This document shows positions 1 to 38,085 of a stretch of 38,085 nucleotides of DNA, one piece after another. The stretch is taken from contig NZ_VUMM01000019.1 in assembly GCF_009696175.1 (NCBI RefSeq), forward strand, positions 1 to 38,085, written 5' to 3'. Both the position numbers and the translations under genes were made by a program. The number at the start of each line of letters is the position of its first letter. The first letter of the stretch is position 1. This DNA is from Floccifex porci. Its GTDB lineage: Bacteria; Bacillota_I; Bacilli_A; Erysipelotrichales; Erysipelotrichaceae. The notes beneath the pieces were generated by a model that was given only the letters and a program-made list of their open reading frames with translations, searched no databases and was not told the DNA's origin.

Positions 1-2
1 AA

Positions 3-200
3 AAAAGATTGAATGGTAAAACATGTGGACAAGTACGAAAAGAATCTTTAGAACAAAAGGAATTTACACAATATCCAATTATTCCATCAGTAAGATATGT
101 AAGATACTGGAATGAAATTGAATCAAAAAAGAAACATCAAAAAGAAATGATTATAGAAGAAATAAAAAACAACCCAAACCAAAGTGGAATGGGTTGTTGA
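3..200 (+). CDS. Transposase OrfB, C-terminal fragment
   Basis: Open frame entering from the window edge and ending at TGA 198-200. The visible 65 residues begin KRLNGKTCGQVRKESL, which looks like the conserved tail of IS3-type OrfB integrases, where an Asn-Gly-Lys-Thr-Pro-like turn and a VRKE helix follow the last catalytic Glu. The rest is a Lys/Glu-rich helical tail. The catalytic DDE residues lie outside the window. The ATG-less start here is only the edge of the sequence. Assignment is by pattern and by the matching IS end at the right side of the window, not by a full domain. Confidence 0.5.
   Translation, partial: KRLNGKTCGQVRKESLEQKEFTQYPIIPSVRYVRYWNEIESKKKHQKEMIIEEIKNNPNQSGMGC
168..198 (+). 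terminator. Hairpin over the transposase stop codon
   Basis: AACAACCCA (168-176) pairs perfectly with TGGGTTGTT (190-198) around a 13-base loop, covering the last transposase codons. No T-run follows directly, so it may be a weak terminator or an RNA stabiliser rather than a strong intrinsic terminator. Confidence 0.35.
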
Positions 201-265
201 TCGATGAGATTTTTAAATATTTCCCATGTCTACTTGACTAGGGTTGTATCATGGCTCTATCCTTT

Positions 266-1177
266 TTATAATAAATAAAGAAAATACAATCCATAACAAA
301 CTAACATTAAAATACCACTTTTCTTATTTAAGCCATTGTTTTTGTATGCATAAATCCATAATACAATACCAGTTAAAATACAAATAAATGTATCAATTAA
401 AAATGAAGACTGAAAAGGAATCGGTGTTAATAAAGAAGTAAATCCTAAGATAAATAAGATATTAAAGATATTACTTCCTACAATGTTTCCAATCGCAATA
501 CCTGCATTTCCTTTTCGAGTAGCCATAAAACTAGTGAACAATTCAGGTAAAGAAGTTCCCAATGACACAATAGTTAAACCAATAAATTTTTCGTCTACAC
601 CTAGATATAAAGCAATTTCAGTGGCACTTTCAACAACAAATTGACTTCCCAGTAAAATAAATGCCAGACCTAGAATGATAAATATTAATATTTTGAAAAT
701 AGACTTCGATGGTTTCTGTTCTTCTTCTTTTTTAGAATGTGTATATAAATAAATTAAATAAACAATAAACCAGATTAGAAAAATGAAACCTTCAAACCAT
801 GATAAAGAAGCATCCGTATATCCAAAAACCATTAATAAAGCTGTGCTGAAAATCATAAATGGAATGTCTTTTTTGGTTGTCGATTTTTCAATGGGAATAA
901 AAGCAATGAGAGAGCAAATACCCAATATAATTAAAATATTTAATATATTGCTTCCAACAATATTTCCAATGGATAAATCGGCACTGTTTTCTAGAGCCGA
1001 GCGAATACTGACAGCTGCTTCTGGTGCACTAGTTCCCATGGCAACTATAGTTAAGCCAATAATGAGTTGCGGAATATGTAAATATCTGGCAAATTCACTG
1101 GCTCCATCTACAAATAGGTCCGATCCCTTTGTTAGTAAAATAAAACCTAAAAGTAAGAGTAAAAATTCAATAATCAT
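266..1177 (-). CDS. Calcium/sodium (CaCA family) antiporter
   Basis: Inner-membrane cation exchanger of the YrbG/CaCA type, about 10 hydrophobic helices in 303 residues, the usual family size. The two inverted alpha repeats are clear: the first holds GLTIVAMGTSAPE and then GNIVGSNILNI, the second GLTIVSLGTSLPE and then GNIVGSNIFNI. The Glu of each GTS-PE motif and the Asn of each GS-N motif form the cation site in this family. The start is an ATG with AGAAAGGAGA just upstream on the minus strand. It lies downstream of the YihY gene but behind that gene's terminator, so it probably has its own weak promoter. Exact ion (Ca2+, Na+ or K+) cannot be read from sequence. Confidence 0.92.
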   Translation of the reverse strand: MIIEFLLLLLGFILLTKGSDLFVDGASEFARYLHIPQLIIGLTIVAMGTSAPEAAVSIRSALENSADLSIGNIVGSNILNILIILGICSLIAFIPIEKSTTKKDIPFMIFSTALLMVFGYTDASLSWFEGFIFLIWFIVYLIYLYTHSKKEEEQKPSKSIFKILIFIILGLAFILLGSQFVVESATEIALYLGVDEKFIGLTIVSLGTSLPELFTSFMATRKGNAGIAIGNIVGSNIFNILFILGFTSLLTPIPFQSSFLIDTFICILTGIVLWIYAYKNNGLNKKSGILMLVCYGLYFLYLL

Positions 1178-1199
1178 TGTGTTCTCCTTTCTAAAGTAG

Positions 1200-1242
1200 C
1201 AAAAAAGGCAAGACTCTTGTTATTTCAACAAAAGTCTTGCCT
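1200..1242 (-). terminator. Intrinsic terminator of the YihY gene
   Basis: AGGCAAGACT (1206-1215) pairs with AGTCTTGCCT (1233-1242), and the stem continues inward through TTGTT/AACAA after one mismatch. On the minus strand the stem is followed by a T-run (1200-1205), so it terminates transcripts coming from 1301-2158. Confidence 0.85.
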
Positions 1243-1300
1243 CTTCGTTATATACCGGATTTTCATCGTATTGACGATATATAATCACAAAATGTGTTGG

Positions 1301-2158
1301 CTACTCCCTTTTTCTTTCTTTTATTCTATCACAAATTATTTGAATCCATGCATTAATTTGCGCAAAAGTAAGAAAAAATGTCATACACCATTGTAACCAG
1401 ATCATCATAAAGACAATATTCGATAAAACACCATATGTTAAAGAAAAATGTGTAGAATGGTCAATGAAATATGAATAAATATTCGAAAACAATATCCAGG
1501 ACAAAGCAGTTGCACAAGCTCCTGGTATTTGATAAATGAAGTTTAATCGTTTTCCAGGAAGGATAATATATAGTATGGCAATCATAATTGTAATAATCGT
1601 AAAGGAAATCAGATTCTTAAAATGAATGACGCTGGCAAAATCCACAATGAATTTTGGATAATATTTTTCTAGAAACAGACTGATTTTTCCACCATATACC
1701 AGTATCAATAAACTGAATACGATTAATAACATTAATAATAAAGTATTAAATATGGATTGTAATCGAAGACGAATGTAATTACGTCTGTCTTCAGTTTTAT
1801 GAATAGAGTTCAATCCTAAAGTTAAAGCATATGTACTTTTACTGGCTGCATATAAACAGGTAATTGTAGATATGGAAGCAATGGGTACAGTGGATTGACT
1901 TTGTATATCTTTAAAAAAAACGGTAGCATATTCATTGATCGGCCTTGGTAAATTTGCATTGATCATTTGAATAAAAGTGGATTGTTCTAAAGGCAGGACA
2001 GTTTTCAAAATTGTGATAAGAAGCATCATAAAAGGAACGGCAGATATAATTAAGAAAAATGCCGTTTGGGTAGCGTATAGACCAATCTGATCTTCTTTAT
2101 ATTTATTTAAAAAACGATTAATAGATGTTTCTATAAATAATTTTATTTCTTTTTTCAT
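1301..2158 (-). CDS. YihY/virulence factor BrkB family membrane protein
   Basis: Integral membrane protein of 285 residues with about six hydrophobic segments. The conserved opening of the family is visible: a short amphipathic N-terminus, then a DQIGLYATQTAFF-like segment, then IISAVPFMMLLITI. Family members were once called ribonuclease BN, wrongly; their true role is unknown, with transport or envelope functions proposed. No Shine-Dalgarno sequence precedes the ATG. A near-consensus promoter is positioned so that transcription would begin at the A of the ATG (see 2158-2193). Downstream is a strong terminator, so it is probably a single-gene transcript. Confidence 0.88.
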   Translation of the reverse strand: MKKEIKLFIETSINRFLNKYKEDQIGLYATQTAFFLIISAVPFMMLLITILKTVLPLEQSTFIQMINANLPRPINEYATVFFKDIQSQSTVPIASISTITCLYAASKSTYALTLGLNSIHKTEDRRNYIRLRLQSIFNTLLLMLLIVFSLLILVYGGKISLFLEKYYPKFIVDFASVIHFKNLISFTIITIMIAILYIILPGKRLNFIYQIPGACATALSWILFSNIYSYFIDHSTHFSLTYGVLSNIVFMMIWLQWCMTFFLTFAQINAWIQIICDRIKERKRE

Positions 2159-2193
2159 AAAGAAATTGTAGATAATTCTAAAATAGATGTCAA
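2158..2193 (-). promoter_or_regulatory. Promoter for the YihY gene, predicted leaderless
   Basis: On the minus strand, TTGACA (2193-2188) is followed after exactly 17 bases by TACAAT (2170-2165). Counting seven bases on from the -10 box puts the start of transcription at 2158, the A of the ATG. No ribosome binding site could then be in the message. Confidence 0.7.
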
Positions 2194-2200
2194 AAATTTC

Positions 2201-2836
2201 TTATAAAATTGTTAAGACATCCAATAAATTCGATAAAATATAGTTACATTTCTTTTTATGATCAAAATCAGGTTCTATCATATCCGGTATACAGATTACA
2301 GAGCAGCCTGCCTGAAATGCTGCATCAATACCTGTTTCACTGTCTTCTAAGACAATGGCCTGATTTGGTTCACAATGTATTTTTTTGCAGGCTTCTAAAA
2401 AGATTTCAGGATGAGGTTTTCCATTTTTAACCTGATCTCCGCATATAAAATCATTGAAATAATGATCGATATGCTGTCCTTTTAAAATATTTAAAGCTCG
2501 GTTTTTATAGGAGCTGGTAGCTAAAATGATTGTGTAAGAATGTTCCTTTAAATATTCTAATAAAGGAATACAACCTATTTTTAAGCAAGGTTTATGAATC
2601 AGTTCCTGGTCCAATATTATATGTGTCTGTTCCCAGAATAAATCAAATGGAAAAGAAGAACCAAAATCTTTTTTAAATTGTTCCTGAGCAAATTCTTTTC
2701 GTTTACCTAATAAAGAAATATACATTTCTTTTGTATAACGATATCCGATTTGACATAAATAGTCTTTATATATATGAAAAGTAATGTTTTCACTATCAAT
2801 TAATAATCCATCCATATCAAAAATTATATTTTTCAT
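2201..2836 (-). CDS. HAD-superfamily phosphatase, beta-phosphoglucomutase-like
   Basis: A 211-residue cytoplasmic HAD hydrolase. Motif I is FDMDGLLIDSE at the N-terminus (two catalytic Asp), motif II is the LATSS segment, motif III the Lys of GKPHPEIF, and motif IV VLEDSETGIDAA. The helical cap sits between motifs I and II, as in the beta-phosphoglucomutase and sugar-phosphatase branch. The start is set at the ATG at 2836, because GGAGG lies 8 bases upstream; a TTG five codons earlier overlaps that GGAGG and is unlikely. Divergent from the cupin gene. The substrate is not predictable, with sugar phosphates the usual class. Confidence 0.9.
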   Translation of the reverse strand: MKNIIFDMDGLLIDSENITFHIYKDYLCQIGYRYTKEMYISLLGKRKEFAQEQFKKDFGSSFPFDLFWEQTHIILDQELIHKPCLKIGCIPLLEYLKEHSYTIILATSSYKNRALNILKGQHIDHYFNDFICGDQVKNGKPHPEIFLEACKKIHCEPNQAIVLEDSETGIDAAFQAGCSVICIPDMIEPDFDHKKKCNYILSNLLDVLTIL

Positions 2837-2884
2837 CTGATTGTCCTCCAAATATCAGTATAATATAAATAAGGAGGAAACACT

Positions 2885-3223
2885 ATGAAAATTATGGATG
2901 TAGAAATGTTTGGAGGACCTGGAAAGGCCCATTTTGAACACGTTTTAACAGCCGATGAAATGCATGGGATGAATCGTGTTTATGCAAGAGTGACATTAAA
3001 ACCGGGATGTGCTGTAGGATATCATGTTCATCAGGGAGATGGAGAAGATTATTTTATTCTTTCTGGTCAGGCAACCTTAGATGACAATCACGAAAGGGAA
3101 TTGATTTTAAATCCTGGAGATCATTTCTTCACTCCTTCTTCAAGAGGACATTCCATTACAAATAATGGAAAAGAAGATCTGGTATTTATGGCTCTGATTA
3201 TTTATGATGAACAGAAAAAGTAG
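2885..3223 (+). CDS. Small single-domain cupin protein
   Basis: A 112-residue protein made of one cupin barrel. Cupin motif 1 is seen as GYHVHQGDGEDYFILSG, with two His and a Glu as metal ligands, and motif 2 as NPGDHFFTPSSRGHSI with the last His ligand. This is a metal-binding beta-barrel of unknown substrate; relatives are often annotated as sugar-phosphate isomerase-like or regulatory cupins. The start has AAGGAGG directly upstream. A TATAAT at 2859-2864 may be its -10 box, but no good -35 was seen. The stop codon lies inside a hairpin shared with the convergent uridine phosphorylase gene. Confidence 0.88.
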   Translation: MKIMDVEMFGGPGKAHFEHVLTADEMHGMNRVYARVTLKPGCAVGYHVHQGDGEDYFILSGQATLDDNHERELILNPGDHFFTPSSRGHSITNNGKEDLVFMALIIYDEQKK

Positions 3224-3240
3224 ACTTCATGTCTACTTTT
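3216..3240. terminator. Bidirectional terminator between cupin and uridine phosphorylase
   Basis: AAAAGTAGAC (3216-3225) pairs with GTCTACTTTT (3231-3240) around a 5-base loop, giving T-runs in both directions. The stop codons of both convergent genes (3221-3223 plus, 3233-3235 minus) are within the stem. Confidence 0.85.
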
Positions 3241-4006
3241 CTTGTTCAATTAATTCTTTAATGGCTTCAATGGCAACTTTAATTGGGATATTTACATCAT
3301 GTACCTGTGGATTTGGCAAACCTTTCTTTTCTCGTTCCTGATTGGCAATGACCAGACATATCGATCCACAGCGAACTTTTAAATAGTTGGCTACAACAAA
3401 TAAAGTGGAAGACTCCATTTCTGAACCTTTGCATCCCAATCGATTCCAGGCATCCCATTTTTGCAGCAGCTGATCATGATTTGGTAAATCTTCAGGTTTA
3501 TGCTGACCATAAAAAGCATCTTTACAATGGACAACACCCACATGATAAGATTGCTTTAATTTTTTGGCTGCATGAACTAAAGCTGATGTCACTTCAAAAT
3601 CACTTACGGCAGGATATTCAACAGGAGCATATTCTTTTGAAGTTCCTTCCTGTCGAATGGCACCATTGGCAATAATGACATCACCACTTTTTACATTGAT
3701 GTCCATGCCTCCACAAGTTCCAACTCGTATAAAGGTTTTTGCCCCGCAGGCAACCAGCTCTTCCATTGCGATAGAAGCACTAGCTCCACCAATTCCAGTT
3801 GAAGTCACACTGACCTTTGTCCCGTTTAAAGTTCCTGTATAGGTCACAAATTCTCTGGAATCTGCAACCAGAACAGGGTCATCAAAATATTGAGCAATAA
3901 TTGAACATCTTTTTGGATCTCCAGGAAGAAGAACATATTCTCCAATATCGGATGGTTTTGTCTGAATATGATATTGTTTACCGGACCCTTCTGTATAATC
4001 AATCAT
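3233..4006 (-). CDS. udp: Uridine phosphorylase
   Basis: Cytosolic nucleoside phosphorylase that splits uridine with phosphate into uracil and ribose-1-phosphate, a pyrimidine salvage step. 257 residues, the family length. Visible motifs are LPGDPKR (phosphate loop) near residue 27, the SREF-TYTG segment, [26 protein letters not shown], and [10 protein letters not shown], whose Glu-Met-Glu binds ribose. The overall pattern matches Udp of E. coli better than DeoD-type purine phosphorylases. The ATG at 4006 is chosen because AGAGGTGA sits just upstream; the longer frame to 4072 has no site. Purine or broad specificity cannot be fully excluded. Confidence 0.85.
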
Positions 4007-4024
4007 GGTTTCACCTCTAATAAA

Positions 4025-4053
4025 AGTATAAAGCAAATTCAGAATGTTTTCAA
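4025..4053 (-). promoter_or_regulatory. Promoter for uridine phosphorylase
   Basis: On the minus strand, TTGAAA (4053-4048), a 17-base spacer and TATACT (4030-4025). It overlaps the divergent promoter of the aminopeptidase, so the two genes share a promoter region of about 45 bases. Confidence 0.6.
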
Positions 4054-4066
4054 TTTGTGATAAAAT
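4038..4066 (+). promoter_or_regulatory. Promoter for the M17 aminopeptidase
   Basis: TTCAGA (4038-4043), 17 bases, then TGA-TAAAAT with an extended -10 (4058-4066). The predicted start near 4073 leaves AGGAGG (4074-4079) in the leader. Confidence 0.55.
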
Positions 4067-4087
4067 ATCCATTAGGAGGCATTCTAT

Positions 4088-5380
4088 ATGGAAAAAAATA
4101 TTTTAATCGCATTAAAAGAAAATGAAGATTTTCCATCCTTTTTAAAAGAAAAACATTTAATTGTAGATGCAGATCTTTCATATGGAAAAATCACAACAAT
4201 CTATCCATTCCATGTATTTCCAGTTGAAAAAATATATATTTTAGGATTAGGAAAAGGGGATCGTATTAAAGAAGCATTCATTACTTTTTCAAAAACAATT
4301 AAAGAAGATGTATATGTTTATGTAGATGAAACTACAGCCTATCCGGCAAGTTTAGGATTATATTATGGGGCGTACCAGTATAAAAATAAAGAGACTCGAG
4401 ATTATGAATTTTCAGACTGTAAAGAACTGGTGGAAAAAGGAAAAGTAATGGCTGAACAAATTAATTATGCCCGTTATTTATCGGATTGTCCCAGAAATAT
4501 TTTAACACCGTTGAGATTTAAAGAAGAAGCCGTTGGGACAAGTAAACAGTATCATTTAGAATGTGAAGTATTATCAAATGATGAATTAAAAGAAATGAAA
4601 GCTAATTCTATTTTAGCCGTTAATTCAGGATCTAAATTTCCTGCTTATCTGATTAAATTAAAATACAATGGAAACAAGGATCAGCCTTATACAGCTTTAG
4701 TAGGAAAAGGATTAACGTTTGATTCTGGTGGATACAGCCTGAAAAAAGATATGTCAGGCATGAAATATGATATGTGTGGAGCTGCCAATGTTTTAGCAAT
4801 CCTTCGTATATTAGCTTTGATGAAGGCAAAAATAAACTGTATGGCTATTTTATGTATTACTGAAAATATGATCGGCCCGGATGCCTATACAGTGGATGAT
4901 GTGATTGTATCTTTAAATGGAAAAACCATTGAAGTAACAAATACGGATGCAGAAGGAAGACTAGCATTAATTGATGGAATTACTTATGCCCAAAGAGACA
5001 ATGTGAATCGTATCATTGATATGGCAACATTAACAGGAGCCTGTGCCAATGCATTAGGTGAAAATTATACAGGAGCCTTTACAAATGATGAAGCTTTTTT
5101 ACAAGAATTAAAAGAAGCATGTAAAGATACAAAAGAAAAAATTTGGCAAATGCCTTTGGATGAAGATTTCCATAAACAGATTCGAAATTCAAAAGTAGCG
5201 GATCTAACCAATGCACAAGTTGGTAAAAAAGCAGGTGCCAGTCTGGCGGCAGCTTTTTTGGAAGAATTCATTGAAGAAAATGTTTCCTGGATCCATCTGG
5301 ATATAGCAGCAACCAGTACAAAAGAAAAAGAAGCTACAGGAGTTTTAATTGAATCCATTGTGCATATGCTGCAAAAATAG
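4088..5380 (+). CDS. pepA: Leucyl aminopeptidase, M17 family
   Basis: Cytosolic dizinc aminopeptidase that removes N-terminal residues from peptides. 430 residues, slightly shorter than the typical 480-500, with the short N-terminal macro-like domain expected to account for the difference. The C-terminal catalytic domain carries all the hallmarks: [10 protein letters not shown] (Lys207, Asp212), [11 protein letters not shown] (Lys219, Asp228) and the family signature NTDAEGRL (residues 285-292; Asp287, Glu289, Arg291). AGGAGG precedes the ATG. It sits between uridine phosphorylase (divergent) and a decayed ABC gene (convergent) and ends at its own strong terminator. Confidence 0.95.
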
Positions 5381-5392
5381 GAATAATTAAAT

Positions 5393-5443
5393 AAAGACAA
5401 GAGTTTTCTGATTTTGTCCGATTGTTTCACTCTTGTCTTTTTT
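5393..5443 (+). terminator. Intrinsic terminator after the aminopeptidase
   Basis: AAAGACAAGAGT (5393-5404) pairs with ACTCTTGTCTTT (5429-5440), a 12-bp perfect stem with a 24-base loop, and runs into a T-tract. Confidence 0.85.
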
Positions 5444-5461
5444 ATTTTATATGTTATTTAA

Positions 5462-5999
5462 TCATAAAGATAATTTAGGTAATTCAAATTCTTGATTGCA
5501 GGCTTTGGTAACATCTAAAGAATGACTTACAATGATGATACATTTTCACTCATCAGCAAGCTGCCTAAAAATATCCATGATTTCTTTTTGTGTCTGTGAG
5601 CCCAGATTTCTGGTTGGTTCATCTGTATCCAATCCAACGCTTTTTAAAAGTTCTGCTGCTTTTAATAACAATCTTTGATGCCAGCTATTTATAGAAAGAA
5701 TTACATTTTCTAATGCAGTGAATTTTGTAATCAGATTAAAGCTTTGAAAGATTACCCCGATATATTGATTGCGAAACTGATATTTGTTGATGGTTTTAAT
5801 ATCTTTTCCATCGTAATAAATAGAACCACTATCGGATTGAGCAAGCTCAGTTAAAACAGAAAGAAGCGTAGTTTTTCCAGCTCCAGATTTACCGACAATA
5901 CATTTTTCCTTTCTCAAAATCAAAATATATATCCTTGAGAACTTGTTTTTTATTGTATGAGAAACATATGTTCTTTATTGTTAGATTGTCCGAAATATT
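5462..5999 (-). pseudogene. Decayed ABC transporter ATPase (MacB/LolD type)
   Basis: The longest open piece (5546-5923) holds Walker A, VGKSGAGKTT, and a Q-loop, VIFQSFNLI. The gene is broken in three ways. First, the true N-terminal strand (NISDNLTIKNICFSYNKKQ, reading from 5999) is in another frame and joins the Walker A part through a frameshift near 5900. Second, KSVGLD runs straight into TDEPTRNLGSQTQ, so the LSGGQ signature and most of Walker B are deleted. Third, after LADE an in-frame TGA (5543-5545) interrupts the reading, yet the normal ending KCIIIVSHSLDVTKACNQEF continues to a stop at 5462. No permease partner is nearby. It cannot make a working ATPase. Confidence 0.88.
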
Positions 6000-6136
6000 G
6001 ACATAGTATCATATATTGTTTAATCCTAAATCCAGACTAAATGACTTTAAATTTAAGAAAGTTTTATTTTATATATACAATTTTTTATTTTTGTGTTATC
6101 ATCTGTAAAGTCTAGTGACAAGACAGTGGAGGATGT

Positions 6137-7174
6137 ATGAAAGAATTTTTAAAAAAGAAAAATGTAATTATATCTTGGAAGCGTTATGGAATCGATGCTT
6201 TAAGTGCTATGGCACAAGGTTTATTTGCTTCTTTGCTGATTGGTACAATCATTTCTACGTTGGGAAGTCAATTTGGAATTGAAACACTTGTAACAATTGG
6301 AAATTATGCCAAGGCAGCTACAGGAGCCAGTATGGCTATAGCCATTGGTTTTGCCTTGCAATGTCCACCTTTAGTGTTGTTTTCATTGGCCAGTGTAGGT
6401 ATGGCTACCAATGAATTAGGGGGAGCCGGAGGACCTTTAGCGGTCTTGCTGATTGCCATTGTGGCTGCTGAATTCGGAAAAGTTGTTTCAAAAGAAACAA
6501 AAGTGGATATTATTGTGACACCTTTTGTAACAATTGCCGTTGGGATATTTTTGGCCATGATTTTTGCTCCTGTAATTGGAAAAGCGGCTAGCAGTGTAGG
6601 ACAGGCAATTATGTGGGCTACCGAACTGCAACCATTTTTAATGGGAATCATTGTTTCTGTCGTGGTTGGAATTGCTTTAACCCTTCCAATCAGTTCAGCC
6701 GCAATTTGTGCTGCTCTATCTTTAACAGGACTAGCCGGAGGAGCAGCCGTAGCAGGGTGCTGTGCCCAGATGATTGGATTTGCGGTAATGTCGTTTAAAG
6801 AAAATAAATGGGGAGGTCTTTTTGCCCAGGGAATTGGTACTTCAATGCTGCAGATGCCAAACATCATGAAAAATCCTAAAATATGGTTGCCACCCATTAT
6901 TGCTTCCGCAATTACAGGACCTGTGACAACTTGCCTGTTTAAGATGGAAATGAATGGGGCAGCGGTTTCATCCGGAATGGGAACCTGTGGATTAGTCGGA
7001 CAGATAGGCGTTTATACAGGATGGCTTGCAGATGGAATACAAATTACAGCCGTACATTGGATTGGATTGATACTGATTAGCTTCGTTTTACCTGGTATCA
7101 TTTGCTGGCTGCTTGGTATCTTCTTTAGAAAAATAGGATGGATCAAAGAGAATGATCTAAAACTGGATTTATAG
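6137..7174 (+). CDS. PTS EIIC-like / PfoR-family membrane protein
   Basis: A very hydrophobic 345-residue protein with about ten membrane helices rich in Gly and Ala. Features of the PTS_EIIC_2/PfoR group are seen: an N-terminal SAMAQGLFASLLIGTI segment, then GGAGGPLAVLL, LPISSAAICAALSLTGLAGG, and a C-terminal GMGTCGLVGQIGVYTGW. The family includes the PfoR protein named for regulation of perfringolysin O. Members lack cytoplasmic EIIA/EIIB domains, and their substrate is unknown. GGAGG lies upstream of the ATG. Its leader (about 5950-6136) is AT-rich, with no recognised riboswitch. It ends at its own terminator, so it is likely monocistronic. Confidence 0.85.
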   Translation: MKEFLKKKNVIISWKRYGIDALSAMAQGLFASLLIGTIISTLGSQFGIETLVTIGNYAKAATGASMAIAIGFALQCPPLVLFSLASVGMATNELGGAGGPLAVLLIAIVAAEFGKVVSKETKVDIIVTPFVTIAVGIFLAMIFAPVIGKAASSVGQAIMWATELQPFLMGIIVSVVVGIALTLPISSAAICAALSLTGLAGGAAVAGCCAQMIGFAVMSFKENKWGGLFAQGIGTSMLQMPNIMKNPKIWLPPIIASAITGPVTTCLFKMEMNGAAVSSGMGTCGLVGQIGVYTGWLADGIQITAVHWIGLILISFVLPGIICWLLGIFFRKIGWIKENDLKLDL

Positions 7175-7198
7175 ACTGTTGTGCAAACAGTCTTTTTT
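7173..7198 (+). terminator. Intrinsic terminator after the PTS IIC gene
   Basis: AGACTGTT (7173-7180) pairs with AACAGTCT (7186-7193) around a 5-base loop and is followed by six T. The stem begins within the stop codon. Confidence 0.85.
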
Positions 7199-7227
7199 CG
7201 TATTATAATAAAAACGAGGTGAGACGT

Positions 7228-7941
7228 ATGTTAAAAAAATGGATTGAAGAAAGTCAAAATATTGTATTTTTTGGAGGAGCAGGTGTTTCAACAGAAAGTC
7301 AGATTCCTGATTTTCGAAGTGATAATGGATTGTATAAGAAAAAATATCGTTATCCTGCTGAAGTAATGTTATCGCATTCTTTTTATGAATCTAATCCGAA
7401 AGAATTTTTTGAATTTTATTTTAATCAGATGATATATAAAGATGCATTGCCCAACAAGGCTCATCTGGCTTTGGCCGAATTGGAAAAGATGGGAAAACTT
7501 AAGGCGGTGGTAACCCAGAATATTGACGGACTGCATCAGAAAGCAGGTTCTAAAACGGTCTATGAGTTGCACGGGTCTGTACTTAGAAATTATTGTCAGC
7601 AATGTCATTCTTTCTATACTTTAGATCAGATTTTATCTTATCGAGATAAAGATGGTATCCCTCGTTGTCCAAAATGCAATCATATCATCAAACCAGATGT
7701 TGTTTTATATGAAGAAGGGTTAGATGACACAACGGTTTATAATGCAATCAAAGCCATTTCAAATGCTGATTTATTAATAGTAGGAGGAACCAGTTTAGCG
7801 GTATATCCGGCAGCGGGTCTGATTCAGTATTTTAATGGAAATCATCTTGTACTAATTAATAAAGATAATACACCATTAGATGACCAGGCCGATCTTGTGA
7901 TTCATGATTCCATTGGAAAAGTATTAGGTGAAGCGGTATGA
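7228..7941 (+). CDS. cobB: NAD-dependent protein deacylase (sirtuin)
   Basis: Uses NAD+ to remove acyl groups from lysines, releasing nicotinamide and O-acyl-ADP-ribose. 237 residues, a minimal class U-like bacterial sirtuin. It shows the NAD loop GGAGVSTESQIPDFRS (residues 16-31; the usual TGAG opening is GGAG), TQNIDGLH (97-103), the catalytic His115 in ELHGSV, and a zinc ribbon Cys123/Cys126/Cys147/Cys150. The ATG at 7228 is preferred to an upstream GTG because that GTG lies within the GAGGTGAG binding site. Its last base pairs overlap the start of the Nudix gene (ATGA), which implies coupled translation. Confidence 0.92.
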   Translation: MLKKWIEESQNIVFFGGAGVSTESQIPDFRSDNGLYKKKYRYPAEVMLSHSFYESNPKEFFEFYFNQMIYKDALPNKAHLALAELEKMGKLKAVVTQNIDGLHQKAGSKTVYELHGSVLRNYCQQCHSFYTLDQILSYRDKDGIPRCPKCNHIIKPDVVLYEEGLDDTTVYNAIKAISNADLLIVGGTSLAVYPAAGLIQYFNGNHLVLINKDNTPLDDQADLVIHDSIGKVLGEAV

Positions 7942-8468
7942 AAGAAAAAACTTTAAAATCTCAGATCCTTTATGAAGGTAAAATATTGAATGTATATAAA
8001 GATAAGGTTGAACTGGAAAATGGCAAAGAAGATATTCGTGAATATGTTCATAATGATGGAGGAGTGTGTGTTCTGGCATTAACCGAAAATCAGGAGATCA
8101 TTTTTGTCAAACAGTTTCGATATCCTTTTAAAGAAGTTTTATATGAAATACCAGGAGGACGTAAAGAAAAAGAAGAATCTTTTATTCAGACAGGTTCTCG
8201 TGAACTAAAAGAAGAGACTGGATATGTATCACAGGATGTAAATTATTTTGGTTATTTGTATCCAACTGTTGCTTATTGTTCAGAAGTGATTCATATGGTT
8301 CTGGCAAAGAATTGTCATTATGAAAAACAATGTTTGGATGAAGGAGAGTTTGTTGAAGTGGAACTTATACCTGTTTCTAAAGTAAAAGAGATGATTTTAA
8401 AGAATGAAATCAAAGATGCAAAAACTTTGGTGGCTTTATTGAAATATTTTTCTTTTTATGAAAATTAG
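7938..8468 (+). CDS. Nudix hydrolase, ADP-ribose pyrophosphatase type
   Basis: A 176-residue protein with a complete Nudix box at residues 74-96: Gly74, Glu80, Arg88-Glu89, Glu92-Glu93 and Gly95. The family splits nucleoside diphosphates linked to another group. The length, the N-terminal beta-strand domain and a VKQFRYPF segment before the box are typical of ADP-ribose pyrophosphatases (YqkG/NudF-like). It overlaps the sirtuin by four bases (ATGA), so the pair is likely co-expressed. O-acetyl-ADP-ribose or ADP-ribose from the sirtuin reaction is a reasonable substrate, by inference. A near-perfect promoter follows it, so ilvE is a separate unit. Confidence 0.9.
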   Translation: MKEKTLKSQILYEGKILNVYKDKVELENGKEDIREYVHNDGGVCVLALTENQEIIFVKQFRYPFKEVLYEIPGGRKEKEESFIQTGSRELKEETGYVSQDVNYFGYLYPTVAYCSEVIHMVLAKNCHYEKQCLDEGEFVEVELIPVSKVKEMILKNEIKDAKTLVALLKYFSFYEN

Positions 8469-8488
8469 TTTCAATATTTTCATTGAAA
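8469..8488. promoter_or_regulatory. Palindrome over the ilvE -35 box, possible operator
   Basis: TTTCAAT (8469-8475) and ATTGAAA (8482-8488) form an inverted repeat separated by 6 bases; the right arm contains the -35 box. Its position suits a repressor site. It is only loosely like a CodY box (the centre is too wide), so the regulator is unknown. Confidence 0.35.
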
Positions 8489-8511
8489 AGAATGTAAAGT
8501 AAGAATATAAT
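8483..8511 (+). promoter_or_regulatory. Promoter of ilvE
   Basis: TTGAAA (8483-8488), exactly 17 bases, TATAAT (8506-8511). Predicted start near 8518, giving a leader of about 26 bases with no room for a T-box. Confidence 0.8.
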
Positions 8512-8543
8512 AACAAATAGAATTCGAGAGTGGAGGCGTATTT

Positions 8544-9566
8544 ATGACTAAAGAAATCGATTGGAATAATCTTGGATTTGGATATGTTAAAACAGATTAT
8601 CGTTATGTTTCCAATTATAAAGATGGAAGCTGGGATGAAGGGACATTGACTACAGATGATCAGATCACAATGAGTGAATGTGCCTGTGTACTTCAATATG
8701 CACAAACATGTTTTGAAGGTTTAAAAGCTTATACAACAGCAAATGGAGATATTGTTGTATTTAGACCGGATCTAAACGCAGAACGTTTACAGTCTTCCTG
8801 TGCGGGATTAGAAATCCCAGTAGTACCAAAAGAAAAATTTTTAGATGCCATTCATCAGGTTGTAAAGGCAAATAAAGATTTTGTTCCTCCTTATGGAACA
8901 GGAGCTACTTTATACATTCGTCCATATGTATTTGGTAAAAATGCAGTCATTGGTGTAAAACCGGCTGATGAATATGAATTCCGTGTATTTGTTACACCAG
9001 TAGGGCCTTATTTTAAAGGAGGAGTAAAACCTATCACAATTCGTGTCAGTGATGTAGACCGTGCAGCACCTAGAGGAACCGGAAATATTAAAGCGGGATT
9101 AAATTATGCGATGAGTTTACATAATATCGTAGATGCTCACAATAAAGGATTTGACGAAAATATGTATTTAGATCCACAGACACGTACAAAAGTTGAAGAA
9201 ACCGGAGGAGCAAACTTCCTGTTTGTCACAAAAGATGGAACGGTTGTTACCCCAAAATCAAATAGTATTTTACCTTCTATTACACGTCGTTCTTTATTAT
9301 ATGTAGCACAGCACTATTGTGGATTAAAGGTCGAAGAAAGAGAAGTTTACTTTGATGAAGTAAAAGACTTTGCGGAATGTGGATTGTGTGGCACAGCAGC
9401 TGTTATTTCTCCAGTTGGAAAAATTGTAGATCATGGAAAAGAAATTCTATTCCCAAGCGGAATGGAAGAAATGGGACCTGTTATTTCAAAATTAAGAGAA
9501 ACTTTAACAGGTATTCAAATGGGTACAATTGAAGCACCAGAAGGTTGGATCCAGGTAATTAAATAA
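8544..9566 (+). CDS. ilvE: Branched-chain amino acid aminotransferase
   Basis: PLP enzyme of fold type IV that interconverts Leu, Ile or Val with their 2-oxo acids using 2-oxoglutarate/glutamate. 340 residues, the length of the bacterial BCAT group related to eukaryotic BCATs. Marker segments are CFEGLKAY (57-63), FRPDLNAERL, TLYIRPYVFG, GNIKAGLNYA with the PLP lysine at about residue 183, and EETGGANFLFV. GGAGG precedes the ATG. It stands alone without other ilv or leu genes, so catabolic or salvage use is as likely as biosynthesis. It ends in a shared terminator with the convergent surface-protein gene. Confidence 0.95.
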   Translation: MTKEIDWNNLGFGYVKTDYRYVSNYKDGSWDEGTLTTDDQITMSECACVLQYAQTCFEGLKAYTTANGDIVVFRPDLNAERLQSSCAGLEIPVVPKEKFLDAIHQVVKANKDFVPPYGTGATLYIRPYVFGKNAVIGVKPADEYEFRVFVTPVGPYFKGGVKPITIRVSDVDRAAPRGTGNIKAGLNYAMSLHNIVDAHNKGFDENMYLDPQTRTKVEETGGANFLFVTKDGTVVTPKSNSILPSITRRSLLYVAQHYCGLKVEEREVYFDEVKDFAECGLCGTAAVISPVGKIVDHGKEILFPSGMEEMGPVISKLRETLTGIQMGTIEAPEGWIQVIK

Positions 9567-9592
9567 GAAGGATGGTTAAATCCTTCTTATTT
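9561..9592. terminator. Bidirectional terminator between ilvE and the surface protein gene
   Basis: AAATAAGAAGGAT (9561-9573) pairs with ATCCTTCTTATTT (9580-9592), 13 bp with a 6-base loop. It includes the stop codons of both convergent genes (9564-9566 plus, 9576-9578 minus). Confidence 0.85.
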
Positions 9593-11396
9593 TTCTTATA
9601 AATAAAACAATCAAAAGGAAAGATACCGATGAGATAGCGATATAAAAACCTGTATGCAGGTCAAAACCTGTTAGCGGAACGATTATTTTCTGATCTTTCA
9701 TAATGATTTCATCTGTATCTTCATTTACAGTGAAATGAATATCTTCTGCTTTCTGGTATCCATCAGGTGCTTTTAATTCACATAAAGTATATTCTTCATT
9801 CAGAATCAGATTTTTAATTGTGTGTGGATCTGTATCAGAAATCCATGTTTCGATTTCATTTCCATCTTTGTCCAGAATCGATAAAGTGGCTCCTTTTACA
9901 GGCTGATTGTTTTCATCTGTTTTTTTGATGTCAATGTCTTTTGTTTTTAGATTAACCATAGTAATGCATTGACTTTTATCAGCAATAAACTGAATATCTT
10001 CACCTTTTATATAAGAAGGCAAAGCCTGTTCTTCATGTAAAGTATAAGTCTGATTCCATTTTAAATTAGATATTGGATGAATGGTTTCATATCCGTATTC
10101 ATCTATATGATAAGTAATTCCATCTATCTTGTACAGGATACCTTCCTCTGTAACAATAAAATTATCAAAAGATTCTTTATTTTTCAGTCTTTCTGTCTCT
10201 TCTTTAGACAAATCAACAATTTTTTTGCCTGTAATCCATTCATCAATCACTTCTCCATCTGAATTTAAAACCTGTAAATGTACATCACGTACTGGATTTT
10301 TGAACTGATCGCTTTTATACACAAAAATCTGATGATTGATCAGATGAATCTGCTTTAAAGAGTCTATATTCTTAATGGTAAAGGAAATGGGATCACTGCA
10401 GATATAACCTTCGGCTGCTTGTTCTTCAATTAAAGTATAAGTCTGGTTTTTTAATAAATTGGATACAACATAACTTTGATTTTCACTGATCCACTTATCA
10501 ACTGTATTTCCACTTTCGTCTACAATTTTTAAAGATGTACCTGGAATATAATTTCCACTTTCATCTACTTTATGAATTTGTGCTTTACCTGTGGCAATGG
10601 AAACATTTATTTTTACATTATTGGGAATGGATTTTTCTAGAGAAAGGACATTTTGAGAAGTATTTGAAATATAGACTGTAGAAGAAAGGGCTTCATCTGA
10701 AGAATAAAAACAATCAAAAGATAATGAACCTTCCGGATTGTCTCCTGGTTCTAACCATACTGTCAGAGAATTTCCTTCTTTCAGATAATGTATACCATTG
10801 TTTTCTTTTTCAATATAGTGTTCAAAAACGTTGGATGAATCCAGTAAAGTGATTGAATTCTCTTTGCCATATCCATCAAGTAAAACATCATTTGTTTCAA
10901 AACAGACAGGTGTTTTCATAATCTGAATATTCTGATTCACCTGATCCATTTTAGCTTGTATATCGCTGTGATAAGTAAAGTTTGATACACTTTGATCCAG
11001 CAGTTTCCATAATAAGATCTGACAAGCCAGATCCATTTCATTGGATGGATCCTTTTGAATCCCAAGTGCATAGATCCATCCCGCTTCCTGACACAGTGAA
11101 GGAGAATAGATACTTTCCATAGACATTGCCTGATAGTCACTGGCACCATTTAATGCACTTACATTAGGTTCTACGCAATGAACCGCTTTACTTCCAATGT
11201 GAATCTGTCCATACAGATCAATAATCTGATTTCCTGTCACATTGTCTGTGTAATAAACTTTCCATTTTTCAGGCACTGTTTGTGGACTGCTTCCATAAGG
11301 GTAGGTTACCTGAATACTTGTTTGTCCATATATTGATGATGGAAACAGGCACAAACAGAATAAGATTGATAATAAAATGTGTTTGAATTTTTTCAT
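9576..11396 (-). CDS. Wall-anchored thioester-domain / CnaB-repeat surface protein
   Basis: A 606-residue pilin- or adhesin-like protein. Residues 1-24 are a signal peptide. A probable thioester domain follows: the HCVEP motif (Cys74) and ACQILLW (Gln126) match the Cys and Gln that form an internal thioester able to bond covalently to host targets. A beta-rich linker leads to three CnaB/SpaA-type domains at about 271-355, 356-483 and 486-572. Each opens with a Lys-containing strand and closes with a YTL-E motif (YTLIEE, YTLHEE, YTLCE), the residues used for isopeptide cross-links. The C-terminus is VPLTG (573-577), one hydrophobic segment and RKIRRI: a sortase signal with Val instead of the usual Leu. 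No sortase or other pilin gene is adjacent. AGGAGGTG precedes the ATG. Confidence 0.85.
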   Translation of the reverse strand: MKKFKHILLSILFCLCLFPSSIYGQTSIQVTYPYGSSPQTVPEKWKVYYTDNVTGNQIIDLYGQIHIGSKAVHCVEPNVSALNGASDYQAMSMESIYSPSLCQEAGWIYALGIQKDPSNEMDLACQILLWKLLDQSVSNFTYHSDIQAKMDQVNQNIQIMKTPVCFETNDVLLDGYGKENSITLLDSSNVFEHYIEKENNGIHYLKEGNSLTVWLEPGDNPEGSLSFDCFYSSDEALSSTVYISNTSQNVLSLEKSIPNNVKINVSIATGKAQIHKVDESGNYIPGTSLKIVDESGNTVDKWISENQSYVVSNLLKNQTYTLIEEQAAEGYICSDPISFTIKNIDSLKQIHLINHQIFVYKSDQFKNPVRDVHLQVLNSDGEVIDEWITGKKIVDLSKEETERLKNKESFDNFIVTEEGILYKIDGITYHIDEYGYETIHPISNLKWNQTYTLHEEQALPSYIKGEDIQFIADKSQCITMVNLKTKDIDIKKTDENNQPVKGATLSILDKDGNEIETWISDTDPHTIKNLILNEEYTLCELKAPDGYQKAEDIHFTVNEDTDEIIMKDQKIIVPLTGFDLHTGFYIAISSVSFLLIVLFIRKIRRI

Positions 11397-11559
11397 TCTG
11401 ACACCTCCTATTAGTATTTATTCGTATAAAATTTAAAAAAGGAAAAAGAAATATTCAAAAATAGAAAGTATAAAGTATAAAAGTTGATTTTTTAAGAAAA
11501 ATACAATAAAGTTATATTAAATAATACATTTGAGAGTATAATGATTAAAGGTAGGTATT

Positions 11560-12801
11560 ATGTGGAAGTATTATAGTAAAACACATCTAAAAATAATTGG
11601 AATTACATTTGCGATAGGACTTGCGATTATGATGGTTACATTTTCCCAGAGTCAGGGAATTTATGCCGAAATTTTTCCCGAAGAAATTGTAGATTTTATG
11701 TATTCAAATGTTGTGGTCACTTATCTGTTGGGTGGTTTTTCTTTAGCTGGTTTAGCTAATGCGATATTATTGATTCAATATATTATGAAAAAATGGGCTT
11801 TTGGGATTTTTATTATTCTTGCGGTTCTGATTTTATCTCCGGATGTAATATCTGTTGTAGGTGTTTTCAGTCTGATTCCGAGTGTCATTTTTTCAATTTA
11901 TGGATTATATACTTTAAATAAATCAAATAAAGAAATCCTTCAAAAAGAAGGGATGACTTCTGAAAAGGATGTTTTAGATATTTATAAACAAAGACATAAT
12001 CTTCTGGAAGAATATAAGTCATTTGCTCAGATGTGTCGAAAAAATGTTCAAAAAATATCAGCTATTTATGCTTTAGGAGTCATTGCGGTTATTTTTGTTT
12101 TATTATTCATGAGCAATCTGATTTTGATTGTGATAGCGATTTTCTTCTTTACATATACATTTAATATGCTGGCAAGATACCGGGTTTCCAGTTTTTTACC
12201 AATCACAAGCTTATTATATGAAAAATGCGATCCTGAAGCGTGTGCATCTGCAATTCTTTATTATTCTATGCAGAATAATCGTTTTAATCTAACAAATCAA
12301 ACGTTATTTGCACAATGTCTTCTTTATATGGATGATGCAGACCTCGCAAAGAAAGCACTAGCAACTTTCCCTTTAAAAGATGAAGCAAGTATTCTTTCTT
12401 ATTATTCCATTATGGCTTATGTATATTATCTTTTAAAAGATGAGGATAAATTAAATGAGTGTAAACAGGAAGCTGGAAAAGTTCGTTTAAATATGGGAGC
12501 TGTGGGAGTGAATATTCAATCTCAGGATATCGCATCCATTCAGAATAAAATTGATCTGATGAATGGCGACTTTAATACATGTCGTAAATATTATTTACAA
12601 GCTTTCCAAAGAGCTCAATTTCCATTTCAGAAAGTGGATGCAGCTTATTATATTGGATTGATTTCCTTTGTAGAAGAAGATTATGTCGTTGCAAAAACGT
12701 ATCTGGAAAAAGTTATTCAGATAGGAAATAAGATGCATTTTGTATCAAAAGCAGAACATTATCTTTCAAAAATTAATGATATGAATTTAGAAGAATCATA
12801 G
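11560..12801 (+). CDS. Multi-pass membrane protein with a C-terminal TPR-like domain
   Basis: No family recognised. 413 residues. The N-terminal part has about four hydrophobic segments (residues 10-30, 55-75, 82-97, 98-117), then a charged helical linker (about 120-160), and two more membrane segments at about 165-205. The last 200 residues are soluble alpha-helices resembling tetratricopeptide repeats, with Ala/Leu/Tyr spacing as in AAYYIGLISFVEEDYVVAKTY. This suggests a membrane-tethered scaffold; no enzyme motif was seen. A TATAAT at 11537-11542 is a possible -10, without a convincing -35. Its stop codon sits in a hairpin shared with the convergent gene. Confidence 0.7.
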   Translation: MWKYYSKTHLKIIGITFAIGLAIMMVTFSQSQGIYAEIFPEEIVDFMYSNVVVTYLLGGFSLAGLANAILLIQYIMKKWAFGIFIILAVLILSPDVISVVGVFSLIPSVIFSIYGLYTLNKSNKEILQKEGMTSEKDVLDIYKQRHNLLEEYKSFAQMCRKNVQKISAIYALGVIAVIFVLLFMSNLILIVIAIFFFTYTFNMLARYRVSSFLPITSLLYEKCDPEACASAILYYSMQNNRFNLTNQTLFAQCLLYMDDADLAKKALATFPLKDEASILSYYSIMAYVYYLLKDEDKLNECKQEAGKVRLNMGAVGVNIQSQDIASIQNKIDLMNGDFNTCRKYYLQAFQRAQFPFQKVDAAYYIGLISFVEEDYVVAKTYLEKVIQIGNKMHFVSKAEHYLSKINDMNLEES

Positions 12802-12816
12802 TGGATTCTTCTTTTT
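12789..12816. terminator. Bidirectional terminator between two membrane protein genes
   Basis: AGAAGAATC (12789-12797) pairs with GATTCTTCT (12804-12812) and is followed by T. The coding regions overlap by 6 bases here (12796-12801), so both stop codons fall in the hairpin. Confidence 0.75.
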
Positions 12817-13335
12817 ATTTGTCCAGATAAACAAGAATATATTCATTCCATATGTAAAAAAGATTTCACAGATTGATGTGATATGATCTAAAACCAGCAT
12901 AATAAATAGACTGATCATTAGAATCATTAAAAAAATAAAACATTCTTTTTGATATATAAAATAATATTTTGAAAAAATATATATCCATTCTATGATAAAA
13001 CCTATAATACAGATTCCTGCAATCCATACATGTAAATTATTCGTCCAGTTTTTTAAGCCATCCTGGTATGGAAATACGATTGAAATAGTCATACCAATAT
13101 GAATTAAAGCATGAAGAAATGAATGATAAGGAAGCTTACAGGAATCAAAAATAATCTTTGAATAATAATACAGACCAAAAACAGAACTGATTGTCCATAA
13201 ACATAAATAAAAAGGATGACCTAAGACATTTCCTATGTAGGTCTGATTATAAACAAATACATCTGTATAATAAAATGCCATGAAGTTTACGAGTAATTCA
13301 ATCAATAAAATATGTACCCATTTAAAATATTTCAT
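12796..13335 (-). CDS. Integral membrane protein of unknown function
   Basis: No family recognised. 179 residues, nearly all hydrophobic, with about five or six membrane helices rich in Ile, Phe and Tyr, and a short basic C-terminus (TNKKKNPL). Several His and Trp residues lie at helix ends (KWVHILL, FLHALIHIG, NLHVWIAG), which could point to a small-ligand or metal role, but this is speculation. It is divergent from the type VII-like operon, with only about 70 bases between the starts, so it shares the operon's control region. Convergent with the TPR membrane protein. Confidence 0.6.
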   Translation of the reverse strand: MKYFKWVHILLIELLVNFMAFYYTDVFVYNQTYIGNVLGHPFYLCLWTISSVFGLYYYSKIIFDSCKLPYHSFLHALIHIGMTISIVFPYQDGLKNWTNNLHVWIAGICIIGFIIEWIYIFSKYYFIYQKECFIFLMILMISLFIMLVLDHITSICEIFFTYGMNIFLFIWTNKKKNPL

Positions 13336-13339
13336 ATAA

Positions 13340-13391
13340 AAATTTTATCGAAATTTTATCGTTTTTCAATAATTAATCGAATATATATAAT
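13340..13391 (+). promoter_or_regulatory. Control region of the type VII-like operon
   Basis: An 11-base unit AAATTTTATCG occurs twice head to tail (13340-13350, 13351-13361). It is followed by TTTTCA (13363-13368), a 17-base spacer and TATAAT (13386-13391). The direct repeat touching the -35 box looks like a binding site for a regulator that sits on one face of the DNA. A start seven bases after the -10 (13398) would leave out the GGAGGG at 13392-13397, so the real promoter may use an upstream -10. Confidence 0.45.
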
Positions 13392-13404
13392 GGAGGGTAG
13401 CTAA

Positions 13405-14355
13405 ATGCAAGATTGGATACATGAACTGTATAGAGATTCAAACAATATTCTTGTTGAGTTAAATAAAAAAGAATGTCTCGACATTGAAATCTTTCAAAGA
13501 ATGGCAAATGATTGTTTCTGTCTGCAATGTGTTCTGCAGGATAAAGAAAAGGCAAGAATTCTTTACTCGATTCAAAACAAAGTATCTTTACATGATTTTA
13601 TAAGCCAATATGTATTTGAAAAAGAAGAAGGATACCAGTTTCTGATTCATTTAATGGAAAGTGCAATTGCCATCAATCGAAATAAACCGGTCTATTTTCA
13701 TCCAAAAGCTATATTTTTAGATGAACATGGAGAAAATTTTTATTTTATGGTGATTCCAATTTCTTTACAGGAATGGATGTTTACCACAAATCAGATTAAA
13801 GAATGGATTGAATATCTTTATAAAAATATACAAACAACCACTGCCTTCGAAATACCAGGATATTTGATTCGTTTTCTAAACTGTAAAGAATTTTCTCTTC
13901 CTAATCTGATACTGGGTTTAAAGAATCTTCAGCAGTTGTACCATCCAAAACGATTTTCTTTCTTGAAAAAGAAAAAAGAATCTTCTTTTCGTGTACAGGA
14001 AGCCATTCATCCACTTTATATTGAAGAAATAAAAGAAGAAGTATCGGATAATCAGACTCGAATTTTAGGCATGACAATGGAAGAGAAGGCATATGTAGAA
14101 ATACATCGTAAGATGTATGAATTAAGTGAAACGACTTTAATTGGACGATCTTTTGGATGTGACATTCAGCTTAAAGAAGAAGAGGTATCTTTAACGCATT
14201 GTAAAATTGTATGTGAGAATCATCGTTATTATATACAGGATTTAAAAAGTTCAAATGGGACCTTTTTAAATGGAAAACGTGTACAAAGAAAAATGCGTCT
14301 GAAGGATGGTATGGAAATTCAAATTGCGAATGTTAAATTTGTATTTCATCAATGA
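13405..14355 (+). CDS. FHA-domain protein of the type VII-like locus (DUF6382 + FHA)
   Basis: Cytoplasmic, 316 residues, first gene of the operon. Residues 1-180 look like the DUF6382 domain found in front of FHA domains in clostridial proteins. The pattern SLHDFIS, then FHPKAIFLDE, then FYFMVIPI also resembles the cut-down kinase fold of EssB proteins. A basic linker (186-200) leads to a C-terminal FHA domain (about 230-316) with the phosphothreonine-binding residues Gly247-Arg248-Ser249, Ser262-x-x-His265 and SSNGT (282-286). It should bind a phosphorylated partner. The kinase-like protein encoded next (4-base ATGA overlap) is the obvious candidate to modify that partner. GGAGGG precedes the ATG. 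Confidence 0.85.
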   Translation: MQDWIHELYRDSNNILVELNKKECLDIEIFQRMANDCFCLQCVLQDKEKARILYSIQNKVSLHDFISQYVFEKEEGYQFLIHLMESAIAINRNKPVYFHPKAIFLDEHGENFYFMVIPISLQEWMFTTNQIKEWIEYLYKNIQTTTAFEIPGYLIRFLNCKEFSLPNLILGLKNLQQLYHPKRFSFLKKKKESSFRVQEAIHPLYIEEIKEEVSDNQTRILGMTMEEKAYVEIHRKMYELSETTLIGRSFGCDIQLKEEEVSLTHCKIVCENHRYYIQDLKSSNGTFLNGKRVQRKMRLKDGMEIQIANVKFVFHQ

Positions 14356-15707
14356 TGAATAATCGATATGTTTCTATCTGTACACTAAAAGTAAATGATT
14401 TTTCTCGCTGTGATATCGTTCAGGATCAATTTACAGGAAGAAACTGTATCAGTAAAACAGTTCTTTTAAATTCCGATCCCGTTTATATTCACCAGTTTCG
14501 TATGGAAATTCAGGTATTATCTTTGATACAGCATCCTTTTATGCCTCAAATTATAGATGTATATGAAACAAAGGATTCTCTTGTACTGATTGAAAATAAG
14601 ATTCCTGGAATCTCTTTAAATCAATGGAAACAGGAACATCCAGTATTAAAATATTTAATTCGAGATTATTTGCTGATACAGGCTATGAATCGATTTGAAT
14701 ATTTACATTCTCTTGATATTTTATACATTGATATCAAAGAAGAAAATTTCATGATACATCGTAATCATCTCTATTTAATTGATTTTAATTCCTGCACTTA
14801 CAATCATTCCAGTTATGTTTCTTTTGCATCCTATTCTAATGCATCTCCAGAATTAAAAAACACAGAATCCAAAGATAGAACCAGTGATATTTATGCGTTT
14901 GGTACATTCATGAAAACGTTCTATTTTACGAATCCTTTCATCATACGCACTTGTTTAAATAAAGAATCAAAAAAACGATTTTCATCTTTTTCAAGTTTAA
15001 AAATAGCCTTTATTATAAGAAAATTCATAACAATTCTAATTTCTATATTTCTGTCTGCTATACTTTTATTTGTTGTGAATCAAAGAAAGGAGGACATTCT
15101 TTTACAGGCTTATTTAAAAGATCCTCAAAATCAGATTTTGTTTCTAAATGCTTATGAGAAAGATTTAAAGAAACAGAAAGGAAATCAGACTGAAAAAATT
15201 CAAATGAATTTATACCAGTGGATCGAAAAAGGATTTATAAAAGACTGTTTAAAAAATTCAAAGATCAGTTACTATTTAATGAAACAGGCGATTCTTTCTC
15301 AAAATGATATGTACTGTCAATATTTTCTGGAAAACATACCAGAAGATATTTTAAATCAATATCCAGAAACCGTTTCTTTTATGAGACAGATCAAAAGGTT
15401 ATCCGCATCTTTTGCCCAGAAATATTTAGTGTATGTATATGAAAGTAAAGACATTGATTTATTGTCTGTTTATATGTCGTTACTCATTTCCAGTCAGATT
15501 ATTCTGGATGATTGTGAACTTCTATATAAGATCAATTGTGAGATTAAAGAAGATCAGGTGGAATTTGAACCATGTGCCATTCAATATCTGCAATATTGTC
15601 TGTTCTTAATAAGTGAAGATCATCCATGCCCTCCCATTCCTGGTTTATATCAGAAATCAGATCAATTTCAGATACACCAATTAATTCAATACATCGAAAG
15701 GATATAA
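14352..15707 (+). CDS. Membrane-anchored Ser/Thr kinase-like protein with EssB topology
   Basis: 451 residues. Residues 1-215 have a protein-kinase plan: a candidate lysine Lys35, helix-C Glu52, a catalytic loop IDIKEEN (Asp127, Lys129, Asn132), the metal-binding Asp144 in IDFN, a SPE element (165-167), SDIYAFG (Asp179) and a closing Arg209. Deviations are the loss of the Gly-rich loop, HRD read as YID and DFG read as DFN, so activity is uncertain. One membrane helix follows (about 221-243), then a 205-residue helical region expected outside the cell. Size and order match EssB/YukC, a pseudokinase of the classical type VII system, but more catalytic residues are kept here. Translation is coupled to the FHA gene; no separate binding site is seen. 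Confidence 0.8.
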   Translation: MMNNRYVSICTLKVNDFSRCDIVQDQFTGRNCISKTVLLNSDPVYIHQFRMEIQVLSLIQHPFMPQIIDVYETKDSLVLIENKIPGISLNQWKQEHPVLKYLIRDYLLIQAMNRFEYLHSLDILYIDIKEENFMIHRNHLYLIDFNSCTYNHSSYVSFASYSNASPELKNTESKDRTSDIYAFGTFMKTFYFTNPFIIRTCLNKESKKRFSSFSSLKIAFIIRKFITILISIFLSAILLFVVNQRKEDILLQAYLKDPQNQILFLNAYEKDLKKQKGNQTEKIQMNLYQWIEKGFIKDCLKNSKISYYLMKQAILSQNDMYCQYFLENIPEDILNQYPETVSFMRQIKRLSASFAQKYLVYVYESKDIDLLSVYMSLLISSQIILDDCELLYKINCEIKEDQVEFEPCAIQYLQYCLFLISEDHPCPPIPGLYQKSDQFQIHQLIQYIERI

Positions 15708-15710
15708 ATT

Positions 15711-17399
15711 ATGTTACCTCCTATTAATCCATTTATAACTTTTATTAATGACAATCAGACCATAACCATACAGTGCAATCCGATTGTAGACTGTTCGCAA
15801 AGCACTTTTATCTATGAACAGGAAGAATTGGATTCTTTAAGTTTTACTTTACAGAATGAAGGAAGTACTTATCTTGTATATTGCTTAAAAGACAAAGATG
15901 GAAATATATTAGAAGAAAATCAAAAAGAGTTTTTTCTGGATACTACAGCCCCAGAAATTAAGGTATCTATAGATGATTTTTATATCGATTCTGAATTTGT
16001 ATTATGGGATGAATGTACCCTGCAGATTGATATAGAAGATGCTTCGAAGGCAGAAACAAAATTGTATGTAGATGGTCAAAGTGTAGATTTTCAAAATGAA
16101 TTGTTTGTGACAAAAGAAAATAAGGAAATATGTATTGAATGTTGTGATGAATATAACAATAAAAGTAAAAAGATTCTGAAAATTGATTCACAGCCAATAT
16201 CCATTACAAGCAATATTCAAACGGAATATACGACACAAAGTGAAATTGTTTTCGATTCCAGCATCGAATGGGATTTCTTAGAGATTGAAGAATATCTGGA
16301 TGGAGAAAAAATCGATACGATAAAACAGGGGACAACCTTTGATAAGACAGGTTTTTATCAATTTATTCTTAGAGATACAAGATATCCTTATTTAGTAAAA
16401 GAAGTACAGTCCTTTACTTTTACAAACCAGCTTCCCTCTGTTGTTTTGCCAGATTCTTATGTGACAAATCAGAACCAGATTTTACAGTATGAAATAAATT
16501 GTCCTTATTTTAAAAGTGGAAACCTTATGGTGAATGGACAATATTATTCATTAGAAGATACGATATCATTTGAAGCCAATGATGATGAAAAAAGAATCTA
16601 TCAGCTGCAGATAACAGTGCAGGATCTGTTTGATCAGACGGTATTTGAACAAAGAGAGTATGTAATTGATCGTCGACATTTGAATTTTGATTTCTTTTTC
16701 AACAATACAAGTGTAGAAAAAGAACAGATTTATTTTACTACCTGTATAAATTATGACATTCAATTAAATAAAGAAGCAGAAGTAACAGTAAAACAATGGA
16801 TCGAAAATCAGCCAATCTATACAGATCTGTATACATCCTTACAATTATTAAAACCTAATCAGACATTGGTCTGTCAAATCTGTTTGGAGGATGGATTGAA
16901 TGAACCTGTAAACAGACAATATATTTTTTATAAATTGAATGAAGTTATAGAAGTCAGTGAAACAGAATCAAAACCACTTAAACGAATCTGGAGCGTAAAA
17001 GAGGACAAAGTTCTTCTAAAAGAAGAAAAAGAAGAAATTATGCCTGTATGCAAGATTCTTGTGAATGGCCAAGAAACAGATAAAGCTTCTTTTTTCGATA
17101 CCATTCAAATTGTATTTTTAAAGGATCCATCCAATTATCTGAAGATGGTTAAGATCAATGGAAAAGAAATATCAATGGACAAGTTTAAAACGAATTCATT
17201 ATCTCAATTTGTTTATGAGTTTAAGGCGATTCAGCCTTCCTATAAAATAAATGTGATAATGGAAAACTCTATGAAAAAAGAAAATCAAAAAGATAGTGAA
17301 ATAAAAGTAAGTCAAAAATGGTTAATGATATTTATCATTCCTATATTGTTTCTAATAAAAAAACTTTATGAAAAGAATTCAAATATATCATCAGAATAA
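15711..17399 (+). CDS. Ig-like repeat protein with a C-terminal membrane anchor
   Basis: 562 residues of repeated beta-strand modules resembling bacterial Ig-like folds, for example FFLDTTAPEI followed by a Val/Asp-rich strand pattern, repeated with LPSVVLPDSYVTNQ and other units. One hydrophobic helix near residues 536-551 is followed by KKLYEK. There is no signal peptide, and none is possible: a stop codon (15705-15707) lies just upstream in frame. The protein is rich in Cys (CNPIVDC, CIECC, CQIC). It is therefore either a cytoplasm-facing tail-anchored protein or exported by an unusual route. It sits where EsaA or EssA might be expected, yet resembles neither. Gap to the kinase gene is 3 bases. 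Role unknown. Confidence 0.7.
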   Translation: MLPPINPFITFINDNQTITIQCNPIVDCSQSTFIYEQEELDSLSFTLQNEGSTYLVYCLKDKDGNILEENQKEFFLDTTAPEIKVSIDDFYIDSEFVLWDECTLQIDIEDASKAETKLYVDGQSVDFQNELFVTKENKEICIECCDEYNNKSKKILKIDSQPISITSNIQTEYTTQSEIVFDSSIEWDFLEIEEYLDGEKIDTIKQGTTFDKTGFYQFILRDTRYPYLVKEVQSFTFTNQLPSVVLPDSYVTNQNQILQYEINCPYFKSGNLMVNGQYYSLEDTISFEANDDEKRIYQLQITVQDLFDQTVFEQREYVIDRRHLNFDFFFNNTSVEKEQIYFTTCINYDIQLNKEAEVTVKQWIENQPIYTDLYTSLQLLKPNQTLVCQICLEDGLNEPVNRQYIFYKLNEVIEVSETESKPLKRIWSVKEDKVLLKEEKEEIMPVCKILVNGQETDKASFFDTIQIVFLKDPSNYLKMVKINGKEISMDKFKTNSLSQFVYEFKAIQPSYKINVIMENSMKKENQKDSEIKVSQKWLMIFIIPILFLIKKLYEKNSNISSE

Positions 17400-20300
17400 A
17401 TGTGAATGTATATGTTTTGAAAAACAGATTGAATATGCGAATTTTCGACTGATAGAACAGGAAAATAAAGTCTATATTTGTTTAGACAATCAAAAAATGA
17501 TCTGTCTTAAACCTGTAAGATATAAAGAATATGTATTTATTCCTGTACCCATTCGAACATTTTCTATCTGTACTATTAAGAATCAGTTTATCGTTGGAAG
17601 AGATAAAAATTGCAATTGTCAGATTAATGATTTAGATATATCCAGTATTCATTTTTCAATTGAAAAAAAAGAAGATCATTTCTATCTGAAAGATGAGAAA
17701 AGTACAAATGGTGTCTATGTAAATGGATCAAAAGTAAATCAAATTCGTTTAAAAGATGGAGACGAGATATGGATCACAAAATATCAATTCTTTTATTTTG
17801 GATGTTATCTAATGGTTCCTATAGAACAGAAAAAGGAAGAATTAAAAAGTCATTGTATGCAAATAGAACCAGTAAAAAAAGAAAGAAAACAGGTTCTAAA
17901 AATTGAAAGAAAGCCAATTGTACCAGAATCATATATATGGGAAAACGCACCCGTTAAGACACCTTTATTTCAATCGATTGGTTCTTCCTTTATGATTTTA
18001 ACATCTTCTTTACTATCGTTTCTTATTTTGTATTTTATGCATCCAGAACAAAAGAATCAGCTGATTGCCACATTTTTTATGTCTTGTTCCATGGCTGTTG
18101 GATTTCTGTTTTTTGGTTTATACAATCGTAAACAATCGTTTCAGAATTCAATGAAACAGATTCAATTTAAAGAACACCAATATTTTGATTATTTAAATAT
18201 GTTATATGAATCGATAAAAGAAAAAGAACAGAAAATCAATGTTCTTTTAGAAGAACAGTTTAATGATTTTATGTCTCATCAATATCAATTTGATGATGTA
18301 TTAGTCGATTATTCCCATCAAAAATATTCTTATTTTCAATTGAAAGAGCCTCCTTTTCAATATTTAAATTCTGATATGGATAAAAATATAAAAAAATGGA
18401 TTCAAATGCATGAAATCCGTGTGCAGATACCCATTTATCTGAAACAGATCAAAGCCCTCCAGTTAACAAATTCTATAAATGGATGGATGCAGGTACTATG
18501 CGAATGTCAAAACGATCTGAAATATGTACTGGTTGGAAATTCATTTAAAGAGTGTTATTTTTTATCTCATCCAAAATGTATGGAAGAAGGATATCGTTTA
18601 TGGATATTTGATGAAAAAAGTAAACAGCTTTTTCAGAAGCGAAAAAAGGAAAATCAGAATTATTTATATATTTTTGATTCAACCATCTGCATAGATACAG
18701 TCTATAAACCTTCTTTCCATTATCAGTTCAATTATTCAATTTATCAGAAAGATTGTTTATCCACAGGAACTGAAAAAAATATTTCTTTTAAGGAAAGAAA
18801 GAATACGGTTCAGCTGGAAGTGGAATTGGGTATGGATGAACAAGGGGAAAAAATTATTCTAAATCTGGATGAAACAAAAGATGGAGTACATGGACTGATT
18901 GCTGGAACAACAGGATCTGGAAAGTCAGAATTGTTGTATACGATTCTGATACAGCTGGCGATGAATAACAGTTGTTCACTTTTTCAATTTGTATTGATTG
19001 ATTTTAAAGGAGGAGCTTTTTCCCAGTCATTTGAAGACTTTCCTCATTGTGTGGCAACTATTACCAATTTAGACCGTGATTTAGATCGCTTTCTGGTTTT
19101 GATGAATTGCCTTATAGATACTCGTCAGAAACAATTAAAACATGCTGGTGTGAATCATATTAATGTTTACAATTTAAAAAAGAATCGTAAAATGAGTCAT
19201 TTGATGATTGTGATCGATGAATTTGCTCAATTAAAAGAACAAGCAAGGCAAGCTATGGCATCTATAAAGGAAATGGCACGTATTGGAAGATCTTTAGGAA
19301 TTCATCTGATTTTATCAACCCAGAAACCAATGGGAATTATTGATGAACAGATTTGGGCCAATACTTCCTTTCATATCTGTATGAAAGTGAATTCGAAACA
19401 GGATTCTATGGAAGTTCTGCACAATGATTTTGCGTATCATTTAAAAGAACCTGGACAATTTATCCTGCAAAGACAGTCTTGTGTAAAGGGGCATAGTTTT
19501 TATTTAAATGAAAAAGAAATGATATATCAGTTTGTGAATGATTATGATGAAGTTTTATATGAAAAAAAAGAAACAGAAACAAAGTTTGAACGTCTAAAAC
19601 AGAAAATATTGTCCTATCCTGAATCAAGAGTGGAACTGTTCTTACCAGTTTTATCTAAGTATCCTTTTCAAAATGAACTTCTGGTCTATGAAGATATAAA
19701 AGATGTGAAACAAATTCCCTTTGATCTGTATCATGGTCAATCTTTATATATACTAACGGATGATTTTTCCTGGATTCCACAAATTTTCTTTTATTTTAAA
19801 GATCCTGTATTTACTTATAAACTATCCATCCCTTATACAGATCGAGATTTTAAAGATATGAAGGCTTTATTTGAATGTACTTTTATTAAAGAACCATTCA
19901 CATTGATCGTTCTGGCAGATTCAGAATTTTTAGAAAATGTCGAATCCTTTCAGAAAAAGAATATACGTTTGATTGTACTGACAAAAAATCCTATTCATTT
20001 CAATACAGGAGTGAATCGATTTAAATGCTGCTGGAATGTTCATTCTAATGAATATATAAAAACTTTTTTTACTAAGTCACATCTATGCAATGAAAACTGG
20101 ATCGAAATCCAGAATGAATTGTATCCATTTCAGTTTCAGAAAAGAGACCCTTTCTATCAGAAAAAGAAAAAAGTTCATTTTGAATCTCATGTATATCTGG
20201 GAATTTGTCAAAAAGAGTGGGTGTATTGGGATACTAGAAGAAAACTGTTGATTGTATATGCGCAAAAGAGTTTAGAGAAAGATATAAAAGACAAGATAAA

Positions 20301-20514
20301 GGATTGGCCTTGTCTAGATAAAATTCAAATGATTCATATTCCATCATCCATAGCTTTTTTTCAGTCCCAGGAATATATTTTGAATCAGTATGAATGGGAT
20401 ATATTATGGTTTGGTCCAGGATACCTGGAATATGGATTCTATATAAAAAGAAAGAATATACCTGCTTCTTTTCTTATGTTCTGGGATGAAAGAAAAGCTT
20501 ATAGTCTGGAGTGA
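17368..20514 (+). CDS. essC: EssC-like FtsK/SpoIIIE ATPase, reduced form
   Basis: The motor of the type VII-like system, 1048 residues against about 1,480 for EssC. Order: a beta-rich N-terminus, an FHA domain at about 66-145 (Gly77-Arg78, Ser92-x-x-His95, STNGVYVNG), two membrane helices (205-224, 232-251), a long helical linker, then one FtsK/SpoIIIE ATPase with Walker A GTTGSGKS (513-520), LIDFKGGAF, Walker B VIDE (615-618), ARIGRSLGIHL and LSTQKP. The remaining 343 residues hold weak relics at best (LLIVYAQKSLEKDIKDKI), with no second Walker A. Classical EssC has two further ATPase modules. The gene overlaps the previous one by 32 bases and has no clear ribosome binding site. Confidence 0.9.
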   Translation: MKRIQIYHQNKCECICFEKQIEYANFRLIEQENKVYICLDNQKMICLKPVRYKEYVFIPVPIRTFSICTIKNQFIVGRDKNCNCQINDLDISSIHFSIEKKEDHFYLKDEKSTNGVYVNGSKVNQIRLKDGDEIWITKYQFFYFGCYLMVPIEQKKEELKSHCMQIEPVKKERKQVLKIERKPIVPESYIWENAPVKTPLFQSIGSSFMILTSSLLSFLILYFMHPEQKNQLIATFFMSCSMAVGFLFFGLYNRKQSFQNSMKQIQFKEHQYFDYLNMLYESIKEKEQKINVLLEEQFNDFMSHQYQFDDVLVDYSHQKYSYFQLKEPPFQYLNSDMDKNIKKWIQMHEIRVQIPIYLKQIKALQLTNSINGWMQVLCECQNDLKYVLVGNSFKECYFLSHPKCMEEGYRLWIFDEKSKQLFQKRKKENQNYLYIFDSTICIDTVYKPSFHYQFNYSIYQKDCLSTGTEKNISFKERKNTVQLEVELGMDEQGEKIILNLDETKDGVHGLIAGTTGSGKSELLYTILIQLAMNNSCSLFQFVLIDFKGGAFSQSFEDFPHCVATITNLDRDLDRFLVLMNCLIDTRQKQLKHAGVNHINVYNLKKNRKMSHLMIVIDEFAQLKEQARQAMASIKEMARIGRSLGIHLILSTQKPMGIIDEQIWANTSFHICMKVNSKQDSMEVLHNDFAYHLKEPGQFILQRQSCVKGHSFYLNEKEMIYQFVNDYDEVLYEKKETETKFERLKQKILSYPESRVELFLPVLSKYPFQNELLVYEDIKDVKQIPFDLYHGQSLYILTDDFSWIPQIFFYFKDPVFTYKLSIPYTDRDFKDMKALFECTFIKEPFTLIVLADSEFLENVESFQKKNIRLIVLTKNPIHFNTGVNRFKCCWNVHSNEYIKTFFTKSHLCNENWIEIQNELYPFQFQKRDPFYQKKKKVHFESHVYLGICQKEWVYWDTRRKLLIVYAQKSLEKDIKDKIKDWPCLDKIQMIHIPSSIAFFQSQEYILNQYEWDILWFGPGYLEYGFYIKRKNIPASFLMFWDERKAYSLE

Positions 20515-20518
20515 TAAT

Positions 20519-20755
20519 ATGAAAAAATATTTATTACATATTAAAGTACTGCCTCATCCTTATGTTCATGATATATGGATGAATAGTCAGGGAAATGTAG
20601 GAAGTTTTATCAAAGATATTTCGGGAAAATGGTTATGCGAAAGATATACGTTTGATCATTTCCTGTTTCATGTAGAGAACCGTAGAATATTAGACAATCA
20701 GAAAACCTGGCAAGAAAACTTTGTTTGTACAGGAGATCATCTTATTTTAGTATAG
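20519..20755 (+). CDS. YukD/EsaB-like ubiquitin-fold protein
   Basis: 78 residues, the size of YukD/EsaB (about 80). The end is the best match: a strand (FHVENRRIL), a loop, and then ENFVCTGDHLILV, as in the GDRL-type ending of the ubiquitin-like YukD fold. In classical systems this small cytoplasmic protein is required for secretion and sits beside EssC, as here. The ATG at 20519 is chosen because GGAG lies 8 bases upstream, straddling the end of the EssC gene; an earlier in-frame codon at 20486 would place the start inside it. Sequence similarity is weak, so the call rests on size, ending and location. Confidence 0.7.
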   Translation: MKKYLLHIKVLPHPYVHDIWMNSQGNVGSFIKDISGKWLCERYTFDHFLFHVENRRILDNQKTWQENFVCTGDHLILV

Positions 20756-20769
20756 GAGAATAAATAATT

Positions 20770-21063
20770 ATGAGAATAAGTGTAAATTATGAACAATTAA
20801 TGCAGCAAAGTCAATGTTTATATGTTAAAGCAGATGAGTATCATCAGATTATCGAATCCATTCAACAAAGAATTCATGGAATGGCATCTATCTGGCAGGG
20901 AGAAGACCATTTAATGTTTGTATCTAAATTTGATGAACTATATCCAAAATTAAACCAGATGACACAGGTATTAGAAGAATATGCTTCTTTATTACAGAAA
21001 AGTGCATCGATGTATCAGCAAATTCAACAGGATCGCATTGCCCAGGCTCGTATGCTGGGATAG
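20770..21063 (+). CDS. WXG100-family (EsxA-like) protein
   Basis: 97 residues forming a helix-turn-helix hairpin, with the turn motif Trp-Gln-Gly in ASIWQGEDHLMF. It opens with the usual ISVNYEQLMQQS pattern (compare IKVTPEQL in Esx proteins). Members are secreted as dimers and are both substrate and essential partner of the type VII ATPase. There is no YxxxD/E tail in register: the C-terminus has Tyr followed by QQIQQD. The signal may come from its partner, the next gene. GGAG lies upstream and the gap to the ubiquitin-like gene is 14 bases. Confidence 0.92.
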   Translation: MRISVNYEQLMQQSQCLYVKADEYHQIIESIQQRIHGMASIWQGEDHLMFVSKFDELYPKLNQMTQVLEEYASLLQKSASMYQQIQQDRIAQARMLG

Positions 21064-21074
21064 AGAGGATAATT

Positions 21075-21359
21075 ATGTTACAGATTTCATATGAAGATGT
21101 AAGTCAGTATGCGAATCAGATGAGTGCTTTAAAATTACAGATGATGGATACATTTTCGCAAATTCAAATGCAGATGAATTCAATAATGGATATATGGAAT
21201 TCACCGGCTTCTATAAAATTTCAGGAAGAGTTTCAATTACTGGTTCCTGCGTTTTCCTCATTTGTAGAAATAATGGAATTGTATGCACAATTCTTATCAC
21301 AGACGGCATTCACTTATAAAGAAAATGAAGAGATGTTAACAAGTGCTATCGGATCCTAG
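21075..21359 (+). CDS. Second WXG100-type protein with a WNS turn
   Basis: 94 residues, the same helical hairpin as its neighbour. The turn reads IWNSPASIKF, so Gly of the WXG motif is Ser. The C-terminal part carries Tyr-Lys-Glu-Asn-Glu, which fits the YxxxD/E export signal that the first WXG100 protein lacks. Two unequal WXG100 proteins, one with the turn Gly and one with the tail signal, suggest a heterodimer as in EsxA-EsxB, but this is inference. AGAGGA precedes the ATG. Its last codons overlap a short helical gene in another frame. Confidence 0.85.
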   Translation: MLQISYEDVSQYANQMSALKLQMMDTFSQIQMQMNSIMDIWNSPASIKFQEEFQLLVPAFSSFVEIMELYAQFLSQTAFTYKENEEMLTSAIGS

Positions 21360-21522
21360 AATAACGTATTATCAGGAATTATTGTACACCCTCACACAGA
21401 TTAAAAATAATCTTTCTTCTTTAACAGGAAGTTTTCAGGAAGAAGAAATTCTCCTTTCCAGAATCAATCAACTGGCAGCTCTGATTTATTTACAGATCGA
21501 GGAAGTTCAACATGAAGATTGA
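21343..21522 (+). CDS. Small helical protein (59 aa) between the WXG100 and substrate genes
   Basis: Found by reading the 152-base gap between two genes. A GTG start at 21343 opens a frame that runs to TGA at 21520-21522. It overlaps the WXG100 gene by 17 bases and the next gene by 11, the tight packing seen throughout the operon. The product begins VLSDPRITYYQELLYTLTQI and is predicted to be two amphipathic helices rich in Gln, Leu and Glu. Such small helical partners lie beside toxin-like substrates in many type VII loci, where they act as targeting factors; that role is inferred. The binding site (GAAGAGA, 10 bases away) is poor and no relative was recognised. Confidence 0.55.
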   Translation: MLSDPRITYYQELLYTLTQIKNNLSSLTGSFQEEEILLSRINQLAALIYLQIEEVQHED

Positions 21523-22291
21523 AACAAATCTGATTAGACAAATGGCAAATCAGCTGCTATCACAAATTCAGTCCCTTTCTTTTAATAATTCACAATTGTT
21601 TACAAATCATCAGAAGATAATAAATGATATATATAATCTATCAAATTATTTTAGTGTGTCCTGTAATCGATGGGAAGAAAACGAAGATGTATTGGTTCAA
21701 ACATCTAAAGGAAAATTGAATTATTCTCATAATGAAACAGGAAATGCATTAGGGTGGTTATTTAAGAAAAACAATTCTCTAACTTTTTCACAGACAATTC
21801 AATATCAATATGGAAATGCAGCTCTTTCCTATAAAGCATTAAAAGGCAATATTAGTGCTTTAAAATTGTATGCAAATGGAAAAATCCAATGTCGATTATG
21901 GAAAGACAAACAATTTTATCCGTCTTTACAAATTGTGGCAAAAGCAGATGCTTCCTTATTGTCCGCAAATGCTAATTTACGTTTAGGAAATGATAAGATC
22001 TATGCCAGGGCAAATGCGAATGGCTGGCTGGGGGTCTGTTATGCCAATGCCAAAGCAGTATTAAATCCAGGGGAACAAAGTCTTTCTTTAGGGGCAGGTG
22101 CATCTTTTCTAAAAGGATCGGTGAGCTGTTCTTTCCATTTTTTATCAGCCAGTATCACGCTAAGTGGAACCGGGTCCATTGGAAGTGTGGAAGCCAATTT
22201 AGAATACAGTCATAAAAATAGAGAATGGGAGTTTGGCTCTAAGCTGGGATTTATTTGTGGATTGGGATTTAAAGTAAAAGTCAATTATTAG
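21512..22291 (+). CDS. Candidate type VII substrate, glycine/alanine-rich C-terminal domain
   Basis: 259 residues. Residues 1-55 are helical (METN-type opening, LIRQMANQLLSQIQSL), like the targeting part of LXG-type substrates but shorter. From about residue 75 the protein is built of short beta-strand repeats rich in Ala, Gly, Ser and Asn, such as AKADASLLSANANLRLG, ARANANGWLG and LGAGASFLKGSVS, ending GFICGLGFKVKVNY. Similar runs occur as pre-toxin linkers in polymorphic toxins, but no toxin or catalytic motif follows. It has no signal peptide. GAGGAA lies 7 bases before the ATG. Either a toxin-less effector, a surface or pore-like protein, or a fragment of a larger substrate. Confidence 0.6.
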   Translation: MKIETNLIRQMANQLLSQIQSLSFNNSQLFTNHQKIINDIYNLSNYFSVSCNRWEENEDVLVQTSKGKLNYSHNETGNALGWLFKKNNSLTFSQTIQYQYGNAALSYKALKGNISALKLYANGKIQCRLWKDKQFYPSLQIVAKADASLLSANANLRLGNDKIYARANANGWLGVCYANAKAVLNPGEQSLSLGAGASFLKGSVSCSFHFLSASITLSGTGSIGSVEANLEYSHKNREWEFGSKLGFICGLGFKVKVNY

Positions 22292-22300
22292 GAGGTTAAG

Positions 22301-22573
22301 ATGAAAGAATATTTACCCATTGGAAGCGTTGTAACTTTAAAAAATACAAAGAAAAGAATTATGATCGTGGGGCGTTTACAGAATCTGATTCATCAGGATG
22401 AAGTTTACGATTATGCCGCTGTACTGTATCCGGAAGGATTGATTGATAGTGAACATTTTTATTTATTTAATCAGGAAGATATAGACTGTTTATTTTACAT
22501 CGGCCTTCAGGATAATGAAGAATTTAATTTCCGTTATACTTTACTGGAAAAATCAAAGGAGCTTAAAAAATAA
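22301..22573 (+). CDS. DUF4176 family protein, last gene of the type VII-like operon
   Basis: 90 residues. The opening LPIGSVVTLKNTKKRIMIVGR, then YDYAAVLYPEGLIDSEHFYLF and NQEDIDCLFYIG, is the characteristic DUF4176 pattern. The family is found next to WXG100 and type VII genes in streptococci and other Bacillota; its function is unknown, with accessory or immunity roles proposed. Small beta-rich cytoplasmic protein without signal or membrane segment. AGGAGG precedes the ATG. Its stop lies in a terminator shared with the convergent PrsA-like gene, which marks the end of the locus. Confidence 0.85.
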   Translation: MKEYLPIGSVVTLKNTKKRIMIVGRLQNLIHQDEVYDYAAVLYPEGLIDSEHFYLFNQEDIDCLFYIGLQDNEEFNFRYTLLEKSKELKK

Positions 22574-22581
22574 GCTCCTTT
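22555..22581. terminator. Bidirectional terminator at the end of the type VII-like operon
   Basis: AAAGGAGCTTA (22555-22565) pairs with TAAGCTCCTTT (22571-22581), an 11-bp stem with a 5-base loop of A. Stop codons of both convergent genes (22571-22573 plus, 22580-22582 minus) lie in or at the stem. Confidence 0.85.
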
Positions 22582-23476
22582 ATTCATCTTCTTCTGATAA
22601 TTCTGGATAATCCAATAAATATTCAGGATTATTGACTTTTAAATAATCGAAAATTGTCTGATCGTATATTTTTAAATCGTATTTTGTGAAGTAATATACC
22701 CACATTTCTTTTTCAAAATTTTCACCAGCTGAAATGGTTTCTTCATATTTTGAAAGATTTTTATCATAATCCTTGTCTGAAACAATGGCTACATAAGAAT
22801 AAGTCGTACCATCATCCATTGTGAATACTTCATCAATAACTCCAGTATCTTTAGTTTTATAAGCCTGATTGATCAGACGAGTTGGAATATCTGTATTTAA
22901 TGTTGTACAGACAATTTCTTCATTAGAGAAGCTTGAATCTGCACTGGTATAAGTATCATAAACTTCCTGAAGCTCTTTTCCATCTTTTAAAGCGTCGATG
23001 GCTTTCTGTGCGGTTTTATCATCATCACATTTTAAGATAGTCACAATAGAAGGTTTATATGTTTTTTGGATTTCTTTCTTATTGTCCTTAAAATATTGAG
23101 TCTGCAAACGGTTTCCCTGCTGTTCAGGAATGAGGACGGTATTAATATAATCATCTTTATCTTCATATCCCATTTGTTTTAACTGATCTTCAAAATCGGA
23201 ATAATCACTGGCAAGATCATCATAACTTTCCTGTGCTGCTTTTCGGATATCATCATCCATTCCGATAACTTCATCATATACTGCATTTTTCGCAAGCTGA
23301 AGTGTTAAAGCTCCACCATTAGATGCTTTGATTAAATTATATTCATCCTGTTTTGTATAAGTGGTAGATCCTACTGTAAATAAAGTATCTTTTCCATTCT
23401 GAATACTGGCCTGTGCTCCAGAGCATCCACATAAACCAATTAACAGAAGACAAGAAGCCCATTTCATTTTATTCAT
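22580..23476 (-). CDS. PrsA-like foldase lipoprotein
   Basis: 298 residues. The N-terminus MNKMKWASCLLLIGLCGC is a lipoprotein signal with Cys at the lipidation site. A SurA/PrsA-type N-terminal helical domain follows (TVGSTTYTKQDEYNLI, NAVYDEVIG), then a parvulin-like segment at about 140-235 (KPSIVTILKCDDDKTAQKAI, KELQEVYDTYTSA, GVIDEVFTM) and an acidic tail. It would help proteins fold at the outer face of the membrane. Parvulin catalytic residues are not clear, so it may act as a chaperone only. The ATG at 23476 has GGAG 9 bases upstream. It overlaps its upstream neighbour by 8 bases, so the two are co-translated. Confidence 0.82.
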   Translation of the reverse strand: MNKMKWASCLLLIGLCGCSGAQASIQNGKDTLFTVGSTTYTKQDEYNLIKASNGGALTLQLAKNAVYDEVIGMDDDIRKAAQESYDDLASDYSDFEDQLKQMGYEDKDDYINTVLIPEQQGNRLQTQYFKDNKKEIQKTYKPSIVTILKCDDDKTAQKAIDALKDGKELQEVYDTYTSADSSFSNEEIVCTTLNTDIPTRLINQAYKTKDTGVIDEVFTMDDGTTYSYVAIVSDKDYDKNLSKYEETISAGENFEKEMWVYYFTKYDLKIYDQTIFDYLKVNNPEYLLDYPELSEEDE

Positions 23477-24521
23477 CTTCACCATCTCCTTCTGTTTTTA
23501 ATTGACTGGAAATATAATTTTCGATTTTCTTTTTCGTATTCTCATCTTTGTAAGTAATATCCAATTTTGATGCATAGGATTCAATGGATTCCATTTCCAG
23601 TGTACTATTGGCAGATAGGAAAGCACTAACAAGAGAATCCCTGACATCTTCATTATCAGAATTTAATAATTTCTTTAAACTTGTTTCATTTACATAAACT
23701 TTATACATCATTGTTGAACCAGAACTTGTGGTAACGGAAATCCAATCGGATGTTTCTCCTTTTTTCAGATCCTGTGCTTGGCTGGCAACTTCATTTGGAA
23801 GTCCAGTTCCATAATAAGAATAAGTGGTACTTGTAACATCGGTTGAATCTGTATATCCATAGAAACCTTTATTATTTGCTGTAGATGTATCTTCAGAAAA
23901 TTCAGTTGCCGCTTTTCCAAAGCTTTCTTCTTTTATTTCTTTATCTACATTATCCATTTTCTTTTGTTCTTCATCACTGATGTTTTCAGAATCGGTAACG
24001 GAAATAGAAATAATGGAAACGGTTCTTGGATTTCTTTGTTCCACTGCTTCTTTATATGTATCAAAGTTTTTTATAACAAATTCGGTATTCATCTGTTTTT
24101 CTTTTACACTGGTCATACAGAAATCAAAGCAGGCATCTTCCCCTTCAAAACCATAATTTGCCAGTTCCTGAGATAAATTTACTTCATAGTTTTCTCCATA
24201 TTGAGATTCAAAATTAGAACGGATAGTAGATTCCAATTCTTTTGCTTTTTCTTCTAATTCCTTAGAATCCGATACAGTTTCGTTGATAACTGCTTTTTTA
24301 TACATCTGGTATAACAAGGATGAATCAAATTGTGCTTCTTCCTCATAAAATTCATCTGCACTAATATTATCATTGGCTGCACTTGCCAGTAATTCCTGTC
24401 CATCTGCTTTTTTACCAGATACATTATATCGATTCATATCGAAAATAAAATAGGTTACAAAAGATAGAATGACAATCGCAATTACTACCACAAACCAATT
24501 GGATTTTAGTAGTTCAATCAT
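23469..24521 (-). CDS. Membrane-anchored PrsA/parvulin-like foldase
   Basis: 350 residues, first gene of a two-gene operon. A single uncleaved N-terminal helix (residues 8-27, FVVVIAIVILSFVTYFIF) anchors it outside the membrane. The ectodomain has a SurA_N-like helical part (TVSDSKELEEKAKELESTI) and a parvulin-like part at about 165-285 with SIISISVTDSE, SFGKAATEFSEDTS, NNKGFYGY, LPNEVASQAQDLKKGETSDW and MYKVYVNE, the usual order of this fold. The tail is very acidic. Rich in Ser, Thr and Asp as expected for an exposed protein. AGGAGG precedes the ATG. Likely works with the lipoprotein encoded next. Confidence 0.8.
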   Translation of the reverse strand: MIELLKSNWFVVVIAIVILSFVTYFIFDMNRYNVSGKKADGQELLASAANDNISADEFYEEEAQFDSSLLYQMYKKAVINETVSDSKELEEKAKELESTIRSNFESQYGENYEVNLSQELANYGFEGEDACFDFCMTSVKEKQMNTEFVIKNFDTYKEAVEQRNPRTVSIISISVTDSENISDEEQKKMDNVDKEIKEESFGKAATEFSEDTSTANNKGFYGYTDSTDVTSTTYSYYGTGLPNEVASQAQDLKKGETSDWISVTTSSGSTMMYKVYVNETSLKKLLNSDNEDVRDSLVSAFLSANSTLEMESIESYASKLDITYKDENTKKKIENYISSQLKTEGDGEDE

Positions 24522-24601
24522 AGTAGACCTCCTATATGTATAATCTTTTCAATTATAATCAAATTCGTCTAAAAATGCAATGAAACCAAAGTGTTAAATA
24601 A

Positions 24602-24630
24602 TTGAGAATCTTATTGTTTTCTGTTAAACT
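24602..24630 (+). promoter_or_regulatory. Promoter of the SUF operon
   Basis: TTGAGA (24602-24607), 17 bases, TAAACT (24625-24630). Predicted start near 24637, leaving AGAGGA in an 18-base leader. No separate operator for an iron-sulfur regulator was recognised. Confidence 0.5.
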
Positions 24631-24654
24631 ATTTCAGTGAAAAGAGGAATAAAT

Positions 24655-25470
24655 ATGGCAGAACTAATCATTAAAGATTTACATGTATCAGTCAATGATA
24701 TAGAAATATTAAAAGGAATTGATTTAACTGTACGTTCCAATGAAAGACATGCATTAATGGGGCCCAATGGAAATGGGAAATCAACATTGCTTCAGGCCAT
24801 TATGGGAAACCCTAAATATATTGTGACAAAAGGAAGCATTACATTTGATGGACAGGATGTATTGTCTATGGAAGTAGATGAAAGATCAAAAGTCGGATTG
24901 TTTTTAGGTATGCAGTACCCAAGTGAAATATCAGGGGTAACTAACTCTGATTTTTTAAGAAGTGCAATCAACGCAAGAAGAGAAAAACCAATTTCTTTAT
25001 TTAAATTTATTAAAGAAATGGATAAAGCCATTAAGCAACTGGATATGAAACCTGATTTGGCACACCGTTTTTTAAATGATGGATTTTCGGGTGGGGAAAA
25101 GAAACGTAATGAAATTGTTCAAATGATGATGCTTAAGCCACAGATTGCGATGCTGGATGAAATTGACAGTGGTTTAGACGTAGATGCTTTACGTATCGTT
25201 TCTGATGCCATCAATGAATGCCAGAAAGAAAATGGTATGGGATTGCTGATCGTATCTCATTATGCCCGTTTTTATGATTATCTAAAACCAACACATGCAC
25301 ATATTTTAGTGGATGGAAAAATTGTTCTATCTTCAGATGCAAGCCTTGTTGAAAAAGTAGATACGATGGGTTACGAATGGATCGAACAGGAACTTAACAT
25401 TACTTTAAAGAAAGAAGAAAAGAAAGCACCTTTATCTTTAGGAAGCTGTGGTGCAAAGAAGGTGGCTTAA
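24655..25470 (+). CDS. sufC: Fe-S cluster assembly ATPase SufC
   Basis: 271 residues. Soluble ABC-type ATPase that drives the SufB-SufD scaffold during iron-sulfur cluster assembly. Walker A GPNGNGKST (36-44), signature FSGGEKKRNE, Walker B MLDEIDSGLD and the switch His in LLIVSHYAR. The IDSGLD form and the KKR after the signature are SufC hallmarks. A C-terminal extra tail (LSLGSCGAKKVA) carries a Cys. The ATG at 24655 is preferred over a GTG six codons upstream because AGAGGA lies between them. First gene of sufCDSUB; one base separates it from sufD. Confidence 0.96.
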   Translation: MAELIIKDLHVSVNDIEILKGIDLTVRSNERHALMGPNGNGKSTLLQAIMGNPKYIVTKGSITFDGQDVLSMEVDERSKVGLFLGMQYPSEISGVTNSDFLRSAINARREKPISLFKFIKEMDKAIKQLDMKPDLAHRFLNDGFSGGEKKRNEIVQMMMLKPQIAMLDEIDSGLDVDALRIVSDAINECQKENGMGLLIVSHYARFYDYLKPTHAHILVDGKIVLSSDASLVEKVDTMGYEWIEQELNITLKKEEKKAPLSLGSCGAKKVA

Positions 25471-25471
25471 T

Positions 25472-26230
25472 ATGAGTGAAGCCATACAGACAGTTTATTT
25501 GAATGAATCCAATCATTTTCAGATGGAATCCGAACAGTCTTTATTCTGTCATATGCAGAAAAGTAAAATTGATTTACATATTGTATGCCAGCAGGATTCC
25601 AAAAGTCATATTTTTCTATTCAATCAGATGGAAAATGGACAGTTGAATATAGAAATTGAATGCAAGAAAGATTCTTATTGCATGATGAGCTTGCTGGATC
25701 TACAGTCTTCGGGTTTGAATTTATCATTAAATGTGAATTTAAAAGAAGAAGGAGCTGAATTTGATATTGATACAGCTCAATTATGTGATGAAAATGGAAA
25801 GAAAAAAGGAAAGATTGAAATTAGACATCAGTCCAGTCATACATATGGGCAAATTCATAATTATGCTGTTTTATGTGAAAATGCCTATTATGAAATGTGG
25901 GCAAATGGAAATATAGAGAATGGATGTCATGAATCTCAGTCTCATCAGAAAACCAGAGTGTTAACTTTATCAAAAGGGCATACAGCTAAAGTGACTCCTC
26001 TTCTTTTGATTGGAGAAAATCAGGTAAAAGCTTCTCATGCTTTATCCATAGGACAGCCAAATGAAGAACAGCTTTATTATCTTCAATCCAGAGGGCTTTC
26101 AAAACAGCAGGCTTTAGGATTATTAAGTATAGGGTATTTTATGCCAGTTATTCATCAGATTGAGGATGAAAATCAGCAGATTCTACTGCAAAGTGAAATG
26201 GAACGGAAAGTAGGTTTATATGGACGTTAA
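25472..26230 (+). CDS. sufD: Fe-S cluster assembly protein SufD
   Basis: 252 residues, shorter than the usual 400 or more, because the N-terminal helical region is largely missing. The beta-helix core is present (NLSLNVNLKEEGAEFDIDTA, KIEIRHQSSHTYGQIHNYAV), followed by the SufB/SufD C-terminal pattern SHALSIGQPNEEQLYYLQSR and GLSKQQALGLL. Within the complex SufD pairs with SufB and with SufC. The start is the ATG at 25472, two bases after the sufC stop. It overlaps sufS by 11 bases. The short form is common in some Firmicutes, so truncation by mutation is not implied. Confidence 0.88.
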   Translation: MSEAIQTVYLNESNHFQMESEQSLFCHMQKSKIDLHIVCQQDSKSHIFLFNQMENGQLNIEIECKKDSYCMMSLLDLQSSGLNLSLNVNLKEEGAEFDIDTAQLCDENGKKKGKIEIRHQSSHTYGQIHNYAVLCENAYYEMWANGNIENGCHESQSHQKTRVLTLSKGHTAKVTPLLLIGENQVKASHALSIGQPNEEQLYYLQSRGLSKQQALGLLSIGYFMPVIHQIEDENQQILLQSEMERKVGLYGR

Positions 26231-27455
26231 TAAAATTCGTGAAGATTTTCCTATATTAAATCGAACAATGTGCCAGAAACCATTGATATACTTTGATAAC
26301 AGTGCCACAACTTTAAAGCCAGATTGTGTTATTCAGACCATTACAAATTATTATACTTATTTAGGAGCCAATGCACATCGTGGTGATTATGAAATGAGTG
26401 GACAGGTGGATGCTCAATTTGAAGGTGCAAGAAAGATAGCACAGAAATTTATCAATGCCAGATATCCAGAAGAAATTGTTTTTACTTCAGGAAGTACAAT
26501 GGGATTGAATGAAATCTGTATCATGCTTACTTCTCAATATTTAAAGGATGGAGATGCAGTTTTAACCTGTCAAAGTGAGCATGCTTCCAGCATCTTACCG
26601 TGGATGAAGGCATCAAAAAAAATTGAACTACAGTATATACCTTTAGATTCACATGGAAAGATTACACTGGAAAATGTTAAAAAAGCATTAAATGATAAAG
26701 TAAAAGTGGTTTGTTTAGCACAAGTATCCAATGTATTGGGATATCAGACACCAATCAAAGAAATATCAGAGTTGTGTCATGCCAGAAATATTATTCTGAT
26801 TGTAGATGGAGCACAAAGTACACCGCATATAAAAATCGATGTACAGGATCTGGATGTGGATTTCTTTGTGATGAGTGCGCATAAAATGTGCGGACCGACT
26901 GGAGTAGGAATATTGTACGGTAAAAAGAAATATCTGGATGTACTGGAACCAGTATTTTATGGAGGGGAATCAAATGCTCGTTTTGATCAGTGCGGGCATG
27001 TCCTTTTAAAAGAATCCCCTTTAAAATTTGAAAGCGGAACACAGCCAATAGAAGCGGTTCTTGGAATGGGTCAGGCAATGAAATATATCGAAGAAATTGG
27101 CCAGGATCGCATTCATGCCTATGAAGTTGAATTAAAACGATATTTTTTAGATAAAATTAAAGATATGAATCATATTGTTGTATATAATAAAGATTCTGAA
27201 TGTGGAATTGTTACATTTAATGTAATGGATCATGGAAAAATGATTTTTGCTCAGGATGTTGCCAGCTTCCTGAATACGAAAGGAATCGCTGTTCGTTCAG
27301 GCCAGCATTGTGCAAAACTGTTGCCTGAAGTATTAAATGTCAATTCAACGGTACGTGCCAGTTTTTATTTTTATAATACAAAAGAAGAAATAGATACATT
27401 TGTAGAAGCTTTAAAAGAAGTGACATTAGAAAACTGTGTTAATATTTTCTTTTAG
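26220..27455 (+). CDS. sufS: Cysteine desulfurase SufS
   Basis: 411 residues. PLP enzyme that takes sulfur from cysteine and passes it to SufU. The PLP lysine is Lys222 in SAHKMCGPTGVG, preceded by the cofactor-binding VDGAQSTPH. The persulfide Cys is Cys364 in RSGQHCAKLL, the tight-loop RxGxHCA form of class II (SufS/CsdA) enzymes. N-terminal FDNSATTLKP is also typical. Overlaps sufD by 11 bases and lies 12 bases before sufU. Confidence 0.96.
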   Translation: MDVNKIREDFPILNRTMCQKPLIYFDNSATTLKPDCVIQTITNYYTYLGANAHRGDYEMSGQVDAQFEGARKIAQKFINARYPEEIVFTSGSTMGLNEICIMLTSQYLKDGDAVLTCQSEHASSILPWMKASKKIELQYIPLDSHGKITLENVKKALNDKVKVVCLAQVSNVLGYQTPIKEISELCHARNIILIVDGAQSTPHIKIDVQDLDVDFFVMSAHKMCGPTGVGILYGKKKYLDVLEPVFYGGESNARFDQCGHVLLKESPLKFESGTQPIEAVLGMGQAMKYIEEIGQDRIHAYEVELKRYFLDKIKDMNHIVVYNKDSECGIVTFNVMDHGKMIFAQDVASFLNTKGIAVRSGQHCAKLLPEVLNVNSTVRASFYFYNTKEEIDTFVEALKEVTLENCVNIFF

Positions 27456-27467
27456 AAAGGATAAAAT

Positions 27468-27917
27468 ATGTCAATTGATGCATCATTATTAAGAGAAATT
27501 ATAATGGATCATTATGAATATCCAAGAAATAAATCATTAACGGATCAATCAGGATATGCATCGGTTCATATGGCCAGTGATTCCTGTATTGATGATATTA
27601 CCGTTCAATCAAAAATTGAAAATGGAATCATTCAGGATGTACGATTTGATGGAGTTGCCTGTACTATTGCGACTTCTTCTACTTCCATTATGAGTGAACT
27701 TATGCAGGGAAAAAGCATAGAAGAAGCCAAAGAAATCATATCAAATTATTTTAATATGATCGATCAGAAAAAATATGACGAAGATCTTTTAGAAGAAGCC
27801 ATTGCCTTTCAGAATGTTGGTAAACAGGCGAATCGAATTCATTGTGCAACAATAGGATGGAAAGCAATGGATCAGATGATCAGAGAAAGTGAAGGTGAAA
27901 AGGATGAATCCAGATGA
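27468..27917 (+). CDS. sufU: Sulfur-transfer protein SufU
   Basis: 149 residues. Zinc-dependent partner that accepts sulfur from SufS. It has the three zinc Cys: in [17 protein letters not shown] and HCATIGW, plus the conserved Asp two residues after the first Cys. The Gly normally between that Cys and Asp (CGD) is Ile here. N-terminal [16 protein letters not shown] is the family signature. AAAGGA precedes the ATG. The end overlaps sufB by 14 bases. Confidence 0.94.
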
Positions 27918-29298
27918 TATAACACTTTCATCACAGGGTGATTTTCAGGACGATTACAATGCCGTTTTTGAAACACCTAAAGGATTAAATGAACAAATTG
28001 TCAGAGAAATATCCGCAATAAAAAAAGAACCAGAATGGATGTTAGAATATCGTCTGAAATCATTAAAATGTTTTCTGGAAAAACCGATGCCGGAATGGGG
28101 ATTGAATCTGAAGGATATGGATTTTAATGATTATACATATTATTCACGTCCAAGTGAAGATAAAACTAATAAATGGGAAGAAGTACCAGAAACGATTAAA
28201 AATACTTTTGAAAGACTGGGAATTCCAGAAGCTGAAAGAAAATTCCTGGCAGGAGCTTCAGCGCAGTATGAATCAGAAGTTGTATATCACAATATGCTTC
28301 AGGAAGTGGAAGAAAAAGGTGTTATTTTCTTAGACATAGACAGTGGTTTAAGAGAATACCCAGAAATCTTTAAAAAATATTTTGATACCGTTATCCCTTA
28401 CAATGACAATAAGTTTTCAGCTTTAAATGGAGCTGTATGGTCTGGAGGATCTTTTATTTATGTACCTCCTGGGGTAAAGCTGGAAAAACCATTACAGTCT
28501 TATTTCCGTATTAATTCAGAACGAATGGCACAATTTGAAAGAACATTGATCATTGTCGATGAAGGAAGTGACATTCATTATGTGGAAGGATGTACGGCGC
28601 CAAGTTATTCAAAAGATTCTCTGCATGCAGGAGTAGTAGAAATTGTCGTATTAAAAAACGCAAAATGTCGATATACTACTATTCAGAACTGGTCAAAGAA
28701 TATATACAACCTTGTGACTCAGCGAGCAAAAGTATTTGAAGGTGGATCAATGGAATGGGTAGATGGAAACATCGGCTCTTTAATGACGATGAAATACCCA
28801 ACCTGTGTTTTAGCAGGGCCAAATGCGAAAGGAACCTGCATTACCATTGCGGTAGGAGATGGAATTCAGCAGATTGATTCGGGTTCTAAAATGATCCATT
28901 TAGCAGAAAATACATCCAGTCAGATCATTTCAAAATCCATTTCAAAAAATGGAGGAAAAACCAATTATCGTGGTCTGATCCAGCACAATCCAAAAGCAAA
29001 AGGATCCAGAAGTAAAGTGGAATGCGATACTTTGATTTTAGATAATCAGTCAAGTTCTGATACACTACCTACAAATATCATGAAAAATGATGATTCAACA
29101 ATTGAACATGAAGCAACGGTTTCAAATATCAGTGAGGAACAATTGTTTTATTTAATGTCTCGTGGTTTATCCAGACAAAAGGCAACGGAAATGATCGTAA
29201 TGGGTTTTTTGGAACCTTTCACAAGAGAATTGCCTATGGAATATGCTGTAGAGCTAAATCGTTTATTACAGCTGGATATGAGTGATTCCATTGGATAG
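27904..29298 (+). CDS. sufB: Fe-S cluster scaffold SufB
   Basis: 464 residues, full length. Large beta-helix scaffold on which clusters form with SufC and SufD. Markers include an N-terminal [73 protein letters not shown] and the C-terminal [17 protein letters not shown] with the core conserved Glu and His. Start at the ATG at 27904 with AGGTG upstream; a GTG five codons earlier is less likely. Overlaps both neighbours, consistent with one transcript. Confidence 0.96.
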
Positions 29299-29797
29299 AA
29301 AAGATTATATTACATTACGATCAAATGTTGAAAACCGCGAAGAAAAAGAAACAAAAATCATTCAGAAACTTGAACCCTTTATAAATGGAAAGGTAGGAAT
29401 GTATGTTCCCATCAAAGGTGAAGTAAATTGTTTTGATGAATTCAAAAGATATAAACAATTATATTTACCTATTGTTGAAGATGAACAGACAATGAATTTC
29501 TATAAATTTAAAGGAAAATTGTATCGAGGTAAATTTAATACTTATGAACCATCCAATAAAATAAAAATAGAACCTTTAGATCTGGATGTCATTCTTGTTC
29601 CTATGGTCGGATTCTATAAGATGTATCGTATGGGATATGGAAAAGGATATTATGATCGATATTTAAAACAGACAAAAGCCATTAAAATCGGAGTGGCTTT
29701 TGACTGTCAGAAAATGGATTCTATGACAATCAAGAAAAGTGATGTTGCGATGGATCTGATTATTACAGAATCTAAAACTATATGGAAGCAGGATTAA
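29282..29797 (+). CDS. 5-formyltetrahydrofolate cyclo-ligase
   Basis: 171 residues. Converts 5-formyl-THF to 5,10-methenyl-THF with ATP, rescuing one-carbon folate. The family signature [11 protein letters not shown] is clear at about residues 117-127, with VILVPMVGF before it. An N-terminal arginine helix ([15 protein letters not shown]) matches the usual opening. The start is uncertain: GTG 29282, used here, overlaps sufB by 17 bases; a TTG at 29291 would overlap by 8. No ATG fits. Tail of the SUF transcript. Confidence 0.9.
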
Positions 29798-29798
29798 A

Positions 29799-30848
29799 AT
29801 GAGTATAAAAGACAATGCAAAACAATTTTGGAATTTATTTGTTGAATTAGAAGATGAAATTGTAGATGGTCTTACCCATTCAAATTATGAAATTTTAAAT
29901 AAAGATGTAGAAAAGTTAGATGATATGTGTTATGAAATGACAGGCTGTCATTTCTTTGTGGAAAATGTATATGGGGAACTGGAATGTACATTTGATACAG
30001 GTCCCAATAAAACATGTCAGCTGATTGCTCAATATTTTGTACAGGTAGCACCTAAATCAATCTCAAATCATTGGATTCTTAATGATTGTCTGCCACCTTT
30101 ATCGTCTAAAGCTGTCTTGGCAACGGTACAGATCAAAGAAGACCAGTACAATCTGCAGGATTTCTTTGTGTCCTATGGAATTGATGACAACCAGGATTTA
30201 GTTCACGTGAAAGTTTATTGTCCTGGTTTCTATCTTATTGACAATACGGAAAACAAAAAAGAAATGAGTATGTATTTACTTGAATTGGCATTGGGTCAAT
30301 GTTGTTACGAAGCGTATATTTCTCATATCGATTATATGGATGAATGCAAAGAAGTGGAAGAATTCTGTCCGCTTATTGAATTTTATGATCGTCTTTTGGA
30401 TATTGTAGAAAGAAAAGGATGGCATACATATGTTTCTCCATTGGACATCTATTCTGTATATCAGCCAATTCAGGATTTTGCACACGATTCATTAAGGAAA
30501 GATATGAAGATGATCTTTACAACGCATCCTATCCTGTTAGAAGAAACTATAGAAGAGAAAAATGATGTTCTTTCGGATATGGAAAGTAAAGGTGGAAAGT
30601 ACGGATATATTTATTACAGCAATTTATATGGAAATCAGCAGGATGCCCTTTTACATAAAGAGATATCGAATTCCATTCAAAAACAGCTTCAGAAGAATGA
30701 AACAGGAAAAGTCATTGGAGGAAGTATTGGAAAGAGTTATTCCTATATAGATTGTGCCATATTTGATGAGTCTATTTTCAATCTTGTTTTTGGTAAAATA
30801 AAAAGACAGCTCGATGACAAAGTCGAACTGTACTATCAATCATTTTAA
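29799..30848 (+). CDS. Protein of unknown function after the folate gene
   Basis: No family confidently recognised. 349 residues, soluble, acidic, without signal or membrane helix. The N-terminal 180 residues alternate strands and helices (HFFVENVYGELECTF, LVHVKVYCPGFYLI). The C-terminal part ends with GKVIGGSIGKSYSYIDCAIF and then an amphipathic helix, a layout loosely like DUF695-type proteins. The gene starts 1 base after the cyclo-ligase and probably belongs to the same transcript. It ends near an HD-hydrolase gene on the other strand; no strong terminator was seen at this junction. Confidence 0.7.
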   Translation: MSIKDNAKQFWNLFVELEDEIVDGLTHSNYEILNKDVEKLDDMCYEMTGCHFFVENVYGELECTFDTGPNKTCQLIAQYFVQVAPKSISNHWILNDCLPPLSSKAVLATVQIKEDQYNLQDFFVSYGIDDNQDLVHVKVYCPGFYLIDNTENKKEMSMYLLELALGQCCYEAYISHIDYMDECKEVEEFCPLIEFYDRLLDIVERKGWHTYVSPLDIYSVYQPIQDFAHDSLRKDMKMIFTTHPILLEETIEEKNDVLSDMESKGGKYGYIYYSNLYGNQQDALLHKEISNSIQKQLQKNETGKVIGGSIGKSYSYIDCAIFDESIFNLVFGKIKRQLDDKVELYYQSF

Positions 30849-30850
30849 AA

Positions 30851-31315
30851 TTATTTTTGAATATCAGCGGTTGCTTTAAACAATCGCTGTTTTTCTATGT
30901 CACTCAGTTCACATTCAGGGTTTTCCAGAAAACGAGCCATAACATCCGCATCTTTTAAAGCCTCGCATAAAGGAGAATCGTATTTATTTTTAAAAGAATG
31001 ACGAGAAATCGCATAACAGATATCGTCTATTTCATTGATTTTAAACAATTCTGTCTGTCTTAAAAATTGTGAACAGTATAAACTTGATAATTTAGCATGC
31101 TGATCATGAGGACAGTTGTCCACAAATTGTGCATAATCATGAAATAAGGCGCAGATTTTAGCCCGTTCAATTCGAATGTTTCGTGAGATTGCAAGTAGAG
31201 TTATAGAAGCATCCACCATAGCAGTGTGAGTGTAGGCAGCAGTTTTTAAAGGTTCATAGCTAATTTTTGAATATTGGCTATAAACATAATCTTTTACGAT
31301 TTCGTATTTTTTCAT
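30851..31315 (-). CDS. HD-domain phosphohydrolase
   Basis: 154 residues from the ATG at 31315. The HD metal site is visible: His30, the His59-Asp60 pair in ALFHDYAQF, His70/His73, His106 in RHSFKN and Asp122/Asp124 in KDADV. This pattern is shared with YqeK-like and other small nucleotide phosphatases; the exact substrate is not clear. The binding site upstream of the ATG is weak (AAGAA), and the gene lies directly behind the cold-shock terminator. Expression may depend on read-through from there. Confidence 0.8.
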   Translation of the reverse strand: MKKYEIVKDYVYSQYSKISYEPLKTAAYTHTAMVDASITLLAISRNIRIERAKICALFHDYAQFVDNCPHDQHAKLSSLYCSQFLRQTELFKINEIDDICYAISRHSFKNKYDSPLCEALKDADVMARFLENPECELSDIEKQRLFKATADIQK

Positions 31316-31323
31316 ATTCTTAA

Positions 31324-31348
31324 AAAAAAGCACTGCGCGTGCTTTTTT
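31324..31348 (-). terminator. Terminator of the cold-shock gene
   Basis: AAAAAAGCAC (31324-31333) pairs with GTGCTTTTTT (31339-31348) around TGCGC; the minus-strand product ends in a T-run. It reaches to 9 bases from the ATG of the HD-domain gene. Confidence 0.85.
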
Positions 31349-31354
31349 CTGTTC

Positions 31355-31558
31355 TTACTGAACAACAGACACATTTGCTGCCTGTTTGCCGCGTTCGCTT
31401 TCAATCAAATCATAAGTTACTGTCTGACCTTCTTCTAAAGTACGATAACCTTTTGCGTTGATTGAAGAGAAGTGAACAAAGACATCTTTTCCATCTGTAC
31501 CAATGATGAAACCGAAACCTTTTTCGGCATTAAACCATTTCACTTTACCAGTGTACAT
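31355..31558 (-). CDS. cspA: Cold-shock protein
   Basis: 67 residues, a complete cold-shock domain. RNA-binding motifs RNP1 KGFGFI and RNP2 VFVHF are intact, with the opening [10 protein letters not shown] typical of CspA/B. It binds single-stranded nucleic acid and melts RNA structure. GGAGG precedes the ATG. The mRNA has an 83-base leader, as is common for cold-shock genes, where leader structure tunes expression by temperature. Ends in its own terminator. Confidence 0.96.
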
Positions 31559-31641
31559 GCTTTTACCTCCCGGAACTGAATTACTCTAACTTTGTCTACC
31601 TATGATAAACAATTGCCGAAAATAATAAAGAATCCCTACTT
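31559..31641 (-). promoter_or_regulatory. 5' leader of cspA
   Basis: The 83 bases between the predicted start and the ATG, long for this genome. They hold no uORF of note and no strong long stem. Cold-shock leaders often refold with temperature, which is the likely role here by analogy only. Confidence 0.35.
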
Positions 31642-31647
31642 AACGAT

Positions 31648-31677
31648 ATTTTACCACTTGTGTCTATAAAATGTCCA
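31648..31677 (-). promoter_or_regulatory. Promoter of cspA
   Basis: On the minus strand, TGGACA (31677-31672), 18 bases, then TAAAAT (31653-31648) with an extended TGg in front. Confidence 0.6.
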
Positions 31678-31710
31678 TATTGGTTTAAAATAATTTTTTA
31701 ACAAATTGTT

Positions 31711-31762
31711 TTGACAACTATTGTTGTCAATGATAAAGTATTAATGACAAATAAAGTTGTCA
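31711..31762 (+). promoter_or_regulatory. Promoter and paired operators of the Xre regulator
   Basis: Consensus -35 TTGACA (31711-31716), 17 bases, then TGA-TAAAGT (-10 at 31734-31739). Two inverted repeats with the same form, TGACAA-6 bases-TTGTCA, lie at 31712-31729 and 31745-31762. The first covers the -35 box and the second covers the predicted start (31746). They are 33 bases apart, close to three helical turns, so two dimers could bind one face and contact each other. This is the classical layout of self-repression. Confidence 0.75.
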
Positions 31763-31782
31763 AAAAAGAGGTGATAGAATCT

Positions 31783-31998
31783 ATGGCAATTCTAAATCGT
31801 GTAAAAGAATTACGAGCAGCTATGGGAATCAATCAGCAGGAATTAGGAAGTCTTGTCAATGCATCCAGGCAAACCATTTCTTTGATTGAAAGGGGAGACT
31901 ACAATCCCAGTATTACACTGGCTTTAAAAATCAGCCATGTATTTCAAAAAAATGTAGAAGAAGTCTTTATGTTAACGGAGGATGAATATGAACAATGA
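31783..31998 (+). CDS. Xre-family transcriptional regulator
   Basis: 71 residues, a single helix-turn-helix of the Cro/CI type: RVKELRAAMGINQQELGSLV then NASRQTISLIERGDYNPS and a short C-terminal tail. It belongs to the compact group that pairs with DUF3169 membrane proteins. The ATG at 31783 is chosen because AGAGGTGA lies upstream; an earlier in-frame TTG lies in the operator. Overlaps the next gene by 11 bases. Likely represses its own operon at the two palindromes. Confidence 0.88.
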   Translation: MAILNRVKELRAAMGINQQELGSLVNASRQTISLIERGDYNPSITLALKISHVFQKNVEEVFMLTEDEYEQ

Positions 31999-32701
31999 TA
32001 AAAAGATAATGATTCGGTTTGTTTTTATTATGATCATCAGTTTAATAATTGGTGGTTTTATTGGTTTTTTGATAGGTGGATATTATCAGGAATTGTTTGA
32101 ATGGAGCATTTATCTTAGTGATCTGCTGATTACATATGGAGTATTTGCGTATGGTATAGGATATTTTCTGTTACTGATTTCTACAATATACTATTTTAAA
32201 GCAAAATCTTATTTAAAGGCTTTGGAAGATGAAATCAATTATGAAACAGCAAATAAAACATTGTCAAAAGCAATGATATTTAATAATGTCGCAATGCCTT
32301 TAATGTTCATCTGCTTAGGATTGTCTGCCTATTCTCTTTTTGATCTGGGAATGATATCCTTTCTTCTTATTGTTGTGTATATAGTATGGACACTGATTCT
32401 TTCAAATGTCATCATTAAAAGCATTAAACAAATGGCACCTGAAAAGAAAGGTAATGTATTTGATGTAAAATTTCAGAAAGACTGGTATGAAAGCTGTGAT
32501 GAACTGGAAAAATTACAAATTGGAAATGCCTGTTATAAAACATTTAAATGTATGACCAATATTTATTTAGTAAGTGCAGTGATAATATGTTGTCTGTCAT
32601 ATACTGGTTTTATCTCTCCATTCTGGATTTTATTTATTGGTATGTTATGGATCCTTCAACAAGCAATTTATTCTATATATTGTATGAAAGAAAACATTTG
32701 A
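31988..32701 (+). CDS. DUF3169 family membrane protein
   Basis: 237 residues with about six membrane helices: 7-27, 44-68, 95-114, 117-140 and two near the C-terminus. The middle cytoplasmic part (KGNVFDVKFQKDWYESCDELEKLQIGNA, residues about 150-180) is the conserved DUF3169 segment. The partner Xre gene overlaps by 11 bases, a widespread pairing whose function is unknown; a membrane sensor that controls the repressor is one idea. Start set at the second ATG (31988), 6 bases after GGAGG. Confidence 0.82.
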   Translation: MNNDKKIMIRFVFIMIISLIIGGFIGFLIGGYYQELFEWSIYLSDLLITYGVFAYGIGYFLLLISTIYYFKAKSYLKALEDEINYETANKTLSKAMIFNNVAMPLMFICLGLSAYSLFDLGMISFLLIVVYIVWTLILSNVIIKSIKQMAPEKKGNVFDVKFQKDWYESCDELEKLQIGNACYKTFKCMTNIYLVSAVIICCLSYTGFISPFWILFIGMLWILQQAIYSIYCMKENI

Positions 32702-32704
32702 TTT

Positions 32705-32734
32705 TTGTATTATTTAATCTTTATGGTGTATAAT
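32705..32734 (+). promoter_or_regulatory. Promoter of the LRR gene
   Basis: TATAAT at 32729-32734 with a weak -35, TTGTAT (32705-32710), at 18-base spacing. Predicted start near 32741, ahead of GGAGG (32745-32749). Confidence 0.45.
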
Positions 32735-32757
32735 ATAAAAAAATGGAGGTCATAATT

Positions 32758-34188
32758 ATGTTGATTAAAGATGACGGTCTAAGACAGGTAATAGCTTCAA
32801 AATTAAAATGTAAAGAAGATGAAATTAATGAGAATAATATGATGGATCTGATTTATCTGGATGCACAGGAAAGAGAGATTGAATGTCTGGATGGATTGGA
32901 GTATGCACAAAATATTGAGACATTGATTCTGTCTCGAAATAAACTGCAATCTCTGGATCCAATTAAAGATTTAAGAAACATCGAAAAATTAGATGTTTCT
33001 GGAAACCAGCTAAGAGATTTACAGGCATTGCATGGATTCAGACAACTGAAATCACTGAATATTTCTCATAATAACTTATACACAATGGATATTTCTGCAG
33101 TTGCGGCGATGATCAATCTGGAATATTTAAATATGAAAAAAGCTAAAATTGACAGTCTGGTTTATCTGGAAAAATGTGCTCATTTAAAAGAAGTCAGCAT
33201 CAATACAGAAAACGGTCCATTCAGCTTTGCGGTTTTAGGACGCCTTAAAAATCTTAAGAAGCTGGATCTGTCAGGAATGCGTTTATTCAATATTGATGAT
33301 TTAACTTATATTTCGACTTTGGAAGAACTGGATCTGTCAACAAATTTAATGAATGATATTTCTGCTTTACTGTCAATGGAAAATTTGCGTGTATTAAATG
33401 TTCAGAACTGTCCATATCTGAAAGATTATTCACTTTTAAAAGAATTTCCATCATTGGAAGAATTGGATATGTCTTATAATGTTCCTGATAATTTTGACTT
33501 TTTACGCTCTTTGAATAAACTGCAGGTTTTACGTATGGAACAATCTGGATTCAGTGATATGAGGGAACTGAATCACCTGTCTTCCTTAAGAAAACTGGAT
33601 GTTTCTAAGAATGAAATTACCCATGTGGATGATTTTATTACAGTTGGAAATTTAACAACTTTTAAAGCACAATATTGTCAGCTGGTTTCTATAGAATTTT
33701 TAAAGAAAGCCAATCAGTTGATTCATTTGAATATCAACAACAATTCCATTCGTGATATTTCACCATTGAAACATGCGAATCATATGGTGGATCTGAAAGC
33801 TGGAAACAACAATATCGAAGATATATCTGCTTTAGAAGATATGAAACAGCTTCAGATTTTAAATTTTGAATATAACAATGTTTCGGACATATCTCCTTTA
33901 AAAGATTTAAAGGAATTATGTTATGTGGATTTCTACAACAATAATATTGAAGATTTAAGTCCATTAAAAGATCTGGAATTCATTTCTTATTTAAGACTGG
34001 ATCATAATGCAATCAAAGATATTTCACCAATCGCAAATCTTCCTTATTTGTTGTCTTTATCTTTAAAGAACAATCAGATCAGTGATGTTTCACCATTAAA
34101 GAATTTAACTTTACTGGAAACATTAAGAATATATGGAAATCCAATTGAGGACTTATCTGGATTGGAATATGGTAAATTAAGAAATTAA
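32758..34188 (+). CDS. Leucine-rich-repeat protein without export signal
   Basis: 476 residues made almost wholly of 22-residue internalin-type repeats, about 17, from residue 40 to the end. The consensus is seen in LKELCYVDFYNNNIEDLSPL: Leu/Ile spacing with Asn at the turn and DISPLK between units. The first 35 residues form a small helical cap. There is no signal peptide, LPxTG motif, or membrane segment, so it appears cytoplasmic, unlike classic internalins. A protein-binding role is likely. The ATG at 32758 follows GGAGG by 8 bases; an upstream ATG overlaps that site. It ends in its own terminator. Confidence 0.9.
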   Translation: MLIKDDGLRQVIASKLKCKEDEINENNMMDLIYLDAQEREIECLDGLEYAQNIETLILSRNKLQSLDPIKDLRNIEKLDVSGNQLRDLQALHGFRQLKSLNISHNNLYTMDISAVAAMINLEYLNMKKAKIDSLVYLEKCAHLKEVSINTENGPFSFAVLGRLKNLKKLDLSGMRLFNIDDLTYISTLEELDLSTNLMNDISALLSMENLRVLNVQNCPYLKDYSLLKEFPSLEELDMSYNVPDNFDFLRSLNKLQVLRMEQSGFSDMRELNHLSSLRKLDVSKNEITHVDDFITVGNLTTFKAQYCQLVSIEFLKKANQLIHLNINNNSIRDISPLKHANHMVDLKAGNNNIEDISALEDMKQLQILNFEYNNVSDISPLKDLKELCYVDFYNNNIEDLSPLKDLEFISYLRLDHNAIKDISPIANLPYLLSLSLKNNQISDVSPLKNLTLLETLRIYGNPIEDLSGLEYGKLRN

Positions 34189-34208
34189 GGCAGTTTCAAC
34201 TGCCTTTT
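34187..34208 (+). terminator. Terminator after the LRR gene
   Basis: AAGGCAGT (34187-34194) pairs with ACTGCCTT (34199-34206) and runs into T's. It separates the LRR gene from lspA. Confidence 0.8.
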
Positions 34209-34246
34209 CATTATGATAAAATGAAGTGCAGAAACGAGGGATTGAA

Positions 34247-34744
34247 TTGAATAAGAAAAAATGGATCATCGGTCTAATCGCATCTATTATTCTGATTTTA
34301 TTAGATCAATATACAAAACTCTATATCACAAAAACAATTTCACTTCATGAACAGGTAGATCTGATTGAACATGTATTGTATTTTACTTATTTTCAGAATA
34401 CTGGAGCTGCCTTTAGTCTTTTGACTGGATTTGGAAATGTTTTTTTTGGGATCATAACAATTACAGCTCTGATCTTTATTCTTTATATGTTTAAGGATAC
34501 AGAAAATAAATTTATGATGACTGGATATATTTTAGTTTTTGCGGGCGCCATCGGTAATTTTATAGATCGAATGTTTTTAAATTATGTACGTGATTTTATT
34601 GGGGTATATATAGGAAGTTATGCATTTCCGATATTTAATGTAGCCGATATTTGTATTACTGTTGGATTTGCGTTAATTTTATGTTGGATGCTGATAGAAG
34701 AAATTGAGGAAAAGAAAAGATGGAAGAAAGAACTTTTAAAATAG
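34247..34744 (+). CDS. lspA: Signal peptidase II (lipoprotein signal peptidase)
   Basis: 165 residues with four membrane helices. Removes the signal peptide from prolipoproteins after lipid attachment. The two catalytic Asp are Asp107 in GNFIDR and Asp134 in FNVAD, with the conserved NTGAAFS at 51-57. The start is taken as TTG at 34247, since GAGGG lies 7 bases upstream; a GTG seven codons earlier has no site. Its end overlaps rluD by 25 bases. The PrsA-like lipoprotein in this window would be one of its substrates. Confidence 0.92.
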   Translation: MNKKKWIIGLIASIILILLDQYTKLYITKTISLHEQVDLIEHVLYFTYFQNTGAAFSLLTGFGNVFFGIITITALIFILYMFKDTENKFMMTGYILVFAGAIGNFIDRMFLNYVRDFIGVYIGSYAFPIFNVADICITVGFALILCWMLIEEIEEKKRWKKELLK

Positions 34745-35631
34745 ATGAAAATCAGGAACATCAAAGACTGGATAAAGCTGTTGCTTTATTTTTAGATGTT
34801 TCCAGAAAAAGAGTAAAAGATCTGCTGGATGACAATCATATATTTGTGAATGGAAAAAGTGCAAAAGCCAGTTATACGACTGTGCTTAACGATCGAATCA
34901 CCATTGAAATACCAGAAGATGAAAATACAGAAGTCCTTCCTGAAAACATTCCTCTGGACATTGTATATGAAGATTCGGATTTAATTGTGATCAATAAACC
35001 AAAAGGCATGGTGGTGCATCCGGCTCCTGGACATTACAGTGGTACACTGGTCAATGCCCTTTTATATCACTGTAAAGATCTGAGCGGAATCAATGGAGTG
35101 AATCGACCAGGGATCGTCCATCGAATTGATAAAGATACATCTGGATTACTGGTTGTATGTAAAAATGATAAAGCACATAAAGCAATCAGTGAACAATTGG
35201 CCAATAAAACCTGTCACCGTCAGTATGTATGTATTGTCCATCATCCATTTTCTCATGAATATGGAACCATTCATGCGCCCATTGGAAGAAGTGAAAAAGA
35301 TCGGAAAAAAATGGAAGTCACTTCTAAAAATTCAAAAGATGCGATTACTCATTTTACTGTACTAAAAAATTTTAGAGAGTATGCATATGTACAATGTCAG
35401 CTGGAAACAGGAAGAACACATCAGATTCGTGTTCATATGCAGTATATAGGTCATCCAATTGCAGGGGATCCGACTTATGGATATCGAAAAACATTAGAGA
35501 CCAATGGTCAGCTTCTTCATGCCAATAAACTGGAATTTATACATCCGACTTCAAATGAAAAGATGACATTTGAAATTGGTCTGGGAAAGGAATTTGAACA
35601 GGTATTAAAGGAACTGGAGGAAATGGAATGA
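34720..35631 (+). CDS. rluD: RluD-type 23S rRNA pseudouridine synthase
   Basis: 303 residues. An S4 RNA-binding domain (about 14-70, RLDKAVALFLDVSRKRVKDLL) precedes the catalytic domain. The catalytic Asp is in GIVHRIDKDTSGLLVV (131-146), and GRTHQIRVHM and GDPTYGYR follow. The order lspA-rluD is widely conserved. Bacilli and Erysipelotrichia carry several RluD-family paralogs, so the exact target uridine is not certain. Overlaps comEB by 4 bases. Confidence 0.92.
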   Translation: MEERTFKIDENQEHQRLDKAVALFLDVSRKRVKDLLDDNHIFVNGKSAKASYTTVLNDRITIEIPEDENTEVLPENIPLDIVYEDSDLIVINKPKGMVVHPAPGHYSGTLVNALLYHCKDLSGINGVNRPGIVHRIDKDTSGLLVVCKNDKAHKAISEQLANKTCHRQYVCIVHHPFSHEYGTIHAPIGRSEKDRKKMEVTSKNSKDAITHFTVLKNFREYAYVQCQLETGRTHQIRVHMQYIGHPIAGDPTYGYRKTLETNGQLLHANKLEFIHPTSNEKMTFEIGLGKEFEQVLKELEEME

Positions 35632-36122
35632 GTCATAGAATCGATGTACTTAGCTGGGATGAATATTTCATGAGCATGGCTCATTTATCCGCAAAACGGT
35701 CTAAAGATCCCAATACACAGGTAGGAGCCTGTATTGTGAATAAAGACAAACGAGTGGTAGGACTTGGATATAATGGGTTTCCTATGGGATGTGATGATGA
35801 ATTGTTTCCGTGGCAAAGGGATGGACAGTATCTTCAGACAAAATATCCATTTGTGGTTCATGCAGAATTGAATGCGATTTTAAACAGCATTCAGAATTTA
35901 GAAGGATGTACGATCTATGTTTCTTTATTTCCCTGTAATGAATGTGCAAAAGCTATTATTCAATCGGGAATAAAAAAAGTAGTTTATGAAAGTGACAAGT
36001 ACAATGGAACAGAAAACAATATTGCTTCCAAAAAAATGTTTGATCATGCTCATGTAGAATATATTCAATTAAAAGAAACCGTTGAAGTAAATGTTAAAAT
36101 ATTAAAAGGAGGGATAGAGTGA
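35628..36122 (+). CDS. comEB: Deoxycytidylate (dCMP) deaminase
   Basis: 164 residues. Zinc enzyme that turns dCMP into dUMP for thymidylate synthesis. The zinc and catalytic site is His78-Ala-Glu80 and PCNEC (102-106), with the dCMP-deaminase opening SWDEYFMSMAHLSAKRSKDPNTQVGA-like pattern and GYNGFP. It belongs to the ComEB group. GGAGG precedes the ATG; overlap with rluD is ATGA. The next start, GTG, overlaps its stop. Confidence 0.92.
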   Translation: MSHRIDVLSWDEYFMSMAHLSAKRSKDPNTQVGACIVNKDKRVVGLGYNGFPMGCDDELFPWQRDGQYLQTKYPFVVHAELNAILNSIQNLEGCTIYVSLFPCNECAKAIIQSGIKKVVYESDKYNGTENNIASKKMFDHAHVEYIQLKETVEVNVKILKGGIE

Positions 36123-37153
36123 GCTTAGGACTGTCTGAATTTGTAATTGTATTCTTCCTGTTTTCCGTATTGGGATGGTGTATGGAAGTTATTTTAAAAA
36201 TGATAGAACTGCATCGATTTGTGAATCGAGGATTTTTAATTGGACCTTATTGTCCGATTTATGGCTTTGGAGTTGTCTTTATTATTGTTATTTTACAGGA
36301 TATTCTGCATTTAAATACCGGTATTTTTTCTACTTTTGCCGGTGGATTTATCGTATGTGGGATTTTAGAATATTTTGTAAGTTATATAATGGAAAAACGA
36401 TATCATGCAAGATGGTGGGATTACAGTACAAAACCATTTAATATTCATGGAAGGGTATGGATTGGAAATCTAATACTGTTTGGTTTGGCAGCATTTGTCA
36501 TTCTGCAGATTATTTATCCAGTAATTAGATTGGGATTAAATGCGATTTCAGAACCAGTAAAATGGGTTATATCTATTCTGATCGTTATTCTTATGACAGG
36601 TGATGTAATTTTATCAAGGCTGGCAATGCATGTGATCCGAGATGAAATTGATGGAACCCAGGCAGATGATTCAGAAGAAATCAGTACAAAAGTTCATATG
36701 GCTTTAAAAAATCGTTCATTGTTTGTAGCTCGTTTAGAAAGAGCGTATCCAACAATGAAAGTATCTCCTTCTGTATTAAAAGAAAAAATACTGGAAGCTG
36801 AATTAAGAGCAAAACAGGCTTTGAAAGATATGGATGAAGCCATTGATGAGAAAAAATACGAAATGTATAAGACAGTATCTGAAAAGGCAGAAACCATTGG
36901 TAGAACAATGAGTGATGTATCGGATATGGATACAGAAGAATTTAAACAGTATATTGGTGAAGTGAAAGAAGATATGAAAGATGCCTTCGATGAAAAAAAA
37001 CAGGAAGTCTATAGATCTGTATCTTCAAAAGCGGAATCCATTGGTAAAACCATCAGTGAAGTATCCGATAAAAAATCAGAATATTTAGAAGAAGTAAAAG
37101 AAAGTCTAATGGATAAAAAAGAAAATTTATTGAATCGAAAAAAGGAAGATTGA
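36119..37153 (+). CDS. Putative ABC-transporter type IV (CmpB-like) membrane protein
   Basis: 344 residues. Residues 1-190 contain about six helices with the features of the CmpB/PF06541 group: FSVLGWCMEVI, RGFLIGPYCPIYGFG and ARWWDYS followed by NIHGRVW. Its role is unknown; no ATPase is adjacent. The C-terminal 150 residues are cytosolic and helical. Two 27-residue units there repeat, one at about 244-270 (DEKKYEMYKTVSEKAETIG) and one at about 293-319 (DEKKQEVYRSVSSKAESIG), like apolipoprotein-type repeats. It starts with GTG, AAAGGAGGG upstream, overlapping comEB by 4 bases. Confidence 0.8.
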   Translation: MSLGLSEFVIVFFLFSVLGWCMEVILKMIELHRFVNRGFLIGPYCPIYGFGVVFIIVILQDILHLNTGIFSTFAGGFIVCGILEYFVSYIMEKRYHARWWDYSTKPFNIHGRVWIGNLILFGLAAFVILQIIYPVIRLGLNAISEPVKWVISILIVILMTGDVILSRLAMHVIRDEIDGTQADDSEEISTKVHMALKNRSLFVARLERAYPTMKVSPSVLKEKILEAELRAKQALKDMDEAIDEKKYEMYKTVSEKAETIGRTMSDVSDMDTEEFKQYIGEVKEDMKDAFDEKKQEVYRSVSSKAESIGKTISEVSDKKSEYLEEVKESLMDKKENLLNRKKED

Positions 37154-37154
37154 C

Positions 37155-37946
37155 ATGATTCATGAAATAAAAGGTGAATTTAATCATGTATATCAGTATT
37201 TAAAACCAGAAGATGAAGATATACTTTTAATTTATAAAGAAAACGCATTTGCAGGAAAAATAATCCAGAATCAGATTGTTCTTCCAGAATATAAAGATTT
37301 TTATGCAGATTGTCTATATTTATTCACAATCGATCATAAACGCTTTTTTCTGTCAAAAGAAGAAATTGAAACAAATTATTGTACTTTGCACAGTGTCAGA
37401 ACAGCTTTACCAAATGAATTGGGATTTGCCATTATGAATGGATATCATATTTATCAATGGATGAAACACAATAAATATTGTGGATGCTGCAAGAGTGAAT
37501 TAATACTGGATAAAAAAGAATTTATGCTGGTATGTCCAAAGTGTCATAACTGTATATATCCAAGAATCAATCCAGCGGTAAATATTGCGATTCTGGATGG
37601 AAATCGACTTTTGATGGCAAAACATCAAAAAGATAAACCTTATGTATTAATTGCTGGTTTTGTGGAATATGGTGAAAGTTTAGAAGATACTGTTGTAAGA
37701 GAAGTTAGAGAAGAAGTTGGATTAAAGGTTAAGAACATTCGGTACTATGGATCGCAGCCATGGGGCTTTGCACAGAATATACAGGTTGGCTTTGTCTGTG
37801 AACTAGATGGCAGCGACAATATTACTTTGGATTGTTCTGAACTGTACCAGGCGGATTTCTTTTCAAGAGAAGTAGTGAAAAATGAAATAGGAACATCCAG
37901 TATTACAGGTCAGATGATCCAGGACTTTATGGAACATAAAATATAA
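37155..37946 (+). CDS. nudC: NADH pyrophosphatase (NudC-type Nudix hydrolase)
   Basis: 263 residues. Zinc ribbon with Cys109, Cys112, Cys127 and Cys130, then YPRINPAVN, a full Nudix box at 168-190 (Gly168, Glu174, Arg182-Glu183, Glu186-Glu187, Gly189) and the NudC signature SQPWGF (200-205). In E. coli NudC hydrolyses NADH and removes NAD caps from RNA. Substrate here follows by family. AGGAAGA precedes the ATG. Last gene of the lspA operon; no clear terminator before the IS. Confidence 0.93.
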   Translation: MIHEIKGEFNHVYQYLKPEDEDILLIYKENAFAGKIIQNQIVLPEYKDFYADCLYLFTIDHKRFFLSKEEIETNYCTLHSVRTALPNELGFAIMNGYHIYQWMKHNKYCGCCKSELILDKKEFMLVCPKCHNCIYPRINPAVNIAILDGNRLLMAKHQKDKPYVLIAGFVEYGESLEDTVVREVREEVGLKVKNIRYYGSQPWGFAQNIQVGFVCELDGSDNITLDCSELYQADFFSREVVKNEIGTSSITGQMIQDFMEHKI

Positions 37947-37967
37947 AATCCTCCAAAGTGATATGTA

Positions 37968-38001
37968 CCCTCCAAACTGGACAATAAGCCAGTAAGGAGG
38001 G
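37968..38001 (+). promoter_or_regulatory. Hairpin that hides the transposase ribosome binding site
   Basis: CCCTCC (37968-37973) and ACTGG (37976-37980) pair with CCAGT (37989-37993) and GGAGGG (37996-38001), with two opposed AA pairs as an internal loop. The GGAGGG is the transposase's own ribosome binding site, 7 bases before its ATG. A T-run follows (38002-38006). Transcripts entering from outside would fold this and block translation, and possibly terminate. Confidence 0.7.
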
Positions 38002-38008
38002 TTTTTAT

Positions 38009-38085
38009 ATGAAGTATACATGGCAGTTTAAACTTGAATGTGTAAAGAATTATAAGAAAGGCATTACTACACCTGTACCTGAATA
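38009..38085 (+). CDS. Transposase OrfA, N-terminal fragment
   Basis: Begins MKYTWQFKLECVKNYKKG, the common opening of IS3-type OrfA proteins (MKYSYEFK-type), the first helix of their helix-turn-helix. The frame is open to the window end after 25 codons. GGAGGG lies 7 bases upstream inside a hairpin. Only the beginning is visible. Confidence 0.55.
   Translation, partial: MKYTWQFKLECVKNYKKGITTPVPE

Follow-up and report, generated by a model that had tools for sequence, protein, structure and literature searches.

A putative reduced TseD kinase with a conserved catalytic core in a type VII secretion locus of Floccifex porci

The window, i.e., the whole stretch of 38,085 nucleotides that was analyzed, includes an operon encoding, in this order, an FHA protein, a kinase, an envelope protein, an FtsK/EssC-type ATPase with an FHA domain, a TseB-like protein, two WXG100 proteins, and proteins of 259 and 90 amino acids (Table 1). 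The T7SSe set consists of TseJ (DUF6382 and FHA), TseD (kinase), TseI (Ig-like), TseC, TseB, TseA, TseA2, TseF (PPM phosphatase), TseH and TseK; marks of membership are a ubiquitin-like TseB, a TseI with a Sec signal and a C-terminal membrane helix, and TseH and TseK that are small one-helix proteins (Garrett, Higginson and Palmer 2024, PMC11217815). From this set, the window has the TseC ATPase with its FHA domain, TseA and TseA2 within one operon, and the place of TseJ in that operon is taken by an FHA protein. The gene order TseJ-TseD-TseI-TseC-TseB-TseA-TseA2 recurs across the related genomes recovered.

Table 1. Coordinates, strand and basis of the features assigned in and around the operon
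Feature	Coordinates	Strand	Basis
Polytopic membrane protein, divergently transcribed	12796..13335	-	
TseJ: DUF6382-like N-terminus and FHA, phosphothreonine-binding residues intact	13405..14355	+	Pfam FHA E=5e-21; DUF6382 E=4.3e-5, under curated cut-off; motif alignment
Reduced TseD-type membrane kinase, 451 aa	14352..15707	+	ORF; Pfam Pkinase E=5e-21; TseD slot in operon; tree
Cytosolic protein-kinase-fold domain, ~residues 5-215	14364..14996	+	Pfam; model match to solved kinases
Degenerate beta1-beta2 hairpin at expected Gly-rich loop site, residues 12-22, LKVNDFSRCDI	14385..14417	+	Alignment to PrkC and full TseD
Lys35 codon (VAIK lysine)	14454..14456	+	Invariant in 19/19 reduced TseD
Glu52 codon (alphaC glutamate)	14505..14507	+	Invariant in 19/19 reduced TseD
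Catalytic loop YIDIKEEN (Asp127, Lys129, Asn132)	14724..14747	+	Asp 18/19, Lys 18/19, Asn 16/19
Mg-binding motif DFN (Asp144, Asn146)	14781..14789	+	Asp 18/19, Asn 18/19
Single membrane helix, residues 225-243	15024..15080	+	Hydropathy; predicted helix 213-247
Predicted extracytoplasmic helical domain, residues 245-451	15084..15704	+	AlphaFold2 (pLDDT 73.5), without confident match to known structures
TseI-like envelope protein, C-terminal membrane helix	15711..17399	+	Position and homology; Pfam only weak
TseC: EssC-type FtsK ATPase, one FHA, phosphothreonine-binding residues intact	17368..20514	+	FtsK_SpoIIIE E=2e-24; FHA E=1e-17; motif alignment; tree
TseB-like small protein, start codon picked by inspection	20519..20755	+	Conserved position and homology
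TseA WXG100 protein	20770..21063	+	PF06013 E=1.3e-11
TseA2 WXG100 protein	21075..21359	+	PF06013 E=1.1e-8
59-aa helical ORF	21343..21522	+	
259-aa protein	21512..22291	+	
90-aa protein	22301..22573	+	

The counterpart of TseJ in the full locus L083 passes the curated DUF6382 cut-off. No confident Ig match was obtained with Pfam for the TseI-like protein of the window, and Ig-like domains are present in the orthologous slot of L083. On inspection, a signal peptide was not evident in this protein, nor was one in several reduced relatives; the N-terminus is strongly hydrophobic in L083, L084 and L085. The window operon includes no TseF/PP2C phosphatase gene, and the three PP2C genes of the genome are located on other contigs. 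The genome also encodes its own PrkC, elsewhere than in the operon. No small plus-strand ORF with a clear membrane helix that could represent TseH or TseK was found in the operon, where the TseD and TseI genes abut. By its gene content the locus is T7SSe-type in a reduced form, or perhaps T7SSj.

Other genes accompany the system. A polytopic membrane protein of about 180 amino acids without a Pfam family is transcribed divergently next to TseJ, and its homologues occupy the equivalent place beside 25 full and reduced loci; it is a candidate unrecognized partner of the system. The 59-amino acid ORF lies between TseA2 and the gene for the 259-amino acid protein, a place where many related loci have ORFs of similar size. 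Full loci, like reduced ones, have the 259- and 90-amino acid proteins at the end of the operon. By inspection, the 259-amino acid protein begins with a helical stretch and becomes repetitive toward its C-terminus; it is a possible substrate.

Pfam, hydropathy and structure prediction agree on the layout described in the initial annotation of the kinase gene, a kinase fold, then a single membrane helix and an outer domain predicted to be helical. The Pfam Pkinase match covers residues 25-198 of the 451 amino acids. The hydropathy peak that marks the membrane helix reaches 2.66, and the runner-up stretch, at 1.48, is below membrane-helix strength. A model of the whole protein, built on three sequences and of middling confidence (pLDDT 70.5), matched solved kinases with Z scores of about 15-16 across residues 14-230. 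The comparison with PknB-type kinases that had been suggested bore out the fold, as the predicted model gave a VIA Z of about 15 to PknB chains. When the outer domain was modelled alone, only weak matches to TPR/ARM-like helical repeats were found, none of them confident.

The active site was then compared across an alignment of 19 reduced TseD sequences (Table 1). Asp127, Lys129, Asn132, Asp144, Asp179 and Arg209 are all found where the initial annotation had placed them, with YID at residues 125-127 and DFN at 144-146; its list, correct in every entry, omitted the VAIK lysine (Lys35) and the alphaC glutamate (Glu52), both of which are present. Of the 210 alignment columns, 14 are conserved in 18 or all 19 of the sequences, and five of the six positions in the Lys/Glu/Asp/Lys/Asn/Asp catalytic set are among these 14, which exceeds chance (hypergeometric p about 4e-6, uncorrected for relatedness). 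Lys35 and Glu52 are also invariant in a nine-sequence set whose identity to the window protein is 22-46%. The catalytic set is shared with Hanks-type kinases such as PrkC and PknB, but the protein differs from these in the missing Gly-rich loop, YID for HRD, DFN for DFG, a shorter C-lobe and another outer domain. The absence of the loop had been noted correctly: the three loop glycines of PrkC face non-glycines in 19/19, 19/19 and 18/19 of the relatives (glycines in 0, 0 and 1). Since the loop is gone and the hairpin at its site is even shortened in some members (G003, G024 and G231), the ATP phosphates would not be clasped in the usual way. The C-lobe shortening had already begun in complete TseD relative to PrkC and is carried further in the window type, where Asp179 and Arg209 are spaced by 31 residues, compared with 43-51 in complete TseD and 65 in PrkC.

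Phylogenetic analysis of the kinase domain placed 21 reduced sequences in one clade (support 100/100) inside TseD and apart from PrkC, and a TseC tree gave the same split between reduced and full loci with support 100. When 316 genomes from the order were scanned, the reduced form turned up in 23 of them, from 10 genera of one family, and a class-wide sample yielded none outside that family. The reduced and full TseD kinase domains aligned in hhalign with 99.9% probability. Operon order, profile match and tree together identify the window protein, by its sequence, as TseD, the kinase of T7SSe-type type VII secretion. It shares with TseD of T7SSe (also TsdD and TsjD; PMC11217815) the N-terminal cytosolic kinase, the membrane helix, the helical outer domain and the operon partners TseJ, TseI, TseC, TseB and two WXG100 proteins. 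The differences are the lost Gly-rich loop, DFG fixed as DFN, the shortened C-lobe, a smaller outer domain, and an operon that lacks TseF, TseH and TseK; the loop, DFN, C-lobe and TseF traits are clade-wide. What appears to be new here is a reduced variant of the already known TseD with a conserved catalytic core.

Complete TseD proteins, with the Gly loop LGSGGMGEVW, AMK, YLDLKPDN and DFG, are encoded in L083, L085 and L116-L118, which belong to other genera of the same family, and in each of these loci a PP2C phosphatase gene lies between TseJ and TseD. Loss of the phosphatase was considered and rejected as a one-to-one marker of kinase reduction; in L084 and L123, TseD is complete and the locus lacks a phosphatase gene. 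The initial annotation had pointed to YID in place of HRD, but as a sign of decay this did not hold: YID is best read as inherited or neutral because complete TseD proteins, in which the Gly loop and DFG are present, also have YLD or YID at this site, the exceptions being L123 and L125 with YRD. Variation of other kinds was seen as well. In L131 and L132 (genus g115), the TseD gene is broken just past the activation segment, with the remainder on a second ORF in L132, and L129 (G415:C89) has a tandem of four kinase genes coding for about 590-610 amino acids each.

The protein had originally been described as EssB-like and perhaps as an active or recently inactivated ancestor-like form. The likeness to EssB/YukC of T7SSb (PDB 4ann, 2ynq, 6z0f and 9qks) is real as far as layout is concerned: both have a kinase fold in the cytosol, a single membrane helix and an outer part, helical in EssB/YukC and predicted to be so here, and both are encoded close to an FHA-bearing, EssC-type FtsK ATPase. 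Nonetheless, membership in the EssB/YukC family found no support. PF10140 was unmatched in the window genome, in eight relatives with the reduced kinase and in 22 further TseD-bearing genomes; hhalign against YukC gave probabilities of 0.2% for reduced and 2.2% for full TseD; and PDB sequence searches revealed no relation. EssB/YukC was also absent among the matches listed for the kinase-domain and outer-domain models, a result still compatible with a shared fold. YukC does not bind ATP and lacks key motifs, and the FHA domains of T7SSb have lost the phosphothreonine-binding residues (PMC9600267); in S. aureus EssB all three catalytic motifs are missing (PMC12599244). In contrast, the window protein keeps the VAIK lysine, the catalytic aspartate and the DFG aspartate, all lost in EssB/YukC, and the window FHA domains keep their phosphothreonine-binding residues. 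None of the genomes searched had YukC together with TseD, a weak point in favor of an EssB/YukC identity because YukC is rare (3/60 of the order); the same small counts led us to reject mutual exclusion as a sign of functional replacement. Both the kinase and the TseC trees place the reduction inside TseD as a derived trait, which speaks against a state ancestral to EssB. It is thus very unlikely that the protein is a divergent member of EssB/YukC or resembles an ancestor of EssB. On these comparisons, its likeness to EssB is confined to the layout, and most of its kinase active site is preserved.

Decay of the gene seems, if anything, even more improbable. Motifs are partly lost, one member is dead, and the copy in G231 has stop codons near a contig end. 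Yet the state is common to the whole long-branched clade, and dN/dS between close pairs is 0.12-0.17 (about 0.14), alike for the kinase and outer domains. Because of this conservation, the branch lengths and support of the clade, and the low dN/dS, the reduced state is taken to be old and under purifying selection rather than a recent inactivation. A non-catalytic scaffold deserves more weight, although we hold it to be doubtful: TseD would be an EssB-like hub that transfers no phosphate and binds the FHA domain of the ATPase independently of phosphorylation, its kept residues being structural or serving nucleotide-dependent stability. The clade-wide loss of the Gly loop, DFN for DFG and the shortened C-lobe fit such a role. 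So does the persistence of the TseD of L082 (G293), clearly a dead kinase from its sequence, which reads HMGIQLED and NFK and has lost Asp127, Lys129, Asn132 and Asp144 with the gene retained. EssB/YukC moreover needs no ATP for its function, and its binding to FHA does not depend on phosphorylation (PMC9600267). Against it, Asp127 and Lys129, needless for a mere scaffold, are kept in 18 of the 19 sequences, YukC/EssB differ at these positions (by eye), and the phosphothreonine-binding residues are retained in the window FHA domains. A bolder proposal, which strikes us as rather unlikely, is that reduced TseD proteins function as kinases despite the missing Gly-rich loop, and that the series from full TseD with a phosphatase through the reduced form to the dead one of G293 replays the route from a regulatory kinase to an EssB-type pseudokinase hub of a secretion system.

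The interpretation that we favor, with moderate confidence, is that the window protein is a reduced TseD acting as an ATP-Mg-binding, possibly still catalytic hub together with the FHA domains of TseJ and TseC. Reduction across the clade removed the Gly-rich loop, fixed DFN, cut the C-lobe and left the operon without a phosphatase gene, with the residues that position ATP, Mg and the catalytic base retained. The kinase domain would bind ATP-Mg via Lys35-Glu52, Asn132 and Asp144 and would probably phosphorylate itself or a neighboring subunit slowly on Ser/Thr. The resulting phosphothreonine would be read by the TseJ and TseC FHA domains, and TseD would therefore act as a hub between the ATPase and the envelope part, a position that EssB occupies in T7SSb. 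The PrkC and the PP2C phosphatases encoded elsewhere in the genome could supply or remove the phosphate. FHA integrity was not accepted as proof of TseD activity, as the TseJ FHA residues are intact even beside the dead L082 kinase. In L073 and L078 (genus g3), the phosphothreonine-binding residues are gone from the FHA domain of TseC but present in that of TseJ, and TseD keeps its own residues.

Type VII systems center on a kinase (T7SSc, d, e and j) or on a pseudokinase (EssB in T7SSb). A missing Gly or HRD motif is the wrong ground for annotating proteins such as the one described here as EssB or pseudokinases. With complete, reduced and dead versions of one subunit in orthologous operons, ATP use and the dependence on phosphatase and FHA domains become directly comparable. 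Reduced TseD would be a naturally occurring step between an active kinase and the dead scaffolds of the better-known secretion systems, and may bear on how a type VII kinase could become a pseudokinase hub, or the reverse.

Follow-up and report, generated by a model that had tools for sequence, protein, structure and literature searches.

The locus described here raises the question of what becomes of a type VII secretion system (T7SS) when its EssC-type ATPase has a single intact motor module, and of what the remainder of such a protein is. The ATPase gene lies on the plus strand at positions 17368..20514 of a 38,085-nucleotide stretch of DNA from the gut-type bacterium Floccifex porci (called the window hereafter), encodes 1,048 aa, and ends with the stop codon TGA at 20512-20514. 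Its product is laid out as an FHA domain (residues 71-144), a transmembrane region (~200-255), a D0 region, the D1 motor (477-701), and a tail (702-1048). A motif scan for [AG]xxxxGK[ST] recovered exactly one Walker A motif (GTTGSGKS, 513-520) and no relaxed P-loop beyond residue 700, and Pfam recognized FtsK_SpoIIIE once (2e-24) together with one FHA domain, which bears out the claim of an earlier reading of these letters (hereafter the sequence-only reading) that the 1,048 residues hold a single Walker A. The Walker B motif that this reading had put at residues 615-618 does exist, but it spans 613-618 (MIVIDE, ending in D617-E618). Both motifs belong to D1 (18796..19470, plus strand; R574, R586), the sole intact ATPase module of the protein.

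Several lines of evidence place the protein among EssC/EccC ATPases. D1, an FtsK/SpoIIIE domain, has both Walker motifs and the conserved arginines, of which 574 and 586 are invariant between the short-tailed ATPase and full-length EssC proteins, and two WXG100 genes stand alongside, downstream of the ATPase gene; the D2 and D3 P-loop NTPase folds expected after D1 are represented only by relics, detected by profile comparison. The NCBIfam EssC model TIGR03928 covers residues 475-701 only (4e-79; 266 bits, where the cut-off is 778). In an AlphaFold model of the full-length protein, D1 reached a pLDDT of ~70-88, and the top Foldseek match of the model was EccC of Thermomonospora (4nh0), with FHA-domain matches lower down. 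The phosphothreonine-type residues of the FHA domain (G77, R78, S92, H95, N114, and G115) are invariant in eight sequences. Only one canonical P-loop is also found in several full-length (~1,500 aa) EssC proteins, and D3 of Staphylococcus aureus EssC is without any canonical P-loop (PMC4925161). From these sequence comparisons, a single Walker A is not rare in itself, and what is unusual is the physical collapse of the D2 and D3 modules.

A frame error or misassembly, which the sequence-only reading had itself named as an alternative, can be rejected on the open frames of collinear homologues, the conservation of the tail, and synteny. A search with a tail profile gave full-length matches in 16 genomes from at least seven Erysipelotrichaceae genera, with open frames of 1,051-1,153 codons; with a length of 1,057-1,147 aa, the gene also occurs in four further genomes from within the genus and in three from elsewhere in the family, the ATPase tail of the nearest sister species is 48% identical, and the same ubiquitin-like and WXG100 genes follow downstream. 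The placement in Erysipelotrichaceae is backed by contig G016:C254, whose sequence is identical to a public record assigned to that family (L061), a record with a doubtful species label. At the loci read, the gene order is FHA/DUF6382, kinase, Ig-like, EssC, ubiquitin-like, WXG100, WXG100, 259 aa, and DUF4176, with small gaps, an order kept mostly, not always, among genomes with the short-tailed ATPase. TIGR03928 matched in 229 of the 272 family genomes (some of these matches being FtsK) and above its cut-off in only nine, which makes a reduced EssC the usual form in Erysipelotrichaceae. Among the sequences compared, the short-tailed ATPase is the most collapsed well-conserved version of EssC in this family, and EssC open frames that are shorter still (~900 codons) occur in another of its genera.

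Other departures from the full-length form were seen as well. In another genus, locus L058 (genome G034, 8077-10698) encodes an EssC-type protein of 873 aa with ~208 residues beyond D1. In another genus, where the locus is a different one, an EssC of 1100 aa (L177 and L049, G008) has D1 and a P-loop-bearing D2 but stops near position 1040 of the 1296 in the model, so that most of D3 is missing, apparently an independent loss of D3. Two scans of viral contigs found no relatives with the short tail.

What, then, is the tail? Its 347 residues carry no Walker motifs, and a direct profile comparison with distant full-length EssC proteins was weak (P ~0.02-0.15), so that proteins of intermediate length were needed as a bridge. 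Such a set was available from Erysipelotrichaceae (L050, L052, L056, L057, L059, and L060; 1,197-1,340 aa): like the window's protein, these ATPases combine D1 with a degenerate D2 and a D3 cut to ~130 residues, but unlike in the window's protein, their D2 is still nearly full length. In hhalign comparisons, the tail matched the intermediate-length EssC across 344 columns (P=2.6e-13), and the intermediate-length EssC matched full-length D2-D3 along its whole length (P=1.6e-33). With the D1 end trimmed, the matches were module-specific: the D2 part of the tail aligned with intermediate D2 (P=2.4e-7) and not with intermediate D3 (P=0.8), whereas the D3 part aligned with intermediate D3 (P=3.9e-7) and not with intermediate D2 (P=0.43), and none of 60 column-shuffled decoys reached any observed score.

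Inspection by eye pointed the same way, with a weak D2 signature (D-x-P-x-x-Q), an FQ near the end of D2, an L-G opening D3, and a terminal D-I-L-W-F-G-P-G that is the counterpart of the GIWxGxG terminus of D3. An unforced alignment with nine full-length proteins, T7SSe-like or related, paired the tail motifs and left gaps at the P-loop positions. We accordingly delimit a D2 relic at 19585..20172 (plus strand; residues ~740-935, ~196 residues, without P-loop) and a D3 relic at 20173..20511 (plus strand; residues ~936-1048, ~113 residues, ending in a DILWxGxG motif). By these comparisons, the tail consists of D2 and then D3, each of them shrunken and neither cleanly deleted. The weak relics that had been suspected in the C-terminal part are confirmed by hhalign through the intermediates, and the collinear, module-specific matches with shuffled controls rule out that the tail is a newly acquired, unrelated domain.

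The bridge also shows where D3 has shrunk: intermediate D3 aligns to both ends of full-length D3, with ~110 middle columns missing. Since the D3 relic aligns with this D3 lacking its centre, one may ask whether the tail is a single fused pseudo-ATPase, with a D2 front and a D3 back, that adds another ring without catalytic activity beneath the hexamer of D1, so that a D2-like tier would be kept in structural terms. The need of S. aureus complex assembly for D2 (PMC9436818) would agree with this, but the predicted tail models are of low confidence, and we consider the fusion unlikely. The comparison of a predicted tail structure with D2 and D3 that the sequence-only reading had proposed was run twice and yielded nothing usable, with a tail pLDDT of 20-40 both for the full length (21 distant sequences) and for the tail (10 sequences), from inputs that left out close whole-genome relatives of the ATPase.

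We then consider how the relics have evolved. Relative to the sister species, identity is 67% in D1, 57% in the D3 relic, and 39% in the D2 relic, and dN/dS (NG86) is ~0.19, ~0.19, and 0.34, respectively, values that are approximate at a dS of 1.4-1.7, which is near saturation. The D3 relic thus appears constrained about as strongly as D1, and its residues G945, W1014, G1016, and G1018 are invariant. In a tree of the D1 segment, the short, intermediate, and full forms lie as a series, and a branch with SH-aLRT 99 parts the short forms plus three from genus g3 from the rest; the T7SSe-like locus L066 belongs to the full-length clade nearest the intermediate forms. Rooting with FtsK, an extremely distant outgroup, puts the root within the short forms by way of a very long branch, and the tree is read as unrooted.

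These rates bear on whether the system is simply decaying, with the tail a degenerating remnant en route to loss. The fast evolution of the D2 relic, the still shorter frames (~900 aa) of some family members, and the lack, at the locus, of any evident T7SSe phosphatase or small membrane genes speak for decay; set against them are the open frames in 16 genomes of at least seven genera, purifying selection on both D1 and the D3 relic, catalytic residues that are intact in D1 as in the neighbouring kinase, and a syntenic operon kept across genera, all of which make decay very unlikely. The same rates make plausible the proposal of the sequence-only reading that the tail keeps a reduced site, as purifying selection acts on the D3 relic much as it does on D1. 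In its full form, this alternative holds that a minimal D3 remnant, with a stripped-down pocket, still recognizes a signal on the WXG100 pair or on the 259-aa protein. The D3 relic is the better-conserved part of the tail and holds the four invariant residues, and EsxA compatibility rests on more than D1 (PMC13355648); on the other side, the middle of D3 is missing, the low-confidence tail predictions locate no pocket, and conservation may equally reflect assembly. We regard such residual recognition as rather unlikely.

The missing modules are not encoded elsewhere. As the sequence-only reading had suggested, the genome (2.02 Mb, 98.8% complete) was searched for a separate D2-D3 protein with PF01580 and a D2-D3 profile, and none was found: PF01580 matched D1 of the short-tailed ATPase, FtsK of the chromosome, and, on contig C6, a HerA-like ATPase; the full-length D2-D3 profile matched only D1 and FtsK, the rest being noise. 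The HerA-like ATPase (G000, contig C6, 9406-9576) runs to ~1,134 codons, includes a long insert rich in Gly/Ser/Thr, and is distant from the FtsK domain.

As to cargo, Pfam PF04740 detected no LXG protein in the genome, a search whose scope is that single model, with Rhs, reverse-order lipases, and short-LXG types outside it, and both WXG100 genes of the genome lie inside the T7SS locus. Across the family, LXG was found in three of 272 genomes (two above cut-off). All short-tail genomes without a second EssC have exactly two WXG100 genes, and the intermediate-tail genomes likewise have two and no LXG. Three or more WXG100 genes occur mostly where a full-length EssC is also present (11/12 vs 4/153 genomes), a contrast that mainly reflects full-length EssC arriving as a second system and is no proof of causation.

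The two WXG100 proteins (20770..21063 and 21075..21359, both plus strand) match Pfam WXG100 at 1e-11 and 1e-8 and resemble TseA and TseA2, respectively. The first keeps W-x-G, and the second has W-x-S and a C-terminal Y-x-E-N-E, a pattern found at 8/8 short-tail loci. The export signal is split over the pair at these eight loci, with WxG only in the first protein and YxxxE only in the second; at intermediate-tail loci, the second WXG100 protein also has YxxxD/E. The pair is probably a heterodimer in which the WxG and YxxxE halves would form one composite export signal. A 259-aa protein follows (21512..22291, plus strand), with a short helical N-terminus and a conserved Gly-rich C-terminal half; its family has a single copy in the genome, and it is a candidate cargo or component.

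The other genes of the locus reveal its affinities. Upstream of the ATPase lie genes, all on the plus strand, for a TseJ-like cytoplasmic protein (13405..14355, 316 aa) with a C-terminal FHA domain (5e-21) and a weak DUF6382 match (4e-5, just under the Pfam cut-off), which is conserved in syntenic loci; a TseD-like membrane Ser/Thr kinase (14352..15707, 451 aa; Pkinase 5e-21) with a transmembrane segment at ~226-243 by eye and a helical C-terminal part; and a TseI-like, tail-anchored, beta-rich (Ig-like) protein (15711..17399, 562 aa) with a C-terminal transmembrane segment by eye. The last of these has no obvious signal peptide and matches BsuPI weakly (0.0015), a counterpart from another genus matches Big_2 (0.004), and orthologues occupy the same locus position. 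Downstream on the same strand are a TseB/EsaB-like ubiquitin-fold protein (20486..20755, 89 aa), whose profile matches the gene that follows full-length EssC in other Bacillota (P=4e-6, 0/60 decoys), and a DUF4176 protein (22301..22573; PF13780, 5e-29) that is a syntenic member of the locus.

The kinase, which stands beside two FHA-bearing proteins, retains its catalytic residues: the kinase lysine, the alpha-C glutamate, the D-x-K loop, and the DF(N) aspartate are kept in eight orthologues and one more distant sequence. A phospho-threonine switch on secretion, formed by the kinase and the FHA proteins, is possible. Beyond the locus, two minus-strand genes at 22580-24521 encode a parvulin-type PPIase (PF00639) and a lipoprotein-like 301-aa protein; every sister species has both beside its T7SS locus, and other genera have at least one of them there. 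Also adjoining, at 24637-29298, is a Suf-type iron-sulfur operon (ABC ATPase, SufD-like, cysteine desulfurase, scaffold, and SufB-like), assigned by sequence reading only, in the place of which the sister species have genes of similar size.

Staphylococcal T7SSb, the comparison chosen by the sequence-only reading, is not the nearest relative, as the locus is T7SSe-like (PMC11217815). T7SSe is composed of A, A2, B, C, the kinase D, the PPM phosphatase F, H, the Ig-like I, the DUF6382 and FHA protein J, and K (PMC11217815). The window shares with it two WXG100 proteins (A, A2), a ubiquitin-like B, a membrane kinase D, a DUF6382 and FHA protein J, and an FHA-bearing ATPase C with phosphothreonine-type residues, and its Ig-like protein is the likely counterpart of I, given weak matches, a C-terminal transmembrane segment, and no clear signal peptide, while being much shorter than the T7SSd counterpart. 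The window's ATPase differs in having one intact module, whereas Garrett, Higginson and Palmer (2024) report for every TsxC a set of four NTPase domains at the C-terminus (PMC11217815). No PP2C family was found among the window proteins scanned (phosphatase F), no small membrane genes of the H or K type are evident between 13405 and 22573 by inspection with no dedicated model, and the DUF4176 and 259-aa genes are additions relative to T7SSe. By its gene content, the locus is T7SSe-like and reduced, and not a member of T7SSe. Compared with T7SSb (S. aureus, B. subtilis, and S. intermedius), the FHA region, two transmembrane segments, D0, and the D1 motor are shared, but T7SSb EssC keeps the D2 and D3 folds and needs them while those of the window's protein are collapsed, and T7SSb EssB is a pseudokinase where the window's kinase looks active.

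Work on T7SSb shows what such a collapse might cost. Only hydrolysis by D1 is reported as essential in B. subtilis and S. intermedius (PMC4925161, via earlier work; PMC13355648), and removal of D3 or of D2-D3 abolishes all secretion in S. aureus and S. intermedius (PMC9436818, PMC13355648); in S. aureus, D2 holds the secretion complex together and is needed for its assembly (PMC9436818). When EssC varies in its C-terminus, EsxA is still secreted but EsxC is not, which supports substrate choice by the C-terminus (PMC5994694), and in a model discussed in PMC13355648, D1 handles the EsxA-type cargo while LXG cargo falls to D2-D3. The sequence-only reading had concluded that substrate choice here must work differently or use a reduced site. 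That it must work differently does not follow: with no Pfam-detectable LXG protein, only the two WXG100 proteins of the locus, and the division of labour in that model, substrate choice may be almost unnecessary.

We hypothesize that the locus encodes a reduced, single-motor T7SS of T7SSe-like ancestry and narrow cargo, in which D2-D3 have shrunk to the needs of assembly, and we hold this to be probable. From a T7SSe-like ancestor, D2 and D3 would have lost their P-loops and large internal pieces with the reading frame kept, leaving D1 as the only nucleotide-driven motor, while the 347-residue tail probably helps assembly without catalysing anything and perhaps offers a minimal surface for docking in its conserved D3 relic. 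The system would secrete chiefly the adjacent WXG100 pair, possibly plus the 259-aa protein, and the modules that sort cargo could have shrunk once there were no large LXG toxins left for them. Together with the apparently active kinase, the FHA domains found on the ATPase and on the DUF6382 protein may place assembly under phospho-threonine control.

Several considerations temper this explanation. Since S. aureus and S. intermedius stop secreting when D3 or D2-D3 are taken away, the collapse in the window's protein needs compensation, which counts against it, and the two WXG100 genes and lack of LXG in intermediate-tail genomes make narrow cargo a family-wide trait that cannot alone explain the loss of D2 in some members only. 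More tentatively, and with chances somewhat short of even, we propose that the short-tailed loci form a distinct T7SS subtype of Erysipelotrichaceae, in which the motor has a single catalytic tier and serves just one WXG100 heterodimer under phospho-regulation.

A collapsed D2-D3 is not described in the T7SS-variant survey (PMC11217815) or in the EssC papers found, which cover the literature in part. The short-tailed ATPase is a natural counterpart of the truncation that kills laboratory-studied systems, kept here across genera. It bears on how substrates are divided among the EssC modules and on what D2 and D3 contribute if ATP has to be hydrolysed by D1 only; truncation has been fatal to every system tested, and S. 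aureus and S. intermedius give conflicting results on D2. Having no detected LXG and a single WXG100 pair, the system makes it possible to test directly whether D1 serves EsxA-type and D2-D3 LXG cargo, and its small motor may be easier for structure determination. Overall, if the more tentative subtype proposal is true, these bacteria would provide a natural demonstration that D1 alone powers type VII secretion and recognizes EsxA-type cargo, and that D2-D3 become dispensable once LXG toxins are gone.

Follow-up and report, generated by a model that had tools for sequence, protein, structure and literature searches.

The xre-DUF3169 locus and its neighbors

The window (the whole stretch of DNA analyzed, 38,085 nucleotides from Floccifex porci) contains a gene for a small Xre-family repressor, followed directly by a gene for a DUF3169 membrane protein and preceded by a promoter that carries two copies of the palindrome TGACAA-N6-TTGTCA:

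31711..31716, + strand: -35 hexamer TTGACA, embedded in O1
31712..31729, no strand: putative operator O1, TGACAACTATTGTTGTCA, an exact TGACAA-N6-TTGTCA that contains the -35 box
31734..31739, + strand: -10 hexamer TAAAGT, 17-bp spacer after the -35, with TG in front (extended -10)
31745..31762, no strand: putative operator O2, TGACAAATAAAGTTGTCA, exact, 33 bp from O1, starting at about the predicted transcription start
about 31768..31775, + strand: ribosome-binding site, AGAGGTGA, where relatives have a third operator, O3
31783..31998, + strand: xre, a 71-amino acid CylR2/AyrR-like repressor (HTH_3, PF01381, 1.8e-12; CylR2, 1utx, 1.8e-11)
31988..32701, + strand: DUF3169 (AyrA-like) membrane protein (PF11368, 5.5e-38), overlapping the end of xre
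32729..32734, + strand: TATAAT, in the gap between DUF3169 and a leucine-rich-repeat gene

The mechanically called open reading frame of xre starts at TTG 31711, but the real start is likely ATG 31783, behind AGAGGTGA, yielding the 71-residue regulator of the original prediction. Its recognition segment reads SRQTIS-LIERGDYNPS, and among solved structures its first match is CylR2 (residues 3-63). The DUF3169 protein, the only one encoded in this genome, scores 131 bits against a profile cut-off of 31.6; its start is taken as ATG 31988, an ATG upstream at 31982 being a possible alternative. The predicted structure (mean pLDDT 93.3) comprises six long helices, and a DE-x-E motif (CDELEK; D171, E172 and E174) follows the fourth; in an alignment of 46 sequences D171 is invariant and E172 is conserved in at least 90%. 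A Foldseek search with this model gave no match at E <= 0.001, a second look returning common helical arrangements alone, and an NCBIfam search with the protein returned no family.

The divergent neighbor of xre looks, on reading its sequence, like a cold-shock gene. Directly 3' of DUF3169 lies the leucine-rich-repeat gene (32758-34185; 476 amino acids, many LRR_4 repeats, no obvious signal sequence by eye). The TATAAT in the preceding gap suggests that the leucine-rich-repeat gene is transcribed from a promoter of its own, outside the xre-DUF3169 unit; the + strand between the two genes shows no terminator-like site, however, so read-through is possible.

Two exact palindromes overlie the promoter

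Two exact copies, 33 bp apart, one over the -35 box and one over the predicted start, had been claimed in the original prediction, and this layout is confirmed: the copies begin at 31712 and 31745, TTGACA overlaps O1, and O2 starts 5 bp past the -10 hexamer, close to the transcription start. The start-to-start distance corresponds to 3.14 turns at 10.5 bp. With a free gap of 3-9 bp, the window holds two sites versus 0.08 expected from dinucleotide shuffles, only 1 of 100 of which reached two. At up to two mismatches there is no excess over shuffles (6 found versus 4.2 expected), and the signal therefore resides in the exact sites.

The genome-wide search that had been proposed found no exact copies beyond these two in 2,024,886 bases. 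Places with one mismatch number 10 elsewhere in the genome, versus 7 for a reversed-pattern control; among the eight of these 10 that were inspected, several fall within coding sequence and one precedes a DUF6442-like/Xre operon. A 10/12 site at 31699, which overlaps O1 by 5 bp, was considered as a further operator and rejected as a product of AT-richness, because the -35 box by itself accounts for 5 of 6 matches in its right half, and neither G nor C is conserved in its left half; at the same offset in relatives, a match of at least 8/12 occurs in 20 of 49 arrays among the matches listed. At the position that O3 occupies in relatives the window matches at 1 of 12 bases, and the third operator is absent.

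Conservation of the palindromes with the gene pair

Conservation was assessed by two independent approaches, starting from the protein and from the pattern. In the window's order, DUF3169 scored over the cut-off in 20 of 315 genomes, and 20 loci were examined (one fragment, L052, was omitted, and genome G023 contributes two). An Xre gene is present in 19 of these, and the palindrome does occur upstream of these orthologs, as the original prediction required: 18 of the 19 xre-DUF3169 loci carry at least two TGACAA-type sites. In 17 of the 19, at least two sites of >=9/12 lie within about 150 bp, spaced by 33 or 34 bp in 13 loci, by 21 bp only in three and by 39 bp in one. In locus L022, three sites follow one another every 21 bp, farther upstream than in other loci, and L018 has a weak, chance-like site between its two exact ones. 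L030 has no TGACAA-type sites; ahead of its CPBP-Xre-DUF3169 operon lie TGTAAA-N6-TTTACA sites in a similar layout (by eye).

Searches of the class and phylum around the window's genome found DUF3169 above the cut-off in no genome outside the order. A sample from the order of Coprococcus comes gave four in 256. A Bacilli sample (279 genomes of the class, around Amphibacillus) gave 61, from which 30 loci were fetched; two without Xre were dropped, leaving 28. No TGACAA-type site of >=11/12 was found in 17 of these 28 xre-DUF3169 loci, so the operator and the gene pair are not tied everywhere. Loci are called staphylococcal-type or streptococcal-type here on a presumed sequence likeness and not on a named record. 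By eye, loci of large-genome Bacilli with an SRQTIA-type recognition segment show TGTATA/TTTACA-like 18-bp sites, and no such site was seen in streptococcal-type loci (SRQSIS). Since other Bacilli use other sites, the half-site appears to change with clade, and a specificity switch, in which altered half-sites go with recognition-helix changes, is possible. L030, L274 and SRQTIA-type loci such as L248 and L254 share the same 18-bp dyad geometry with TGTAAA/TGTATA half-sites; L274 apparently has three sites at 21-bp steps.

From the pattern side, two exact sites separated by any 0-30 bp were sought in one genome per species (84,980 species). The scan yielded at least 120 stretches; all matches listed were used, and the counts among them are not independent events because many come from related species. 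Among the matches listed, a window-type Xre is the first gene in 84 of 120 and lies within 2 kb in 14 more (98 in total, counted from the last site of each cluster at limits of 430 bp and 2 kb), and where the gene after Xre could be identified it was DUF3169 in 60 of 63. The operon walk followed fixed rules and overlooked Xre in some loci; the promoter direction that it guessed agrees with that of Xre in 73 of 83 among the matches listed. The 22 of 120 stretches without Xre among the matches listed comprise seven non-Bacillota records (Actinoplanes, Actinokineospora, a beta-proteobacterium, a Myxococcales, a Sphingorhabdus and two Phycisphaeraceae), eight that run off the fetched stretch, ending in the promoter's direction, one odd case (L154) and six that head other genes; one of the run-off stretches, L159, does lead into xre-DUF3169. 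Across 35 genomes reached via the listed loci, the pair pattern occurs in 35 and the reversed control in none.

Relationship to staphylococcal AyrR/AyrA

The original prediction described the gene pair as uncharacterized, which does not hold: its staphylococcal homologs, AyrR and AyrA, have been the subject of genetic work (PMC5013292, PMC5727409). AyrR of S. aureus is a Cro/CI-like protein of 67 amino acids that represses its own operon, ayrRABC; its loss raises the four operon genes 42- to 91-fold, whereas in RNA-seq of four repressor mutants all genes outside the operon changed 1- to 6-fold (PMC5013292). A mutation of G to A, located 62 bp before cro/cI, confers resistance that is not complemented by wild-type cro/cI (PMC5013292). 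Deletion of ayrA abolishes induction, and ayrA(R233K) is constitutive; the signal proposed for AyrA is the accumulation of preproteins with stable signal peptides (PMC5727409). The same paper mentions other species that have ayrRA and lack ayrBC.

By sequence, the window pair is homologous to AyrR/AyrA, a repressor plus relay of signal-peptidase stress. Both systems consist of a small Cro/CI-like self-repressor (a predicted one in the window) encoded directly before a DUF3169 membrane protein (the repressor measuring about 67-71 amino acids), and the palindrome of staphylococcal-type loci has the same half-sites as that of the window, where it lies, by sequence, in front of the repressor gene itself. 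The D-E(a/g)E motif that PMC5727409 places in the TM4-TM5 loop is present in the window protein, although its (a/g) position is L. AyrA is needed for derepression in S. aureus, and the original suggestion that the coupled membrane protein could be the sensor fits AyrA, the support there being purely genetic; derepression through the DUF3169 protein upon signal-peptidase inhibition is known from S. aureus alone.

The two systems also differ. In contrast to ayrRABC (SAUSA300_0350-0353), no ayrBC follows DUF3169 in the window, the next gene encoding the leucine-rich-repeat protein, and the operon contains no ABC transporter genes. The window has two TGACAA operators with the -35 box within O1, whereas staphylococcal-type loci have one main operator whose right half seemingly supplies the -35 (by eye). 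Identity between the window's DUF3169 protein and the staphylococcal-type proteins is about 14-17%.

Ten of the Bacilli loci, those of staphylococcal type, carry a 67-amino acid-type repressor whose sequence largely matches the residues published for AyrR (R11, E34, N53), and ABC genes follow DUF3169 in seven of them. Within the palindrome, TGA has its G at -62 in four loci, at -63 in four, at -61 in one and at -58 in one, so that the published S. aureus mutation position coincides with the palindrome G in 4 of 10; in -62 loci such as L251 and L264, a G of AGGAGT lies at -14, as published. L252 has a changed left half-site. Our literature search returned no account of a TGACAA-N6-TTGTCA operator; two 2015 AyrR papers, which lay outside its reach, may define the S. 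aureus site.

Promoter geometry and a predicted self-repressing unit

Column counts were made over 48 arrays with 33-bp spacing, oriented by Xre (one of 49 was dropped for too short a flank). Among the matches listed, all 48 have T immediately before O1, making TTGACA; the hexamer 17 bp past this -35 matches TATAAT at a mean of 4.6 of 6 positions, and TGn precedes the -10 hexamer in about 90% (consensus TGnTATnnT). The invariant T and the -10 at 17 bp indicate that O1 supplies the -35 and that O2 begins at about +1.

The palindrome, which the original prediction took to be the likely recognition sequence of the small repressor, is very probably the operator of the window Xre, given its presence upstream of orthologs. 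We consider it likely that the locus is a minimal, self-repressing unit of the AyrR/AyrA type, in which Xre on O1 and O2 represses and DUF3169 relays a signal and relieves repression. One Xre dimer would bind O1, covering the -35 box, and a second would bind O2 at the transcription start; RNA polymerase would be barred from an otherwise strong promoter, and this double blockade would hold xre-DUF3169 low by autorepression. The co-transcribed DUF3169 protein would act as a membrane relay, upon whose signal (by staphylococcal analogy, accumulated unprocessed preproteins) repression would be lifted. What is observed is the pair of sites, how they sit in the promoter, that they are conserved together with the gene pair, and the homology; from these we infer binding, repression, relay and signal.

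As the exact operator stands before no other gene in the window's genome, the xre-DUF3169 unit is its only predicted target. The window copy thus appears to be an effector-less form of the AyrR/AyrA type that controls itself only; it may be a sensor whose effectors have been lost, DUF3169 may itself carry its action, or weaker targets may lie beyond the reach of exact matching.

In another reading, the sites serve some other regulator or have no function at all. The genome encodes two further small Xre proteins (41% and 36% identical to the window Xre); they possess a different recognition segment, however (SRNTIS), and are encoded downstream of DUF6442-type genes. The genome-wide uniqueness of the exact sites, their cross-species tie to a window-type Xre (98 of 120 among the matches listed) and the coincidence of the published S. 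aureus mutation (PMC5013292) with the palindrome G in staphylococcal-type loci make this reading very improbable. A different doubt concerns the signal. CylR2, from cytolysin regulation in Enterococcus faecalis, is the closest solved protein to the window Xre, and both CylR2/CylR1 and the window pair a repressor with a membrane protein; CylR1 is a predicted membrane protein needed for induction, and the window unit might likewise answer an extracellular peptide or lantibiotic-like signal instead of preproteins. The partner here is a DUF3169 protein, however, a family that the literature consulted links to AyrA (PMC5727409), with six long helices in the model, whereas CylR1 is described with three predicted TM segments and its target is a divergent toxin operon. 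Nor was a lanthipeptide-type gene noted among the open reading frames listed for 29-35 kb (a listing that leaves small peptides outside), and we regard a CylR-like mode of action as improbable.

The spacing itself invites another reading, in which 33 bp is chiefly a cooperativity constraint placing two dimers on one face of the DNA. Among the matches listed, 33 bp is the modal spacing (58 of 120, counted from the first pair found within 420 bp; 83 with Xre), followed by 35 (8), 34 (7), 42 (7), 31 (6) and 30 bp (6). Phase does seem to matter between some dimers: in 52 of 83 arrays among the matches listed, O2 is followed at exactly 21 bp by a third site, O3 (>=8/12; 0.30 in tail shuffles), while other offsets from 19 to 42 have one or none each. 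Between O1 and O2, however, the spacing ranges from 30 to 42 bp while the -10 generally keeps 16-18 bp from the -35 in O1 (some cases are weaker, and in five 21-bp rows the last pair picked by script is either ambiguous or located past the promoter), and spacings of 33 to 36 bp run progressively out of phase. Because the promoter keeps its place on O1 when the position of O2 shifts, we take 33 bp to be a product of -35/+1 geometry; cooperative binding, which the original prediction had read from this spacing, is not borne out by it, and a chiefly cooperative origin seems unlikely. The best sign of dimer-dimer contact is the strict two-turn phase between O2 and O3 in relatives.

Genes under the operator in other genomes

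The same operators also head genes for ABC-2 transporters and for CPBP, M50-like and DUF3267 membrane proteases. ABC-2 transporters follow DUF3169 in cis in at least eight loci (both subunits assigned by Pfam in L099, L107, L120 and L121; one in L116, L183, L243 and L244). In both Amphibacillus genomes (L078, L238), in Eubacterium callanderi (L239) and in a Lachnospiraceae MAG (L193/L242), an ABC-2 operon has its own array at a separate place, and another array heads xre-DUF3169. Membrane metalloproteases lie under the operator in at least 11 loci. Seven encode CPBP proteins (PF02517), all seven with an EExxxR motif: among the matches listed, CPBP is the first gene, followed by Xre, in L085, L128, L132 and L184; in L156 no Xre was seen, in L082 it comes after DUF3169, and in L173 it stands between Xre and DUF3169. 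Two encode M50-like proteins (L084, L123) that fall below Pfam's cut-off with HExxH and NDG present, in genomes where a second array heads xre-DUF3169-ABC, and two encode DUF3267 zincins with HExxH (L103, L122). CPBP and ABC families are common, and these locus numbers are raw counts. The CPBP gene of the window's own genome is absent from the exact and one-mismatch operator places.

These arrangements raise the possibility, to which we give somewhat less than even weight, that the tandem operator marks a Bacillota-wide, AyrR-type regulon of membrane or secretion stress, comprising the sensor pair, ABC-2 transporters resembling AyrBC (encoded in cis or at another genomic place) and membrane metalloproteases of the CPBP, S2P/M50-like and DUF3267 kinds. 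In S. aureus, derepression permits secretion in which the signal peptide is cut internally; a review points out that the transporter lacks a protease-like domain and suggests a membrane-localized protease, leaving open which one (PMC5376350). If the regulon exists, its proteases would be of the kind proposed to make this cut when signal peptidase fails. No S. aureus protease is strongly co-regulated, because in RNA-seq only the four operon genes moved strongly (PMC5013292); the operator-linked proteases leave the S. aureus case unsolved and offer testable candidates elsewhere.

In the literature consulted, AyrR/AyrA is known from genetics in one organism. The operator can now be read at base level and is conserved, with a fixed promoter layout, across many Bacillota. 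It yields candidate target-gene lists for species with ayrRA and no ayrBC, whose targets were left open in PMC5727409, shortlists candidates for the alternative signal-peptide cut (a question from PMC5376350), and opens a candidate regulon.

Several other arrangements were observed. A membrane-protein-like family (A2), whose seven members are 22-46% identical to the first and share a G-x-V-Y motif, occupies the first position under the operator array in L104, L125, L126, L150, L164, L171 and L188, usually with Xre and DUF3169 next; the seven proteins gave no Pfam match and no convincing NCBIfam family. Xre-DUF6442 operons, like the window, combine a small Xre with a small membrane protein, but their recognition segment and membrane partner are unlike the window's. 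Two lie in the window's own genome (the C18:12049 region, L010, and the C23:63849 region, L197; assigned by sequence likeness), one of them preceded by the one-mismatch operator TGACAAGTTATCTTGACA, and a third, L191 (assigned by Pfam), has a full operator array before DUF6442-Xre. The xre-DUF3169 locus L083 comes from a record that bears the label Bacteroides sp. (MAG), which may reflect misbinning or transfer. Two consecutive small Xre genes stand between the array and DUF3169 in L240 (Eubacterium callanderi) and L107 (Blautia schinkii), and in L111 xre is followed by a tandem pair of DUF3169 genes.
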